Assembly: GCA_903923395.1 (NCBI GenBank)
Contig: CAIXXM010000024.1
Location: 1 to 64,000, forward strand
Source: an uncultured Acidobacteriia bacterium
GTDB taxonomy: Bacteria; Acidobacteriota; Terriglobia; Bryobacterales; Bryobacteraceae
DNA: 64,000 nucleotides
Direction: 5' to 3'
The notes beneath the pieces are model-generated. The model ran no database searches. It saw only the letters and a program-made list of their open reading frames with translations, and was not told the DNA's origin. Position 1 is the stretch's first letter; each line of letters opens with the position of its first letter. This document shows, one piece after another, positions 1-64,000 of this stretch. The position numbers and the translations under genes were made by a program.

Positions 1-35
1 TCAAATCCGAACCGTTCTTGGATACACTCTGTCAT
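1..35 (-). CDS. 5' fragment of an unidentified gene, cut by the window edge
   Basis: An ATG on the minus strand at 35 opens a frame (MTECIQERFGF...) that runs off the left edge. A purine-rich GGAG lies upstream but about 14 nt away, which is long for a ribosome site. The start resembles in style the N-termini of IS1380-type transposases, but eleven residues cannot establish that. The roughly 220 bp between it and the tRNA hold no other frame I trust. Confidence 0.25.
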   Translation of the reverse strand, partial: MTECIQERFGF

Positions 36-176
36 AGCAAAGGCCGTTCTCCTCTCTGACTCAACTCGTTCTAGACAAACCAGTTATGCCAGATCAGACG
101 GCCTTTTGCCTAATATTGGTGAGAATTCCGGGTTAGAGCCCCTGTGCGCTTTTGTGCAGCTTCCGTGAGAGGTCTC

Positions 177-206
177 TTGGCATCACGGGGGGTGTCGTTG
201 TAAACT
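177..206 (+). promoter_or_regulatory. Possible sigma70-type promoter for tRNA-Gln
   Basis: TTGGCA at 177-182 and TAAACT at 201-206 are separated by 18 nt and lie about 50 nt upstream of the tRNA. The -35 box fits consensus at five of six positions, the -10 box at four. It would give a leader of about 40 nt. This is a sequence match only. Confidence 0.35.
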
Positions 207-254
207 AAAAGTTCGCCCTGACGCAGCGGTCAACGCGCATCGCGGGCTGAATCT

Positions 255-325
255 TGGGAGATCGTCCAACGGTAGGACTGCAGAATCTGGATCTGCGTAT
301 CGGGGTTCGAATCCCTGTCTCCCAG
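255..325 (+). tRNA. tRNA-Gln (anticodon CTG)
   Basis: A full cloverleaf folds. The acceptor stem TGGGAGA (255-261) pairs with TCTCCCA (318-324), discriminator G325, and an encoded CCA follows at 326-328. The D-arm is GTCC/GGAC. The anticodon stem GCAGA/TCTGC encloses the loop ATCTGGA with anticodon CTG, reading CAG glutamine codons. The T-arm has the usual GGTTCGAATCC core. Confidence 0.95.
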
Positions 326-336
326 CCAAGATCATG

Positions 337-375
337 AACGGCGGAACTCACATCGGGTTCCGCCGTTTTGTTTTT
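337..375 (+). terminator. Rho-independent terminator after tRNA-Gln
   Basis: AACGGCGGAAC (337-347) and GTTCCGCCGTT (357-367) form a perfect 11-bp stem with a 9-nt loop, followed by a T-rich run to 375. It starts 9 nt after the tRNA CCA end and shields the convergent rmlA gene from read-through. Confidence 0.85.
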
Positions 376-379
376 CCGG

Positions 380-1252
380 CTACCGCTTCTGTCCGGCCAG
401 CCGCAGCAGATACTGGGCGTAATCGGCTTTCCCCAGAGTCTTCGCCCGCGCTGCCAGTTGTTCTTTGTTGATCAGGCCATTTTCAAATGCGATTTCTTCA
501 ATACACCCGATCTTCAAGCCAGTGCGGAGTTCAATCGTTTCAATGAAATTCCCGGCTTGCAGCAGTGACTCATAGGTCCCGGTATCGAGCCATGCAACGC
601 CGCGGCGGAGTTGTGAAACCTGCAAGTCTCCCAGTTCCAGGTAGACGTTGTTGATATCCGTAATTTCGAGTTCCCCGCGCGGGGAAGGCTTGATGGTCTT
701 GGCGATCTCCGTGATCCGGTGATCATAGAAATACAAACCAACCACGGCGTAATTTGATTTCGGGGCGGTGGGCTTTTCTTCAATCGAAAGGACCTTGCCG
801 GTGCTGTCGAACTCCACCACGCCGTAGCGTTCCGGATCACTCACCCAGTAGCCGAAGATGTTCGCGCCGGTTTGGATGGCGGCCGCTTTGCGGAGCATTT
901 CCACCATGCCCTGGCCGTAAAACAGGTTGTCCCCGAGAATGAGGCATGCCGGGCCGCCCGCGATGAATTCCTCGCCGATGATGAAGGCTTGCGCCAGACC
1001 ATCCGGCGTGGGCTGCACGGCATATTGCAGGTTCATGCCGATGGCGGAGCCGTCGCCCAGGAGCCGTTTGAAGTTGGGCAGGTCAGCCGGTGTGGAGATG
1101 ATCAGCACGTCCCGTATCCCGGCCAGCATCAGCGTGGAGAGCGGGTAATAGATCATCGGCTTGTCATAGACGGGCAGCATCTGTTTGCTGACCGCCAGTG
1201 TCAGCGGGTAGAGTCTGGTGCCGCTGCCTCCCGCAAGGATGATCCCCTTCAT
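380..1252 (-). CDS. rmlA: Glucose-1-phosphate thymidylyltransferase (RmlA)
   Basis: This 290-residue cytosolic enzyme joins dTTP and glucose-1-phosphate to give dTDP-glucose and pyrophosphate, the first step of dTDP-deoxysugar synthesis. The nucleotide-binding signature [11 protein letters not shown] stands at residues 8-18, followed by [16 protein letters not shown], the LGDNLFYG motif near residue 106 and EEKP near residue 158. Length matches the short RmlA class. It is the last gene of an operon with rmlC and rmlB; its start overlaps the rmlB stop by 4 nt, so translation is probably coupled. No rmlD follows. Assignment is firm from family knowledge. Confidence 0.95.
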
Positions 1253-2277
1253 TCGGAAGCCGCCCCGCCAGCGCGTCCGGCGTAGTTCTTGCGGTAATAA
1301 TCCTGATATTCCCCGCTGCGGACGGCGTCCATCCAGGCCTGGTTCGTCTTGTACCAGTCGATGGTGTACTGCAGTCCGGCTTCAAAGTCCATCTGCGGTT
1401 CCCAGCCGGTTTCACGCGAAACTTTGTCGCTGGTGATGGCGTAGCGGCGGTCATGACCCGGACGGTCCTTCACCCACTCGATGAGTGATTCGTCCTGCCC
1501 GGTGGCTTTGATGATGCGCTTCACCACTTCCAGATTGGGCAGTGCGCAGGAGCCGCCAATGTTGTAGATCTGGCCTTCACGGCCTTTGGCCAAGACGCTT
1601 TGGATGGCCCGGCAGTGATCTTCCACATAAAGCCAGTCGCGCACCTGCTGCCCGTCGCCGTAGACAGGGAGGCGGCGTCCGGCAAGGGCGTTGGAAATCA
1701 TCAGCGGAATGAGCTTCTCAGGGAACTGATAGGGCCCATAGTTGTTGGAGGCTCTGGTGACCACCACGGGCATCTTGTACGTGGTGTAGTACGAGAGCGC
1801 CAGGAGATCGCTGCCGGCTTTTGAGGCGGAATAGGGGCTGGCCGTACGGAGGGGATAATCTTCGTCGGCGTCATGCGGCTCATCAATGCTGCCGTAAACT
1901 TCATCCGTGGAAACATGCACGAAGCGGGGCACTTTCAACTGGCGTGCGGCTTCCAGCAGTGTGAAGGTGCCGCGCAGGTTAGTCTCGAAGACCGGTGCGG
2001 GGGAAAGAATACTGCGGTCCACGTGTGATTCCGCAGCGAAGTGCACAATGGCATCGGGCTGCACTTCTGCGATCAGATTCGCCACGAACTCCGCGTCGCA
2101 GATATCGCCGTGGGCAAACCGGTAGAGCGGGGAACTGTCAATGGGCGCGAGGTTGGCGAGATTCCCCGCATAGGTCAGTTTGTCCAGATTTACTACGGAC
2201 GCCAGTCCGCTGGAGACGGTCATGCGCACGAACGCAGATCCGATGAAGCCGGCACCGCCGGTAACAATCAGTTTCAT
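1249..2277 (-). CDS. rmlB: dTDP-glucose 4,6-dehydratase (RmlB)
   Basis: A 342-residue extended short-chain dehydrogenase that converts dTDP-glucose to dTDP-4-keto-6-deoxyglucose using bound NAD. The Rossmann motif [12 protein letters not shown] is at residues 7-18. The catalytic TDE set is seen in [10 protein letters not shown] near residue 123, and the YxxxK pair in SPYSASKAG near residue 150. It overlaps both neighbours by 4 nt, so rmlC-rmlB-rmlA form a tightly coupled operon. The product can feed rhamnose or other 6-deoxy sugars in the adjoining EPS clusters. Confidence 0.95.
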
Positions 2278-2876
2278 TTGTGTTGGAGCTCCCAGTCGTA
2301 TGCAATTTGTTTGTCGTTGTAAGCGACGCGCCCTTCGTCTTTGGGGTTGTAGAAGCAGTTGGTGAGATAGACCAGCATGGCGGGGTCCTGGCCGATGATT
2401 TTGTAGCCGTGTCCCACGCCGGGCGGAATAAGAATCTGCCAGGGCCTCAGATTTCCCACATACATCGTATTTTTCTTACCGAAAGTTGGAGAGCCGACAC
2501 GGAAATCCACCAGTACGACCTGAAACAAGCCTGCCGCCGGTGTCCAGCAATCGGTCTGGAAGAGGTGAAAGTGGAAGGCTTTGATGGTGCCTGGATAACT
2601 CAGTGCGGCGGAAACCTGGGTCGTCTCAGGGGGGAAGTGCCCTGCCAGATCTCGCCCAATCCGCTGGATTTCGAGGAAATACCCGCGGTCATCCGGCCAC
2701 AGGTCAAGCCGCTTGATCTGAATGCCTTCAATGAGTTCCGAAGAGGCGGGGTTCGAAATTACGCTGCCAATTCCAGGAGTGCATTGCGCGGGCAGTGCAA
2801 GAACCAAGTCTCCATTTGCTGCAAACGGTTCTGTGTATTCCATGTCGATGTCCAGTCTAACGGAAATTTTTACCAT
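2274..2876 (-). CDS. dTDP-4-dehydrorhamnose 3,5-epimerase family protein (RmlC-like cupin)
   Basis: A cupin-fold protein of about 200 residues, likely acting on dTDP-4-keto-6-deoxyglucose. The RmlC features visible are DDRGYFLEI, VDFRVGSPTFG, IPPGVGHGYKI and YNPKDEGRVAYND. The usual RGLHYQ active-site strand is replaced by KAFHFHLFQTD, so it belongs to a divergent branch and its exact product is uncertain. I chose the ATG at 2876 because GAAAGAG precedes it; a frame opening at 2915 would overlap the divergent kinase start, and an ATG at 2843 lacks a ribosome site. First gene of the rml operon. Confidence 0.75.
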   Translation of the reverse strand: MVKISVRLDIDMEYTEPFAANGDLVLALPAQCTPGIGSVISNPASSELIEGIQIKRLDLWPDDRGYFLEIQRIGRDLAGHFPPETTQVSAALSYPGTIKAFHFHLFQTDCWTPAAGLFQVVLVDFRVGSPTFGKKNTMYVGNLRPWQILIPPGVGHGYKIIGQDPAMLVYLTNCFYNPKDEGRVAYNDKQIAYDWELQHK

Positions 2877-2913
2877 CTGCTCTTTCAAGCTGAGGCCGTA
2901 CCTACAATAAAGC

Positions 2914-7644
<4,731 letters not shown>

Positions 7645-7667
7645 GGGTTGGATTGAACGCGATGGTT

Positions 7668-7692
7668 CGTGCGCCATTCTGGCGCGCGTTTT
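7668..7692 (+). terminator. Probable terminator after the hybrid kinase
   Basis: GCGCCA (7671-7676), loop TTC and TGGCGC (7680-7685) form a stem that extends by three further pairs outward, and a short TTTT follows. It begins 23 nt after the kinase stop codon. Confidence 0.5.
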
Positions 7693-7709
7693 CGGGGGTA
7701 CAGAAGCAC

Positions 7710-7728
7710 GCACGTCAAAATGACGTGC
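7710..7728. repeat. Short perfect inverted repeat
   Basis: GCACGTCA (7710-7717), spacer AAA, TGACGTGC (7721-7728). There is no T-run, so it is not a clear terminator. It sits directly before the tandem repeat array and could be a protein-binding site or a hairpin marking the array edge. Confidence 0.4.
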
Positions 7729-7740
7729 GAACGAGGCCGG

Positions 7741-8073
7741 TTAACTAAAGCGTCCGCAAAAACCAGCGGGTGGCTTCGAACATGTAGCGGCACCGGACGG
7801 GTATTTCGTCCTGTGTTTCAACGGGTTGGTTCGAATGCGAATGAGGCCGGTTAACTAAAGCGTCTGCAGAAACCAGCGGGCGGCTTCGATCAGATAGCCG
7901 CACCGGATGGGTATTTCGTCCTGTGTTTCAACGGGTTGGCTCGAATGCGAATGAGGCCGGTTAACTAAAGCGTCCGCAAGAACCAGCGGGTGGCTTCGAA
8001 GAGATAGCGGCGGCACCGGATGGGTATTTCGTCCTGTGTTTCAACGGGTTGGTTCGAATGCGAACGAGGCCGG
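7741..8073. repeat. Three tandem ~110-bp units carrying copies of the neighbouring glycosyltransferase 3' end
   Basis: Units run 7741-7850, 7851-7960 and 7961-8073 (110, 110 and 113 bp), directly adjacent with no spacers and differing at several positions each. About 58 bp of each unit matches the last 18 or so codons plus stop of the glycosyltransferase at 8078-8860, ending in a conserved YxFEAxRWFLRTL in minus-strand translation. The other ~52 bp is shared among units but absent from the intact gene. The stop codon is TAG in the copies and TAA in the gene. This array fills the 430-bp gap between the kinase and the glycosyltransferase; I see no gene in it. Confidence 0.9.
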
Positions 8074-8077
8074 CTAA

Positions 8078-8860
8078 TTACAGCGTCCGCAGAAACCAGC
8101 GGGCGGCTTCGAACAGGTAGCCGCACCGGATGGCCTGAAAACCCAGCCTGCCGTAATACTTCTTGCGCAGTTCGGCATCGGCGTTGATGGTGTCCGCCAG
8201 ACCCTCGCAGACAATCTTGAAGTTGTCGAAATTGCGCTTGTAAAAGACCCTGGTCAATTGGTCCGGGCGGCCGTCCTGCATCCAAACGGCTGCATCCATC
8301 GGCAGGTAGGCGGTGGCAAAGTTGATGCAGACACGGTTGAAGAAGAGCGTGTCTTCGTACTTCTTGATCCGCGGCTCAAACTGAATCTTCTCGAACACTC
8401 CCCGCCGGAACAGCACGGAGGCCGGATGGATCACGTTATAGGCGAGAAGATTGATTCGCGCGTCATGCACGTGGTTGTCAGCAAGATAATGCCGCCGGTT
8501 GCCCTCCGCATCCTGCACGGCCACCTGCGAGAACACCAGATCGATACCGGGGTTGGCCTCCAGATAGGCGACTTGTTTCTCCAGCTTGTCAGGGAAGTAA
8601 AAATCGTCATCATCCAGCATGCAGAAGTATTCCCCTCCTGCCTCTGCAAAGCCACGGTTCCTGGCGGCGCTCAGCCCCACTGACTTGTCATTGCGGAGAA
8701 TCCTGACCCGCGGATCACTCCCGGTCCAAGTCACCGGCCTGTCAGAGCCATCATCCACGACGATCACTTCCAGGTCCGGATAGGTTTGTGAGAGGACACT
8801 CTCAATTGCCCTCGGCAGCAGTTGCTGCCGGTTCTTTGTCGTGATCACCACAGAGACCAT
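8078..8860 (-). CDS. Glycosyltransferase family 2
   Basis: A 260-residue GT-A enzyme that probably moves a sugar from a nucleotide donor to a growing glycan at the inner membrane. The N-terminus VSVVITTKNRQQLLPRAIES and VIVVDDGSD form the nucleotide-binding region; the metal-binding acidic run CMLDDDDFYFPDKL is near residue 77. The last ~18 codons are repeated three times downstream (7741-8073). It is the last gene of the EPS initiation operon, 7 nt after the hexapeptide protein. Donor and acceptor cannot be read from sequence. Confidence 0.85.
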   Translation of the reverse strand: MVSVVITTKNRQQLLPRAIESVLSQTYPDLEVIVVDDGSDRPVTWTGSDPRVRILRNDKSVGLSAARNRGFAEAGGEYFCMLDDDDFYFPDKLEKQVAYLEANPGIDLVFSQVAVQDAEGNRRHYLADNHVHDARINLLAYNVIHPASVLFRRGVFEKIQFEPRIKKYEDTLFFNRVCINFATAYLPMDAAVWMQDGRPDQLTRVFYKRNFDNFKIVCEGLADTINADAELRKKYYGRLGFQAIRCGYLFEAARWFLRTL

Positions 8861-8867
8861 AGCCGCG

Positions 8868-10268
8868 TTACTCTCCTTCAGAAATTCTGTGCGCCGCGCT
8901 GAACAAAGACACTGCGTAGCGACGCAGCAAACTTAAGTCATAGCCAAAACTGTGCACCGCGCTGTAAAAGGCTTCGGCGGAGTATGTTTCATCCTGTGTC
9001 GCGCCGGGACCTGCAGCCAGCAGGCTTTCCGTCACCAAACCGGCCTTCGCTGTCAGGCAGGCGACCTTCCAGTCTTCGGGCAGCGCCTTGAGTGTCTCCT
9101 GATCCCGCGGTTCCACGCCGGTCAAGCCGATCTTTCCTGCGATTGCGGCAGGAAGGCCCGGCAGAAAGCGGTGCCAGAAATGCGAGGTAGCGGGCTCATA
9201 CCTGGCAGCGGAGACTTCCACCCACTCCCGGTTGTCGCGTGCAGCGGGCAGAGCAACGAACTTATAGCGGACCGTCTTCCGGCCCGGCGCGAGCAACTTG
9301 GCCAGCGCGCCCGCCAGCCAAAGCGGAGACAGCAGCAGGAAGATCAGCAACGCCAGCAGCCGTTCCGCCGCACCCGGACCGCGCGGCTTGCCGCCGCCAT
9401 CCAGACTTCCCGCGAGAAATGCCTCCGAAATCAGATAGCTTGTCTCCAGCCTGGCGTTGACCAGCAGATTGCGGTCGACGATCACCTGTTGGAGTTCCAG
9501 ACCTGAGCCGATATAAGTGCCTGGGGTGACCATCGAGTTCTCCATGGTGGATTCGTCGTCGATCACGCAGTTCTCGGCAACCACTGCGTAGGGTCCAATG
9601 CGCGTACCTGCACCGATGCGGCAGTTCGGACCGATCCAAAATGGAGGTGTTAGCGTGGCCGTTGGATGGATGCGCACGTTTCTGCCGATCCAGGCTCCCT
9701 CCTGAGCTTTGTTGCCGCTGAGTTCCAGCGTTGCCGCCTTGCCGTCCAGCAGTTGGCGCTGCCCCGCAAGAATATTCGCGGCCGTCTCGGCGGATAGCCA
9801 GGGCAAAGCCAGGGTGTTTGGACAGGTGGCGAAGTCTTCTATTGCCGATGCGGGAAAAAGCCCCCAGTCTGTCCGCTGGATTTCTCCCGCTTCCTGCCGA
9901 ACCATGGCTACAGGAGCACCCGCGCCGGGCCAGGGAACCGCTGGCAGACACTCGCCCGCCGCAAGAAGTACATTCCCGTCCCGCCCCGCGCAAATCATTT
10001 TGAGGAGCCTCGGCAACTTGTCCTGTCCAGACAAGAGGTGGTACGCGAACTTCCGGCCCCACCGTGTTCCATCTCCGAAATAGGCTTCGATTTGTTCCGG
10101 CAGGTGATCAATGACGAAATGGATCTCTGTTGCCCCGCAGCCGATGAGATACTCGAGCGCATGCTGGGAGACGGGTCTGTCTCCAATACGGATCAGCGCC
10201 GCGGGCTGGTGTTCGTCCAGGCCGTGAAGCGCGGGTTTCGATGTTCCACATACGATGATTGCGAGCAC
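8868..10268 (-). CDS. Nucleotidyltransferase-like / hexapeptide beta-helix protein with a degenerate PGT-like C-terminus
   Basis: Three parts are visible in 466 residues. The N-terminus looks like a sugar-nucleotide pyrophosphorylase (RIGDRPVSQHALEYL) but lacks the catalytic GxGTR loop. The middle has left-handed beta-helix hexapeptides (IGPNCRIGAGTRIGPYAVV). Then comes a hydrophobic segment (ALLIFLLLSPLWLAGALAKL) and a tail resembling the end of a bacterial sugar transferase (AGKIGLTGVEP, KAGLVTESL) in which the Asp-Glu dyad is replaced by Pro-Gly. I chose GTG at 10268 because GGAGG lies 9 nt upstream and it just clears the preceding stop at 10271. Likely a membrane-bound scaffold or regulatory pseudoenzyme; activity is unproven. 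Confidence 0.65.
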   Translation of the reverse strand: MLAIIVCGTSKPALHGLDEHQPAALIRIGDRPVSQHALEYLIGCGATEIHFVIDHLPEQIEAYFGDGTRWGRKFAYHLLSGQDKLPRLLKMICAGRDGNVLLAAGECLPAVPWPGAGAPVAMVRQEAGEIQRTDWGLFPASAIEDFATCPNTLALPWLSAETAANILAGQRQLLDGKAATLELSGNKAQEGAWIGRNVRIHPTATLTPPFWIGPNCRIGAGTRIGPYAVVAENCVIDDESTMENSMVTPGTYIGSGLELQQVIVDRNLLVNARLETSYLISEAFLAGSLDGGGKPRGPGAAERLLALLIFLLLSPLWLAGALAKLLAPGRKTVRYKFVALPAARDNREWVEVSAARYEPATSHFWHRFLPGLPAAIAGKIGLTGVEPRDQETLKALPEDWKVACLTAKAGLVTESLLAAGPGATQDETYSAEAFYSAVHSFGYDLSLLRRYAVSLFSAAHRISEGE

Positions 10269-10270
10269 GG

Positions 10271-11665
10271 CTAGGCGCCTCCAATATTTTGCGATTCCTG
10301 CCGCCGGAGTGCCGCCCGGAACTGGAATACGCGGTAGAGAAAGATGACATTGCCGACAAAGTACCGACGCCACATGCGCCGCGGTTCCTGGATGAAGCGG
10401 TAGAGCCACTCCCCGCCCATTTCCCGCAGCCATGCTGGCGCGCGCGGGATGCGGCCGGAGTAGAAATCAAAGAGTCCACCCACGCCAATGGCTACTTTTA
10501 CGCCGGTTTCCCGCAGATGGTCGCGGATGAAGAGTTCCTGCTTTGGGGCACCGAAGGCGATGAGCAGTACATGCGCACCGGAGTCGTGAATGGCTTGGAG
10601 CACGCCCGCTGTTTCCTCCTTGGCGAAGTAGCCGTGTTGCGTGCCGCTGATCTTCACTCCCGGGTGATTCCGTCCGATCCATGCTGCCACATCCTCCGGC
10701 ACACCGGGCTTTCCGCCCAGCAGATAGATTCCCTCCGCCGTGCCGTCCAGCCGGGCGCAGAGCCGGGGGAACAGATCCGTGCCGTTGACGTTTTGCCGCA
10801 AATGGGTATTCAGGATCTTGCCAGCCAGCTTGATGCCGATGCCGTCTCCCAGCACCAGATCCGATTGCTGCAGCAGTTGTTTATAGGCGGCGTTGCGTGC
10901 CGCGATATTGACGCAGTCCGCATTGACGAAGCAGATCTGCACGGGATCTTGCCGCGCGGGGTCGGCAATGTATTCCACGGCCTCATCCATGCTGAGGTTG
11001 TGGATCGGGATGCCGGCCAGATGAATGATGTCGGGTGCTTCAGAAACACCCTCGCCATAGAAGGCCGCGGGAATGGCACGCAGCGCAATCCCCAAATCCC
11101 CGCGGAGACTCTGTGTGTCGATATATTCGGCGTCGACCTGCGCCTCTGTCGCATAAGCGATGTTGGCGCGGCGCCTGATCCACCAAAGACAGATCAAACC
11201 GGGGCGAACCTGATAGCGTTTCCAGGCCAGACGCTCGACGGGATTCGTTTCCGGTGTGGCGGCCCGCGGGCCGATCAGCGCAAGATCCCCGCGCAGCAGG
11301 TTCCACAGCACCGGCAGCTTGGCCAGCGCTGTATCGTCGAGCCCGGAGCGACAAGAGAAATGGTAGAGGTCAAAGGGCGCAGCCCAGCGTCCCAGGCGCA
11401 CGGACTTCGAGATCCCGCCGCCGCGCGACTTCGCGTAGAGCCAAAGTGCTGCCGCGGGCAGAGCCGCCAAGGTGAGCAGCACCAGAGCAATCACTACGTC
11501 CAGCACGCGCTTCAGACCACTGAGCAGAGTGATCCAGACCAGCCACCCTGTGCCGTTCACCAGGCGGCGCTGACTTCTCCGCCGGACTTCCCCCGGCGAA
11601 TACCGGTGCTCCAGTGACTTGATCAGGTCACCGCGTGTTCCGGGGTTTTGAGGATCCGTTGTCAA
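10271..11665 (-). CDS. Fusion of a sugar-transferase-like (PGT) domain and a WecG/TagA/CpsF glycosyltransferase
   Basis: 464 residues. The N-terminal ~215 follow the monotopic phosphoglycosyl transferase plan: membrane helix KRVLDVVIALVLLTLAALPA, then LWNLLRGDLALIGPRA and VRPGLICLW. The DELP segment holding the catalytic Asp-Glu dyad reads AKLP instead. The C-terminal half is a GT26 glycosyltransferase with intact motifs: NADCVNIA, LVLGDGIGIK, VNGTDL, AFGAPKQE, GVGGLFDFYSG and EWLYRFIQEP. GT26 enzymes add the second sugar to a lipid-linked monosaccharide. The PGT-like half may serve only as membrane anchor next to the intact PGT encoded 18 nt upstream. Confidence 0.85.
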   Translation of the reverse strand: MTTDPQNPGTRGDLIKSLEHRYSPGEVRRRSQRRLVNGTGWLVWITLLSGLKRVLDVVIALVLLTLAALPAAALWLYAKSRGGGISKSVRLGRWAAPFDLYHFSCRSGLDDTALAKLPVLWNLLRGDLALIGPRAATPETNPVERLAWKRYQVRPGLICLWWIRRRANIAYATEAQVDAEYIDTQSLRGDLGIALRAIPAAFYGEGVSEAPDIIHLAGIPIHNLSMDEAVEYIADPARQDPVQICFVNADCVNIAARNAAYKQLLQQSDLVLGDGIGIKLAGKILNTHLRQNVNGTDLFPRLCARLDGTAEGIYLLGGKPGVPEDVAAWIGRNHPGVKISGTQHGYFAKEETAGVLQAIHDSGAHVLLIAFGAPKQELFIRDHLRETGVKVAIGVGGLFDFYSGRIPRAPAWLREMGGEWLYRFIQEPRRMWRRYFVGNVIFLYRVFQFRAALRRQESQNIGGA

Positions 11666-11683
11666 TGGCGCGCCTTCGTCATC

Positions 11684-12412
11684 TCAATACGCACCGCGGC
11701 CGATCAAAACGGCGGGTACGGTTTTCGCAAGGAGGATCAAATCGACCCAGAAGCTCTGACTTTCGATGTACTGTACATCGAGAAGAACCTGGCGGTCAAA
11801 GGGGATATCGCCTCGCCCGCTGACCTGCCAGATACAGGTGAGGCCGGGCTTTACATCCAAGCGCCTGCGGTCACTCAGGCTGTACTTCGCCACTTCTTTC
11901 GGCAGCGCCGGGCGCGGTCCCACCAGAGACATCTCGCCCTTCAGCACACACCACAGCTGTGGCAGTTCATCAATGCTGAGCTTGCGGATGATACGGCCAA
12001 TCCAGGTAATCCGGGGGTCCTTCTTCATCTTGAAGGTCACCCCATTGGAGTGATCGTTGTAGGCCGCCAGCTTTTCCTTCAGCGCTTCGGCATTCGTCAC
12101 CATGGACCGGAACTTGGGAAATGGAAATTCCGTGCCCCATTGGCCCACCCGCGTCTGCCAGAAAAATACGGGTCCGCGGTCTGTGAGATAGATGGCCAGA
12201 GCAACCAGTGCGAATAAAGGGCTGCCGGCTAACAGAGCTATTAGCGACACAATGATATCCAGCAGGCGCTTCAGGAATCGGGAGGTCTCAATGGTGGCCC
12301 TCCACAGCCAGCGCTTGCGGAACAAGCGGATGCGCAGGTAAAGTGATTTGCTGCTGTCCGCCGAATAGCGGCGGTCGAGCTCCCGAATCAGATCAATCCG
12401 CTCCATGCTCAC
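11684..12412 (-). CDS. Undecaprenyl-phosphate sugar phosphotransferase (monotopic PGT)
   Basis: A 242-residue initiating enzyme that moves a sugar-1-phosphate from a nucleotide sugar to undecaprenyl phosphate. After a basic N-terminus and a hydrophobic re-entrant helix ([20 protein letters not shown], about residues 48-67) the family motifs are complete: [28 protein letters not shown] with the Asp-Glu dyad, [22 protein letters not shown], and a D-x-x-Y-I-E-S-Q-S tail. It is the small form without the extra N-terminal membrane domain of WbaP. First gene of the minus-strand initiation operon, divergent from the EPS operon; it is the only one of three consecutive PGT-like proteins with an intact active site. 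Confidence 0.92.
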
Positions 12413-12566
12413 TCTTCCACCTTAGGCAGTCCACTTGCGGGCGGCAAGCGAATGATTTAGATACTTTCGCTGCCTGCCAATGACTGCTAGGATTTTACCA
12501 GTAGAGGGATATCTTCCGAAGAGAATTACGGATGACCAGGTCGGATTTTTCCTGACGAAAGGCTTT

Positions 12567-12905
12567 ATGACGCTGAATACCGAACAAATTGGAGATGTGG
12601 TGGTTGTGCTGATGCCGGAGGGTGCGCTCGACGCGGGTGTGGCCCCTGAGTTCAAGGCTGCGGCCGCTGCCCTGGTGGCCCCCGGTGCCAAGGTTGTCTT
12701 CGATCTGAGCACCACCCGTTTCGTGGACAGTTCGGGGCTCGGTGCGATCGTTTCCACCCTGCGGAAGCTCCACGAAGTAAAGGGCGATGTCCGCCTTTGC
12801 TGTCTGAATAAGCCGGTTCGCGCACTTTTCGAACTGGTCAGAATGCATAAGGTTTTCGAAATCTTCAACACACGTGAAGATGCGGTCAACTCTTACGGAG
12901 CCTGA
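12567..12905 (+). CDS. STAS-domain anti-anti-sigma-type regulator (RsbV/SpoIIAA-like)
   Basis: A 112-residue single STAS domain. The phosphorylatable serine lies in TTRFVDSSGLGAIVS; the C-terminal helix region PVRALFELVRMHKVFEIF closely resembles the STAS protein encoded at 31844-32227. I chose ATG at 12567 because GAAAGG lies just upstream; a longer frame opens at 12480 without a ribosome site. It is the first gene of the long EPS operon, 20 nt before the polymerase-like gene. In partner switching, the unphosphorylated form binds an RsbW-type kinase. No kinase is adjacent; the nearest is at 31402-31863. Confidence 0.85.
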   Translation: MTLNTEQIGDVVVVLMPEGALDAGVAPEFKAAAAALVAPGAKVVFDLSTTRFVDSSGLGAIVSTLRKLHEVKGDVRLCCLNKPVRALFELVRMHKVFEIFNTREDAVNSYGA

Positions 12906-12925
12906 CCAGAGGCACCGCGCCGGTC

Positions 12926-14302
12926 ATGGGATTCATCGTCATCATTCCGGGAGTGTTTGCGTTCTTCTATTCGCAGACCCGCGGCGTCGCGGCTGCTTTC
13001 CTGGATTTCTATCTCCCTGTCCTGCTGATGCTGCCGGATTATTACCGCTGGGTTCTTCCCGCGCTGCCTGATCCAACATTTGGCGAAGCGATTATCTTCC
13101 CTCTGACAATCGTGTTTCTTCTGCGCAACAAATGGCGCTTTTCTTTTGGTGATCTGCTCTTTGCCGGTTATGTTGCCGCCAATGGTTATTCCGAATTCAT
13201 CAACGCCGGGTTTGCAGACGCGCAGAACCTTGTTTTCGACCTGCTGTGTACCGTCCTATTTCCCTACATTCTCGCCAAGGGATTGATTGAACCGCTCGAT
13301 CTGGGTGTGAAATTCGCCCGCCGTTTCGTCATCCTGCTGTTCTGGCTCTCAGTGATCTCGGTCTATGAGTTCCGCTTCGGGATGTCTCCCTTTCCCGCGA
13401 TACTGGGGCGTTTCTTTCCGGGGCAGGGCGATGGCTGGGTGACTACCTTCCGCTACGGTTTCGCGCGCGTTGCCGGACCTTACGGCCATGCCATTCTCGC
13501 CGGGCTGATCCTGATCATTGGCTTCCGTTTGCAGCGCTGGCTGGATTGGACGGGCGCCTGGGAATCCAAAAGCAAGAACTTCCCCTGGCTGCCCATGACG
13601 AAGGCCCGTGCGATTACCCTCGGGCTTCTCGGCGGCATCATCATGACGATGGTCAGAGGCCCCTGGCTTGGCGGCTTCATCGGCGCGGCATTCACGTTCA
13701 TCGGCCGGGCGAAAAACCGCAAGCTCGCCTTGATGGGCTTCTTCGCCGCCATCCTGCTGGTTGGCGTCCCGTTCGCTATTTCCGCATACAAATACGCTTC
13801 GGTGGGGCGCTCCAATGCCAAGAGTGATTCGCAGGAGACCGCAGCCTACCGCAAGGAACTTCTCGACAAGTACGTCGACATCGTCAAGGAGCATGCGGTT
13901 TGGGGCTGGGGCACCAGCGGCTGGCCGAAAGTCGGCGGGATGCCCTCCATCGACAACTATTACCTGCTGCTCGCGTTGATGCACGGCGTTGTCTGCATGG
14001 GGATTCTGCTGTTCAGTCTGCTCTACTATTCCGTCCGACTGGTGGTGCGCGGCATGTCCCGTCCGCCGCCCGCTGTGAGAGGCGGTTCGCTGGCCTTCAC
14101 ACTGGCTGCGATTCATGTCGCGATCCTCATCACCATTGCCACTGTCTTTATGGGCGGGCAGGTTCTCGCGATCTGGGCCATGATGGCGGGTTGGTCGGAA
14201 GGCTATCTCAATTCCAAACGCGAGTCCGGGCTGGCGACGGCTGCGGTGCACTCCGGCGTAACCCGGGCAACTCCGTTCGTTTTCGAAAGGGTGGTGGCGT
14301 AA
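12926..14302 (+). CDS. O-antigen ligase/polymerase-like membrane protein (Wzy-type)
   Basis: 458 residues, with many hydrophobic segments along most of its length and a C-terminal hydrophilic loop followed by further membrane helices, the usual layout of Wzy polymerases and O-antigen ligases. The segment VWGWGTSGWPKVGGMPSIDN near residue 330 matches the conserved region that precedes the last helices in the Wzy_C family. It likely polymerises lipid-linked repeat units in the periplasm. It lies between the STAS regulator and a glycosyltransferase whose start follows the stop by 1 nt. Polymerase versus ligase cannot be decided here; polymerase is favoured because Wzx, Wza and Wzc-like genes share the operon. 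Confidence 0.75.
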   Translation: MGFIVIIPGVFAFFYSQTRGVAAAFLDFYLPVLLMLPDYYRWVLPALPDPTFGEAIIFPLTIVFLLRNKWRFSFGDLLFAGYVAANGYSEFINAGFADAQNLVFDLLCTVLFPYILAKGLIEPLDLGVKFARRFVILLFWLSVISVYEFRFGMSPFPAILGRFFPGQGDGWVTTFRYGFARVAGPYGHAILAGLILIIGFRLQRWLDWTGAWESKSKNFPWLPMTKARAITLGLLGGIIMTMVRGPWLGGFIGAAFTFIGRAKNRKLALMGFFAAILLVGVPFAISAYKYASVGRSNAKSDSQETAAYRKELLDKYVDIVKEHAVWGWGTSGWPKVGGMPSIDNYYLLLALMHGVVCMGILLFSLLYYSVRLVVRGMSRPPPAVRGGSLAFTLAAIHVAILITIATVFMGGQVLAIWAMMAGWSEGYLNSKRESGLATAAVHSGVTRATPFVFERVVA

Positions 14303-14303
14303 C

Positions 14304-15527
14304 ATGCTCCGAATTGGCTATCTGGTCAGCCGTTATCCGGCGATCTCCCACACTTTCATCCTCCGCGAAGTGCGCGAATTGCGCCGCCTCGGATTTGAAA
14401 TTGCGGTTGCCTCCATCAATGATCCTGACCGTCCACCCTCCGGCCTGACCGAAGAGGAACGTGCCGAAGCGGCGGCAACTTACTACATCAAGAGCGCGGG
14501 GCTGGGTGCCGCGCTGCCCGCCGCGCTGCAAACGCTGCTCGAACGTCCAGGCGCATTCGCAGCAGCACTCTGGTTCTCGATTCGCCTCGGCGGCATGGAC
14601 CTGAAGCGAATCCTCTACGGCGTCCTTTACTTCGCCGAAGCGGTTCTTCTGGGCCGTTGGATGAAGTCCAGGAATCTGCACCGGCTGCACGTCCACTTTG
14701 CAACGCCCGCGGCCACGGTCGCGATGATCACGGCGAAGCTGTTTCCCATTACCTTCTCAATGACCGTGCATGGCCCGGATGAGTTTTATGACGTGCCCGG
14801 CTACTATCTCGAAAAGAAGATCGCGACGGCTTCCCTGGTCTGTGCGATCAGCGACTATGCCCGCAGTCAACTCATCCGTCTGGCACCGGCAGCGGCTTGG
14901 GGCAAAGTGGAAATCACGCGTCTCGGTGTGGACCCGGAAGTCTTCGCTGCACGGCCTCCGAAGCCACCGGGTGACGTGTTCGAAGTTCTTTGCGTCGGCC
15001 GTCTGGTGAATGCCAAAGGCCAGCAGATTTTGCTCGAAGCCATGGTCCATCTGCGTGCCGCCGGGCGTCCGGTCCATTTGCGCTTTGTGGGAGATGGCCC
15101 GGACCGCGCCGCGCTTACCGCCCGTGCGGCGGCGCTAGGCCTCGCCGGGGCCGTGACCTTTGAAGGCGCCGTGAACCAGGATCGAATCCGCGCGTTTTAC
15201 AACGCCTGCGATATCTTCGCTCTGCCCAGTTTCGCGGAAGGGATTCCCGTGGTGCTGATGGAAGCCATGGCCATGGAGATCCCCTGCGTCACCACCTGGA
15301 TCACTGGCATCCCCGAGTTGATCCGCAATGGAGAAGACGGGCTTTTGGTGCCGCCGGGAAATGAACGGGCGCTTGCTGATGCCATCGCGCGCTTGATGGA
15401 TGACCCCGCGCTTCGCTCACGTCTCGGCCCTGCAGGACGCGCCCGTGTGCTGGCGGCTTACAATCTGAAACCGAGTGTGGAGCGGCTCGCCGAAGTCTTC
15501 CGCGCCCATTTTGGTGGAGGGAAATAG
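14304..15527 (+). CDS. Glycosyltransferase family 4 (GT-B fold)
   Basis: 407 residues, retaining GT-B enzyme. The N-terminal Rossmann half starts RIGYLVSRYPAISHTFILRE, typical of the WcaL/colanic acid subgroup; the C-terminal donor half has VGRLVNAKGQQILLEA and the E-x7-E element in FAEGIPVVLMEAMAMEIP near residue 310. It likely adds a sugar to the lipid-linked EPS repeat on the cytosolic face. It starts 1 nt after the upstream stop. Confidence 0.88.
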   Translation: MLRIGYLVSRYPAISHTFILREVRELRRLGFEIAVASINDPDRPPSGLTEEERAEAAATYYIKSAGLGAALPAALQTLLERPGAFAAALWFSIRLGGMDLKRILYGVLYFAEAVLLGRWMKSRNLHRLHVHFATPAATVAMITAKLFPITFSMTVHGPDEFYDVPGYYLEKKIATASLVCAISDYARSQLIRLAPAAAWGKVEITRLGVDPEVFAARPPKPPGDVFEVLCVGRLVNAKGQQILLEAMVHLRAAGRPVHLRFVGDGPDRAALTARAAALGLAGAVTFEGAVNQDRIRAFYNACDIFALPSFAEGIPVVLMEAMAMEIPCVTTWITGIPELIRNGEDGLLVPPGNERALADAIARLMDDPALRSRLGPAGRARVLAAYNLKPSVERLAEVFRAHFGGGK

Positions 15528-15528
15528 A

Positions 15529-17706
15529 GTGCAACTGGTGGTCCGATCCGCCGTTGTTTCCCTGCTGCTTGGCGCGGCCTGGTTTGCCTTTTGGCACGCG
15601 GGTCCCCCAGTCGTGCAGGCCTCCACGGCGGTGGTGGTGAAGGATGTCCGCCGCATGGGTGTGAACCTTGGGTCGTGGACTTCCTGGGGGGCGGAACAAC
15701 TCGCCTCCAACGTGATCAAGAATCCGGGGTTTGAGGGCAATGTAGACCGGAGCATCGTTGTGGTCCACAGGGCGGAGGGTAATTCCTTCACCGAAGCTCC
15801 GGGGGTTACCGGCAGACCGGATGGCTTTTGGAAAGGCGCGGCCTTCCAAGTGCGCAGTGGCCGCAACGCTGGTCTTTCCGGCACGCTGGAATCTTCGCGG
15901 GCCAAGGGGCCTGCCGGATTACCCGAATACACTGCTGCTTCGGATATGCGGGGCATCGAAAGCGGGAGTATCATCTCCCTCACACGTACCGATGATGCCA
16001 GCCTTCCCGCAGACTGGTGGTTTGATCAGAAACCCGGCGCGGCGTTCGAAATGGAAAACCGCGACCGCCGGCCAGAGAGCCCAGGCGCCAGTTCCCTGCG
16101 CATTCATTCCTCGCGTGGAACGCCTGCGCGCGTCGATTCTTACCTCGATGCCATCGGTAGCCGTGCAGGCAGTATGTTGCCGGTCCACGGTCGCTGGAGT
16201 CTCGCCTTCTGGGCCCGCCTGGAACGTGGTTCCGCCGCCTTGCAGGTGTCCTTCGGGCGGCAGAAAATGAAGCCGTTTGTCGATACCCGCGTGCCTCTCG
16301 GCAGTGCCTGGCGGCGCTTCGATTATGCCTTTACCGCCAGTGGGGATGCGCCTCCCGAAATGCTGGATCTCCGCTTCGAGGTTGCCGCGCCAGACCAGGG
16401 AGATGTCCTGCTCGACGATGTGGAACTACGCAGCAGCGCGGACCCCGGGCCGTTCCGTCACCAGGCGGTGGAGGACTTGCGCTATCTCCACCCCGCGTAT
16501 CTTCGGGATTGGGAAGGGCAGCTGGGCGATACCTTCGACAACCGCATTGCCGCCCCGCTTGCCCGCCGTACCTCGCGCTACCGCCCTGGTCCGATCAGTG
16601 AGGCCGATTTCCATTACGGCTTGCCCGAATTTCTGACGCTCGCCGCGGAGGTAGGTGCCTCACCGTGGGTGGTCATCCCCACCACCTTTTCTGAAGACGA
16701 ATGTGGCAGGCTGGGTTCATTTCTGGCGGGCGTGCAACAGCAGCATCATTTCCAGGAAATCCTCGTCGAGTTCGGCAACGAGAACTGGAACACTCTGTTC
16801 CGTCCAGCAGGTATTCCGGACGCTGCAACGCATGGTCAGGTGGCAGACCGTTGCTTTCGCCAGCTGCGCCGCGCCGCCGGAGAGATACCCTTGTTGACGG
16901 TGATCAACGGACAGCATGCCAATCCAACCGCCGCTGCTGCATTTGCGTCCGCCAGCGGGAATGCCGATATCCTCGCGGTCGCCCCGTACTTGCTGCGTGC
17001 CCTGGATACCGGAACTTCTTTGGACGCTGCTTTCGGACAACTTTTCGAAGCCGATGGCGGCAGGTTGAAGGGCATTCAGTCCGCAGCGTCTTCCGTTCAT
17101 AAGGAAACTGCGGTTTACGAGATAAATCTTCACACGGATGGAGGTACCGCGAAGGATAATGAGCGCATGCGGATTACCTCCGGCCAGGCGTCAGGCACTG
17201 CCATCGCGGTTCAAATGCTCGACTCCCTCGCAGCGGGTGTCCGGCGGCAGTGTGTCTACACGCTGGCGGGGTTCGATAACAACAGCGCCGCGCCCGGCGG
17301 TCATGTCCGTCTTTGGGGTATCGCCCGGGATCTTGCGTCCGGGTTGCGGCTTCGCCCCTCCGGATTGGCCATCCGGTTGGTGAACCAGGCAGTCCATGGA
17401 GACTTGATGCGATCCGAATCGACAGATACGGCGATCCGCGCCTACGTCTTCCGCGGTGCCGGCCGCTGGAGTGCCGTGATCGCTTCCACCAGTCCGGAAA
17501 CAAAGCAGGTCCAGGTGAAGTTCCCCGCGCAAAGTGCCCTTCCGACAACTGCCTACACTTTTTCCGCTGACTCACCGGCCGCGACCAACGAAGATGAGGA
17601 GCGGGTCACCATCCAGGCCATGAAAGTTACGTTCACAGGGGACACCACCCAAGTGCAGCTTCCGCCTTACGGTCTGGCAGCCCTGGTGCCGGGGGACTTG
17701 CAATGA
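15529..17706 (+). CDS. Exported glycoside-hydrolase-like protein of the EPS operon
   Basis: 725 residues. GTG at 15529 has GGAGG 8 nt upstream and directly follows the preceding stop; a longer frame from 15475 would only overlap the previous gene. The N-terminus has a hydrophobic export signal or anchor (VVSLLLGAAWFAFWHAG). A region starting NPGFEG looks like a carbohydrate-binding beta-sandwich. The central part resembles clan A TIM-barrel glycosidases: EFGNENWN places a likely acid/base Glu at 418. It may trim or edit the polymer in the periplasm, as EPS-linked hydrolases do in other systems. The family was not identified and substrate is unknown. Confidence 0.6.
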   Translation: MQLVVRSAVVSLLLGAAWFAFWHAGPPVVQASTAVVVKDVRRMGVNLGSWTSWGAEQLASNVIKNPGFEGNVDRSIVVVHRAEGNSFTEAPGVTGRPDGFWKGAAFQVRSGRNAGLSGTLESSRAKGPAGLPEYTAASDMRGIESGSIISLTRTDDASLPADWWFDQKPGAAFEMENRDRRPESPGASSLRIHSSRGTPARVDSYLDAIGSRAGSMLPVHGRWSLAFWARLERGSAALQVSFGRQKMKPFVDTRVPLGSAWRRFDYAFTASGDAPPEMLDLRFEVAAPDQGDVLLDDVELRSSADPGPFRHQAVEDLRYLHPAYLRDWEGQLGDTFDNRIAAPLARRTSRYRPGPISEADFHYGLPEFLTLAAEVGASPWVVIPTTFSEDECGRLGSFLAGVQQQHHFQEILVEFGNENWNTLFRPAGIPDAATHGQVADRCFRQLRRAAGEIPLLTVINGQHANPTAAAAFASASGNADILAVAPYLLRALDTGTSLDAAFGQLFEADGGRLKGIQSAASSVHKETAVYEINLHTDGGTAKDNERMRITSGQASGTAIAVQMLDSLAAGVRRQCVYTLAGFDNNSAAPGGHVRLWGIARDLASGLRLRPSGLAIRLVNQAVHGDLMRSESTDTAIRAYVFRGAGRWSAVIASTSPETKQVQVKFPAQSALPTTAYTFSADSPAATNEDEERVTIQAMKVTFTGDTTQVQLPPYGLAALVPGDLQ

Positions 17707-18911
17707 CGCTGGATATGGTTTGGGCAACATTGGGCAGCGCGAGTGCGCTGGTGAGTCTGCCGGGGTCAGTGGAACTCCTGGTGCTGACCGCCGGTGCCGC
17801 CTTACCTGTTCGCCGGATGCCCGTCCGGGGTAACTTTTCCACTTACAAACTGGCCGTCGTCATTCCGGCGCATAATGAAGAACTCCAGATCGCATCCACC
17901 GTGCAAAGTGTTTTGCACGCAAGGCTGGATGGCATCCAGTTGACCACGGTGGTGATTGCCGATAACTGCACGGACAGTACTGCCGCACGCGCGGAAGCCG
18001 CTGGTGCCCGCACTCTGGTTCGTTTCAATGACCAGCAGCGGGGCAAGGGTTATGCTCTGGATTACTCCTTCCAGATCTTGATGCCGGAAGGCTACGATGG
18101 CTTCCTGATTGTGGATGCCGACACCGAGGTTGCCAAAGAGGCGATACAGGAAGTTGTTCGTGCGCTGGAGAATGGTGCCGACGCCGTGCAATGCCGCTAT
18201 CTGGTGCGTAACCCCGGCGCCTCTGCACGAACCCGCCTGATGAGTGTGGCACTTATGGCATTTAACGTGCTGCGACCAAGAGGTAGATACCGCTGGGGCT
18301 TATCTGCAGGAATCAACGGCAACGGCTTCGCACTAAGCGCAGCCACTTTGCGCGCGGTGCCTTACGGTGCCGCATCTCTGGTGGAAGACTTGGAATACCA
18401 TTTGGATCTTGTACGGGCGGGCCGCAGGGTTTGGTTTGCGGATGGGGCTGAAGTGCGCGGCGATATGCCCGCCTCCGGCAAAGGCGTCAGCACGCAGCGC
18501 ACACGCTGGGAAGGCGGCCGCTTCCGTATGCTTGCGGAACGCGCGCCGTTGCTTGCGGTGGAAGTGCTGCGGGGTCGTTTCCGTCTGCTGGAGCCGCTGG
18601 GAGATCTGGTGCTGTTACCGCTCGCGTTCCACTCCACATTGCTGCTTGCTGCCTGTGCCTTTCCGTTCGGGCCTTCCCGTGCTATTGGACTCGCGGGAGT
18701 TGCCGTCCTGGTGCTGCATCTGATCGTCGCCGTCTTTGTTGGCCGCGGCGGCTGGGCCGAAGTGGCGGCTCTGGCGACTGCGCCATTCTATGTCGCCTGG
18801 AAGTTGATGTTACTCCCGGCGGTACTGGCATCGTCACGGGCCAAGACAGCATGGGTCCGCACGGAACGTTCCGGAGAGAAACAGTCTGACGGGAAAGGGA
18901 AGTCCGCGTGA
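17703..18911 (+). CDS. Membrane glycosyltransferase family 2
   Basis: 402 residues. An N-terminal hydrophobic segment precedes the catalytic domain (VVIPAHNEELQIASTVQSVL; metal-binding DADTEV near residue 139). TQRTRWEGGR near residue 265 corresponds to the Q-x-x-R-W motif of processive and polyprenol-linked GT2 enzymes. Two C-terminal membrane segments follow (LVLLPLAFHSTLLLAACAF and a second near residue 340). Overlaps the previous gene by 4 nt (ATGA). Either processive synthesis or single-sugar transfer is possible; its place within a Wzx/Wzy operon favours the latter. Confidence 0.85.
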   Translation: MTLDMVWATLGSASALVSLPGSVELLVLTAGAALPVRRMPVRGNFSTYKLAVVIPAHNEELQIASTVQSVLHARLDGIQLTTVVIADNCTDSTAARAEAAGARTLVRFNDQQRGKGYALDYSFQILMPEGYDGFLIVDADTEVAKEAIQEVVRALENGADAVQCRYLVRNPGASARTRLMSVALMAFNVLRPRGRYRWGLSAGINGNGFALSAATLRAVPYGAASLVEDLEYHLDLVRAGRRVWFADGAEVRGDMPASGKGVSTQRTRWEGGRFRMLAERAPLLAVEVLRGRFRLLEPLGDLVLLPLAFHSTLLLAACAFPFGPSRAIGLAGVAVLVLHLIVAVFVGRGGWAEVAALATAPFYVAWKLMLLPAVLASSRAKTAWVRTERSGEKQSDGKGKSA

Positions 18912-19903
18912 ACAATTCATCCGCTCCGGTTGTTTCCATCGTCATCGTTTCGTTCAACACCAGAGATCTGTTGCGCGAGTGCCTGCAAAGTCTCGACAAT
19001 GAGGCCGGCGGGATCCCGCGCGAAGTCTTTGTGGTGGATAACATCTCGCGCGATGGCTCGGCTGACATGGTGGAACAGGAATTCCCGGATGTGAAGCTCA
19101 TCCGCAGCACGGTGAATCTTGGGTTCGCGGCGGCCAACAATAAGGCGTTTCCATTTTGCACTGGCAAGTATGTGGTGCTTTTGAATTCAGATGCTTTCCT
19201 GAAACCGCAGGCCCTGCAGCGCGCCATCGCCTACATGGATGCTGACCCGCGCATCGGACTGGGCGGCGCGCGGCTTGTCGGCAGAGATGATTCCTGGCAA
19301 CCCTCAGCCCGTATGTTCCCTTCCGTGCTGAATGACTTTCTGATGTTATCCGGACTCTCCGGGAAGTATCCTCGTTCCCGCTTCTTCGGACGCTATGACC
19401 GGACCTGGGCTGACCAGAATGCACCCGCCGACGTGGACTGGGTTCCCGGTGCTTTTTCGGTCATCCGCCGGGATGTTCTGGAATCCGTGGGTTACTTCGA
19501 TGAAAACTTCTTTCTCTATTACGAGGAAGTTGATCTTTGTTTGCGCATCCGCCAAGCTGGCTACATCGTCCGCTATTGGCCGGATGTGGTGGTGATTCAT
19601 CTGGGGGGCGAATCTTCGAAAACAGTCTCGAACGTGGCATTCTCAAAATCCGGTTCGCAACTGGCTCTCTGGCGCATGCGTGCGGGCTTTCTCTATCACC
19701 GCAAACACCACGGGTCCTCCGGGGCTTGGCGGATTTACCAGTTGGAATTACAGTGGCACAAACTGCGTTGGATGAAGAACGCCAAGTCCTCTGACCCGGC
19801 GGCAAAGGCTAAAGCAGAGGAATCCGCGCGGCTCATGGAACTGCTTGCCCGTGCGTGGCAGGAAACCAAGGGCGGACTGGTGTCGCCCCCGAGGCCCTGG
19901 TGA
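18908..19903 (+). CDS. Glycosyltransferase family 2, rhamnosyltransferase-like
   Basis: 331 residues. VSIVIVSFNTRDLLRECLQS and FVVDNISRDGSADMV mark the donor site; VVLLNSDAFLKP is the DxD-type metal site near residue 95, and FFLYYEEVDLCLRIRQAGY carries the catalytic-base region typical of WbbL-like enzymes. Rhamnose as the donor sugar is suggested by the subgroup and by dTDP-sugar genes at 380-2876, but rmlD is not in the window. Starts within the previous stop (4-nt overlap). Confidence 0.85.
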   Translation: MNNSSAPVVSIVIVSFNTRDLLRECLQSLDNEAGGIPREVFVVDNISRDGSADMVEQEFPDVKLIRSTVNLGFAAANNKAFPFCTGKYVVLLNSDAFLKPQALQRAIAYMDADPRIGLGGARLVGRDDSWQPSARMFPSVLNDFLMLSGLSGKYPRSRFFGRYDRTWADQNAPADVDWVPGAFSVIRRDVLESVGYFDENFFLYYEEVDLCLRIRQAGYIVRYWPDVVVIHLGGESSKTVSNVAFSKSGSQLALWRMRAGFLYHRKHHGSSGAWRIYQLELQWHKLRWMKNAKSSDPAAKAKAEESARLMELLARAWQETKGGLVSPPRPW

Positions 19904-19906
19904 CCT

Positions 19907-20419
19907 ATGTTTGAGAATCTCAGGGAAGATTGGCGGACTTATGAAGGCGACATCACCAGACAGGGACTCTGGGTCATGGTGGTGTATCGCTTTGGGCGCT
20001 GGCGGTACACCGTAAAACCCGCCCTGTTCCGCGTGCCGCTGTCCTTTCTCTATAAGGTATTCAAGCTGCTAAGCCAGATTCTTACCGGGATTGATTTGCC
20101 CTGCGAGGTCGGACTGGGCCACCGTTTCCGCATTGAACACTTCGGGGGAATTATCATCAGCGGGGATGCTGTTTTTGGTGACGATGTGATTATCCGGAAC
20201 AATGTGACCGTGGGACTTCGCCGCACCGGCGTACGGGGCGCGCCACGCTTCGGAAACCGTGTGGATATCGGCGCCGGCGCGGTTATCCTCGGTGATATAA
20301 CGATTGGCGACGATGTAAGTATTGGCGCAAATGCTGTTGTCCTCAAGGATGTACCCCCCAACTCCATCGCGATCGGCGTGCCTGCCACGGTGCGTCCGAA
20401 GAAGGGAGCGCAAGCATGA
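19907..20419 (+). CDS. Serine-acetyltransferase-like hexapeptide acyltransferase
   Basis: 170 residues. The N-terminal helical part (LREDWRTYEGDITRQGLWVM) is like CysE-type enzymes of polysaccharide loci. The C-terminal left-handed beta-helix has repeats such as DDVIIRNNVTVG, NRVDIGAGAVILG and DVSIGANAVVLKDVPPNS. The catalytic His is likely in GLGHRFRIEHFGG near residue 75. Within EPS operons such proteins usually O-acetylate a sugar rather than make cysteine. It lies 3 nt after a glycosyltransferase and overlaps the Wza-type gene by 4 nt. Confidence 0.8.
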   Translation: MFENLREDWRTYEGDITRQGLWVMVVYRFGRWRYTVKPALFRVPLSFLYKVFKLLSQILTGIDLPCEVGLGHRFRIEHFGGIIISGDAVFGDDVIIRNNVTVGLRRTGVRGAPRFGNRVDIGAGAVILGDITIGDDVSIGANAVVLKDVPPNSIAIGVPATVRPKKGAQA

Positions 20420-21411
20420 GGCGGATCTATCTGCTCAGCCTCATTCCGTGGCTTCTGTTCCAGCCCGAACTGGTGGCACAGAAGCCCGATAAGAAGGCAC
20501 CGCCGCCGCCGGAATTTCACATCCGTCAGAAGCAACGCGAGATCTCGCCGGAAGATATTGTCAAAGAGTTCTCCGCGCCGCCCATCGAATCCTATACGCT
20601 CTTTCCCGGCGATGAAATCAACATCGAAGTCTGGGGCCACGCCGAACTTTCCGGCAAACACATTCTGGGGCCGGATGGCAAGATTACTCTTCCGGTTGCC
20701 GGTCCGATCAAGATCTCTGAACTTACGAGAGAACAAACGCAGGATATTGTTACGTCGACGCTGGGGCGTTACTATGCGGATATCTCCGTAACTGTCCGCG
20801 TGGATAAGTACAGCTCCTGGCATATCTATATCCTTGGCCGTGTTGGTTCACCGGGGGCTCTCCAGTTTGATGTCCAGCCGAATCTGCTCCAGGTTCTGAC
20901 CCGTGCCGCAAGTCTGCCGATCGGCGGTATTGGCGCTGATAAAGCAGGGCTTGTCCGCTGTGCGATCTTCCGCGGGAATGACAAGATCGTTTGGGTGGAT
21001 CTGAAGCAGTTACTGGCCCGTGGCAACCTTGCGCTGAACATCAACCTCGCCCGCAATGACTTGATCTATCTTCCTGATGCCGATGACCAGCTGATCTATG
21101 TTCTTGGGGAAGTGAAGACACCGGGTGCACTCCGTCTCACTCCGGATATGTCTCTGCTGGATGCTTTCGCCCTCGCAGGAGGGGCGACTGAGGATTCGAA
21201 GAAGCACGTTACTCTCATCCGTCCCAGTATTGGCAAACAGATTGATTTCACACTGGGGGAGATCCTTTCTCCCAAGAAGAACACAAATTACTCTCTCGAA
21301 GAGGGCGACATCATCTATGTCCCCAAGAGCGGCATCGCTACTTTCGGCTACATCATGCAAAAGGCTAATCCGCTTTCCAGCTTTGCCATTATCGCGAACA
21401 CCCTCAAATAA
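20416..21411 (+). CDS. Polysaccharide export protein (Wza family)
   Basis: 331 residues, periplasmic/outer-membrane export channel component. A signal peptide (IYLLSLIPWLLFQPELVAQ) has no lipobox cysteine, unlike E. coli Wza, so it is not an obvious lipoprotein. The Poly_export domain begins at YTLFPGDEINIEVWGHAEL (about residue 58), followed by two SLBB-type domains (IYILGRVGSPGALQF and IYVLGEVKTPGALRL). Together with the Wzc-like product of the next gene, 2 nt on, it would carry finished polymer across the envelope. Confidence 0.9.
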   Translation: MRRIYLLSLIPWLLFQPELVAQKPDKKAPPPPEFHIRQKQREISPEDIVKEFSAPPIESYTLFPGDEINIEVWGHAELSGKHILGPDGKITLPVAGPIKISELTREQTQDIVTSTLGRYYADISVTVRVDKYSSWHIYILGRVGSPGALQFDVQPNLLQVLTRAASLPIGGIGADKAGLVRCAIFRGNDKIVWVDLKQLLARGNLALNINLARNDLIYLPDADDQLIYVLGEVKTPGALRLTPDMSLLDAFALAGGATEDSKKHVTLIRPSIGKQIDFTLGEILSPKKNTNYSLEEGDIIYVPKSGIATFGYIMQKANPLSSFAIIANTLK

Positions 21412-21413
21412 CA

Positions 21414-23564
21414 ATGCAGGCGACCGGACCATCCACGAACGAAGCAACTCCCGCGCCACCCGCGGGGGCAGGTCTCCAATTGGATCCCCTGGGCAGTCTG
21501 CGCAAGCACCCAGTACTTGCTCTTGTTGTCGCCACGCTGATTGGTGCTCTCGGTCTGCCTCTCGCTTATATAAAGGGTGCTCCGCTCTATTCCTCCACCG
21601 CTACTATTTACGTGTCGCCGCGGTTTCTGGCCAATCTGCAGGATGACAACAAAGAGACCGAACTCCAGTCGAATTCCCAATACCGGGAGTATGTGCAGCA
21701 GCAGGTCAGAACCGTCAACCGCTTTGACATCGTGGAGCGCGCGCTGAAATCTCTTGGCTCCAAATCCGCCTTGTTTGTCACGAAAGGGGAAACCTGGCGT
21801 CATGCCGTGGAACGTCTGCAGGTCGGCCTGGAAATTACTCCCGTGCCGGATACTTATCAGGTCACGGTCACGCTTCAGGGCAAAGAAAAGGAGGGCCTTG
21901 CGGATATCGTCAACGCCGTCGTCCGGTCTTATCTGGAAAGCGCCAAAACGGAAGAGTTCTTCGCCAGTGACAAGCGCATTGATACCCTCAAGGCCGACAA
22001 GGAAAAAGTCGAGCAGGAAGTTGCCGACAAGCAGGAAAAGCGCACGGAGATCGCACAGGAACTAGGCGTGACTATGTTCTCTGAGAGCTTCCTGAATCCT
22101 TATGACAAGTTGCTGGTGGACGCTAAGAGCTCTGTCGCGGAAGCCCGGCGGAACCGGATTCAGGCGGAAGCTTCCCTCGCTTCCGTCGACCAGGCCACAC
22201 GCCCTGGCGCGGCGCTGGCTCTCAGTGCCCTGGCCCAGGAAATCGCCAGTAAAGATACGGCACTGACCAGCATCCAAGCCAATCTGAATCAGCGGCGCGC
22301 CGCGTTGATGAGTACCACCAGCGGTATGCAGCCGGAACATCCGGGCCGCAAAGCGGCCGAGCGCGAGTTGGCTGACTTACAGAATGAATCCGAGAAGATC
22401 CACTCCCGCCTCTTGAAGGAATATTCTTCCATGCTTCTGGAGGAGCGGAAGGCGGATGCCTATAAGTCTGCCGAGATTGAGAAGAAACTTACCGCGCTTG
22501 TCCATGAACAGGAATCGCAGGCAGCGTGGTTCACCACCCGCTATCAGGAAGGCCTGGCGCTCGGCCTCGATATTGATCGCGCCCGCAAGCGCTTGAATAC
22601 TATTGATGACCGCATTGAATTCCTCTCCATGGAAGTGAAAGCTCCCGGGTTCAGCCGCCTGTTTTCTGCTGCGCGTGTGCCGGAGAATCCAGTCAAGGGT
22701 GGGAGAAAGGTGCTGTATCTCGGCGCTCTTTTTGCGAGCCTGCTGCTTGGCCTCATCGCGCCCATTGCGGTGGATTTCCTTGACCCGCGCCTGCGTCTGC
22801 CTGCCGAAGTGGAAAAACTTCTCGGCTTTGCTCTCATGGGCTGGCTTCTTCGCAAGAAAGAAGCCGGGCCGGACTTCGCGCGGGAACAGATCTTCCGTCT
22901 CGCCAGCAGGATCATTCAGGATCATCAAACACACGGGAGTCGTATCTTTGCATTTACCTCCGTGAAAGCACAGGGCGGCACCACCACCGTTGTTACGGAG
23001 ACGGCGCTTGCACTTACCCGGCTGGGTGCACCTGCTCTCGCTGTGGAGGCCAATGCTTACCGGGCTGATGCCAGATACCGCCGCGCCGGAGCAAGAGGTC
23101 TGAGCGTCATTCTCAGAGGTTCCAGTTCCCCGTCGCAGCCTCTTAGTGATGCGATTGTCCCTGGCGGCGATGACTTTCCGGATTGCATTCCCGTCGGCGA
23201 TGTCGAAAACGAACAGAATCTTCCCGATGTGCTCGGCCTGATCCAGTTACTGCGGGATACCGAAGGAATCTATCAGATCGTATTACTGGATCTGCCTCCG
23301 CTGCTGGTCTCTGTCGATGCGGAAATCCTCGCGCGTAACTCCGATGTGACTGTTCTGGTCGTCGAGGCGGAAGCGGTAACCAAGCCCGAGTTGCTGAAAG
23401 CGGCCCGCGCTCTGGAACGTCTGCGTCCGAAGGCTGCAGCGGCCATCCTGAACAAAGTCCACATTGATGCAGGCGGCGGCATGGGCAGGGCCGCGCTGCT
23501 CGAATTTGAGACGGGCATGCCGCCCGCTCCTTCGAAATGGAGTACACCATGGCTTTGGAAATAG
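21414..23564 (+). CDS. Wzz/Wzc-like chain-length protein with a degenerate BY-kinase domain
   Basis: 716 residues. A Wzz domain with a first membrane helix (about 37-55), a long periplasmic coiled-coil part and a second helix (LYLGALFASLLLGLIAPIAV, near 435) leads into a cytosolic P-loop domain. That domain is BY-kinase-like, but Walker A reads TSVKAQGGTTTVV near residue 515, with no lysine at the GKT position; Walker A' reads LAVEANAYRAD instead of a DAD-type motif; and the tail (APSKWSTPWLWK) has no tyrosine cluster. So tyrosine kinase activity is doubtful and the protein may act as a structural co-polymerase. Preceded by the Wza-type gene. Confidence 0.85.
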   Translation: MQATGPSTNEATPAPPAGAGLQLDPLGSLRKHPVLALVVATLIGALGLPLAYIKGAPLYSSTATIYVSPRFLANLQDDNKETELQSNSQYREYVQQQVRTVNRFDIVERALKSLGSKSALFVTKGETWRHAVERLQVGLEITPVPDTYQVTVTLQGKEKEGLADIVNAVVRSYLESAKTEEFFASDKRIDTLKADKEKVEQEVADKQEKRTEIAQELGVTMFSESFLNPYDKLLVDAKSSVAEARRNRIQAEASLASVDQATRPGAALALSALAQEIASKDTALTSIQANLNQRRAALMSTTSGMQPEHPGRKAAERELADLQNESEKIHSRLLKEYSSMLLEERKADAYKSAEIEKKLTALVHEQESQAAWFTTRYQEGLALGLDIDRARKRLNTIDDRIEFLSMEVKAPGFSRLFSAARVPENPVKGGRKVLYLGALFASLLLGLIAPIAVDFLDPRLRLPAEVEKLLGFALMGWLLRKKEAGPDFAREQIFRLASRIIQDHQTHGSRIFAFTSVKAQGGTTTVVTETALALTRLGAPALAVEANAYRADARYRRAGARGLSVILRGSSSPSQPLSDAIVPGGDDFPDCIPVGDVENEQNLPDVLGLIQLLRDTEGIYQIVLLDLPPLLVSVDAEILARNSDVTVLVVEAEAVTKPELLKAARALERLRPKAAAAILNKVHIDAGGGMGRAALLEFETGMPPAPSKWSTPWLWK

Positions 23565-24622
23565 ACCGCCCCCTGCTCATTTACGCACTGCACAGCGGCA
23601 ATATGTATGGGACCGAGCGCATGGCTATCGCCACGGCCAAGGGTCTTGCATCAAGTTATGAATGCGTAATTATGGCGCCGGAAGGCCCGGCTTTGGAAGA
23701 AAGCCGACGCCTGGGATTCCGCGCCGTGCCATTCCAGGGTGCGCGTCAGTTTGCAGTGAGCCTCTGGAAGCTGCTCCTATCCAGCTCCCGAATCGTCTTC
23801 TTCGCCACGGGAGTAATGCACTCCCTGGTTTGTCTCTCACTGAATACGGTCTTGCGTCGTAAGATCGCGCATCTCCACATGGTGCACGGCGGCGCCGAAG
23901 AACGTTTGAGTTATGGGCGAAAGAAACGGCTGAACGGCAAGCCTGTCGTATTGGTTGCTGTCTCCAGTTATGTGCGTGACCGGTTGATTGCCAATGGCGC
24001 AGCGCCAAATCAAATCAAAGTGATTGATAACTTCCTCACCGCGGAACGGGTCAGTGAAGCAGCGGTGCGGCCTCCGTTCGACGGCACAGGGATTTCCAGC
24101 ATCATTGTAATTTCCCGGCTGGATCCCGAAAAGCGTGTCGACCTTCTGTTGGAGTCGCTGGAACAGAATCCTGCTCTCAGTAAGTTTTCTATACGGGTCT
24201 TTGGCACAGGCTGGCACCAGGAGCAATTACAGGCACGTGCACTCCGCTCCGGTCTTCCTGTCGAATTTAAGGGCTTTCACAGTAATGTTGCCGGGGAACT
24301 CGCCAAGGCAGATCTGCTGGTACATCTCTGTCCGGTGGAGCCCTTCGGTTTGGCCATTCTGGAAGCCGTGGCCGCTCATGTTCCGGTTCTGGTTCCAAAT
24401 GCGGGCGGTGCCGGTTCTCTGGTGGAGGATAACGTGTCCGGCTTTCATTTTGAGGCCAACAGCAGCGCATCCCTGGCGGCCAAGATTCTTGCTGTTTCCC
24501 AGTTACCCGCGGACGTACTGAATACGATTACCGCCAATGCCATGCACGCGCTGGATACCTCATATTCGGAACGTGCCAGACTTTCCGACTATCGCCGTCT
24601 TATCGAGGAGAACCTGTCATGA
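23549..24622 (+). CDS. Glycosyltransferase family 4
   Basis: 357 residues, GT-B fold. The ATG at 23549 is preferred because GGAG lies 6 nt upstream; an ATG four codons earlier has no such site. It overlaps the Wzc-like gene by 16 nt. The acceptor half starts LLIYALHSGNMYGTERMA; the donor half has ISRLDPEKRVDLLLESL and VEPFGLAILEAVAAHVPVLV, which supplies the E-x7-E motif near residue 275. Likely acts on the cytosolic face in repeat-unit assembly. Confidence 0.87.
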   Translation: MALEIDRPLLIYALHSGNMYGTERMAIATAKGLASSYECVIMAPEGPALEESRRLGFRAVPFQGARQFAVSLWKLLLSSSRIVFFATGVMHSLVCLSLNTVLRRKIAHLHMVHGGAEERLSYGRKKRLNGKPVVLVAVSSYVRDRLIANGAAPNQIKVIDNFLTAERVSEAAVRPPFDGTGISSIIVISRLDPEKRVDLLLESLEQNPALSKFSIRVFGTGWHQEQLQARALRSGLPVEFKGFHSNVAGELAKADLLVHLCPVEPFGLAILEAVAAHVPVLVPNAGGAGSLVEDNVSGFHFEANSSASLAAKILAVSQLPADVLNTITANAMHALDTSYSERARLSDYRRLIEENLS

Positions 24623-25626
24623 ACCCCGCGGTTTCTGTCGTTGTAATCGGCCGGAATGAAGGGCTCCGCTTGAAGCGCTGTCTCGAATCGGTCCGTGCTA
24701 TGCAAGATCCCGGCGGGCCGGTCGAACTCATCTATGTCGACTCCGCCTCCACTGATAACAGTATCGAAATCGCCCGGAGCTTCGATGCAAGAATCGTTGA
24801 GGTCAAACCTGTCCGGCCGACAGCCGCGCTGGGCCGCAATGCAGGCTGGGAGATCGCCACTGCTCCGCTCGTCTTATTCCTTGATGGGGATACTATCCTC
24901 GACCCCGGCTTTGTTGTAAGTTGTTTGCCTGACTTCGCTGATCCTGCGGTTGTCGCGGTTTGTGGCAACCGCCGTGAAATCAATACGGGCGCTTCCTGGT
25001 ATAACCGGATTCTTGACCTCGACTGGATCTATCCCGCTGGCTTCACTGACTATTGCGGTGGCGACGTCCTCTTCCGGCGGTCCGCCCTGCGCGATGTGAA
25101 TGGCTACGATGAAAATCTCATTGCCGGCGAAGAACCGGAGATGTGCCGCCGGTTACGTGGCAAAGGTTGCAAGATCCTGCATGTGGACCGTCCCATGACC
25201 GGCCATGACCTCGCCATGACCCGTTTCGCACAATATTGGAAGCGCGCCACCCGCACTGGTTACGCCTATGCGGAAGTTTCCGCCCGCTTCCGTGGTTCCG
25301 GGCTGCCCTTTTGGGAGGATGAAGTAACACGGAACAAGAGCCGCGCCCGGCAGTTACTCTCCATGGTGGCCTTTGGTGTCATTGGCTCAGCGCTCTTGCG
25401 GAACCTGTATCCGGCTGCGTTCGTGGTGGCTCTTCTGACTCTGCTGTCGCTGCGTTCCGCGTGGAAAGCAAGCTGGAAGACCAAAGATATCCCTACTCTG
25501 CTGGTCTACGGTTTTCATTCCCACTTTCAGCAGATACCCATCTATCTGGGGCAATTGCAGTATCTGGAAGATAAGAAAGAAGGGCGCGTTCGCGGTCTGA
25601 TTGAGTATAAGAAGGCGGACGAATGA
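24619..25626 (+). CDS. Glycosyltransferase family 2
   Basis: 335 residues. VSVVVIGRNEGLRLKRCLES and ELIYVDSASTDNSIEIAR mark the nucleotide site; VLFLDGDTILDPGF is the DxD region near residue 94, and AGEEPEMCRRLRGKG the acceptor-side acidic motif near 172. A hydrophobic segment near residue 260 (VALLTLLSLRSAW nearby) suggests membrane association. It overlaps both neighbours by 4 nt. Confidence 0.87.
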   Translation: MNPAVSVVVIGRNEGLRLKRCLESVRAMQDPGGPVELIYVDSASTDNSIEIARSFDARIVEVKPVRPTAALGRNAGWEIATAPLVLFLDGDTILDPGFVVSCLPDFADPAVVAVCGNRREINTGASWYNRILDLDWIYPAGFTDYCGGDVLFRRSALRDVNGYDENLIAGEEPEMCRRLRGKGCKILHVDRPMTGHDLAMTRFAQYWKRATRTGYAYAEVSARFRGSGLPFWEDEVTRNKSRARQLLSMVAFGVIGSALLRNLYPAAFVVALLTLLSLRSAWKASWKTKDIPTLLVYGFHSHFQQIPIYLGQLQYLEDKKEGRVRGLIEYKKADE

Positions 25627-26876
25627 GGGGGGTTCTCTTATCTGCCTACCAGTGCGGTCCCGGCATGGGCTCCGTCTCGCAAATCGGCTGGGAATGGTAT
25701 TCCCGGCTGAGCCGCGAAGTGCCGGTGACCCTCATGACTCACATCCGGAACCGTGCGGCACTTACTGCCGCGGGTGCTCCATTGCCCGGCAGTTTCGTGC
25801 ATTACATTGACACGGAATGGTTTGCCGGCCCGCTTTATCGGACGGCTTCCGCTATCTTCCCTAGAAGCCAGCACGCTACATTCCTGCTTGCCTCGCTCGA
25901 TTATTTCCCCTATGACAGCGGGGTGCTTAAGCTCGCGCGTCAACTCATGAAGACAGAAGCCTGGGATCTGGTACACGTGCCCACGCCGGTCTCTCCTTCG
26001 GGTGCGACGCGCATTCACAAGCTTGGATTGCCCGTTGTCCTCGGGCCCTGGAACGGCGGCCTGAATTCCCCTGCCGGTTTCCCGGATATCATGCGCGATG
26101 ATGCCGGCTGGACTTATAAGCTCCGCGAGGTAGGCCGCAGCCTAGACCGCTGGTTCGGCACCACCGCCAGTGCTTCGCTCATCCTCTCCGCCACTACTGC
26201 CACGGATGCGAGCATCCGTCCGGAGAACCGCTCCCGCGCTGTCCGGATGATTGAGAACGGTGTCAATACCACGCTGTTCCATCCTTTGCCGGACAAACCC
26301 CGTTCGGAAACCCTGCGGCTCGTCTTCACTGGGCGTTTGGTTCCGTTCAAAGGGGTGGGGATGTTACTGGGAGCTATCACGCAAATCCGCAACGAATTTC
26401 CTGTTGAACTGGAGATCATCGGGGAAGGTCCGCTGCGTGCTGATCTGGAGGCCCAAAGCCAATCCCTCGGATTGTCCTCTATCGTTCGTTTCACGGGCAA
26501 TCTTCCGCTCCCGGAAGTTGCAGCCAGAATGCGCGCCGCGGATGTCTTTTGTCTTCCCTCTGTCCGGGAGTCGGGCGGTGCCGTCGTACTGGAAGCAATG
26601 GCCAGCGGCATTCCGGTACTCGCGGTGAACTATGGCGGCCCTGCCGAGATAGTAAGAGAAGACTTCGGACGTCTCTTGCGCGCAGATGACAAAACTGCTT
26701 TGGTGGAAGACCTTCTTACCGCCCTTCGAGAGGTCCACTCCAACCCGGAGTTATGGCACGCGAAGGGTCTGGCCGGCAGGGCCGCCGCGGAGCAGTTGTA
26801 TACATGGGACGCGAAGATCGCCACTGCCTTGCAACTCTATCGAAGCGTGATCAATAAGGAGCCGCTCCATGCCTGA
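25623..26876 (+). CDS. Glycosyltransferase family 4
   Basis: 417 residues. The start MRGVLLSAYQCGPGMGSVSQ is typical of a WcaI/ExpE-like GT4 subgroup with a glycine-rich first loop. The donor half has FTGRLVPFKGVGMLLGAI and VRESGGAVVLEAMASGIPVL (E-x7-E near residue 320). Reading is coupled to the upstream gene by a 4-nt overlap and to the next by 8 nt. Confidence 0.87.
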   Translation: MRGVLLSAYQCGPGMGSVSQIGWEWYSRLSREVPVTLMTHIRNRAALTAAGAPLPGSFVHYIDTEWFAGPLYRTASAIFPRSQHATFLLASLDYFPYDSGVLKLARQLMKTEAWDLVHVPTPVSPSGATRIHKLGLPVVLGPWNGGLNSPAGFPDIMRDDAGWTYKLREVGRSLDRWFGTTASASLILSATTATDASIRPENRSRAVRMIENGVNTTLFHPLPDKPRSETLRLVFTGRLVPFKGVGMLLGAITQIRNEFPVELEIIGEGPLRADLEAQSQSLGLSSIVRFTGNLPLPEVAARMRAADVFCLPSVRESGGAVVLEAMASGIPVLAVNYGGPAEIVREDFGRLLRADDKTALVEDLLTALREVHSNPELWHAKGLAGRAAAEQLYTWDAKIATALQLYRSVINKEPLHA

Positions 26877-28122
26877 TACCCGCCAGATTCGATACCTGCT
26901 CGTAACTCATATCCCGTTCGCGCGAAACGCCGATGGCGGCATCGTTCTCGACAGCTTGTGGGCCCGCGATCTCGAAGGCCTTTGCGGCGGACCCTGGAAA
27001 CTTCGTGTTTGTGGTCCGGAACTCAAAACTGCGGAAGGCATGAAGACCTGGGGTCCCAGTGCTTGCACCCTGCCTGCGGACGGTCCCATTACTTTCACTG
27101 GCTTCCCCCCTGTGGCGCGCCGCGTCGATGCCTGGAAGTGGCCCGCCATCCGCTCCGTTCTCAGGCGTGAGGTTGCACAGGCTGACCTGGTGCATACGTC
27201 TAACTTCTTCCAGCCCTATGTCGGACTATCTTATGCACACGACCTCGCCGTCAAGCTGGGTAAGAAGACGCTGTTTGTCATCGCGGAAGATTTCGATGAC
27301 ATGCTGGGCTGGGAGTTCGTCCGTACCGGCGGCACACAGCGTGAAATTCAACGCCGTACCAAACAACTGGAGTTACTCCATGACCGCGTTGCCCGTACGG
27401 CATCGAACGCCAGTCTGACATTTCTGCACACCCCCGCAGCAGTACTTCGCTACCGCCTCCACACCCGGAACTCCATCGCCATCCGTCAGCCCGGCCATGA
27501 AACCAAGGATGTCATCAGTGCCAGCGCTTTTGAAAGTAAGTGCGCCTATCTGCGCGCGGGGAAGCCTTTGGTTATCATTGCTGCCTGCCGTCATAAGTGG
27601 CTGAAGGGTTTGGACTTTCTCATCCGTGCCATAGGAATCTTAAGGACAAGGGGCATTGCCGTGGAAGCCCGCCTCTATGGTTCGGGCGAACAAGGTCCGG
27701 AACTGAAATCGCTCACCGCAAGGCTCGGTCTCAATGCTGCCATTTCTTTTCCTGGCTCTCTGCCTCCCGGCGAAGCTGTCTATCAGGCGATTGGCGATGG
27801 TCACATCTTCGCCATGCCACACCGCACCACGGATTTCGGCCGCGCCTTCTTTGACGCCATGGCTGGCGCTTCTCCTGTGATTGCCTTTCGCACTCCCGCC
27901 AGCCTGGAAACAGTACGCGATGGCGTCGATGGGCTGCTTGCCTCACTCGATGATGTGGAGAGCCTCGCTTCAGCAATTGGCCGCTTGCATCAGGACCGCG
28001 AACTGCTAATCCGTCTTTCCGAAGCCGCCCGCGAGCGCGCGCTCAACAACACCCGTTCTGAATGGTACAGGCTCCGCGCAAGCTGGGCAGCCGACCTTTT
28101 CGCAGGAGACCCCAATGTCTGA
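26869..28122 (+). CDS. Glycosyltransferase family 4
   Basis: 417 residues. GT-B layout: an N-terminal segment with THIPFARNADGGIVLDSLWA, then the donor half VIIAACRHKWLKGLDFLIRA, ARLYGSGEQGPELKSL and a late region FGRAFFDAMAGASPVIAFRT, where the first Glu of the usual E-x7-E pair is replaced. Activity is likely but the altered motif deserves note. It overlaps the previous gene and the flippase gene by 8 nt each. Confidence 0.78.
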   Translation: MPDTRQIRYLLVTHIPFARNADGGIVLDSLWARDLEGLCGGPWKLRVCGPELKTAEGMKTWGPSACTLPADGPITFTGFPPVARRVDAWKWPAIRSVLRREVAQADLVHTSNFFQPYVGLSYAHDLAVKLGKKTLFVIAEDFDDMLGWEFVRTGGTQREIQRRTKQLELLHDRVARTASNASLTFLHTPAAVLRYRLHTRNSIAIRQPGHETKDVISASAFESKCAYLRAGKPLVIIAACRHKWLKGLDFLIRAIGILRTRGIAVEARLYGSGEQGPELKSLTARLGLNAAISFPGSLPPGEAVYQAIGDGHIFAMPHRTTDFGRAFFDAMAGASPVIAFRTPASLETVRDGVDGLLASLDDVESLASAIGRLHQDRELLIRLSEAARERALNNTRSEWYRLRASWAADLFAGDPNV

Positions 28123-29695
28123 TAACCAGCAGGAAAACCACGCAAAAACCGTACGTGACGCCATTTCCCATAACTTGCTGGTCGATATGGCCGCGCGCAT
28201 TGGCTATCTGGGCTCCCGCTTCTTTGTCCCGCCCTTTATTCTTGCTCACGTTGGCATGGAAGCTTATGGACTCTGGGCCGCGGCATTTATCCTGGTTTCC
28301 TATGTCGGTGTTTCCACCATGGGGATTTCCGGTGTTTATATCAAGTTCGCCGCTGAATACTCTGCCAGACGGGAATATCAGAAAGTCAACGAACTTCTTT
28401 CGACGGGCCTGGGTCTTACTGTTCCCCTTTGTACTGTGATCTTCGGACTGCTCTGGCTCTTCTGGCCGCATGTTGTGGACTATTTACACGTAGCGCCTAA
28501 CTTACAGGAAGATGCCCGCGTTGTAGTTCTCTCGGTCGTAGCGATCTTTCTTGCCTCCATTAGTCTTTCGGCTTTCCGGGACGTGTTGAACGGCCTCCAA
28601 AAGTCAGCCCTGATGCAGATCATCTGGGTCATCGGCTACCTTACGGAAACAGCCTTGATCTTCTGGCTGGTTGGGACCGGACACGGCGTGCGCGGTCTTG
28701 CGAATGCCTTCCTGATCCGTACCGCCATTGAGATCGGACTCTCTATTATCCTGGCGTTCCGGCTCCTGCCATGGCTGCGTGTTTCGCCCCGGCTGATGAC
28801 CAGAGAAGCCATGAAGACCCTCGCTTCATTCGGAGGTATTGTTCAGATCCAGAGCCTGCTCGCCATTGGTCTGAATTCCGTGGAACGCGCCATGGCAGCA
28901 CCTCTTATCGGTCTCGCCGCGACCGGACTTCTCGATATCGGCAATAAGCTCCCTTCCATGGCTGCCTCTCTGCCCAGCGCCTTCGCGGGCTCCTTCGTTC
29001 CCGCGGCATCTTATCTGCAAGGCGGCTTGGAAGGTTCGCAGGAACAGCGCGAAGCAATCCGCAAGCTCTATCTCAAAGGCGCACGTTACATGAACCTGAC
29101 CTGCGCCTATATCTGTGGTTTCATCGCGGCGCTACCCCTGCCTCTGCTCGATGTGTGGATGGGTAAACGTTACCCCGGCGCGGCATTCCTCATGGTTGTC
29201 TTTACCATCCAAACCCAGGTTCACCTGATGACCGGCCCTGGCACCTCCATCCTGAAGGGCGTAGGGCGTCCGAAGGAAGAGTTCCACTATGCCATCCCCA
29301 ATGTGATCGCTCTGCTCCTTGCCGTACCTGCGATCCGTCTGATCATGGGCGAATGGACCGCTATCGGCATCGGAATCGCTGTCACAGTCGCCACTGTTGC
29401 TGCCGCGGTGTGGTTCCTGCGCCACGCGAATAAGATCCTCGGCGTGACGGTCTGGCAGTACTTCAAAACCGTTGCCTGGCCGGGCATCGTTCCCTATCTT
29501 GTGGGCCTGCTCTTCACTTACCCGGTCGTCTTACTCTCGGAAACACTGGGCCGCTGGCAAATGGCCGGAGTCGTCATCGTTGCCGGTATCATTTACTCCG
29601 CCCTGCTGGCCTGGGTAACTCTCCAATTTGTCTTTGAAACCGGCGAGCGGCAGTGGTTCAAGGCTGTGATCGCCTCAAAGCTGGGCCGCAAATGA
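28115..29695 (+). CDS. Wzx-type oligosaccharide flippase (MOP superfamily)
   Basis: 526 residues with about 12-14 hydrophobic segments spread along its length, the plan of Wzx/RfbX transporters that flip lipid-linked repeat units to the periplasmic face. The N-terminus (LVDMAARIGYLGSRFFVPPF) and the early VSTMGISGVYIKFAAEYSAR are typical of the polysaccharide-synthesis branch. It lies downstream of five glycan genes and overlaps the GT61-like gene by 4 nt. Confidence 0.87.
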   Translation: MSDNQQENHAKTVRDAISHNLLVDMAARIGYLGSRFFVPPFILAHVGMEAYGLWAAAFILVSYVGVSTMGISGVYIKFAAEYSARREYQKVNELLSTGLGLTVPLCTVIFGLLWLFWPHVVDYLHVAPNLQEDARVVVLSVVAIFLASISLSAFRDVLNGLQKSALMQIIWVIGYLTETALIFWLVGTGHGVRGLANAFLIRTAIEIGLSIILAFRLLPWLRVSPRLMTREAMKTLASFGGIVQIQSLLAIGLNSVERAMAAPLIGLAATGLLDIGNKLPSMAASLPSAFAGSFVPAASYLQGGLEGSQEQREAIRKLYLKGARYMNLTCAYICGFIAALPLPLLDVWMGKRYPGAAFLMVVFTIQTQVHLMTGPGTSILKGVGRPKEEFHYAIPNVIALLLAVPAIRLIMGEWTAIGIGIAVTVATVAAAVWFLRHANKILGVTVWQYFKTVAWPGIVPYLVGLLFTYPVVLLSETLGRWQMAGVVIVAGIIYSALLAWVTLQFVFETGERQWFKAVIASKLGRK

Positions 29696-30729
29696 ATTAT
29701 TCGCCTATCGCACAGAAGATCCTGCGGATCATTACGCGTTCCCGGAAGGACCTCCGCGACCTGAGTTCCAGACAGTGGACCCTCAGCCCGGCGCAGGAAC
29801 TTACCGCACCGCCAGCCATCTGGCTGCCGGACGATCTGGACCGCGTTACAGCCGTTATGGAAGATACCAACATGGCCCAGGAAATGGCGCGCATCCATGG
29901 CGGACCAACCCGGCACGCGGCCACCACAGCCTATGAAATCAAGAAGTGCAGCATTCTCGATGGCAGTATCTTCAAAGGTCCCTGCCGGCTTCCTCTAACA
30001 AAGCAGAAGCCCCGCCTGATTATGGAGGATGCCACGGAAACCATCCCTGCTGCCAGCCTCGCCTCCACTTACTACGGCAGCTTCTACTTCGGCCACTGGA
30101 TGACTGATGATCTAACTCTGCAGCTTGCGGCTGAGTCCAACGGCAATGCGGTTTCCATCACCCGGAAACAGTATGGTCATGAACCCGGCTACTGTGAACT
30201 GCTGGGCTTTGAGCGGCGCTTTGTCACCAACGTTCGGTTTGACAGCCTGACCGTGTTTGAAGACATTGGCCAAAACGCCAGCAAGCGGGACCGCTATCTG
30301 GAACTCCGCGGCCGCTTGGAGCGCGCCGTGAAGCCTGCCGGTAACGCCCGGGTTTATATACGGCGCGGAACCCAGGGTGCCGCCCGCAATCTCAGGAACG
30401 CGGAAGAAATCGAGAACTGGCTTGCGGCCCAGGGCTTTGTATTTGTAGAACCGGAGAACGCCACGCCTGCTCAAATCGTCCAGGCTTTATCCGGCGCGCA
30501 GTTGGTGCTCGGCCTCGAAGGCAGCCACATGGTCCACTGTCTCTTCACCATGGCGACAGCGGGCACTCTCTGCCTTCTGCAGCCACCTTATCGCTTCAAT
30601 AACGTGTTAAAGAACTACACGGACTGCCTCGGCATGCGCTATTCCTTTGTGACTGGAACCGAGGCGGAAGGCGGCTTCATCGTCAGCCTCGATCATCTGC
30701 AGCGGCTTCTTGACCTGCTCAACGTTTGA
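29692..30729 (+). CDS. Glycosyltransferase family 61-like (DUF563)
   Basis: 345 residues. ATG at 29692 overlaps the flippase stop; a frame extension to 29653 lies within the flippase gene. Typical features are TYYGSFYFGHWMTDDLTLQL (about residue 125), ARVYIRRGTQGAARNLRNAE and ALSGAQLVLGLEGSHMVHCL near residue 265, as in bacterial DUF563/GT61 proteins of capsule loci. Last gene of the EPS operon; its 3' end overlaps the convergent pyrophosphatase gene by 11 nt. Confidence 0.8.
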   Translation: MNYSPIAQKILRIITRSRKDLRDLSSRQWTLSPAQELTAPPAIWLPDDLDRVTAVMEDTNMAQEMARIHGGPTRHAATTAYEIKKCSILDGSIFKGPCRLPLTKQKPRLIMEDATETIPAASLASTYYGSFYFGHWMTDDLTLQLAAESNGNAVSITRKQYGHEPGYCELLGFERRFVTNVRFDSLTVFEDIGQNASKRDRYLELRGRLERAVKPAGNARVYIRRGTQGAARNLRNAEEIENWLAAQGFVFVEPENATPAQIVQALSGAQLVLGLEGSHMVHCLFTMATAGTLCLLQPPYRFNNVLKNYTDCLGMRYSFVTGTEAEGGFIVSLDHLQRLLDLLNV

Positions 30730-31405
30730 ATAGTTCCAGCGCTGAGTTCAACAGATCTTCAAGGTTGCCGAACATCGAGTCATAGTCCGCGAAACTCAGC
30801 GAGATGACTTCCAGCGCTTCTTCCCGGCCATAAGTGGAGTGGATCTCACAGCTGTTCCCCGAAGCGCCGGGGTGCAGCTTGTAAGTCAGGAAGTAATGCC
30901 GCAGGCGGTCCAGCACCACGCTTGGAACTTGCGAGATATCTTCGCAGTGGCCGTAAGTCGCATCACCCTTCAGCACTGCGATAATCTTGTCATCCGCTTC
31001 TCCGCCATCCAGCATGCGGAACCCGCCGATCGGAACGCACTCCACAATGATGTTGCCATGCGTAATGGGCCGGTCTGTCAGGACGCACACATCCAGCGGA
31101 TCGCGGTCCCCTTCCACATGCTTCCCCGCCTTGGCGGAAGAATAGGCGGCAACCTTCTCCCCGCAATAACTCTGCGGCAGAAAGCCATAGAGTGCCGGAC
31201 AGATATTCGAATACTTCTGCGGCCGGTCCACTTTGAGATAGCCGCTCAACTTGTCGATTTCGTACTTCACCGTATCCGCCGGCACCACTTCGATGAAGCA
31301 GTTCACCCGCCCCGGTGCATGGTCACCGGGAAAGATACCATGCCACGGATGCGGTTTGCAGAGCACCTGCAAGAGATTCCAGAGCGGTTGTTTGGGCGGC
31401 TTCAT
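30719..31405 (-). CDS. ppa: Inorganic pyrophosphatase (family I)
   Basis: A 228-residue soluble enzyme that hydrolyses pyrophosphate to phosphate. The metal-binding signature appears as GDRDPLDVCVLTDRP near residue 100; other family elements are FIEVVPADTVKYEIDK and YGFLPQSYCGEK. It is longer than the E. coli enzyme and resembles the group often annotated in Acidobacteria and eukaryotes. Its start overlaps the RsbW-like stop by 4 nt, so it is the last gene of the partner-switching operon. Pyrophosphate released by nucleotide-sugar synthesis is an obvious substrate in this setting. Confidence 0.9.
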   Translation of the reverse strand: MKPPKQPLWNLLQVLCKPHPWHGIFPGDHAPGRVNCFIEVVPADTVKYEIDKLSGYLKVDRPQKYSNICPALYGFLPQSYCGEKVAAYSSAKAGKHVEGDRDPLDVCVLTDRPITHGNIIVECVPIGGFRMLDGGEADDKIIAVLKGDATYGHCEDISQVPSVVLDRLRHYFLTYKLHPGASGNSCEIHSTYGREEALEVISLSFADYDSMFGNLEDLLNSALELFKR

Positions 31406-31863
31406 GTGCGGGCAGTTTCCTCTTCTTCACGGGCCGTTGTCATCATGTGGATACGGTTGATCCCGTTATTGCTGGTGTAATTTACATTGTCCATGCTGCG
31501 GTGAATAATTTCGAGTCCCAGACCGCCCTCCGGCAGCGCTTCGATATCCGTCTCATCGAAATCCAGAACATTCGAGCCATGCCGCAATACCTCAGCCTGC
31601 TGCGGCGGCATGGGCTTGCCCGAATCGATGACTTCCAGTTCGACGCGGCCCTCGTGAATCTCCATCGTGAAAGTAACTGCCTGATCCGGCGCATGGTCAT
31701 AAGCATGCCGCACCGCATTGGACGCCGCTTCCACCACCGCGGTCTGTATCCGGAACCTCATCTCCTCCGGCAGGCCAAACGCCTCACACGCAGAATGCAC
31801 AGTCATCCCGAGTTGCGACACCGCATTCAACTTACTCTCGATGTCAATCTTGAGGCGCGTCAT
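31402..31863 (-). CDS. RsbW-like anti-sigma factor / serine kinase (GHKL)
   Basis: 153 residues. The GHKL ATPase boxes are complete: N-box VVEAASNAVRHAYDH near residue 43, G1 VIDSGKPM near 80, and G2 LPEGGLGLEIIH near 110. Such kinases phosphorylate the serine of a STAS partner and otherwise hold a target, usually a sigma factor. It overlaps the STAS gene by 20 nt and the pyrophosphatase gene by 4 nt. No sigma factor gene is near, so the target is unknown; the STAS protein at 12567 is a possible second partner. Confidence 0.88.
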   Translation of the reverse strand: MTRLKIDIESKLNAVSQLGMTVHSACEAFGLPEEMRFRIQTAVVEAASNAVRHAYDHAPDQAVTFTMEIHEGRVELEVIDSGKPMPPQQAEVLRHGSNVLDFDETDIEALPEGGLGLEIIHRSMDNVNYTSNNGINRIHMMTTAREEEETART

Positions 31864-32227
31864 TGCTCCCTGCCTCCTGTTTGCCAGTCAACCCCTCCAG
31901 TGCGGCAACAGCATCGTCAGCGTTTTCGAAAATCCGGAAGACCCGGTCCATCCGGGTAAGTTTGAATAATGACCGGACGGGTCCCTGCAGCGAGCAGACG
32001 GCGATCTCGCCTTCTGTACTGACCAGCTTCAAAGAACTGATCAGCGCGCCCAAGCCGCTCGAATCCACGAATTGAACAGCAGTGAAATCCAGAACCTGTA
32101 ACTTATGGCCCGCCGCGAAACAGGCTGCCAGACGTGACTTCAGATCCGCGGCATCCTCCACGGTGAGCCGGTTCGTCCGCAGCAGCAGCACGGCAACTCC
32201 GCCCCGGTGTTCCTTATGCAACAACAT
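31844..32227 (-). CDS. STAS-domain anti-anti-sigma factor (RsbV-like)
   Basis: 127 residues. The phospho-acceptor region is VQFVDSSGLGALISS near residue 59; PVRSLFKLTRMDRVFRIF repeats the same helix seen in the STAS protein at 12567. I chose ATG at 32227, since GGAAGG sits 9 nt ahead of it but abuts the earlier ATG at 32236. It overlaps the upstream phosphatase gene by 14 nt and the RsbW-like gene by 20 nt, so all three are translationally linked. Confidence 0.88.
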   Translation of the reverse strand: MLLHKEHRGGVAVLLLRTNRLTVEDAADLKSRLAACFAAGHKLQVLDFTAVQFVDSSGLGALISSLKLVSTEGEIAVCSLQGPVRSLFKLTRMDRVFRIFENADDAVAALEGLTGKQEAGSNDAPQD

Positions 32228-33494
32228 GGTTTGCATCCTTCCCGCTCTGCGCAGTGAACTCTATCGCGACCACCGAAATATCATCCCGGAACTCCAGCCC
32301 CTCTTTCCAACTGTCCAATGCCGTCGCGATACTCTGCAGTGTTGCTTCCAGCGCTTCCCCGGCGCGCGGCGTGACCGTCTCCAGAAAGCGCTCCGAACCA
32401 AACGCCACACCCTCCCGGTTGATACATTCCGTCACCCCGTCTGAGTAAAGGATCAATCGGTCGCCGGGACGAAACGGCGTCTCCACACAATCAAACTCAA
32501 TCTCCGGCAGCATGCCCACCGGCATTCCCGTACCCCCGAAATAAGCCGGAGTGCCGTTCGCCGGAATCAGTACCGGACTCGGATGTCCCGCCTGCGCGAA
32601 CGTCAACACCTGCCGTCGTGTATCCAGCGTGCCGTAGATCATCGTGAAATAGCGGTCATCATTGCCCTGGAAGCGACGGTTGACCTCATGAATCACATCA
32701 GAGGGATACACCGGTTCGAACTGGCCAGTAACCGCATTGAACTTCTTGAGCGGCGACCCGTGGGTGGAATCCGGCGTCAGCACCATGCTCAGCGTCACGG
32801 AAAGCATTGCCGCCGGCACACCGTGCCCAGAAACATCCAGCGAGTAGAACCCCAGGATGCCCGGTGCCAACTCAAAGAAATTCAGGCTATCCCCTGCCAC
32901 ATAGCGGCTGGGCTTGAAATACCAGCGAAACTCCACGCCGCCCGTATTCAGCACCGGCGCGGGCAGCATGTTTCTCTGCACCCATGACGCTGCTTTCAAA
33001 TCTTCTTCAATCAAGGCGTATGCTTCGCTCAACTGGCGGTTGGCATTCGTCACCATTGTGTAGGCGCGTTCCAGATACTCGTTCGTCTCCGCCAGTTCTC
33101 TGTTCCGCTGCGCCAAACCGCTTTCCAACTGCAGGATTCGTTCTCCCGCGCGGATAGCCACCCGCAGTTCTTCGCGGCTCACCGGCTTCACCACAAAATC
33201 ATCGGCACCGGCATCCATGCCTTCGATGAGGTCAGCCTTCTTTCCCTTGGCTGTGCAGAGGATCACATAGACATAGTGATCAAAGGCCGCCGCGCGTATC
33301 CTGCGGCACAGGTCCAGCCCGCTCAGCCCTGGCATCAGCCAGTCACTGACCACCAGACTGATTTCACCCTGTTGAATCCAGGTCCACGCTTCTTCCGCAT
33401 CCCCTGAGGCCAGCACCTCATGCCCGGAATCCCGCAACAGCATCGTGTATAGCTTTCGTGCCCAGGGGTCGTCGTCGACGAGTAGTATCTTCAT
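32214..33494 (-). CDS. Response-regulator PP2C phosphatase (RsbU/RsbP-like, REC-SpoIIE)
   Basis: 426 residues. ATG at 33494 has GGAAGG upstream and begins the receiver exactly (KILLVDDDPWARK); the open frame extends far upstream but that part is a shadow of the opposite gene. The receiver phospho-Asp is in VVSDWLMPGLSG near residue 50. A coiled linker (about 130-185) leads to a SpoIIE-type PP2C domain with AGDSLNFFEL, LDVSGHGVPAAML and FRDDISVVAIEF metal sites. It should dephosphorylate the STAS partner when its receiver is phosphorylated. The cognate kinase is not adjacent; the hybrid kinase at 2914 or LytS-like kinase at 38177 are candidates only. Confidence 0.9.
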   Translation of the reverse strand: MKILLVDDDPWARKLYTMLLRDSGHEVLASGDAEEAWTWIQQGEISLVVSDWLMPGLSGLDLCRRIRAAAFDHYVYVILCTAKGKKADLIEGMDAGADDFVVKPVSREELRVAIRAGERILQLESGLAQRNRELAETNEYLERAYTMVTNANRQLSEAYALIEEDLKAASWVQRNMLPAPVLNTGGVEFRWYFKPSRYVAGDSLNFFELAPGILGFYSLDVSGHGVPAAMLSVTLSMVLTPDSTHGSPLKKFNAVTGQFEPVYPSDVIHEVNRRFQGNDDRYFTMIYGTLDTRRQVLTFAQAGHPSPVLIPANGTPAYFGGTGMPVGMLPEIEFDCVETPFRPGDRLILYSDGVTECINREGVAFGSERFLETVTPRAGEALEATLQSIATALDSWKEGLEFRDDISVVAIEFTAQSGKDANHVVA

Positions 33495-33534
33495 GCGGCT
33501 GCCTTCCGAGTCTACTATTTTCCAGTGCCCGTCT

Positions 33535-33556
33535 GAATGCTTTGGCCAAAGCATTC
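33535..33556. promoter_or_regulatory. Perfect 22-bp palindrome in a divergent promoter region
   Basis: GAATGCTTTGG (33535-33545) is followed directly by its exact reverse complement (33546-33556), with no spacer. It lies 41 bp upstream of the RsbU-like start and 65 bp upstream of the DUF1592 gene start, where a dimeric regulator could act on both. It has no T-run, so a terminator is unlikely. Confidence 0.6.
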
Positions 33557-33620
33557 CACGGATTCCCGCCGGGGCGATAAGATTGAAAATCACACCATGA
33601 AGCGAGAGGTGGCCGCTGCC

Positions 33621-36158
33621 ATGAAACGATTCCTGCTCTTCCTTATCCCCGCTGCTGTCGTGTTCGCCCAGCCGCCCGTACCTGTGCGGACCTTCCTCAA
33701 CGCGAACTGCACCGGCTGCCACAACCCGAAGCTCAAGCAGGGCGGCCTCGACCTCACCACTCTCAGGTTCGACACCGCCAACCCCGATAATTTCGCCACC
33801 TGGGTCAAAGTACATGACCGCGTTCGTGACGGCGAGATGCCTCCCGTGAAAACGCCCTCGCTGACCAAGCCCGTTCGCGATTCCTTCCTCACCGCGCTCT
33901 CCACCCCGCTCATCGCAGCCGATAAGGCCCGGTACGCCGCCCAGGGCCGCGCCACCTGGCGTCGCCTCAACCGCTACGAATACGAGAACACCCTGCGTGA
34001 CCTCCTCGGCGCACCCTGGCTCCAGATCAAGGAAATGCTGCCTGAAGATGGCGAAGCTTTCCGCTTCAACAAGGTGGGTGACGCCCTCGATGTTTCCCAC
34101 GTACAGATGAACCAGTACCTCGCCGCCACGGACTACGCCTTGCGCGAAGCACTGCCCAAGACGCTGCAGAAGCCCGCCGCCGTAACCAAACGCTATTACG
34201 TCCGTGACCAGGGCTCCTTCAATAACAAGATCCAGTTCCCGGGCGGCAATGAGCGCAACGCGTTTCCCGTTGTTGGCGATGTTGCCGATATCCCCGCCCT
34301 CAAGAAGACCGGACCCATCACCGTTGGTCCCGCGAAGCCGGAGATCCGCGAGCAGGAAGGCATCGGTCTCGTCTGCTCCGCCTATGAGCCCGTGGAGCCC
34401 CGCTTCAATCAGTTCACAGCACCAGTCGCCGGACGCTATAAGATCCGCATGAAAGCCCACACCATGTGGATGGGGGCCATGAAAGGGCCGCGCTGGTGGA
34501 AGCCCGACGCCGAAAACATCTCCAAGGGCCGCACCGACGAGCCCATCACGCTGTACTCCGAAATTCCCCCGCGGCAAATGCGCCGTCTCGGCAGTTTCGA
34601 CGTCCACCCCGAACCCTCCGTCACCGAATTCGACGTCCAACTGCTCAAAGGCGAATCCATCCGGCCCGATGCCACCCGCTTCTTCCGCTCCCGTCCGCCC
34701 GGGGACTGGCGCAACCCCCTCGCCACCCCTGAAGGTCAGCCCGGCGTCGTCTACCAGTGGCTTGAAGTGGAAGGCCCCATCGTTGACCAGTGGCCCTCCC
34801 AGGGCACCCAGCTTCTGTTCGCGGACCTCCCTTACAAAGTGAACGCCGCCGGTGTCGCCGATTTCCAGCCCAAGGACGTCAATGCCGATACACGCCGCCT
34901 CCTGAGCGCCTTCCTCACCCGCGCCTACCGTCATCCCGTGCCCGCTGATGACGTGGAACGCTTCGCCAAACTCGCGCAAAAAGCCATGGCCGCAGGTTTC
35001 TCATTTACTGATGCCATGCTCTCCACTTACTCCGCTATCCTGTGTTCCCCCGGCTTCGTCACCCTCGAACAGAAACCCGGGAAGCTCGATAGTTGGGCGC
35101 TCGCCTCGCGCCTGTCGTACTTCCTCACCAACACTGAGCCCGATTCGCAGCTCCGCCAGTTGGCCGCTTCCAATCAACTGCGCAACCCTGAAGTCCTGCG
35201 GGCACAGACCAAGCGCCTCATCGCGGATGCCAAAGCGCAAAACTTCGTCACCGCGTTCCTCGATTACTGGCTCGATCTCCGCAAGATCAACATCAGCTCC
35301 CCGGATGCCTCACTCTACGGCGATTACTATCTCGATGACTTCCTCGTCGAATCCGCCGGTGATGAATCCCGCGCCTTCTTCTCGGAACTCCTGCAGAAGA
35401 ATCTGCCCGCCCGCAACGTGGCCGCTTCAGACTTCGTGATGATCAACGAACGCCTTGCGCAGCAATACGGCATTTCCGGAGTGACCGGCACGGCCATCCG
35501 CCGCGTTCCTCTCCCGGCAGATTCTCCGCGAGGCGGGTTCCTCACGCAGGCCAGCGTTCTCAAAGTCACCGCCAACGGCACCACTACGTCGCCGGTACTG
35601 CGCGGGGTCTGGATCAACGAACGGATTCTCGGCCGCCCCGTGCCGCCGCCCCCGCCCAACGTCCCGGCCGTGGAACCCGACACGCGCGGTGCCACCACCA
35701 TCCGGGAGCAACTCGCGAAACACCGCAGCCAGACGACGTGCAGTTCCTGCCATGCGAAAATCGATCCGCCCGGCTTCGCTCTCGAAAGCTTCGATGTCGC
35801 TGGCGGCTACCGCGAAAAGTACCGCGCCCTTGGTGACGGTCCCAAAGCCCCCGGCATCGGCAAAGGCGGCCACTTCTTCGATTTCCACTACGGCCCTGCG
35901 GTCGATGCCTCCGGTACCCTGCCGGATGGCCGCAAGTTCAACGATGTCCGTGATCTGAAGAACCTGCTGCTGGCCGATGAGCGCCAACTCGCCCGTAACC
36001 TCGCCACCCATCTGATCACCTATTCAACAGGTGCTCCCGTCCGCTTCGGTGACCGTCCCCAACTGGAGGCCATCCTCGACCGGGCAAAGGAAAGTCAGTA
36101 TGGCGTCGCCTCTCTGATCCAGGCCATCGTCCAAAGTGATCTGTTCCTCTCGAAGTAA
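33621..36158 (+). CDS. DUF1592/DUF1588-type cytochrome-like secreted protein (first copy)
   Basis: About 845 residues. A signal peptide ([15 protein letters not shown]) is followed by a heme c motif CTGCH at residues 30-34; a second, CSSCH, is near residue 707 after a proline-rich linker ([11 protein letters not shown]). The central part matches the DUF1587-DUF1592-DUF1588-DUF1585 series of Planctomycetes and Acidobacteria. I chose ATG at 33621 since GAGAGG precedes it; ATG at 33597 is the alternative. The role is not established; the family always travels with DUF1552 proteins, as here 45 bp downstream. Confidence 0.88.
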
Positions 36159-36203
36159 GCGTTTGAAAATGAGATAATCGTCCGATCCAAGGAGTTTCCG
36201 CAC

Positions 36204-37511
36204 ATGGCAAACATCAACAGCAAGCTCGCCCTCAACCGCCGCCATTTCTTGCGTGGAGCAGGCGTTGCCCTCGCGCTGCCGTTGCTGGACGCCATGCTGC
36301 CCGCTCTGGCCCGGGCGGATTCCAAACCCGTGCCGCGCCGCTTCTTCGGTATCTGTAACAACCTCGGCCTGCTGCCCGAAAAGTTCTTCCCCAGCCGCGA
36401 ATCCACCGGCAAAGACTACCAGCTTTCCCCCTACCTGCAGCACCTCGCGGAACACCGCGATGACTTCACCGTGATGAACGGTGTCTGGCATCCCGACGTG
36501 GACGGCGGGCACCCCGCGGACAACTGCTTCCTCACCGCCGCGCCACATCCCAGCAGCGGCGGCTTCCGCAACACCATCTCCCTCGACCAGTTCGCCGCCG
36601 AACGCCTCGGCAACCAGACCCGCTTCCCCTCACTCACCCTCGGCGTGAACACCGGCGGCGGGCGTAGTCTTTCCTGGACCCGTGGCGGCGTCCTCATCCC
36701 CGGCGAACAGAAGGCCTCCGCCATCTACGCCCGCATGTTCATCACGGGCACCAAAGAACAGCGCGAAGCCCAGCTCAAGCGACTGGAACTCGGCCAGAGC
36801 ATCATGGATACCGTTGCTGACCAGACCAAGAGCCTCGAACGCAACATTGGCCCCCGTGACCGCGCCCGTCTGGATCAGTACCTCACCGGTGTCCGCGATT
36901 TGGAAAACCGCCTGGCCGGTGCCTCGGAATGGGAAATGAAGCCCAAGCCCGTGGTCAAGGAAGCCCAACCGCTGGACCCCGCTGATCCGAAGGCCTACAT
37001 GGAGAAGGTACGGCTCATGTACGATATGGCCCGCCTCGCCTTCGAAACAGATTCCACCCGGTTCGTTGCTCTGATTCTGGATAGCGTGAACTCCCCCGCT
37101 ATCACCGTGGATGGGGAAGGCACCGCGGATGGCTATCACAACTTGTCCCACCACGGGAAGAACCCCGCCAAGCTGCGCGACCTGGAACGCATCGACCGCG
37201 CACACATGAAGCAACTCGCCCAGCTCTTTACGGATCTCAAATCACGGCAGGAAGGCGGCGAGACCCTGCTCGACCGCACTATGGTCCTCTATGGCAGCAA
37301 CATGGGCAATGCCAACACTCACGTGACCACGAACCTGCCGGTGATCTTCGCGGGCGGCGGCTTCAAACATGCCGGCCACATGGTCTTCGATCAGGAACGC
37401 AACTACCCCCTGCCCAACCTGTTTGTCTCGATACTCCACCGCCTCGGCATCGAAGAGGATAAGTTCGCCACCTCCACAGGCACCATGCGTGGACTGGAAC
37501 TGCGGGCCTAA
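36204..37511 (+). CDS. DUF1552 protein with Tat signal (first copy)
   Basis: 435 residues. The twin-arginine signal [20 protein letters not shown] (Arg 12-13) implies folded export, perhaps with a cofactor or metal. Family features include [20 protein letters not shown] and [20 protein letters not shown] near residue 355, reminiscent of sulfatase-fold metal sites in the related DUF1501 group. AAGGAG precedes the start. Paired with the DUF1592 gene upstream; its stop overlaps the convergent ribA stop by 4 nt. Biochemical role unknown. Confidence 0.88.
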
Positions 37512-38161
37512 ACTTCTTCGAACAGGTGCCCCATGCGTTCGCGCTTGGTCTTTAGGTAAGCGGCACGGGTTGCGGCGGGTTCGGCAATGCACGGCACCCG
37601 CTCCGCCACTTGGATCCCCGCATCCTCCAGTGCCTGCACTTTTTCCGGATTGTTCGAAAGCAGCCGCACGGAATCCACGCCAAGGTACCGCAGGATCGCC
37701 GCCGGGAGCGCATAATCCCGCAGATCCGATTCAAAGCCCAACTGCTCGTTCGCCTCGATCGTATCCGCTCCGGCGTCTTGCAATTCATAGGCCCGGAGCT
37801 TGTTCATCAACCCAATCCCGCGGCCTTCCTTCTGCTCATAGATGATCAAACCGCGCCCCGCCAAGCCAATCTCGCGGAAGGCGATCTCCAATTGCGCACG
37901 GCAATCGCAGCGCAGGCTGTGAAACACATCGCCCGTCAAACACTGTGAATGAATCCGAAGCAACGGCGCGGGACCCTCATCGGGATTTCCCATCCGGAGC
38001 ACGACGGCTTCTTCAATCCGGCTGGGGTCGCTGCGGTCAAAGCCGCGGCCTTCGAATCCTAAGATCCGGTACTCGCCAAATTCCGTCGGAAAAGACGCTT
38101 CGGCGACTTGTGTGACCTGGGCTGTTTGCATTGAGATGGGGGTGACCTGAGTTAACTCCAT
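37508..38161 (-). CDS. ribA: GTP cyclohydrolase II (RibA)
   Basis: 217 residues, first step of riboflavin synthesis: GTP to a diaminopyrimidine, formate and pyrophosphate. The zinc site is C-x-T-G-D-x5-L-R-C-D-C near residue 74; [13 protein letters not shown] holds catalytic residues, and [17 protein letters not shown] and [12 protein letters not shown] complete the family. It is a stand-alone enzyme, lacking the DHBP synthase half found in fused RibBA. The start is uncertain: ATG 38161 or ATG 38131, neither with a clear ribosome site. Confidence 0.93.
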
Positions 38162-38167
38162 TATAAT
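38162..38167 (+). promoter_or_regulatory. TATAAT box 10 nt before the LytS-like start
   Basis: A consensus -10 hexamer lies between the divergent ribA and kinase starts. Transcription from it would begin within a few nt of the GTG at 38177, giving an almost leaderless message. No good -35 box at 16-18 nt spacing is seen, so this may be chance. Confidence 0.25.
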
Positions 38168-38176
38168 CAGTGGCTA

Positions 38177-39490
38177 GTGGAAGAACACCTCATCACGCTG
38201 TTGATCAAGGTCGGCGTGGCCGCCTCGATTGCAAGTTTCGGCGTGCGATCCACCACTGTTAAGAAGATGCTGCTGCGTGAGGAGCGGACTCTTGCACAAC
38301 GAGTCAGTCTCGCACTTTGGTTCGCTGGCGTCTTCTCACCGGGCGTTGCCATTCGCGTCCTTACCGGCGGAAACTATCCAGCCCTCGATCTCGGTCTCGA
38401 AGGCGCCCTGCTCGCCGGCATCGTCGGCGGCTACATGTGCGGCTGGTTCACTGGCATGATGGTTTCCATTCCCGCCGTGCTCCATCCCGGCTACGGAGAA
38501 TTCCTCGCCCTGCCCTTTTACGCAGCCGTCGGAATCGGCGGTGGACTCCTCCGCGATTCCGCTCTCGACAAAGAAGACATCTGGCGCTTCTCTCCGTTTC
38601 CCGACGTCAACCTCTACCGCATCTTCCAGCACGGCCGCGAACTCCGCAGCGCCCTCTTTCATCTCTACTTCTCGCTAGGCGTCGTCGGCACGGAGTTCGT
38701 CCGCCAGATCCTCGCTTCCGCCTTCCCGCGGCGCCTGTTTTCCATCGCCACCTGGGATGACTCCTGGATGCTGCGTTGCGCCCTCTACGCCACCACTTAC
38801 TTCTGCATCACCCTGCCGCTCAAGGTCTGGAACAGCACCCGCAATGAAGCTTTGCTGGAAGACAAGGAACGCCTGCTCATGCAAGCCCGCCTCGAAAGCC
38901 TGGCCAGCCAAATCAACCCGCACTTCCTGTTCAATACCCTGAATTCCGTCTCCTCCCTTATCCGCATGAACCCGGAACAGGCGCGGACCATGATCCTCCG
39001 CCTCTCCCGCATCATGCGCCAGCGATTGCGCAGTCAAGACCACTTTGCGGCACTGCGCGAAGAGCTCGATTTCATTGAAGACTACCTCCAGATCGAACTC
39101 GTCCGCTTCGGCGGCAAATTGCGTGTCGAAAAGGAAATCGGTCCTGGCACCGCCGAAATGTTCATCCCTTCCATGCTGCTCCAGCCCCTCGTCGAGAACT
39201 GCATCAAACACGGCATTTCGAGCAAAATTGAAGGCGGCACCATCATCCTCCGCGCCCGCACTTCAAACGGCAGACTCATCATCCGCGTTGAAGACGATGG
39301 CGTCGGCATCCCGGAGCCCGAACTTGCCGCCGTGCTCGACAAAGGCATCGGTGTCCGCAACGTCAATGAACGGCTGAAGGTGCTCTATCCCGGCGATTAC
39401 AAGATGTGGATCGACAGCCAGCCGGGGCGGGGCACCCGGATCGAAATCGATCTGCCTGCGCGACTGTCCGGTTTCGCCGCCGCTGGCTAA
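38177..39490 (+). CDS. LytS/YehU-type sensor histidine kinase
   Basis: 437 residues, GTG start. The first ~215 residues hold about five membrane segments in the style of the 5TM-LYT receptor domain. The His_kinase motif QINPHFLFNTLNSV places phospho-His at 249. The ATPase part shows LLQPLVENCIKHGI (N-box) and VEDDGVGIPEPEL, with a closing GRGTRIEIDLPA. Kinases of this class normally pair with a LytTR response regulator, but none is adjacent. It is divergent from ribA with only 15 bp between starts. Confidence 0.9.
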   Translation: MEEHLITLLIKVGVAASIASFGVRSTTVKKMLLREERTLAQRVSLALWFAGVFSPGVAIRVLTGGNYPALDLGLEGALLAGIVGGYMCGWFTGMMVSIPAVLHPGYGEFLALPFYAAVGIGGGLLRDSALDKEDIWRFSPFPDVNLYRIFQHGRELRSALFHLYFSLGVVGTEFVRQILASAFPRRLFSIATWDDSWMLRCALYATTYFCITLPLKVWNSTRNEALLEDKERLLMQARLESLASQINPHFLFNTLNSVSSLIRMNPEQARTMILRLSRIMRQRLRSQDHFAALREELDFIEDYLQIELVRFGGKLRVEKEIGPGTAEMFIPSMLLQPLVENCIKHGISSKIEGGTIILRARTSNGRLIIRVEDDGVGIPEPELAAVLDKGIGVRNVNERLKVLYPGDYKMWIDSQPGRGTRIEIDLPARLSGFAAAG

Positions 39491-39502
39491 TACCCACGCT
39501 AA

Positions 39503-41056
39503 TTACTGCGTGTATTGCTCCAGCGCCTCCAGAATCTCCTCGCCCAGCGCCTCGGCTTTCTTTTCCCCAATGCCGAAAACATCCAGCAATCCAGCCTCAT
39601 CTGACGGCCTTTTGTGGCACAGGTCCCGCAGGCTGGCATCGGACAGAATCCGGTAAGCCGGCACGCCCATTTCCTTCGCCAGCAACCGCCGCCACTCTTT
39701 CAAATGCGCGAAAAGTCCCGGCTCCACTGTGGCTGAGGCCGTCGCCCGCACGCGGCGCTCCGGCTCACGCATCCACTCCGGCTCCGCAACGCAAACATCG
39801 CACGCACCGCACGCCGCCCACTTCGGCGTCTCGCCAAAATGCAGGCAGATCTGGCGGTGACGGCAGACTGCATTCTCCGCAAAATTCCGGATCGTGTGAT
39901 ACGACGCCCAAGCCCGCTCCTTCTCCACCGCTCCCGCAATTTGATTGTTGAAGTAAGCGATCAGCCCGGCATCTTTCTTCTGCCAGAGCAAGATACAGTC
40001 TGCCGGTTCCCCATCCCGCCCCGCGCGCCCCGCTTCCTGGTAATACTGCTCCACGGACTTTGGCAGCGAAAGGTGAATCACCGCCCGCACCGAAGGCTTG
40101 TTGATGCCCAGCCCAAACGCAATCGTCCCCACCAGCACCCGGACCTCATCATTCATCCATCGTTCCTGGTTTTCTGACCGCCCGGCGTTCTCCATCTTCC
40201 CGTGGTAAGGCAGCGCCGCGATGCCCGCCTGCCGCAGAAACTCCACCGTCTCCCCCACGCGCGCCACCGTCGGCGAATACACAATCACCGTGGAACCCTC
40301 ATACGCTTCCATCGCCCGCAACAGCAGTTGCGGTTGTGTCTTGGAATCACAGGCCTTCACGTAGTAATTCAGGTTGGGCCGGTGGAAGCTCGCAATGTAC
40401 CGGTGCGGCTCGTGCAGCTTCAACGCGCGCAACATGTCATGCCGCACCTGCTGGGTCGCGCTGGCCGTGAACGCAGCCACCGGCAAATCCGGAAACAGAT
40501 CCCGCAGCCGGCTCAGTTGCCTGTATTCCGGACGGAACTCATGGCCCCACTCCGAAATACAATGGGCCTCATCAATTGCGAAAAACGCCAGCGGCACATG
40601 CTGCAGAAAGTCGATGAAGTCATCCCGCAGCAGCCTCTCCGGTGACGTGTAAAGCAGCCGGTATTCCCCCTTCACCGCCCGCCGCAGGATCTCCTGCTGC
40701 TCCGGCCACGGCTGCGAACTGTTCAGCGCCGCCGCCGGAATCCCCATCTGTTCCAGTTGCGCCGCCTGATCCTGCATCAGCGCAATCAACGGACTCACCA
40801 CCAGCGCCGTGCGCCCCAGCACAACCGCCGGCAGTTGGTAGCACAGACTCTTGCCTCCGCCAGTCGGCATCACGACCGCTACATCATGACCGTTCAATAG
40901 ACTTTGCACCACCCTGCCTTGCAGCGGGCGGAAGGCTTCATAACCCCAATATTTTTTCAGGACGGAATGAAGCTCGGAGGTAGTTGCTGGCACGGACACC
41001 GGGGATAGAATGGGGGCTTCAGTTTCATTGTAGGTTGCAGCGGAGGTTTTTCTCAT
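39503..41056 (-). CDS. recQ: RecQ-family ATP-dependent DNA helicase (short form)
   Basis: 517 residues. Helicase motifs are complete: [13 protein letters not shown], Walker [40 protein letters not shown], and motif [14 protein letters not shown]. The zinc module follows ([17 protein letters not shown]), then a C-terminal HRDC-like domain. The winged-helix part of the RQC region appears to be missing between the zinc module and HRDC, making it shorter than the ~610-residue E. coli enzyme. The start is doubtful: ATG 41056 overlaps the divergent GMC gene and has no ribosome site, and GTG at 40999 or 40993 are alternatives. Confidence 0.9.
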
Positions 41057-42698
41057 GCAAGTTCGCGGAAGTCAGGAAGTCCACGACGTAGTCATCGTCG
41101 GCAGCGGTGCCGCCGGCGGCATGGCAGCCCACATTCTCACCGGCAAAGGCATCAACGTGCTCATGCTCGATGCCGGCGAAAAGTTCAACCGCGCCAAATA
41201 CTGGACCCACGTCAAGCCCTGGGAAGCCCGCGCCCGCAACGCCCGCGGCGAATACGCCCCGCGCTTTGAACTTGACCCCGCTGAGCAGCCCTACGCAACC
41301 CTCCCGGGCCAACCCTTTGACCTCGTCCGCGTCTGGGGCCGCGGCGGCAAGACCAATATCTGGGGCCGTGTCTCGCTCCGCTACTCCGATCTCGACTTCG
41401 CTTCCGCCGAACGCGACGGCTGGGAGATCCCCTGGCCCATTCGCTACAAGGACATTGCGCCTTACTATGACCGCGTCGAGCAATTGATCGGCGTCAATGG
41501 TGGCGATGATGACCAGGATTCACTGCCCGGCAGCAAATTCCATCTGCCTCCGCCTCCCCTGCGCTGTGGCGAGATCGTGCTCCAGCGTGCCGCCAAATCT
41601 CTCGGCATCAGCATTGTCCACGGCCGCCGCGCCGTTCTCACCAAGCCCCACAACGGCCACAACCCCTGCCATTACTGCGGAGCCTGCGGCCGCGGTTGCG
41701 ACGTCTCCGCTTTCTTCAATTCCTCTGACTACCTCATCGAACCTGCCTTCAAGAGCGGTAAGCTCCGCGTGATCGACAACGCCGTCGTCGCCCGCGTCCT
41801 CACCGGGCCGAACGGTCTCGCCAGCGGCGTGCAGTACTTTAACCGCAATACAAAGGAGGAGCACACCATCAAGGCCCGCGTCGTCATCATGGCCGCATCT
41901 TGTGTGGATTCCACCCGTATCCTGCTGAATTCCAAATCCTCCCGCCACCCCAACGGCATCGGCAACTCCTCAGACGTCATCGGCCGCTATCTCTGCGAAC
42001 AAATCCGCTTCCATCTGCTTGGTTTCGCACCTGAACTCAAAGGCACCCGCGCCCGCAACGATGACGGCATTGGCGGCGAGCACATCTACATGCCCCGCTT
42101 CAATCACCGCACCGGCAAGAAGGATTATCTGCGCGGCTATGGCAGCCAGTTCTGGAATACAGGCGCGCAAGCCAACGCCAGTTACTCGCGCGATCTTCCC
42201 GGCTTCGGCGTTTCGTTCAAGAAGGCGGTCAAGGACAGGTACCCCGCGCTGGTGGCCATGCATCCTTATGGCGAAGTGCTCCCTTACCGCGACAACCGTG
42301 TCGTGGTGGATGACAAGAACCTCGATAAGTACGGCGTGCCCATCTCCCGGATCGAATATAGGATCGGGGAAAATGAGCGCCGCATGGCCAAAGAAATGTA
42401 CACGACCGCGGAAGAGATCATGCACGCGGCAAAGGTCGAAATGCTGCCCTACCAGCGCGGCAGCATCGACAAGGCCGGCAGCGCCATCCACGAACACGGC
42501 ACCTGTCGCATGGGCGCCGATCCGAAGAAGTCCGCCCTGAACGCCTTCAACCAGATGCATGAAGTCAAAAATGTGTGGGTGATGGATGGCTCCGCTTTCA
42601 CGACGGCCTCCGAAAAGAATCCGACCTTGACGATTCTAGCCCTCGCCATGCGGGCTTCCGAACACCTTGCGGAGGAAATGAGGGCAGGGCGCGTGTGA
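41055..42698 (+). CDS. GMC-family FAD-dependent oxidoreductase
   Basis: 547 residues, oxidising an alcohol or sugar with FAD. The dinucleotide motif [18 protein letters not shown] is at about residues 10-27; [11 protein letters not shown] follows. A Cys-rich segment [12 protein letters not shown] near residue 205 could bind metal or form disulfides. The C-terminus has [12 protein letters not shown] with the catalytic-region His and [25 protein letters not shown] lies 8 nt upstream of the ATG. No signal peptide is seen. Such proteins in Acidobacteria are often annotated as gluconate/choline dehydrogenases; substrate unknown. Confidence 0.9.
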
Positions 42699-42708
42699 CG
42701 GTGTAAGT

Positions 42709-42735
42709 GCGGGGGGATTGCCCAAATCCTCCCGC
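42709..42735. terminator. GC-rich hairpin between convergent genes
   Basis: An 11-bp stem (42709-42719 with 42725-42735, one G-T pair) and a 5-nt loop stand 10 nt after the GMC stop and just before the end of the convergent small membrane gene. No T-run follows on either strand, so it may pause rather than terminate transcription alone. Confidence 0.45.
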
Positions 42736-42755
42736 CCATGCGGCTCCGCCTCAAC

Positions 42756-43025
42756 TTAGTCGTGCCGTTTGAGAGCGCTTTTCGGCACGGCAAGTGGCAC
42801 CAGGGCACTCCCGAGAAAGGGAAGAAGATTAAAGTGCAGGTCCGCCCATCCGGCTGCTATCAGTAGAAGCAAGAAGGTACATCCCGCCGTACAACTGATC
42901 CAAAGGATTCTGGTGCCATGGAAATGCTCGCCATGACGCAAACGTCCGCTCAGGAAACCAATGACGAAGCCCATCAGGAAGCTGATGACCAAGAACGTCA
43001 GGGACATGCTGTAACTCGTGAACAT
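42756..43025 (-). CDS. Small membrane protein, unknown
   Basis: 89 residues, with about three hydrophobic stretches: LTFLVISFLMGFVIGFLSG (about 9-27), WISCTAGCTFLLLLIAAG (about 42-59) and a C-terminal one near FLGSALVPLAV. I do not recognise a family. It lies 3 nt after the hypothetical gene 43029-43655 on the same strand, suggesting co-expression. Confidence 0.6.
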   Translation of the reverse strand: MFTSYSMSLTFLVISFLMGFVIGFLSGRLRHGEHFHGTRILWISCTAGCTFLLLLIAAGWADLHFNLLPFLGSALVPLAVPKSALKRHD

Positions 43026-43028
43026 GAT

Positions 43029-43655
43029 CTATCTCTCCGGTCTCACGAAACTAAGCCGGCTCACGACCTGCCTGCGGGCCTTGGAGGCGTCCGCCTGAAA
43101 CGCCGCGGCCGACACAGTCAGTGTTACGCCCCGCTCAGGGTAAAAATACCTCACATCCGGAACTTTCCTGCCCCAACGGCCATCCAGATACTCCTTGCGT
43201 TTCTCCTGCCCCAGCAATCCCAGCCGCGTCGCTTCCGAATATCCAGACCCAAAGAACGCGCGGAGACGTCCCGAAAATAGCCCATAGACAGGCGCGGGTA
43301 AGTCAGGGTCCACCTCGATCACAATCTCAGAAACCAGATCCGCCGCATCGAAATGGAATTCCAAGCCGGTGAAACGTGCTGGTTTTCCCGTGATCGCAAC
43401 GCAGACAGGCTCCTTCTTGCATGCCGCCCAATCGTCACCTTCAGCCAGCGAGAAATGCCATCTCCGCACAGCCTCCACAACGGCGCGCCTCGATTGCCCC
43501 AAACTGCCTCCGGCGACCTGTACGTCGGCTGCACTCCATCCCGGACGCGCAAAAAGATCCGTGTCCAGCAACTCCACAGAACCCCGCCCATTTTGCCAGG
43601 CCAAAAGGAGTCCGCACACCGCTGCCAGACATGCCGGAAACCCGTGCGCTACCAT
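43029..43655 (-). CDS. Hypothetical secreted protein
   Basis: 208 residues. A short N-terminal hydrophobic segment (FPACLAAVCGLLLAW) could be a signal peptide or anchor. The rest is soluble, with two cysteines (ACKKEPVCV, near residue 80) likely to pair if exported, and a strand-rich middle (GLEFHFDAADLVSEIVIEVD). No known motif seen. Forms a two-gene unit with the small membrane protein downstream. Confidence 0.55.
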   Translation of the reverse strand: MVAHGFPACLAAVCGLLLAWQNGRGSVELLDTDLFARPGWSAADVQVAGGSLGQSRRAVVEAVRRWHFSLAEGDDWAACKKEPVCVAITGKPARFTGLEFHFDAADLVSEIVIEVDPDLPAPVYGLFSGRLRAFFGSGYSEATRLGLLGQEKRKEYLDGRWGRKVPDVRYFYPERGVTLTVSAAAFQADASKARRQVVSRLSFVRPER

Positions 43656-43689
43656 ACCTTGATACTACTTCCCGGAACAGGAGGATGTC

Positions 43690-45075
43690 ATGAACGACAT
43701 CACACGCAAACTCATCATTTCCTGCATGACGGTCGCGCTCACCGTCGGCTCCAGCCCCGCGCAATCGCCCGATGCCGCTTTGATCGCCAAGGCCAAAGCC
43801 ATCCACAGCCGCGTGTTGAAACTCGACACCCACAATGACATCGAAGTCTCCAACTTCACGCCGGAATGTAACTACAAAATGCGCCTCACCACCCAGGTCA
43901 ACCTGCCCAAAATGGTGGAAGGAGGCATGGACGTTTCGTTCATGATTGCTTACGTCGGCCAGGGTCCACTGACGCCCGAAGGCTATGACGCCGCGTACAA
44001 GGAAGCCGTCGCCAAGTTCGACGCCGTACACCGCTTCACTGAAAAGATCGCCGCGGACAACATGGGCCTTGCGCTCTCTCCCGCCGATGTCATCAAACTC
44101 CACAAACAGGGCAAACGCATCGCCGTCATCGGCGTCGAAAACGGCTACCCCATCGGCACCGATATCAAGCGCGTCGAAGAGTTCTACAACCGCGGCGGAC
44201 GGTATATGTCACTCGCCCATAATGGCAACAGCCAGTTAGCCGATTCCAACACCGGCGAAACCCAGGGCTATCTGTATAACAACGGACTCTCGCCCCTCGG
44301 CCGCCAGGTCATCGCCGAAATGAACCGTCTCGGCATGATGGTCGACTTATCCCACCCCTCCAAAGGCGCGAACCTGGAAGCCATCAAACTCTCCAAAGCC
44401 CCGGTCATCGCCTCGCACTCCGGCGTCCGCGCCGTTGCAGACGTCAGCCGCAATATGGATGACGAACAACTTCTTGCCCTCAAGAAAAATGGCGGTGTGA
44501 TCCAGGTCGTCGGCTTCGCGTCTTACGTCAAGACAGATTCGAAGGAGCGCACCGCGGCACTCGCCAAACTCCGTGAAGATATGGGCCTGGTTCCCGGCGG
44601 CGCTGGTGCAGGCCGTGGTGCCCGCGGCGCAGGTGGCGCAGGTGGCGGACGTCCCCCGGTCGGAGAACGCGGCTGTTCCGTCGAAGACCCCAACGCTCCC
44701 GTAACGGCAGGCCGCGGCGGCCGCGGCGGCAACATGCTCAACTTCATCGCCCCTGAAAAGCGCGAAGAATACCAGAAGAAAATGGCTGAAATCGATGCCA
44801 AATATCCGCCTGCTGCCCGCGCCAACGTCCAGGACTTCGTCAATCACATCGACTACGCCGTGAAGCTCATCGGCATCGACCACGTCGGCATCTCCTCCGA
44901 CTTTGACGGCGGTGGCGGCATCGACGGCTGGAACAGCGCTGCCGAAGCCTTCAACGTCACACTGGAACTGGTCAAGCGCGGTTACACCGAAGAGCAGATC
45001 GGCAAGATGTGGAGCGGCAATCTTCTCCGCGTCTGGGGCGAAGTGGAAAAGGTCGCAGCCAAACTGAAGAAGTAA
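43690..45075 (+). CDS. Membrane dipeptidase (renal dipeptidase family M19)
   Basis: 461 residues, exported zinc dipeptidase. A signal peptide (KLIISCMTVALTVGSSPAQS) precedes the barrel. Metal ligands are visible in KLDTHNDIEV (His-x-Asp), a bridging Glu in VIGVENGYPIG, His residues in SLAHNGNSQ and ASHSGVRAV, and Asp in DHVGISSDFDGGG. GGAGG stands just before the ATG. An insertion rich in Gly, Ala and Arg (about residues 302-348) interrupts the domain and is not usual for the family. Probable role: turnover of short D- or L-peptides. Confidence 0.9.
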   Translation: MNDITRKLIISCMTVALTVGSSPAQSPDAALIAKAKAIHSRVLKLDTHNDIEVSNFTPECNYKMRLTTQVNLPKMVEGGMDVSFMIAYVGQGPLTPEGYDAAYKEAVAKFDAVHRFTEKIAADNMGLALSPADVIKLHKQGKRIAVIGVENGYPIGTDIKRVEEFYNRGGRYMSLAHNGNSQLADSNTGETQGYLYNNGLSPLGRQVIAEMNRLGMMVDLSHPSKGANLEAIKLSKAPVIASHSGVRAVADVSRNMDDEQLLALKKNGGVIQVVGFASYVKTDSKERTAALAKLREDMGLVPGGAGAGRGARGAGGAGGGRPPVGERGCSVEDPNAPVTAGRGGRGGNMLNFIAPEKREEYQKKMAEIDAKYPPAARANVQDFVNHIDYAVKLIGIDHVGISSDFDGGGGIDGWNSAAEAFNVTLELVKRGYTEEQIGKMWSGNLLRVWGEVEKVAAKLKK

Positions 45076-45081
45076 GTCCTG

Positions 45082-45180
45082 TTGAAACAACTCGCGCACA
45101 ACGGACTCGCCGTCCGCGTTGAAGCTGGCGACTGCCTTGTCCAGTTTGGTGCCGCGACCTGCGGCCTGTGCGCTCTCTAA
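45082..45180 (+). CDS. Possible small ORF, 32 residues
   Basis: A TTG-started frame begins 6 nt after the dipeptidase stop and ends by overlapping the stop of the convergent DUF1552 gene. Its peptide ends in a cysteine-bearing segment (FGAATCGLCAL). No ribosome site is visible. It could be a gene remnant or chance. Confidence 0.2.
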   Translation: MKQLAHNGLAVRVEAGDCLVQFGAATCGLCAL

Positions 45181-46511
45181 ACCGTGAGACCGGTAAGGAA
45201 ATTCAACTTACCGGTCGAATCCCCGAGTTTATCGGTCGGAACACCCACAAGGTCGAGCAACGCCAGGTGTAAGTTCGTCATCGGCGTGTTATCCGGGACC
45301 CTCAGATGCCGTCCGGTTTCGATGCGGCCATTCGCACTGCCCGCTATCATCGTGGGCAGGTGAATGTGGTCATGCACATTGGGGTCGCCAAGCGCTGCAC
45401 CATAGGTAACCACCGAGTGATCTAACAGCGTGCCGCTGCCTTCCCTGGATGACTTCAATTTCTCCAGAAAGCCCGCGAACTGCAGCGCATGGTGGTCACT
45501 CACCTTCGCGACCTTTTCTATCAGCACCGGATCCCCACGGTGATGTGAGCAGGAGTGATGCGCTTCCGGAACACCAATCTCCGGATAAGTCCGGACACCG
45601 CCCTCACGCGCCATCATGAAGGTGGCCACACGTGTCAGATCCGCCTGGAAAGCCAGTGTTACCAGAGAAAAGAGTAACTGGGCATGCTCGGCATAAGTGG
45701 TCGGAATGCCCGCCGGTTTGCCCATTCCCGCGGGCAAGGGAGTATCTTTCCCTGCCTGGTCAATCCGGACTTCCACTTCGCGCAAAGCGGTCAGATACTC
45801 GTCCAGTTTGCGCTTGTCGGTTGGCCCCAGGTTCAGTTCCAGCCGCTTCGTATCTTGCAACGTTAAGTCGAGAATACTCTTCCGGTAAGCCTGCTGGCGG
45901 GCACGTGCAGCGGGGTCGGCGCTCAGATCCAGGTCGCCGAAGAGCCGCTCAAACACCTGCCGCGGATTTATCTCCGGCGGCAGCGGCTGGCTCTCAGAAC
46001 GCCACGCGATGTTCTGGTAGGCGCAGCTGTAACTGTCACACGCTCCGGCCTGACGACTGTCTTCGCACGTAAGTTCCAGTGACGCGAACCTCGTCTTGCC
46101 TTCGAACTTCCGCGCCGCAATCTGATCCACGGAAATACCGGCGCGAAGGTCCGCGCCCTCTGTCTTCTTGATATGCACCCCGGTCAGATAAGTTGACGCC
46201 GCCCGGGCATGGTCGCCGCCGCCATCTCCCAGCGCCAGCGCGTTGTGGTGTGCCAGGTTGCTCACCAGCGTAATGTCTTTGCGGAACTTCTCAAACGGTG
46301 CCAGCGTGCGCGGCAGTGTGAAGTCCTTCCCTGTCTTTTCGGGATACCAGTATTGCGGAATCACTCCCGTCGGCGCATAAACAAACATCAGGCGCATCGG
46401 CGGTTCCGCCGCGGAAGACGCGCCGAAAGCCGGCACCATCGCATCCAGAAACGGCAGCGCGATCGCCGCACCCATGCCACGCAGAAAGGTTCGTCTATGC
46501 AGTTGCTTCAT
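45177..46511 (-). CDS. DUF1552 protein with Tat signal (second copy)
   Basis: 444 residues. Twin-arginine signal HRRTFLRGMGAAIALPFLDA (Arg 6-7). Family elements DQIAARKFEGKTRFASLELT and VVTYGAALGDPNVHDHIHLP match the copy at 36204. A cysteine-bearing segment CEDSRQAGACDSYSC (about residues 150-164) is absent from that copy. It overlaps the DUF1592 gene upstream by 4 nt, so the pair is translationally coupled, in contrast to the 45-bp gap in the first pair. Confidence 0.88.
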   Translation of the reverse strand: MKQLHRRTFLRGMGAAIALPFLDAMVPAFGASSAAEPPMRLMFVYAPTGVIPQYWYPEKTGKDFTLPRTLAPFEKFRKDITLVSNLAHHNALALGDGGGDHARAASTYLTGVHIKKTEGADLRAGISVDQIAARKFEGKTRFASLELTCEDSRQAGACDSYSCAYQNIAWRSESQPLPPEINPRQVFERLFGDLDLSADPAARARQQAYRKSILDLTLQDTKRLELNLGPTDKRKLDEYLTALREVEVRIDQAGKDTPLPAGMGKPAGIPTTYAEHAQLLFSLVTLAFQADLTRVATFMMAREGGVRTYPEIGVPEAHHSCSHHRGDPVLIEKVAKVSDHHALQFAGFLEKLKSSREGSGTLLDHSVVTYGAALGDPNVHDHIHLPTMIAGSANGRIETGRHLRVPDNTPMTNLHLALLDLVGVPTDKLGDSTGKLNFLTGLTV

Positions 46512-48736
46512 TTCACCGCCACCGGTTGCGCCGCATGCCGCATTTGGAACGGCGCACTTTCCACAATAGCCCGAATCAGAGCCGAATACCTGTACCCGCC
46601 GCGCTCCACCTGCGCCACAATGTTGTTCACCGCCGCGCGGTCATAATTTTCCAGCCCGCGGCCCAGCGCATAAGTCAGCATCTTCTCCGTAAAGGCCTGC
46701 GTGAAGGCATGAGGATCGCTACGCAGAATTGTCTTCAACTCCTGCGCCCCGTGAAACGACTTCCCGTTGGGCAAAGTGCCGGAGGAATCCACCGGAAATT
46801 TGCCATCCAGTTTGCGCCAGCGGCCAATCGCGTCATAGTTCTCCAAACCAAAACCGATGGGGTCCATGCGCGAATGACAACCCGCGCACGCCGGGTTCGC
46901 CCTGTGCTGCTCCATTTGTTCCCGCAGAGAAGCCGAAGTGCCCACCTTGGCCTCGTTCAACGGAGGTACATCCGGCGGGGGCGGGGGCGGAGGCGTCCCC
47001 AGCAGATTCTCAAGCACCCACTTGCCCCGGATCACAGGCGAAGTCCGGGTTGGGTAAGACGATACCGTCAGTACGCTGGCCTGCGTCAGGATGCCGCTGC
47101 GCTCCGTGCCATCCAATTCCACACGCCGGAACCCGCTGCCGGTAACGTTCGGAATGCCGTAATGTTTGGCCAGCCGCTCATTCAGAAAAGTGAAGCGGCC
47201 ATCCAGAAAATCGAGAATGCTCCGGTCTTCGGCTATCACCTCATTGAGGAAGAGTTCGGTCTCGGTGCGCATCGCTTCCCGCAACTCAGCCGTGTATTCC
47301 GGAAACTTCTTCGGGTCCGGCTGCAACACATCCAGATTGCGGAACTGCAGCCACTGGCCGCCGAAGTTTTCCACCAGCGAACGAGCCCGCTGGTCCCGCA
47401 ACATCCTCGGCAACTGCTTGTCGAGGTTCGCCCGCAATTGACCGGCTTCCGCCAACCGCAACAATTCGTCATCAGGAATGCTGCTCCACAGGAAAAAGGA
47501 GAGCCTGCTGGCCAGTTCCAGTTCGCTGACCGGATGCACCGGCTTCCCCGCCACCGGGTCGCGCTCAATTCTGAACAGAAAGTTGGGATTGATGAGAACC
47601 GCTTCAACCGCCAGCCGGATTCCCGCTGCAAAGGAATCACCCTTCTGCTGCGCCAGGGCAGTCAGGCGGAGCAGCGACGCCATTTCCCCGGGCGTCGGCG
47701 GGCGCCTGTAAGCACGGTGGACCAGCGGGGTCAGGATCTGCTTGGCGCACGCCACTGTATGCTGCTGGCATACAAACAGCCTCTTGTATGCCGCTGATTC
47801 CGCCGCCGCTCGCACCTTGTCCGGCCCGTACACCTGAATGTATTCGAGGTATGGCAGTTCTCCCTTGATCGTGTCGAGCGCGGTGATCTCAGCTTCCACC
47901 TTGTGCACGCCCGCCGTGGCAAAGACGCCTGGCTTTTCAAAGCCCCGGTCCATTTCTGTGTAAACCGTCAGCGGGATCTTCGCGACTTCTTTTCCGTCAA
48001 AGAATAATCGCCCTTCCAAGCGCACGCCCACGCGCAGACCCTGGAACCATGCCGAGCGCAGCGTGTACTCGCCATCCACCGGGAACTCGTGCAGTGTTTG
48101 AATGTGCAGTTGCCGCGCCTGTCCCATCCGTTCGGCCACGTAGCGGGACATCAGCGGCTTCACCGGACCCGCCGCAGGAACGGCGATGTTGGCAATGTGC
48201 TCTGCGGCCTTCAAGTACTTCTCGGTCAGCACGGGAGAGAGCGTCAGGGCGTCGCCAATATTGTCGAAGCCGTAGCCGTAGGGGTCGACTGGAAAGTCGT
48301 CTGCCACGTTCAGAGTGAGTCCAAGCAGATCACGGACCGCATTCCTGTACTCGTAACGGTTGAGGTGGTGTGCGGTGACTCGGCCGGGGTCGGGGGGCGT
48401 TTCACGGTCCAGCTTGGCGTAGGACGTTTCAATCCATCGGACAAAGGCTTCGGCCTGCGCTGCTGCCGGGCGGGGCAGGCCTTTCGGCGGCATCTCCCCG
48501 GCGCGGACTTTCTGCGCCACTTGCTCCCAGCGCGACCGGTCCGCGAGCGCCGTTGCCGCATCCGCCTTGAGCCAGTTGGAAAACGAGACGCCGCCCGAGG
48601 CTGTTTTGTCGTTGTGGCAGGCGGTGCAGTTCTTGAGAAGGAACGGCTGTACTGTTCCGGTGTACAGTTCATCCGCCGCCTGAAGGCGGGAAGTGATCAG
48701 CGCCGCGCAAAGCAGAATTCGTCGAACGGGCACCAT
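46508..48736 (-). CDS. DUF1592/DUF1588-type cytochrome-like secreted protein (second copy)
   Basis: 742 residues. A signal peptide (RRILLCAALITSRLQA) is followed by the heme motif CTACH at residues 37-41; a second, CAGCH, lies near residue 620 after a proline-rich linker (GTPPPPPPDVPP). DUF1587, DUF1592, DUF1588 and DUF1585 regions can be followed in order (HLNRYEYRNAVRDLLGL; ASRLSFFLWSSIPDDEL; HGAQELKTILRSD). It is about 100 residues shorter than the copy at 33621. Forms an operon with the DUF1552 gene. Confidence 0.9.
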   Translation of the reverse strand: MVPVRRILLCAALITSRLQAADELYTGTVQPFLLKNCTACHNDKTASGGVSFSNWLKADAATALADRSRWEQVAQKVRAGEMPPKGLPRPAAAQAEAFVRWIETSYAKLDRETPPDPGRVTAHHLNRYEYRNAVRDLLGLTLNVADDFPVDPYGYGFDNIGDALTLSPVLTEKYLKAAEHIANIAVPAAGPVKPLMSRYVAERMGQARQLHIQTLHEFPVDGEYTLRSAWFQGLRVGVRLEGRLFFDGKEVAKIPLTVYTEMDRGFEKPGVFATAGVHKVEAEITALDTIKGELPYLEYIQVYGPDKVRAAAESAAYKRLFVCQQHTVACAKQILTPLVHRAYRRPPTPGEMASLLRLTALAQQKGDSFAAGIRLAVEAVLINPNFLFRIERDPVAGKPVHPVSELELASRLSFFLWSSIPDDELLRLAEAGQLRANLDKQLPRMLRDQRARSLVENFGGQWLQFRNLDVLQPDPKKFPEYTAELREAMRTETELFLNEVIAEDRSILDFLDGRFTFLNERLAKHYGIPNVTGSGFRRVELDGTERSGILTQASVLTVSSYPTRTSPVIRGKWVLENLLGTPPPPPPPDVPPLNEAKVGTSASLREQMEQHRANPACAGCHSRMDPIGFGLENYDAIGRWRKLDGKFPVDSSGTLPNGKSFHGAQELKTILRSDPHAFTQAFTEKMLTYALGRGLENYDRAAVNNIVAQVERGGYRYSALIRAIVESAPFQMRHAAQPVAVK

Positions 48737-48748
48737 GGGATCTTCAGG

Positions 48749-49375
48749 TTATCGCATGAGCACTCTGCGCCGAAACATAAACAGAGCGGCGATCCCGCTG
48801 CCAAACGAAACGAAACTCGCCGGTTCCGGCCCGGTCACGGCATCCAGGCGGACGTTGTCATAATTCACCTGCCCTGAGACGCCGCTGTCACCCAGTGTGA
48901 TCTTGAGCGCCTGGCCGAGATCCGCATTGCCTGGGGCGGCGTAATAACTGAGTGTCGTGGTCAGGAACGTTCCGGCCGCCGGACTGAGCGAGGAATCACT
49001 CACCAGCACAGCAGAGCCCGCACTGAGACTGACCGTATAGCAGTGGAAGAAGCCGGGCCGGTTCCCAACGTCGACCAGCAGCGTGTAGGTTGTGTCTGCC
49101 GTTAAGGTGGCGCTCAACGTTTGATACGTGAGGTCACCGTTCGTCACGGCGGCGACATTGAGTCCCTCGGGGATGCCGCCCGGGTAGTCACTGGTCTGCG
49201 GACGGAACGTTGACGAATTGATGTTCGTGACCCAGCCGGGAATGTTGGTGCTGCTGTAATCGCCAGGGTTGGCGAGGGTGACCGATTCAAAGCCCGGATT
49301 CAGAACGCTGATGGCGGTTGCGCTGGCAACCCCGGTGGAAGAAAGGAGGAGAAGGGGGACGAATAGGCGTTGCAC
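48749..49375 (-). CDS. PEP-CTERM-sorted secreted protein
   Basis: 208 residues. GTG at 49375 is chosen because AAGGAA lies 5 nt upstream and a signal peptide (FVPLLLLSSTGVASA) follows at once; the longer frame would bury it. The body opens with NPGFESVTLANPGDY and looks like a beta-sandwich domain of the CBM/DUF642 kind. The C-terminus has the sorting signal: GPEPASF, a hydrophobic helix and an RRR cluster. PEP-CTERM proteins are processed by exosortases in EPS-making bacteria. No exosortase gene is in this window. Confidence 0.8.
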   Translation of the reverse strand: MQRLFVPLLLLSSTGVASATAISVLNPGFESVTLANPGDYSSTNIPGWVTNINSSTFRPQTSDYPGGIPEGLNVAAVTNGDLTYQTLSATLTADTTYTLLVDVGNRPGFFHCYTVSLSAGSAVLVSDSSLSPAAGTFLTTTLSYYAAPGNADLGQALKITLGDSGVSGQVNYDNVRLDAVTGPEPASFVSFGSGIAALFMFRRRVLMR

Positions 49376-49464
49376 GGAAATTCCTTCGGGACAAGATGGC
49401 CGCCAGGAACCGGCATATAGAAGCGAACGGGGCCGCCTGCCAAACCGCTCATTGATGCTCACTT

Positions 49465-49493
49465 TTGCATGTGGAGGGGGAAATCAGTTAAAT
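49465..49493 (+). promoter_or_regulatory. Sigma70-type promoter for tRNA-Ser
   Basis: TTGCAT (49465-49470) and TTAAAT (49488-49493) with an ideal 17-nt spacer; the expected start near 49500 lies 5 nt before the tRNA. Confidence 0.6.
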
Positions 49494-49504
49494 TGGTAGA
49501 GACC

Positions 49505-49591
49505 GGTGAGGTGGCAGAGTGGTCGAATGCGGCGGTCTCGAAAACCGTTGAACCTTTACGGGTTCCGTGAGTTCGAATCTCACCCTCACCG
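49505..49591 (+). tRNA. tRNA-Ser (anticodon CGA)
   Basis: Acceptor GGTGAGG (49505-49511) pairs with CCTCACC (49584-49590); discriminator G49591 and encoded CCA 49592-49594. The anticodon stem GCGGT/ACCGT carries loop CTCGAAA, anticodon CGA for TCG codons. A long variable arm, typical of serine tRNAs, precedes the T-arm. Its last 19 nt of T-arm and acceptor are repeated exactly at 50462-50480. Confidence 0.95.
49572..49590 (+). repeat. Left copy of 19-bp tRNA-Ser 3'-end direct repeat (attL-like)
   Basis: TTCGAATCTCACCCTCACC lies inside the tRNA-Ser T-arm and acceptor stem and is identical to 50462-50480. The 890 bp between the repeats hold only the VapBC genes. tRNA 3' ends are standard sites for integrase-driven insertion. 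Confidence 0.75.
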
Positions 49592-49617
49592 CCACTTCTC
49601 AAAGCCGTTCCCCCGGA

Positions 49618-50061
49618 CTACGATTCGATCAGAGAGTCAGGGGCTATCAGGCGGTTCGCTACATCCGGGCCAAATTGGGCAAAGTGACGCGAGTTCCACG
49701 TATAGATTTGCCCGGCACCAGCTTTCCGTGCACAGGCAGCGATCAGCGCGTCGTAAATTGTGCCACCCGAGACCTTGCTCGAAGCGGCATTCTGGATCAC
49801 AGAAAGATACTCCTCACCGTCAAGGCTAATCAGCCGGCATTGGCTCACGATATTGTGAAGGCACCTTACTGCTTGATCTGGTGTAGCCCGGTGAGGTGCT
49901 GGAAGCCTCGTTAGTGTGGAGTAGACCTCGGCAAGACTGTGTGACGCGCAACTCGCCCATTGAGGCTTGCATCGGACAAAGATCTTCATACTCGCAGCGT
50001 GATGAGGCTGATCAGAAAGGAAAACTGGCACCAACGCCGACGTGTCGAGGAACGCGCTCAT
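49618..50061 (-). CDS. PIN-domain toxin (VapC-like)
   Basis: 147 residues, a likely RNA-cutting toxin. PIN acidic residues are seen in FLDTSALVPVF (Asp 6), SHSLAEVYSTL (Glu near 43) and GTIYDALIAACAR (Asp near 103); the fourth position appears as Asn in YTWNSRHF. It starts directly after the antitoxin stop (adjacent, no gap), typical of VapBC operons, and ends 26 bp from the tRNA-Ser gene. VapC toxins often cut tRNA or rRNA; target unknown here. Confidence 0.88.
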   Translation of the reverse strand: MSAFLDTSALVPVFLSDQPHHAASMKIFVRCKPQWASCASHSLAEVYSTLTRLPAPHRATPDQAVRCLHNIVSQCRLISLDGEEYLSVIQNAASSKVSGGTIYDALIAACARKAGAGQIYTWNSRHFAQFGPDVANRLIAPDSLIES

Positions 50062-50343
50062 CTAAAAAGGTCCGAGAGCCGCGAACTCGCGCTCACGCCG
50101 AATCGACTCCAGAACATCGTTGACAGTCGAGGCTGACAGAGGCTGTCCGGTATGCAGAACGGTCACCCCATGCTCTTCAATGAGTTGCGGACCAGAAGGG
50201 AGATCGCGCTGTTGTGTTTCGGTGACCGGTACATGCGAGAGAAGAACATCGCTTACCAGCATGTCAAGGGACATCCCTTTCGCTTGAGCTGCAATAAGAT
50301 AAGCGTCCTCAACGTTTTGCGGAAGATGGATTGTCACAGCCAT
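50062..50343 (-). CDS. VapB-like antitoxin
   Basis: 93 residues. The N-terminal VTIHLPQNVEDAYLIAAQAK looks like a ribbon-helix-helix DNA-binding segment; the acidic C-terminal part (STVNDVLESIRREREFAALG) would bind and block the toxin. First gene of the toxin-antitoxin operon, so probably autoregulated. The operon is inside the tRNA-Ser-bounded islet. Confidence 0.78.
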   Translation of the reverse strand: MAVTIHLPQNVEDAYLIAAQAKGMSLDMLVSDVLLSHVPVTETQQRDLPSGPQLIEEHGVTVLHTGQPLSASTVNDVLESIRREREFAALGPF

Positions 50344-50423
50344 GGCTAATTCCCTGATTACACCCTAACATTACCGCGGACCCGTGCGCGCGACTCCAGG
50401 CAGGAGGCGCTCCCCGAATAGTA

Positions 50424-50444
50424 GAATCTCTAACTTGGAGATTC
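50424..50444. repeat. Small inverted repeat near the right islet end
   Basis: GAATCTC (50424-50430) and GAGATTC (50438-50444) with a 7-nt loop, 18 bp before the right direct repeat. Possibly a recombinase or antitoxin binding site, or chance. Confidence 0.3.
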
Positions 50445-51406
50445 CATCCAGTACGGGCGACTTCGAATCTCACCCTCACCCCCGCGCCTCGGTCCTTATG
50501 CCGTTGTTGAGGCAGGTCGATGCCTGGCTCGAACAGGCGGTGCTCTCCGCTGTCACGCAAACCGTGCCGGTGGAGGTGATCGTGATCACTTCTCCCCTGA
50601 CGCCGGAATCCAACCTCCGCGTCCTGGCCGGATTGGCGCAGCGCTTTCAGAACCTGCGCATTGCGCAACGGCCCGACGGCAAGCGTTTTGCCGGAGCCCT
50701 GAATCATGGCATTGCCCTGGCATCCGCCGATCGCATTGGCTTTCTGTTGACCGATGACTGGTTGGCACCGGATTGCGTTGAGAAGTGTCTCGCAGCAGAT
50801 GCGGACATCGTCAGTACAGCGATGGATTTCTATGCGTCGGACGGCGTCACCGAACTCACGCGACTTCGCCGCTCCGGCCTCACCGAACGCTATCTAGCCT
50901 GCGCGAACGATTTTGAACGAGCCAGCTTTCTCGAACACTTTTTCCTGCTCCGCCGCGAAGCGGTCCTGCTTGCGGGGGGCGTCGACGAGACGCTGGGGGA
51001 CAGTCCCGGCGTGGATGATCTCGACCTGATCTGGACCCTGCTCGAGCGTGGTGCTACCGTCCACCTGCTCGATGAGCCGCTCTATCACTACCGCGATCAC
51101 GCCGGCGAGAGGCTGACGACACGCAAAGGGGAAGAGATGCGCGAAACCTACACGCGCATTCTCCGCAAACACGGGTTGGCCGGCACGGAACTCGAAGAAT
51201 GCGTGGAAAATGCGGCGCGCTGGTTCGGCCAGCCGGTCTCGGTCGTGTTCGAAGCCCTGCATCCGCCTGTACCCGAAGCCAAGAAGGCACCCGCCCGGCC
51301 GGACCTCTTGTACCCGCTGCGATGGATTTATCGCCGTATTCTGCCTCTCGAAAGCCGCCATTCGATCCACAATTTCGTGATGAAGCAACGCGGGTACCGC
51401 CAGTGA
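50435..51406 (+). CDS. Glycosyltransferase family 2 with an uncertain 5' end
   Basis: About 320 residues. Donor-site motif MPLLRQVDAWLEQAVLSAVT and TVPVEVIVITSPLTPESN are nearly the same as in the paralog at 59980; FLLTDDWLAPDCVEK is the metal site, and VDETLGDSPGVDDLDLIWTL the acceptor-side motif. The paralog begins 9 codons before this conserved block. Here the matching upstream codons run into the tRNA-derived repeat, and no ATG with a ribosome site exists: candidates are GTG 50384, TTG 50435 and ATG 50498, the last of which would drop the first beta strand. The start may have been rearranged when the islet formed. The next gene overlaps its stop. Confidence 0.75.
   Translation: MEIPSSTGDFESHPHPRASVLMPLLRQVDAWLEQAVLSAVTQTVPVEVIVITSPLTPESNLRVLAGLAQRFQNLRIAQRPDGKRFAGALNHGIALASADRIGFLLTDDWLAPDCVEKCLAADADIVSTAMDFYASDGVTELTRLRRSGLTERYLACANDFERASFLEHFFLLRREAVLLAGGVDETLGDSPGVDDLDLIWTLLERGATVHLLDEPLYHYRDHAGERLTTRKGEEMRETYTRILRKHGLAGTELEECVENAARWFGQPVSVVFEALHPPVPEAKKAPARPDLLYPLRWIYRRILPLESRHSIHNFVMKQRGYRQ
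50462..50480 (+). repeat. Right copy of 19-bp tRNA-Ser 3'-end direct repeat (attR-like)
   Basis: Exact copy of 49572-49590 but not followed by discriminator G and CCA (CCCG instead), and with no tRNA 5' half upstream. It lies within the apparent 5' coding end of the glycosyltransferase gene that follows. Confidence 0.75.
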
Positions 51407-52530
51407 TGCGCCGCTTGAAAGAAACCCTGCCAGGCGTTGGTCATGTGGGGTTGGCCAAGTGGCTTTTCCGCTGTCTCTGGAACCCGTCTTGGCCTCTGCC
51501 ACGTGGCCGGTCCCGGGTCTGGGTGGCAATAGGGGACCACTTTGAACCACTCTGGCGGCATGTGCCGATGAGCGCAGCCGTGGCGCGCAGCATGCTCTGG
51601 CGGCGCGAATGGGAGAGGATCGCCGAGGCCTGTCCTGACTCGACGGGAAGACCGGCGCGGTACACCTTCTTCTATCCCGTTGAAAAATATCACTTTGAAC
51701 TGGTGGAGCCACTCGCGGAACTCTGCCGCATGGGCCTTGCCGATCTCGAAGTCCACATCCATCACCAATACCTGACCCGCGAAGGTTTCATCGCAGCAAT
51801 CCAAAACTACCTGACTGCGCTGGTGCGGGACCATGGCCTGCAGCGCCCTGGCGGCGGCCCCCGGCAATTCGGCTTCATCCACGGCGATTGGTCGCTCGAC
51901 AATTCCCGCGGTGGGGAGTTTTGCGGCATCAACGAGGAACTCCGGCTGCTTGCGGAACTGGGCTGCTATGCGGATTTCACCATGCCCTCGGGCGAACCGG
52001 ACTCCCAAACATCGTTTGTGAACCGGATCTACCGCGCCACGGATACGCCGCTGCCCAAATCCTACGAGACGGGCCGCGCGTTACGGCCGGGAAGCAAGGT
52101 GCCGGGCGATCTGCTGCTCATCCCTGGCCCATTCGGTCCGCGCGCGACTGACGCATGGTTGCAAAGAAGGAATCAACTGGGTTTACTGCGCGCACTGACC
52201 TTCCTGCATACGGAATTGCGGCTGGACACAGGAGATCTTGCCAGTTACGATCTGCTTTCCCGGCACAGGGTCCGGCGCTGGTTTGCGGTTGCGCCACGGC
52301 TGGGGAACAACCTATTCCTGAAACTGTTCACACACGGCGCGCAAGAGAGACATTCTGATGTGCTGTTGACGGGCGGCCTCGAAAAGCTTTACTCCCTGGT
52401 GGCTGCCGAATGCGCCGAGCGCGGCTGGGATTTCCATTTCGTCTCCACCTGGGAAATGTACCGGGCTGTTTGCGCCATCGAAGCCGGCGTTGACCCGGTG
52501 GCGTCAATCCAGGGGGAAGAAAGTCATTAA
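51406..52530 (+). CDS. Unrecognised protein in the glycan cluster, possibly deacetylase-like (copy 1)
   Basis: 374 residues; ATG at 51406 overlaps the previous stop (TGATG). Strongly related to the product of 56813-57919. Conserved blocks: RVWVAIGDHFEPLW, CPDSTGRPARYTFFYP, DLEVHIHHQ, GFIHGDWSLDNS, GCYADFTMPSGE and FLKLFTHGAQERHS. Repeated His/Asp in the blocks suggest a metal-dependent hydrolase, perhaps of the polysaccharide-deacetylase fold; that is inference, as the classical motifs are not exact. No signal peptide or membrane helix is evident. Its 3' end overlaps the convergent gene by 27 bp. Confidence 0.7.
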   Translation: MRRLKETLPGVGHVGLAKWLFRCLWNPSWPLPRGRSRVWVAIGDHFEPLWRHVPMSAAVARSMLWRREWERIAEACPDSTGRPARYTFFYPVEKYHFELVEPLAELCRMGLADLEVHIHHQYLTREGFIAAIQNYLTALVRDHGLQRPGGGPRQFGFIHGDWSLDNSRGGEFCGINEELRLLAELGCYADFTMPSGEPDSQTSFVNRIYRATDTPLPKSYETGRALRPGSKVPGDLLLIPGPFGPRATDAWLQRRNQLGLLRALTFLHTELRLDTGDLASYDLLSRHRVRRWFAVAPRLGNNLFLKLFTHGAQERHSDVLLTGGLEKLYSLVAAECAERGWDFHFVSTWEMYRAVCAIEAGVDPVASIQGEESH

Positions 52531-53265
52531 CCGTTCCAGGACTTCGTTTTCCTTGCGGAAATCGAGTTCCCGGTCCGGCGGCAATTCGCCCGTGATTCCG
52601 GCAATGGCACCGAGCGCGGCGTAGAGATGCAGGGTGGACCCGGTGCGGGCATACCGCTCCAGGAGGGACTTGGCATAGGGCCGCACCCAGTGGTTCTTGT
52701 GCAGCGCACGGTTCTTTTGAAATAGACGCTGCCAGCGCTTGAAGATCGTCGCCGGCGTGTAGTGTTTGCCATGTTCGCCCAGGCAGCCCGCGGGATCTTC
52801 CAGCGTGTGGACTTCCACTTTAAAGCCCTGCGCGGTGAGGCGCGTCACCTGGTCTGTCTCGCAACTCATGGTGTTCGCGTAAGGGAACCGGCGCACCACA
52901 GCAGTCCGGTAGATCTTCACACCGTAGAGATGCATCTCTGCATCGCAGTCCCAGAGCGGTGCGCAATAGATGACAACTTCCGGTGCTGCCGCGGTGATTT
53001 TCCGGCGCAACTCCGCGATGGCGTGGGGATACAGGATCATGTCTTCATCGACCTGCACGTACCATTTGGTCTGGCATTGATCCAGCATTTGTTGGAATGC
53101 AGCCGCCATGGGGGCTACGCGGTCGATGATGACGAGCGGAAACCGCACGGTTTGAGCCCGCAGTTTTTCCAGGCAATCCTGAAAGTTGGTTTCATCCCCG
53201 ATCGTGGTCACGAAGACCGTGGTGTCGGAGAGGTATTCGCGGCTATCGGCATTGCCGGGGCTCAA
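52504..53265 (-). CDS. Glycosyltransferase-like protein (GT-A)
   Basis: 253 residues. A short GT2-like fold: TTVFVTTIGDETNFQDCLEK, VIIDRVAPMAAAF, then WYVQVDEDMILYP with a D-x-D near residue 75. The C-terminal part is helical (YAKSLLERYARTGSTLHLYA). The first strand differs from standard GT2 enzymes. It overlaps the upstream GT4 gene by 4 nt, forming a two-gene minus-strand unit. Confidence 0.7.
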   Translation of the reverse strand: MSPGNADSREYLSDTTVFVTTIGDETNFQDCLEKLRAQTVRFPLVIIDRVAPMAAAFQQMLDQCQTKWYVQVDEDMILYPHAIAELRRKITAAAPEVVIYCAPLWDCDAEMHLYGVKIYRTAVVRRFPYANTMSCETDQVTRLTAQGFKVEVHTLEDPAGCLGEHGKHYTPATIFKRWQRLFQKNRALHKNHWVRPYAKSLLERYARTGSTLHLYAALGAIAGITGELPPDRELDFRKENEVLERLMTFFPLD

Positions 53266-54389
53266 GCCTGATCCTCTTTCAACGGCAGATTGTGGCGGGC
53301 TTTCTGGAACGCACTCTCGTAGCCCGCGATCATGCGGGGGACCGTGAAGTGTTCCTCAATTCTGGCGCGTGCCTGCTTCCCGAGCAGCGCGCGGCGTTCC
53401 GGGGCGCGCACCAAGGCCAGAATCGACTGGGCCATGGCGTTTTCGTCGGAATGAGGGATAAGGCTGCCGCATTCGGGGGCCGCGATGGCTTCCGCGGTGC
53501 CACCCACCGCTGTTGCCACCACGGGGATTCCCCAGGACATCGCTTCGAGCAGTGAGTTCGAGAGACCTTCGGTGACGGACGACTGGATGAACAGGTCCAA
53601 GTCGCCGTAAATGGGATCGAGATTCGTCTGTTCCGGCAGAAAACTTACCTTATCACTCAGGCCCAGCGCAGCCGCGAGGCCGCGAAGTTCTTCGAGGTGA
53701 CCTGCCTCGACTTCCGTGCCGCAAGCCACCAGATGGACGCCGGGATGGGTTTGCGTGACGAGGCGCAAGGCCTGCAGCAGAGTCGTGTAACCCTTGAGGG
53801 TTCTGTAGTTTGCGGTATTGCCAAGCAGCAGGACATCGGGCGGCAGGCCCAGTTGACGCCGAATCCCGCTCTCCGGCCGCCGCGAGGTCAGACCGGGAAG
53901 TTCCACGCCGTTGTGGATCACCATGATTTTGCTCCACCCGAGTTGTTCCACGCGGTGGCAGACCCGCGCTGCCGCCTCGCTGCAGGCGATCACGAGCCGG
54001 GTGACGGAGTTTCTGATTTGATCGGCTTCTGTCTGCTGCTGTGCGTTGTCCCAGTGGCGCATATCGGCACGCCGGGTGATGATGGTCCGTATGCCAGCCT
54101 TGCGGGCAGCGAGCAGATCCTTATAAACCAAGCGATACCCGAAGGAAAGATAAACATCCGGCCGCAAGGCGCGATAAAGCTGGATGACATCTTCAGGATT
54201 GTCCGTTTTGAAGTTGAAGAAATGCAGCGGAATGCCGAGCCCGCGGATGACATCGCCCGCCATGCCCCAGAGGCCGGACCACGCGACCTGGACATCAAAA
54301 CGCGTCCGGTCGAGGTGCTGTGCGAGACGGACAACGGTGCGTTCTGCGCCGCCCATCTGAAGGTCCGGAATGAACAGCAGCACCCGCAT
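53262..54389 (-). CDS. Glycosyltransferase family 4
   Basis: 375 residues. ATG at 54389 starts the fold directly (RVLLFIPDLQMGGAERTVVR); an earlier ATG at 54479 would add a proline-rich tail of 30 residues without function. Neither has a good ribosome site. Donor half: LLGNTANYRTLKGYTTLLQA and SVTEGLSNSLLEAMSWGIPV, with the E-x7-E motif near residue 285. Upstream gene of the pair with 52504-53265. Confidence 0.85.
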   Translation of the reverse strand: MRVLLFIPDLQMGGAERTVVRLAQHLDRTRFDVQVAWSGLWGMAGDVIRGLGIPLHFFNFKTDNPEDVIQLYRALRPDVYLSFGYRLVYKDLLAARKAGIRTIITRRADMRHWDNAQQQTEADQIRNSVTRLVIACSEAAARVCHRVEQLGWSKIMVIHNGVELPGLTSRRPESGIRRQLGLPPDVLLLGNTANYRTLKGYTTLLQALRLVTQTHPGVHLVACGTEVEAGHLEELRGLAAALGLSDKVSFLPEQTNLDPIYGDLDLFIQSSVTEGLSNSLLEAMSWGIPVVATAVGGTAEAIAAPECGSLIPHSDENAMAQSILALVRAPERRALLGKQARARIEEHFTVPRMIAGYESAFQKARHNLPLKEDQA

Positions 54390-54583
54390 GCGGCGGATGA
54401 GTGGAGATGGTCCACCGCCTGGACCGGGCGCTTCTTCCGTCGGCGCGGCGGGTAAAGCTGGGCTGAGGCGTGGAAACATGTTGGCCGCGGGTGAATTTTT
54501 ATCCTATCCTGATGCTGCCCGGGCCAGCCGCCATCGTGGGTAAGCCGTATGGTTTGGTACCTTGAGCAAGGACCTGGCCAAGC

Positions 54584-55927
54584 TTGTCGCAACAGATCTC
54601 CCCCAGCCAAGAACTCACGGTTGTGATCCCGGCGTATAACGCGGCGGGGCACCTTGCGTTTTCGCTGCCTGCACTTCTCTCGGGAAGTGTGCTTCCGGTG
54701 GCGATTATCGTGGTGGATGACGGCTCTTCCGACAACACCCTTGAGACGGCGCGCCGGTTCGGGTGCAGGGTTTTGCAAACCGGTGGCCGGCGGGGACCTG
54801 CGTTTGCCCGGAACCTCGGTGCCAGGGCAGCGGAGACGGAATTGATTCTGTTTCTAGATGCAGATGTCTGCGTGCAGAACACTACCGTGCAGCGGATTGT
54901 GTTCTCGTTTGCAAGCGACTCTGGACTGGACGCGCTGATCGGCTCTTACGATACGGAACCGCAGGCACCGGATTTTCTATCGCAGTACCGCAATCTGATG
55001 CATGCCTTTGTGCATCAATCGGGGGCTCGGATAGCCTCCACCTTCTGGAGCGGCTGCGGCGCGATCCGGCGTGCGGTGTTTCTCCGCCACTCTGGCTTCG
55101 ATGAATCGTTCCGGCGGCCGGCAATCGAAGACATCGAACTGGGCTACCGGATGGTGAACGCCGGCAACCGGATCCATCTCGACCACAGTATTCAGGTGCG
55201 GCATCTCAAACGCTGGACCTTCTGGAACCTCGTGAAGACGGATGTTCTGGACCGTGGCATCCCCTGGACAGAACTGATCCTGCGCAGCGGTGTGATGCCG
55301 AATGACCTGAATCTGGAACTGAGCCAAAGGGTCAGCGTGGCATTGGTGTTTCTGCTGATCGGGCTTGCGATGGTGATGACGCTGACGGCAGGCCATTATT
55401 TCCTGCTGCCGCTGTTCGTGATTGTTTTTACCCTGCTGGCTCGCTGGTGGAGTGAGTTCGGTTCCGGTGGACGGCCTGGTTTGGTGACTGTGATTCTGTT
55501 CGCGGCGATTGCGGTGATCGGTGTGATGGCGTGGCGGGAGAAAATGCCGGGGTTGCTGCCGCCGTTGTTGTTTAGCCCTGCGCTATTGCTGGTGCAGCAC
55601 CGGTATAATCAGCGCGGGTCCAAGCCGGTCTGGCTGCGCTGGATGGGGCTGGCCTGCGCCGCGGGCAGTATTCTGCTGGCGTTGCGTTACCTGCCGTCGC
55701 ATGGCTTGCTGATTCCGGTGTTCCTTGTGCTGGTGCTGCTGGGCCTGCTGAACAGTCAGTTCTACATTTTCCTGGCGGCGAAACGCGGCATTCCGTTCAT
55801 GCTGGCTGCGATACCGTTTCACCTGCTGTTTCACTTCTATAACGGCGTATCGTTTGGGGTCGGTGTGGTGCTCCATTTGTGGACCCGGCAGCCATCCGCT
55901 GCGTCTGGAACGGAGCGCGACGGTTGA
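54584..55927 (+). CDS. Membrane glycosyltransferase family 2
   Basis: 447 residues, TTG start. The catalytic half has LTVVIPAYNAAGHLAFSLPA, IIVVDDGSSDNTLETAR and LILFLDADVCVQN (DxD near residue 91); FRRPAIEDIELGYRMVNAG carries the ED acceptor-side motif. The C-terminal 200 residues are mostly membrane segments (about six). This layout is like polyprenol-linked sugar synthases or membrane-bound EPS transferases. It starts divergently from the minus-strand GT4 unit. Confidence 0.82.
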   Translation: MSQQISPSQELTVVIPAYNAAGHLAFSLPALLSGSVLPVAIIVVDDGSSDNTLETARRFGCRVLQTGGRRGPAFARNLGARAAETELILFLDADVCVQNTTVQRIVFSFASDSGLDALIGSYDTEPQAPDFLSQYRNLMHAFVHQSGARIASTFWSGCGAIRRAVFLRHSGFDESFRRPAIEDIELGYRMVNAGNRIHLDHSIQVRHLKRWTFWNLVKTDVLDRGIPWTELILRSGVMPNDLNLELSQRVSVALVFLLIGLAMVMTLTAGHYFLLPLFVIVFTLLARWWSEFGSGGRPGLVTVILFAAIAVIGVMAWREKMPGLLPPLLFSPALLLVQHRYNQRGSKPVWLRWMGLACAAGSILLALRYLPSHGLLIPVFLVLVLLGLLNSQFYIFLAAKRGIPFMLAAIPFHLLFHFYNGVSFGVGVVLHLWTRQPSAASGTERDG

Positions 55928-56826
55928 GCGGCGGGGTCCCCTTATTTTCCGTGATCATTCCGACCTTCCAACGGCCGGAGAGATTGCTCCGCTGTGTGCG
56001 GGCGCTGTTGGCGCAGAGTTTCGCTGAGCCATTCGAAATCATTGTGGTCAATGATGGGGGGCCGGAACTGCCGGAGTTACCCACTCCGGGTCGTAACGGG
56101 ATTACGCTCCAGTTATTGCGGCAGCAGAACAGCGGTCCGGCGACGGCGAGAAATTTGGGGGCCAGTGTGGCACGCGGCCATTTGCTGGCGTTCACAGATG
56201 ATGATTGCGAACCCGAGCCGGGATGGCTGACGGCTTTGCATGCGACTTTGGCGGCGGATCCGGAGACGATGGCGGGCGGGCACACCGTGAATGCCTTGAC
56301 GGCCAACCTCTGGTCTGAGGCCAGCCAGCTTCTGGTCGATTTCCTGTATGAGTTTTATGTGGAAGACGGTGTCCCGCACTTCTTCACTTCGAACAATTTC
56401 GCCCTGGAGCGGGATGCCTTTCTGCAAGCCGGTGGCTTCTCCGCCCGCTTTCCGCTGGCTGCGGCGGAAGACCGGGAATTCTGTACGCGTTGGCGTACAG
56501 GCGGAGGGCGGATGACGCTTGCGCCGGGAGCCGTGATCCGGCACTATCACCACTTGACGCCTCTGGCATTTCTGCACCAGCATTTCCGTTACGGACGCGG
56601 GGCGTGGCAGTTCCGGAAGAATCTGCCAGCAGCGGAAGTAAGCGGGACGCGGATCGAGCCGCTCCGCTTCTATCTCGATTTGATTGGTTATCCGCTGCGG
56701 AAAGTTGCGCTGCCGCTGCCGGCGCGTGTGGCCTGCCTGGGGATGCTTCTCGCGGCACAGGGGGTGAACGCGGCCGGATTTTTTTACGAGGCACTGTTCG
56801 CGCCCAGCCGCGTTAGTGTGAAGTGA
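55924..56826 (+). CDS. Glycosyltransferase family 2
   Basis: 300 residues. TTG at 55924 overlaps the preceding stop and has GGAGCG upstream; the frame could extend to 55879 inside the previous gene. Motifs: FSVIIPTFQRPERLLRCVRA, EIIVVNDGGPELPEL and LLAFTDDDCEPEPGW (DDD near residue 92), with ARFPLAAAEDREFCTRW downstream. Converges with the unknown gene 56813-57919, overlapping it by 14 bp. Confidence 0.87.
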   Translation: MSGGVPLFSVIIPTFQRPERLLRCVRALLAQSFAEPFEIIVVNDGGPELPELPTPGRNGITLQLLRQQNSGPATARNLGASVARGHLLAFTDDDCEPEPGWLTALHATLAADPETMAGGHTVNALTANLWSEASQLLVDFLYEFYVEDGVPHFFTSNNFALERDAFLQAGGFSARFPLAAAEDREFCTRWRTGGGRMTLAPGAVIRHYHHLTPLAFLHQHFRYGRGAWQFRKNLPAAEVSGTRIEPLRFYLDLIGYPLRKVALPLPARVACLGMLLAAQGVNAAGFFYEALFAPSRVSVK

Positions 56827-57919
56827 TTCCAGCGGCGGCTTGCACAGCCTGAAACATTTCCCACGCGGTACAGAAATGGTATTCCCAGCCGAGCCTGCTG
56901 CATTCTGCCGCGAGTAGTGAGTAAGTGGCTTCCAGTCCGCCTTCCAGAAGATATGCGGAGTGGCGTTCCTGCGCGCCATGGGCGAACAATTTCAGAAAGA
57001 TGTTGTTATTGATTCGCGGTGCGAGATCCAGCCAGCGCTGGATGCGTTCCGGCAGCACGCGGTCATAGCTTGCCAGTTCGCCGGTTTCGAGCGCGAGCAT
57101 ATACAAATGCCGCAGTTGGCGCAGACCGGGCGGTCCTCCGGCTGAAGCCATCCACTCTTTGCTGCTTCGCACACCAAAGGGTCCGGGGATCATGAGGAGA
57201 TCTCCCGCGCCGGGCTGACCAGCACGGAGCGGCGTGCCGCGGTCATAAGATTTGGGTTGCAGCGGATCGTCGGTCGCCCAGTAGATTTGGTTTACGGTGC
57301 GCGCCTGCGTGGGAGATTCGCCGGAAGGCATGGTGAAATCCGCATAGCAGCCGAGTTCGCGGAGTAATATCAGTTCGTCATTCAGTCCGCAGTGCTCGCC
57401 GGAAGGCAGGGAGTTATCGAGCGCCCAGTTGCCGTGAATAAAGCCAAACGCATTCCGGCCACGGTGTTTTCTGCCAACGCCGTGCCTTTGCTGCAAGACT
57501 TCCACGAAGCCCCCAATCAAGTCTGCGATCTGCTGGCGGGTCTCGCCTCCGTGGTGTAAGTGGACTTCCACGTCGGCAAGGCCGCCACGGCTCATTTCGC
57601 AGAGCGGTTCGAGTAAGTCAGGGGTGTAAGCTTCGGCGGGAGAAAAGAAAGTATAACGGGCTGGGCGGCCCGTGGAATCCCGGCAGCTTTCTGCGATGAC
57701 GGGCCATTTCTTCCGCCAAAGATCCACACGGCTGCGTGCTGCGGCATGAGTGGGGTGCTGCCAGACGGGCTCAAAATGATCTGCAACAGTAACCCAGACG
57801 CGGGCACGTTCCGGACGGCTGTTCCCGCGGTGCGGCCAAAGGCAGTGCTGTAACCACCCGCGCCACCCGACCCGGCTGAGACCGGGCAGATAGGGGAACG
57901 GACTAAGGTTCTTGACCAC
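56813..57919 (-). CDS. Unrecognised protein in the glycan cluster, possibly deacetylase-like (copy 2)
   Basis: 368 residues, paralog of the product of 51406-52530. Shared blocks: RVWVTVADHFEPVW, CRDSTGRPARYTFFSP, VEVHLHHGGET, FGFIHGNWALDNS, LGCYADFTMPSGE and FLKLFAHGAQERHS. The same His and Asp positions are kept in both copies, which supports an active site. The two lie among glycosyltransferases on opposite strands. No export signal seen, so a cytosolic or membrane-peripheral step in glycan building is the simplest guess. Confidence 0.7.
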   Translation of the reverse strand: MVKNLSPFPYLPGLSRVGWRGWLQHCLWPHRGNSRPERARVWVTVADHFEPVWQHPTHAAARSRVDLWRKKWPVIAESCRDSTGRPARYTFFSPAEAYTPDLLEPLCEMSRGGLADVEVHLHHGGETRQQIADLIGGFVEVLQQRHGVGRKHRGRNAFGFIHGNWALDNSLPSGEHCGLNDELILLRELGCYADFTMPSGESPTQARTVNQIYWATDDPLQPKSYDRGTPLRAGQPGAGDLLMIPGPFGVRSSKEWMASAGGPPGLRQLRHLYMLALETGELASYDRVLPERIQRWLDLAPRINNNIFLKLFAHGAQERHSAYLLEGGLEATYSLLAAECSRLGWEYHFCTAWEMFQAVQAAAGITSH

Positions 57920-57971
57920 TTAAATGCTCAAACCACCCTTGTAGACACCCGTTTGCGAAACTAGTTCCTGC

Positions 57972-58868
57972 ATGTCGGGAACTGTCACGGGAAGTCTGGA
58001 TGCATCAGTCATAGTTCCCATTTATAACGCGGAGCAGTTTCTGGATTCCTGTCTTGCCTCTCTGCAGCAGTTGGACGGTGACGGCCTGACTTACGAGGTT
58101 ATCTGCGTGGATAATGGCTCGACAGATGGAACGGCGGCCATCCTGCGCAGATTCGGGCAGTTTCGGGTGTTGCAGGAAGCGAAAAGGGGTGCGGGTGCGG
58201 CCAGGAATGCCGGCGTGCGCGCCGCGGCGGGCAAGTTCCTCGCATTTACCGATGCCGATTGCATTGTGAGCAAGGGCTGGCTCAAGAGCTTGCTGCGGCC
58301 ACTACTGCACGGGGGGGCCTGCGCCGTCGGGGGACGGATACTCGCGCGCCCGGGGGCCGGTGCGGTGGAGCGGTTTGGCGAGATTGTGCATGACCATGAG
58401 CGCGCCGTGGCCAACCTGCCGCCCTACTTGATCGGGATGAACTTCGCGCTGTCGAAAGAGTTATTCGAGGCGGCCGGTGGTTTCGATGAACGTTGGCTGC
58501 GGTCACAGGATTCCGAGTTTTCTTTCCGCCTCTTCGAGCGTGGCTGTCAGTTTCTTTATGCCGGCGATGCCGTGGTTTGGCACCATAACCGGTCGACCCT
58601 CAAGCAGTTATTCCGCGAAGGATTTCTGCATGGTTACTATGGCGCGGAGTTATTCCGCATCTACTCAGCACTGCGGGAGCGCTGCGACGTGCTGGCGGCA
58701 GAAAGACCTGAGTTTCGGCCGAAGGATATTCCTCCGGCACTTGCCTCCATACCGGCATGGCAGTTGAACAAGATCCGGGCCGTCTTCAAGCTGGCGAAGC
58801 GCGTGGGCTGGAGTGTGGGAACATGGCGCGCCCCGGCTTCCTTGCGGCCGGCGGGGAGTGACCGGTGA
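57972..58868 (+). CDS. Glycosyltransferase family 2
   Basis: 298 residues. VIVPIYNAEQFLDSCLASLQ and EVICVDNGSTDGTAAILRRF mark the donor site; FLAFTDADCIVSKGW gives DAD near residue 94; FDERWLRSQDSEFSFRLFER is the acceptor-side region. It overlaps the next gene by 4 nt and starts 52 bp from the divergent unknown gene. Confidence 0.87.
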   Translation: MSGTVTGSLDASVIVPIYNAEQFLDSCLASLQQLDGDGLTYEVICVDNGSTDGTAAILRRFGQFRVLQEAKRGAGAARNAGVRAAAGKFLAFTDADCIVSKGWLKSLLRPLLHGGACAVGGRILARPGAGAVERFGEIVHDHERAVANLPPYLIGMNFALSKELFEAAGGFDERWLRSQDSEFSFRLFERGCQFLYAGDAVVWHHNRSTLKQLFREGFLHGYYGAELFRIYSALRERCDVLAAERPEFRPKDIPPALASIPAWQLNKIRAVFKLAKRVGWSVGTWRAPASLRPAGSDR

Positions 58869-59983
58869 GGGTCTTGTTTTCCTGCGGTGATTTTTTTCCC
58901 AACCTTGGCGGGGTGACTTCGCTGGTGGATGATCTTACGCGGATGCTGCGTCGTTCCGGGCATGAAGTTAGCGTCCTGACCAGGCGTTGGCCCGGCATGG
59001 TGGCAAAAGAAGTCCACAACGGCTATGAGATTCTCCGTCTGGATTACCCCGTCCTGTTTGAAGACGTGGAATGGAACTTAGGGCTGCTGACCCGTTCGCC
59101 TGGTATATTGCGAAGCCTGTACCGGTTGCTGCGGGAGCGCCGGATCGAAGTGGTTTGCATCGGCCTGCTGGATACGAGTGCGTTCTATCTGCTGCTGCTG
59201 AAGCTGATCCTGCGGTTCAAGGTTGTCCTCTATCTGCACGGCAGTGACACGCGGGTCTTGCCGCGAACTTTCCCCAACTACCGGCGCGTCTTGCAGTGGG
59301 CACTGACGTCGGCGGAAGTGATCTTGCCTGTTTCCGAAGAACTGGGCCGGGAGGCAGCAGTATTTGCGCCATCTGCCGCGCCGAAAATGCAGGTAACGCC
59401 GAACGGGATTGACGTGCAGGCCCTGCTGGCCACGCTGGCTTTCGAATGGCCGCGTCCATATGTGGCTTTTGTGGGCAGGCTGGTCCGTGAGAAGGACGTG
59501 GACACTCTGATCGAGGCCTTTGATGCTGCCGCACCGGCGCTGGGGGACGTGGATTTATTGATCGCAGGCAAAGGTCGCGAAGGGGACCGGCTGGCTGCGA
59601 AAGCGCGGGGGCTGGCATCGGCCAACCGCATCCATTTTCTGGGTCTGCTGCCGAGAGAACAATGCTGGTCTGTGATCCGCGGCTCGCAGTTGGTGGCGCT
59701 GCCTTCGCGGACCGAAGGGCATCCCATCGTCGCGCTGGAGGCAAGGGTGGCGGGAAAGCCTCTTTTGGGTTCTGACATTCCGGGTATCGCCAGAGTGATC
59801 GAGCATGGCAGGACGGGGATGTTGTTCCCGCAGGGAGATGTTGCGGCGCTGGCGGATCTCTTCCGCACGTACCTTACGGATGCCAGGGCGCTGGCGGAGT
59901 TGACTGCCGGTGCGGATGCGGCGGACAAGTCGGCTTGGGGCCTGGGCACGGAACTGGAAGACGTGCTCTTGTCACTGCGATGA
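58865..59983 (+). CDS. Glycosyltransferase family 4
   Basis: 372 residues, GTG start within the previous stop. RVLFSCGDFFPNLGGVTSLV carries the glycine-rich acceptor loop; the donor half has FVGRLVREKDVDTLIEAFDA and PSRTEGHPIVALEARVAGKP (E-x7-E near residue 285). Coupled to both neighbours by overlaps. Confidence 0.88.
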   Translation: MRVLFSCGDFFPNLGGVTSLVDDLTRMLRRSGHEVSVLTRRWPGMVAKEVHNGYEILRLDYPVLFEDVEWNLGLLTRSPGILRSLYRLLRERRIEVVCIGLLDTSAFYLLLLKLILRFKVVLYLHGSDTRVLPRTFPNYRRVLQWALTSAEVILPVSEELGREAAVFAPSAAPKMQVTPNGIDVQALLATLAFEWPRPYVAFVGRLVREKDVDTLIEAFDAAAPALGDVDLLIAGKGREGDRLAAKARGLASANRIHFLGLLPREQCWSVIRGSQLVALPSRTEGHPIVALEARVAGKPLLGSDIPGIARVIEHGRTGMLFPQGDVAALADLFRTYLTDARALAELTAGADAADKSAWGLGTELEDVLLSLR

Positions 59984-60879
59984 AGACGAAATCGGCGCTG
60001 GTGATCCCGCTCTTGCGGCAGGTGGATGATTGGCTGCGGCAATGCCTTGCTTCGGCGGTGGCGCAGACGGTGCCGTGTGAAGTGATTGTGGTGACGTCGC
60101 CGCGCACTCCGGAATCCAACCGCGAAGTGCTGCGTGAATTCCAGGCGCGCCATGCGCAACTCAAGGTGATCGAACGGGAGCCCCAGATGCGGTTTGCGGC
60201 TGCGCTGAATTTAGGAATCCGTGCGGCACGGGCGGAACGCGTTGGCTTTCTGCTGTCCGATGACTGGCTGGGCGCGTCCGCGGTGGAGAAGTCTGAAGCA
60301 CTGGAGGCGGATATCGTGAGCAGCCAGTCCAGAATGCTGGCGGCGGACGGAGTTACGGTGCTGCCGCATCTGGAGCGGCTCCGGACGGAGGCGGAGTATC
60401 AAAGGCTGGCCGACGACAGCGAGCGGGCGAACTATCTGGGGCACTTTCTGCTCTTCCGCAGGGAAGCGCTGCTGGCCATCGGCGGTGTCGATGAAACCAT
60501 CGGCGACTCGCCGGGCGTGGATGATTTTGACATGCTCTGGTGCCTGCTGGAGCGGGGTGCGTCTGTCGCGATCCTCGAAGAACAGCTCTATCATTACCGC
60601 GACCACCCTGGCGAGCGGCTCACCACGCGGCGCAAAGAGGATATGGTGGCGACATTCCACCGCATCCTGGACAAACACGGTGTTGCCGGAAGCCGGAGGG
60701 ATGAGATGTACCGGGAACATGCCGAGTGGTTCGGGAAATCGATGACGGAGATCTATGAGCGCCGTCAGTTCAGCCATCTGCCCTGGTTGCTGCGGGTGTT
60801 GCAAAGGCCGTATCGCGCGATGGTGCCGTTATCATTCCGGCACTGGTTCCACGACGCTATTCTTCGCCGTCTGCTGTGA
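59980..60879 (+). CDS. Glycosyltransferase family 2, paralog of 50435-51406
   Basis: 299 residues; ATG 59980 overlaps the preceding stop. KTKSALVIPLLRQVDDWLRQ, TVPCEVIVVTSPRTPESN, FLLSDDWLGASAVEKSE and VDETIGDSPGVDDFDMLWCL match the protein at 50435-51406 block for block, as does the later YHYRDHPGERLTTRRKED. Its clean start gives the expected N-terminus for the disturbed copy. The 3' end overlaps the convergent GT4 gene by 23 bp. Confidence 0.87.
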   Translation: MKTKSALVIPLLRQVDDWLRQCLASAVAQTVPCEVIVVTSPRTPESNREVLREFQARHAQLKVIEREPQMRFAAALNLGIRAARAERVGFLLSDDWLGASAVEKSEALEADIVSSQSRMLAADGVTVLPHLERLRTEAEYQRLADDSERANYLGHFLLFRREALLAIGGVDETIGDSPGVDDFDMLWCLLERGASVAILEEQLYHYRDHPGERLTTRRKEDMVATFHRILDKHGVAGSRRDEMYREHAEWFGKSMTEIYERRQFSHLPWLLRVLQRPYRAMVPLSFRHWFHDAILRRLL

Positions 60880-62020
60880 AGCCGCGGCTGAAGAGCCGTT
60901 GGAACAGAGAAGTGCCGCGCCGGGGCTGGATCAATGGCTTGTAGACGGCGGCGCGCTGATCCCAGGTGTGATTGGTGAGGATATAGTCGATGGCGCCTTC
61001 GCGGTTCCAAGGCGTGTTCGCTGCCCGGACGGCGGCTTCGGCGAGAGCTTCCATGTTTTCGCTGCGGACGACGAAGCCGAGGCCGGATTCGCCGACGACA
61101 TGATCATTCGGGAAGCCGGACTCGCTGACCACAGGAAGTCCGGCACGCAGGTAATGATAAATCTTGGAGCTTTCGTTGTTCTGCATGAAGGGTCCTGCGG
61201 AGACGACGATCCCAACGGTAGCGAAATGCAGGTAATTCCAGGAATCCTCATACGGGCAACTGCCGAGGTTGGTGACCCACTCCGGGTTCAGGGCCGCGGT
61301 TTCGCCAACGCCGAGAAAGCAGAGGCGCAGACCGGCGCGGCTGAGGTGTCGGCCGAGTTCGTTCAGTTTGGCGGTCAGGACACGGTTCGCTTCCGGCTGG
61401 GATTCGGAGGAGTATATATTGCCGGAGAAGATACAAACCGGCTGGCCGATATTCGGGTAGGGATTGACGCCGGGCGGAGGGATTTCCCGGTCAACACCAC
61501 CCGGCACCAGCAGGAGACCTTTTCTGTTGCCGTGGATGTTCTTCCAGAGATCGATGCCCGCTTGGCTGAGCAGCGTCACGTAGCGGGACTTGCGGGCAAT
61601 ATCGACTTGCGTGGCGTAAAGATCTTCCCGCAGCTTGCCGTAGAAGTAGATGCCGGGCATGTCTTGCGGTCCCACAACGGAACCGAGTTTGGAAATGATG
61701 AACGGGTGGCCCGCGCCGCCACAGCGCAGCAGGTTTTGGAAGCCTTTGTGGAAGACGGTTTTGACTACGTCATATTGCTTCCAGTCGACTTTCTTGAGGG
61801 GAACGCGGCGCAGATTTTGGGCCATTTGCACGGGTTCCGCGCCTTCGCGCCAGCGGGGTTCATTGGTGGCGATATCAACCTGGTGTCCCATGCGCGCCAG
61901 GCCTTCGGAGATTTTGAGCCAGCGGATGAAACTCATATCCCGCAGTTCCCAGGGCATGTGGGAATCGGAGTAAACAGTAACAATCCGGGCGGCGTTGGCC
62001 AGTGGAAGCGCAGTCGTCAT
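60857..62020 (-). CDS. Glycosyltransferase family 4-like
   Basis: 387 residues with GT-B layout. The N-terminal half includes IVTVYSDSHMPWELRDMSFI; the C-terminal half has CIFSGNIYSSESQPEANRVL and NNESSKIYHYLRAGLPVVSE, where the usual E-x7-E appears as E-S-S-K-I-Y-H-Y. The motif departs from typical GT4 but is seen in some EPS transferases that keep a single Glu. Divergent from the GT2 gene that follows. Confidence 0.78.
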   Translation of the reverse strand: MTTALPLANAARIVTVYSDSHMPWELRDMSFIRWLKISEGLARMGHQVDIATNEPRWREGAEPVQMAQNLRRVPLKKVDWKQYDVVKTVFHKGFQNLLRCGGAGHPFIISKLGSVVGPQDMPGIYFYGKLREDLYATQVDIARKSRYVTLLSQAGIDLWKNIHGNRKGLLLVPGGVDREIPPPGVNPYPNIGQPVCIFSGNIYSSESQPEANRVLTAKLNELGRHLSRAGLRLCFLGVGETAALNPEWVTNLGSCPYEDSWNYLHFATVGIVVSAGPFMQNNESSKIYHYLRAGLPVVSESGFPNDHVVGESGLGFVVRSENMEALAEAAVRAANTPWNREGAIDYILTNHTWDQRAAVYKPLIQPRRGTSLFQRLFSRGFTADGEE

Positions 62021-62105
62021 CGGATCTCAATTATCATATGCAGGGGTCTCCCGACTGACCAAATCCAGCTTTCCCATGTGCCATGAACCGATGCCGGAGA
62101 TGCCG

Positions 62106-63080
62106 GTGCCAGATGTCAGCATTGTGATCTGCACCTGTGACCGTGCGGTGCAATTGGAACAGCTGCTGCACTCCATTGCCGTGCAGGAAACATTGCTGAC
62201 GCGCGAGATTCTGGTGGTGGACAATCATCCAGAGGCGAAGGCTCTGGGGGAGTTGCGGGAGCGGTTCGGGGAAGTGCGCTGGCTGGAAGAACCGAGGCGG
62301 GGGCTTTCCTACGCCCGGAATGCCGGGATTCGTGCCGCCCGCGGGCAGGCTGTCGTATTTGTGGATGACGATATGACCGTGCCGCCGCTTTGGCTCGAGA
62401 ACCTCGCTGGAGGTGTGGTGGGCGGCGATTTTGGCATGATGATGGGGCCTGTGCTGCCGGAAAAGCTGGATACGCGTGCGGAGCAGATCTTTGAAGCTTA
62501 CGGCGGGCATGGGCACTCCATGGAGCCGGGAGAATACGATCTGCACTGGCTGCGGCAGCAGCGCTTTGTGTTGCCGTTGTGGAGCGTGGGCGGGGTAGGG
62601 AACAGCGCTGTGTCGCGGCGGTTGTTTGAGGATTCCCGGATTGGCTTGTTTGAGGAAGCGCTCGGGGTGGGTACGCGCGCAGGCAGTTGGGAGGATCTGT
62701 ATTTTCTCTATCTGCTGCTGCGGGGCCGGGAGACGGTGCGGCGGGAGCCACGCGCCGCGGTTTCGCACGCGCACCGCGAAACCATGACGGGCTTGCGCGA
62801 GCAACTCTGTGGCTACCGGCGGGGCGAAGTGTGTTTTTGTTTGCTGGTGCTCTTCCGGCATGGGGACTTGCGCGGGCTATCGCATCTGTTTTTCTGGATT
62901 CCGTGGTGGCGGTTCCGGCTGCTGGCAGGTGAGATCAACCGCCGCTTGCAGGGGGACCGGCTGTTGTCCTTTTCCCTGATGGCACGGGAAACGCTGGCTT
63001 ACTTGGGCGGGCCATGGGCGCTGGTCGCGTCGCTGCGGCGGGCGGCGGCGTTGCGCGTGCCTGACGGGCGGGGCAAATAA
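62106..63080 (+). CDS. Glycosyltransferase family 2
   Basis: 324 residues. GTG at 62106 has GGAG 6 nt upstream and begins the fold at once (PDVSIVICTCDRAVQLEQLL); earlier ATGs at 62076, 62091 and 62100 lack good sites. AVVFVDDDMTVPPLW holds the DDD metal site near residue 92. The stop overlaps the acyltransferase start by 1 nt, so the two are coupled. Confidence 0.85.
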   Translation: MPDVSIVICTCDRAVQLEQLLHSIAVQETLLTREILVVDNHPEAKALGELRERFGEVRWLEEPRRGLSYARNAGIRAARGQAVVFVDDDMTVPPLWLENLAGGVVGGDFGMMMGPVLPEKLDTRAEQIFEAYGGHGHSMEPGEYDLHWLRQQRFVLPLWSVGGVGNSAVSRRLFEDSRIGLFEEALGVGTRAGSWEDLYFLYLLLRGRETVRREPRAAVSHAHRETMTGLREQLCGYRRGEVCFCLLVLFRHGDLRGLSHLFFWIPWWRFRLLAGEINRRLQGDRLLSFSLMARETLAYLGGPWALVASLRRAAALRVPDGRGK

Positions 63081-64000
63081 TGCTGTTCAACTCCTTCGAG
63101 TATTTGGTGTTCCTGCCTCTGGCGGTGGCTGGATATTTCCTCTTGCCCGCGCGATTGAGGAACCTCTGGCTGCTATTGGCCAGTTGCGTCTTCTATATGG
63201 TCTACCGGCCGGGTTACATCCTGGTGCTGGCGGGCCTGATTGGGATTGATTATTCGGCCGGGATTCTGATCGAGGGTGCGTCGCGGCAGAGAGCGCGGCA
63301 GTATCTGCTGGCCAGTATCTTTGCGACTTGCGCGGTGCTGGTGGCGTTCAAGTACTTTGACTTCTTCGCGGAGAGCTTATGGCTGGCGTTGCGGCTTCAC
63401 CGGAAGCCTCCTGTGACAGGGTGGCCGCTGCCAATTGGACTCTCCTTTCATACCTTCCAGAGTCTGGCGTATGTGATTGAGGTTTACCGTGGCCGCCAGA
63501 GCGCGGAGCGAAACCCGGTCACTTATGCCACTTATGTGCTGTTCTTTCCCCAACTGGTGGCGGGTCCGATTGAGAGACCGGGACATATGCTGCACCAGTT
63601 TGTGGCGTTCCACCGCTTTGACCCCGTTCGGGTCTCGCACGGGCTTCGAAGGATTGCCTGGGGGTTGTTCAAAAAGTCCGTGATTGCGGACCGTCTTGCG
63701 TTGTTCGTCAATGATGTTTATGCCAAGCCGCAGGATTTCGGCGGGTTCTATCTCACGGCGGCGGCAGTGGCCTTCACTTATCAGATTTACTGCGATTTTT
63801 CAGGCTATACGGATATTGCACTGGGTTCCGCGCAGGTGCTTGGCTTCCGGCTCTGCGAAAATTTTGATTCGCCGTTCCGGGCTGCTTCGCTGGCAGACTT
63901 CTGGCGGCGGTGGCATATCTCGCTTTCGAGCTGGTTTCGGGACTATGTTTATATTCCGCTCGGGGGCAACCGGGGGACGAAATTCCTGACGGCGCGGAAT
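63080..64000 (+). CDS. MBOAT O-acyltransferase (AlgI-like), 5' part, cut by the window end
   Basis: 307 codons are present; the frame is still open at the edge. The start LFNSFEYLVFLPLAVAGYFL is the hallmark of AlgI/DltB-type membrane acyltransferases, and FYMVYRPGY, PIGLSFHTFQSLAYVIEVYR, FFPQLVAGPIERP and YCDFSGYTDIALGSAQVLGF follow in the family order. The catalytic-type His is in WRRWHISLSSWFRDYVYIPL near residue 280. Such proteins pass acyl groups across the membrane to modify exported polysaccharide, usually with an AlgX/AlgJ-like partner, which would lie to the right. Confidence 0.93.
   Translation, partial: MLFNSFEYLVFLPLAVAGYFLLPARLRNLWLLLASCVFYMVYRPGYILVLAGLIGIDYSAGILIEGASRQRARQYLLASIFATCAVLVAFKYFDFFAESLWLALRLHRKPPVTGWPLPIGLSFHTFQSLAYVIEVYRGRQSAERNPVTYATYVLFFPQLVAGPIERPGHMLHQFVAFHRFDPVRVSHGLRRIAWGLFKKSVIADRLALFVNDVYAKPQDFGGFYLTAAAVAFTYQIYCDFSGYTDIALGSAQVLGFRLCENFDSPFRAASLADFWRRWHISLSSWFRDYVYIPLGGNRGTKFLTARN

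Follow-up and report, generated by a model that had tools for sequence, protein, structure and literature searches.

Monotopic phosphoglycosyl transferases (PGTs) can be bifunctional, with a functional domain fused to the PGT catalytic domain (PMC10942596, available text), and the same source describes the grasp of Wzx/Wzy pathway regulation as still limited. Post-translational control mechanisms are called incompletely understood in the accessible part of PMC12802240, and the STAS protein SypA is said, in the available portion of PMC10120452, to act via a target as yet unknown. Little is established about how Wzx/Wzy pathways are gated at their first membrane step, and our literature search (the main PGT survey lay outside the text searched) returned no account of PGT pseudoenzymes. 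Here we describe three adjoining genes on the minus strand (8868-12412) of the window, the whole 64,000-nucleotide stretch of DNA that was analysed. Their products, P3, P2 and P1, each contain the monotopic PGT fold.

P3 (11684..12412, minus strand, 242 aa) is a small monotopic PGT of the active type, with the motifs KFRSM, SIDELPQ and GPRP. PF02397 is its sole Pfam match (4.3e-64), and both the Asp-Glu dyad, noticed within SIDELPQ by the initial annotation, and the re-entrant-helix proline are present in 17 of the 17 aligned P3 rows. P3 is not a large PGT of the WbaP type, as judged by its length and by Pfam: the N-terminal four-helix bundle and the DUF PF13727 are absent.

P2 (10271..11665, minus strand) is a fusion of a pseudo-PGT domain (11039..11629) with a GT26 domain of the WecG/TagA/CpsF family (10322..11032, limits approximate), as the initial annotation had recognized. 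Pfam assigns it PF03808 (3.5e-58) and, over the C-terminal half of the model, PF02397 (1.1e-22). The pseudo-PGT domain matched active PGTs in profile-profile comparison (1.3e-39), and PglC and WbaP entries were the sole matches of its profile among solved structures at E <=1 (best 1.9e-29). At the dyad site it has AK within ALAKLP, in agreement with the LAKLP read previously, and KFRSM together with the stretch up to the dyad is gone, while the membrane helix, GPR and PGL are retained. The GT26 domain superposes on the TagA fold (7mpk, E 1.4e-16), its top 14 Foldseek matches being all TagA/TarA. In one related locus (L064) the N-terminal part of P2 looks receiver-like by eye; Pfam did not confirm this.

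P1 (8868..10268, minus strand, 466 aa) comprises an N-terminal nucleotidyltransferase-like domain (9819..10268), a left-handed beta-helix (9444..9701) and a C-terminal pseudo-PGT domain (8880..9371), the limits of all three being approximate. Translation probably starts at GTG 10268 and not at 10433; this codon follows the P2 stop by 2 nt and is closely preceded by GGAGG. The window P1 itself gives Pfam matches to beta-helix families only, and a Bac_transf search of its own genome yielded six matches, including P3 and P2 and not P1. Its L037 orthologue passes the Pfam cut-offs for both PF02397 (9.3e-11) and NTP_transferase (1.2e-5). The C-terminus matched active PGTs in profile-profile comparison (2.1e-10), and the profile of P1 C-termini retrieved only PGTs (PglC, WbaP) among solved structures at E <=1, PglC being the best (7.4e-12). 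It carries FLPGLPA at the dyad site and keeps LTGVEP and AGL, as was noticed initially. The AlphaFold single-chain model is of low overall quality (mean pLDDT 59.9); residues 371-460 reach 79-90, whereas the latter half of the N-terminal domain is modelled worst. Its Foldseek match to the PGT fold (best E 1.1e-3) is not independent, because the AlphaFold input alignment included PGTs. Active sugar-1-phosphate nucleotidyltransferases are recognized by an N-terminal GGxGTRL loop and PKP. At the expected place the P1 N-terminus lacks the GGxGTR loop and PKP in every one of the 20 rows compared (of 22) and likewise in L039, L153 being left out, and whole-protein GxGTR flags in P1 rows fall elsewhere than the loop site. 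By this signature the domain is a degenerate rather than an active sugar-1-phosphate nucleotidyltransferase. The initial view of P1 as a hexapeptide-helix protein with a dead PGT domain stands but is incomplete, this domain having been overlooked.

The trio recurs. A search across Acidobacteriota, as the initial annotation had proposed, showed that, of 17 further loci with full-type P1, 15 have all three genes, as the window does; in L042 P1 is present and P2 absent. The P1 scan matched 16 of 399 genomes, 11 of them at full length (own genome included), the partial matches (G471, G507, G628, G716 and G745) being left out. A separate scan of the phylum detected a P2-type domain above 110 bits in 9 of 396 genomes, all within the 11 having full-type P1; a tenth, G318 (77.8 bits), was not counted as a pseudo-PGT. 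Five of 15 regions (L047-L051), with whole-P1 matches of 51-63 bits, were excluded from the trio counts. Among them, L048, with a PGT, a GT26 and a weakly matching pseudo-PGT, may represent a divergent trio; a PGT match was seen in L047, a weak match to the P1 C-terminus in L049, and none to P2 or P3 in L050 and L051. Plasmid scans gave seven records for P1, none covering 80% of the query, and 410 for the P2 domain, none over 80%.

Comparable sets, partly in reduced form, are found outside the phylum, in Chlorobiota, Chloroflexota and Shewanella. Among the best 80 of at least 517 confirmed P2-domain loci in genome contigs, which are mostly active PGTs, a P1-like gene above 100 bits was found only in L052, L054, L064 and L066, so that the cross-phylum distribution of trio-like sets is a lower bound. 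Near the genes of Chlorobium N1 (L052) and of a Chloroflexota MAG (L066), a pseudo-PGT-GT26 protein was not found. In Shewanella gelidii, GT26 and an active PGT form a single polypeptide adjoined by a P1-like gene, and the same fusion is present in Ruegeria and a Rhizobiales MAG. The segment preceding GT26 in the Shewanella fusion is only weakly similar to the P2 pseudo-PGT, reaching about 14 bits when scored separately with the P2 profile.

The surroundings of the trio are consistent with a Wzx/Wzy pathway. A GT2 glycosyltransferase gene (8078..8860, minus strand), 7 nt downstream of P1, is probably its operon-mate, and the plus strand carries genes for a Wzy-like polymerase/ligase (12926..14302, Wzy_C), a Wza-like exporter (20416..21411, Poly_export and SLBB) and a Wzx-like flippase (28115..29695), the latter on a weak MatE match under the curated cut-off. 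Adjoining P3 and divergent from it is a gene for an RsbV/SypA-like STAS-domain protein (12480..12905, plus strand). Together with it, the minus-strand genes of the region 31405-34979 supply a partner-switch set: an RsbW-like HATPase_c_2 serine kinase domain (31405..31887) and a second STAS-domain protein (31847..32260), both as stop-to-stop ORFs, and a response-regulator protein with a SpoIIE phosphatase (32214..34979). Of the 17 relatives, 14 have a STAS gene close to the trio, as the window does, and 13 have a SpoIIE-type protein, whereas STAS was found at none of 76 other PGT loci. This recurring association is a new observation.

The origin of the pseudo-PGT domains was addressed with two trees. 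In the 82-row tree, which took in 45 PGTs from the contig search of genomes, P2 branches on a long stem, apart from the active PGTs. In the 51-row tree, based on 10 loci picked from 18 plus 21 other PGTs, P2 falls into one group with P3 and with those active PGTs that come from L052, L054 and L064, the L066 one lying outside (SH-aLRT 89). AU tests rejected none of the groupings P2+P3 (p 0.85), P1+P2 (0.745) and P1+P2+P3 (0.709), and for this reason duplication of P3 is only a plausible origin of P2.

The alignment and the PDB profile matches bear out the initial claim that two of the three PGT folds are dyad-less and one is of the active type. The Asp-Glu pair is missing in 16 of 16 P2 and 18 of 18 P1 rows, so its loss is not due to chance; Asp alone occupies the dyad column in one row of each (L044 and L041, respectively) and Glu in none. 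By contrast, the re-entrant-helix proline is kept in 15/16 P2 and 18/18 P1 rows, and two core glycines are kept in all of them. PGT catalytic activity has presumably been lost in both proteins. Asp-Glu pairs elsewhere, which would matter if P2 and P1 remained PGTs with relocated catalytic residues, do occur in 5/16 P2 domains, four of them near the old KFRSM site, and at scattered positions in 14/18 P1 domains, most commonly as DExY/F in the C-terminal helices (9/18; residues 426-427 of the window P1). However, no single place holds a pair in more than these four P2 or nine P1 rows, no such pair exists in the window P2, and every row of both has lost the KFRSM lysine, which makes relocated catalysis very improbable. 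The PGT domains of P2 and P1 have been shortened, and their divergence is faster than that of P3, as might be expected of functionless decaying paralogues or annotation artefacts. Yet 15 other P2 and 17 other P1 proteins, from nine family groups, retain open frames and conserved motifs, synteny is maintained, and all pairs tested gave dN/dS values below 1, in line with purifying selection: 0.11-0.13 (P2 pseudo-PGT) and 0.12-0.25 (P1 pseudo-PGT) in close pairs, reaching 0.39 (P2) and 0.52 (P1) against the window, values which are rough because dS exceeds 1 in most pairs. On the strength of the conserved motifs and dN/dS, we rejected decay and artefact, which are hardly credible.

On balance, we consider it somewhat probable that the products of the trio assemble into a conserved complex that primes a Wzx/Wzy exopolysaccharide, with the pseudo-PGTs as membrane docking modules. 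P3 would move a sugar-phosphate onto undecaprenyl phosphate; the dead PGT fold of P2 would dock GT26 beside P3, within one leaflet of the membrane, allowing immediate addition of the second sugar; and that of P1 would dock the degenerate sugar-nucleotide-binding domain and beta-helix onto the same assembly, P1 serving as scaffold and probably also as nucleotide-sugar sensor. The GT26-active PGT single chains of Shewanella, Ruegeria and the Rhizobiales MAG argue that the P3-type and GT26 steps work in contact. Weighing against the complex are the P2-less L042 locus, the failure to find a pseudo-PGT-GT26 protein near L052 and L066, and the low P2-profile score of the Shewanella segment. GT26 proteins such as TagA have a membrane appendage of their own, for which reason an extra anchor is not obviously needed, and the dead domains could bind lipid-linked substrate or regulate P3 instead of merely anchoring. 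It is possible, though we rather doubt it, that they hold undecaprenyl(-PP-sugar), passing the P3 product to GT26 or retaining undecaprenyl phosphate. P2 suggests a retained or altered pocket, keeping the GPR Arg (15/16), PGL Pro and Gly and the C-terminal-helix Asp/Tyr (16/16 each) along with a conserved WW.R.RANI-type motif of its own. P1, in contrast, mostly lacks the GPR Arg (kept in 4/18) and wholly lacks the PGLT Thr and SGR Arg (0/18 each), so this reading cannot apply to it in the same form. A stronger contender, if still short of even chances, is that P1 is mainly a regulator, its pseudo-nucleotidyltransferase sensing a nucleotide sugar and gating P3 allosterically through a PGT-pseudoPGT contact. 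P1 would then take over, as a separate protein, the role that the DUF plays within large PGTs. In favour are its NTP_transferase homology with the signature lost and the small size of P3, which lacks this accessory domain. The WbaP DUF has been proposed as a nucleotide sensor (PMC10942596, available text), and the non-catalytic paralogue GMPPA binds GDP-mannose and acts on GMPPB (PMC11228364, available text). Against this, the putative ligand-binding domain includes, in its second half, the part of P1 that is modelled worst.

For the priming complex as a whole, the initial interpretation, a PGT fold reused as membrane anchor gathering the first two sugar-transfer steps, is partly supported, by the retained re-entrant helix, the close co-occurrence and adjacency of the genes and the GT26-pseudo-PGT fusion, and is incomplete in missing the nucleotidyltransferase domain and the STAS/SpoIIE module. 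These two additions move weight from pure scaffolding toward regulation. Judging by synteny, the adjacent STAS protein, set by the SpoIIE/HATPase switch, probably controls the complex. That phospho-controlled STAS acts directly on the PGT/pseudo-PGT complex, P1 being a nucleotide-sugar sensor built from two dead early-pathway enzymes, is a more speculative and rather unlikely extension.

Compared with PglC and WbaP, the trio shares the fold, the re-entrant helix and, in P3, the dyad and motifs, whereas P2 and P1 are without the dyad, the KFRSM lysine and much of the stretch between. As in bifunctional monotopic PGTs, a pathway enzyme is joined to a PGT-fold domain, but P2 carries a dead PGT fold, the active PGT being encoded separately as P3. 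The GT26 domain of P2 resembles TagA/TarA, WecG and EpsA, which differ from P2 by its N-terminal pseudo-PGT. In Myxococcus xanthus EpsZ-EpsW, too, the PGT that primes EPS has a non-catalytic partner dedicated to it; in the available text (PMC12802240), however, a response regulator activates EpsZ, which is a large PGT, whereas P3 is small, with pseudo-PGT partners and a STAS neighbour. GMPPA/GMPPB also include a regulatory non-catalytic nucleotidyltransferase paralogue (PMC11228364, available text), while P1 contains a fused pseudo-PGT and accompanies a PGT rather than a pyrophosphorylase. One active and two dead PGT folds with GT26 and a degenerate nucleotidyltransferase would constitute a dedicated priming assembly, and their position beside a phosphorylation switch suggests a scaffolded, switchable starting complex for a surface sugar polymer. 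Vibrio fischeri SypA/SypE similarly place STAS and a serine kinase/phosphatase in a polysaccharide locus, the available portions of both reports mentioning no pseudo-PGT (PMC10120452, PMC8256260). The STAS/SpoIIE neighbours of the trio thus offer a testable candidate for what STAS proteins govern in polysaccharide loci, and STAS action on a priming complex, if true, could supply the missing target of proteins such as SypA.

The trio is made up of three adjacent minus-strand genes, P3 (11684−12412), P2 (10271−11665) and P1 (8868−10268), followed by a GT2 gene (8078−8860, minus strand). The start of P1 as first listed (10433) overlaps P2, while a GTG codon at 10268, located 2 nt past the P2 stop and preceded by GGAGG, agrees with the N-terminus in relatives; P1 therefore probably spans 8868−10268 and has 466 residues. 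P3 is a clear case of a small monotopic phosphoglycosyl-transferase (PGT; PF02397, E-value = 4.3e−64). P2 matches PF03808 (3.5e−58) and the C-terminal half of the PF02397 model (1.1e−22), whereas P1 of the window retrieves only β-helix families in Pfam. A profile composed of ten P1 C-termini and no other sequences matched, at E-values up to 1, exactly seven distinct PDB sequences, all of them PGTs, namely PglC (8e37, 7.4e−12, matched over almost the full length), 8g1n and entries for WbaP. The P2-domain profile likewise retrieved only PGTs. In profile−profile comparisons, P2 and P1 matched the P3 set (1.3e−39 and 2.1e−10, respectively) and each other (2.4e−11). Moreover, the P1 orthologue of locus L037 is above Pfam cut-offs for both Bac_transf and NTP_transferase, and in a Chloroflexota MAG (L066) the P1-like protein matches NTP_transferase (1.5e−28) and Bac_transf (1e−23). 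On the basis of these matches, P1 consists of nucleotidyltransferase-like, β-helix and PGT-like parts. The initial annotation of P1 as a hexapeptide-helix protein with a dead PGT was thus correct as to the β-helix and the PGT-like C-terminus, but incomplete. The AlphaFold model of P2 (mean pLDDT 84.4) is most similar to TagA/TarA, followed by PglC and WbaP. That of P1 has a mean pLDDT of 59.9, with residues 371−460 at 79−90 except for the last few; its top four structural matches are PglC and WbaP (1e−3 to 1e−2), which is not independent evidence because PGT rows stood in its alignment.

Residues were counted in a single alignment of 17 P3, 16 P2 and 18 P1 sequences, where the roles of residues other than the Asp−Glu dyad are those in PglC. 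The KFRSM Lys is invariant in P3 (17/17) and absent from P2 (0/16) and P1 (0/18). The same counts hold for the Glu of the dyad, while its Asp is found in all 17 P3 but in one sequence each of P2 and P1; Asp−Glu is named as the catalytic dyad of PGTs in PMC10942596. The re-entrant-helix Pro (17/17 P3, 15/16 P2, 18/18 P1) and KGE Gly (17/17, 16/16 and 18/18) are retained, and the GPR Arg is present in 17/17, 15/16 and 4/18 sequences, respectively. P2 carries a conserved motif of its own, of WW.R.RANI type. As to a dyad placed elsewhere, Asp−Glu pairs do occur in five of the 16 P2 and 14 of the 18 P1 domains, but no single place is shared by more than half of the rows. Dyad counts, together with the Pfam, PDB profile and profile−profile results, bear out the proposal of one active-type and two dyad-less PGT-like folds. 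Pairwise dN/dS values, rough because dS exceeds 1 in most pairs, are 0.07−0.09 for P3, 0.11−0.13 (two close pairs) and 0.18−0.39 (against the window) for the P2 pseudo-PGT, 0.15−0.18 (close pairs) and 0.19−0.25 (against the window) for GT26, and 0.12−0.25 (three close pairs) and 0.40−0.52 (against the window) for the P1 pseudo-PGT. Separately, a PF02397-type protein of an Erysipelotrichaceae MAG (L110, 8725−9300) reads RLNELPQ, with Asn where the catalytic Asp is expected.

Within the phylum, P1 matches were found in 187 of 396 genomes at E-value 1e−3. Among the matches listed, full-type P1 is present in 11 genomes, the source genome included, with best E-values of 1.4e−24 or lower, and the lower matches are partial, covering the nucleotidyltransferase or the β-helix. 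A scan of the class gave full-length P1 in 11/399 genomes, again with the source genome. We collected 17 relatives, ten of 15 regions of a first set (the other five were dropped for weak P1 matches) and seven of a second. A search for the trio across Acidobacteriota, suggested earlier, found all three genes together in 15 of them; of the other two, L152 starts within GT26 at a contig end and L042 is devoid of P2. In L042 (9415−13483), P1, P3 and STAS are present and a lone opposite-strand GT26 replaces P2. Gene order deviates in L040, where SpoIIE and STAS genes sit between P1 and P2. A search with the P2 pseudo-PGT matched 10/396 genomes of the phylum; the nine scoring above 110 bits are all within the 11 P1 genomes, the remaining two of these 11 being those of L042 (G036) and L046 (G385, divergent P2, 46 bits). 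Outside these trio counts, L048 (8881−12899; G334) encodes a P1-like protein, a PGT and a GT26 with a weak pseudo-PGT, possibly a divergent trio.

Among the best 80 of 517 loci matching the P2 domain, at least four from other phyla are trio-like. A Chlorobiaceae MAG (L064) encodes an active PGT, a P1-like protein and a GT26 whose PGT domain is degraded (33 bits against the P2 profile; Bac_transf 9.8e−6, just under cut-off). Chlorobium N1 (L052) has a PGT and a P1-like gene, with no GT26 found in its 18 kb at E-value 1e−5. In L066, the PGT and P1-like gene are accompanied by GT26 fused to STAS domains (9655−11175) in place of the pseudo-PGT. In Shewanella gelidii (L054), a single ORF encodes GT26 together with the active PGT and is followed by a P1-like gene; the segment ahead of GT26 is weakly similar to the P2 pseudo-PGT (about 14 bits). 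Given these gene contents, the full trio with a clear P2 pseudo-PGT is seen in Acidobacteriota and, among the best 80 of 517 loci, in one Chlorobiaceae MAG. GT26−active PGT fusions are present also in Ruegeria and a Rhizobiales MAG (L053 and L056). Fusions of this kind argue indirectly for GT26 and PGT working in contact. L064 (6846−7250) and L052 (8393−8959) share an N-terminal domain, with only a sub-cut-off HNH_3 match in Pfam, which by eye looks receiver-like; it lies ahead of the pseudo-PGT in L064 and is apparently a separate gene in L052.

The window locus is a Wzx/Wzy exopolysaccharide cluster, with Wzy_C (12926, Pfam), Wza-like (20416) and GT61 (29653) genes, as well as EpsE-like GT4 (14304), EpsU-like GT2 (17703) and MatE/Wzx (28115) genes matching below the cut-offs of their models. 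A 716-residue protein (21414−23564) without Pfam matches, homologues of which adjoin the Wza-like gene in L039, L040, L041 and L052, is perhaps a diverged Wzc-type protein. Another, of 743 residues (15475−17706), has no Pfam match above cut-off and no homologue at E-value 1e−8 among the loci searched. A STAS gene, directly adjoining P3 in the window, lies inside the fetched region of 14/17 relatives and was not found in those of L043, L046 and the 9-kb L152; a SpoIIE-type protein is encoded near the trio in 13/17. All eight SpoIIE proteins analyzed, from relatives and other phyla, match SpoIIE in Pfam, four of them also the HATPase_c_2 kinase domain. Both STAS and SpoIIE are present in L052, L064 and L066, and neither was found in L054. 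A profile of the trio-neighbour STAS genes matched none of the 76 other PGT loci within the best 80 of 517 at E-value 1e−5, a fair but not perfect control, because many of these loci do not reach 18 kb in length and the profile favours the trio's own STAS. In the same exopolysaccharide locus, ~20 kb from the trio, response regulator−SpoIIE phosphatase, STAS and HATPase_c_2 genes (31405−34979) form a complete partner-switch set.

Repeated loss of catalytic residues, retention of the membrane element, purifying selection, synteny and fusions fit a scenario where pseudo-PGT domains would serve as docking modules of a priming complex. Two degenerate enzyme domains in P1 and the switch genes suggest, in addition, a regulated system. 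No description of PGT pseudoenzymes was found in the open-access library searched by title and start of abstract, a scope which excludes the main PGT survey (O'Toole et al. 2021, cited in PMC10942596), and none of a dead PGT domain in the available portions of PMC10942596, PMC12802240, PMC11228364, PMC10120452, PMC8256260 and PMC4517449. These same papers offer precedents: SypA/SypE, where the target of SypA is given as unknown (PMC10120452, PMC8256260, PMC4517449), the non-catalytic GMPPA (PMC11228364), the accessory domain of WbaP as a nucleotide sensor (PMC10942596), and EpsW, a response regulator that activates the PGT EpsZ (PMC12802240).
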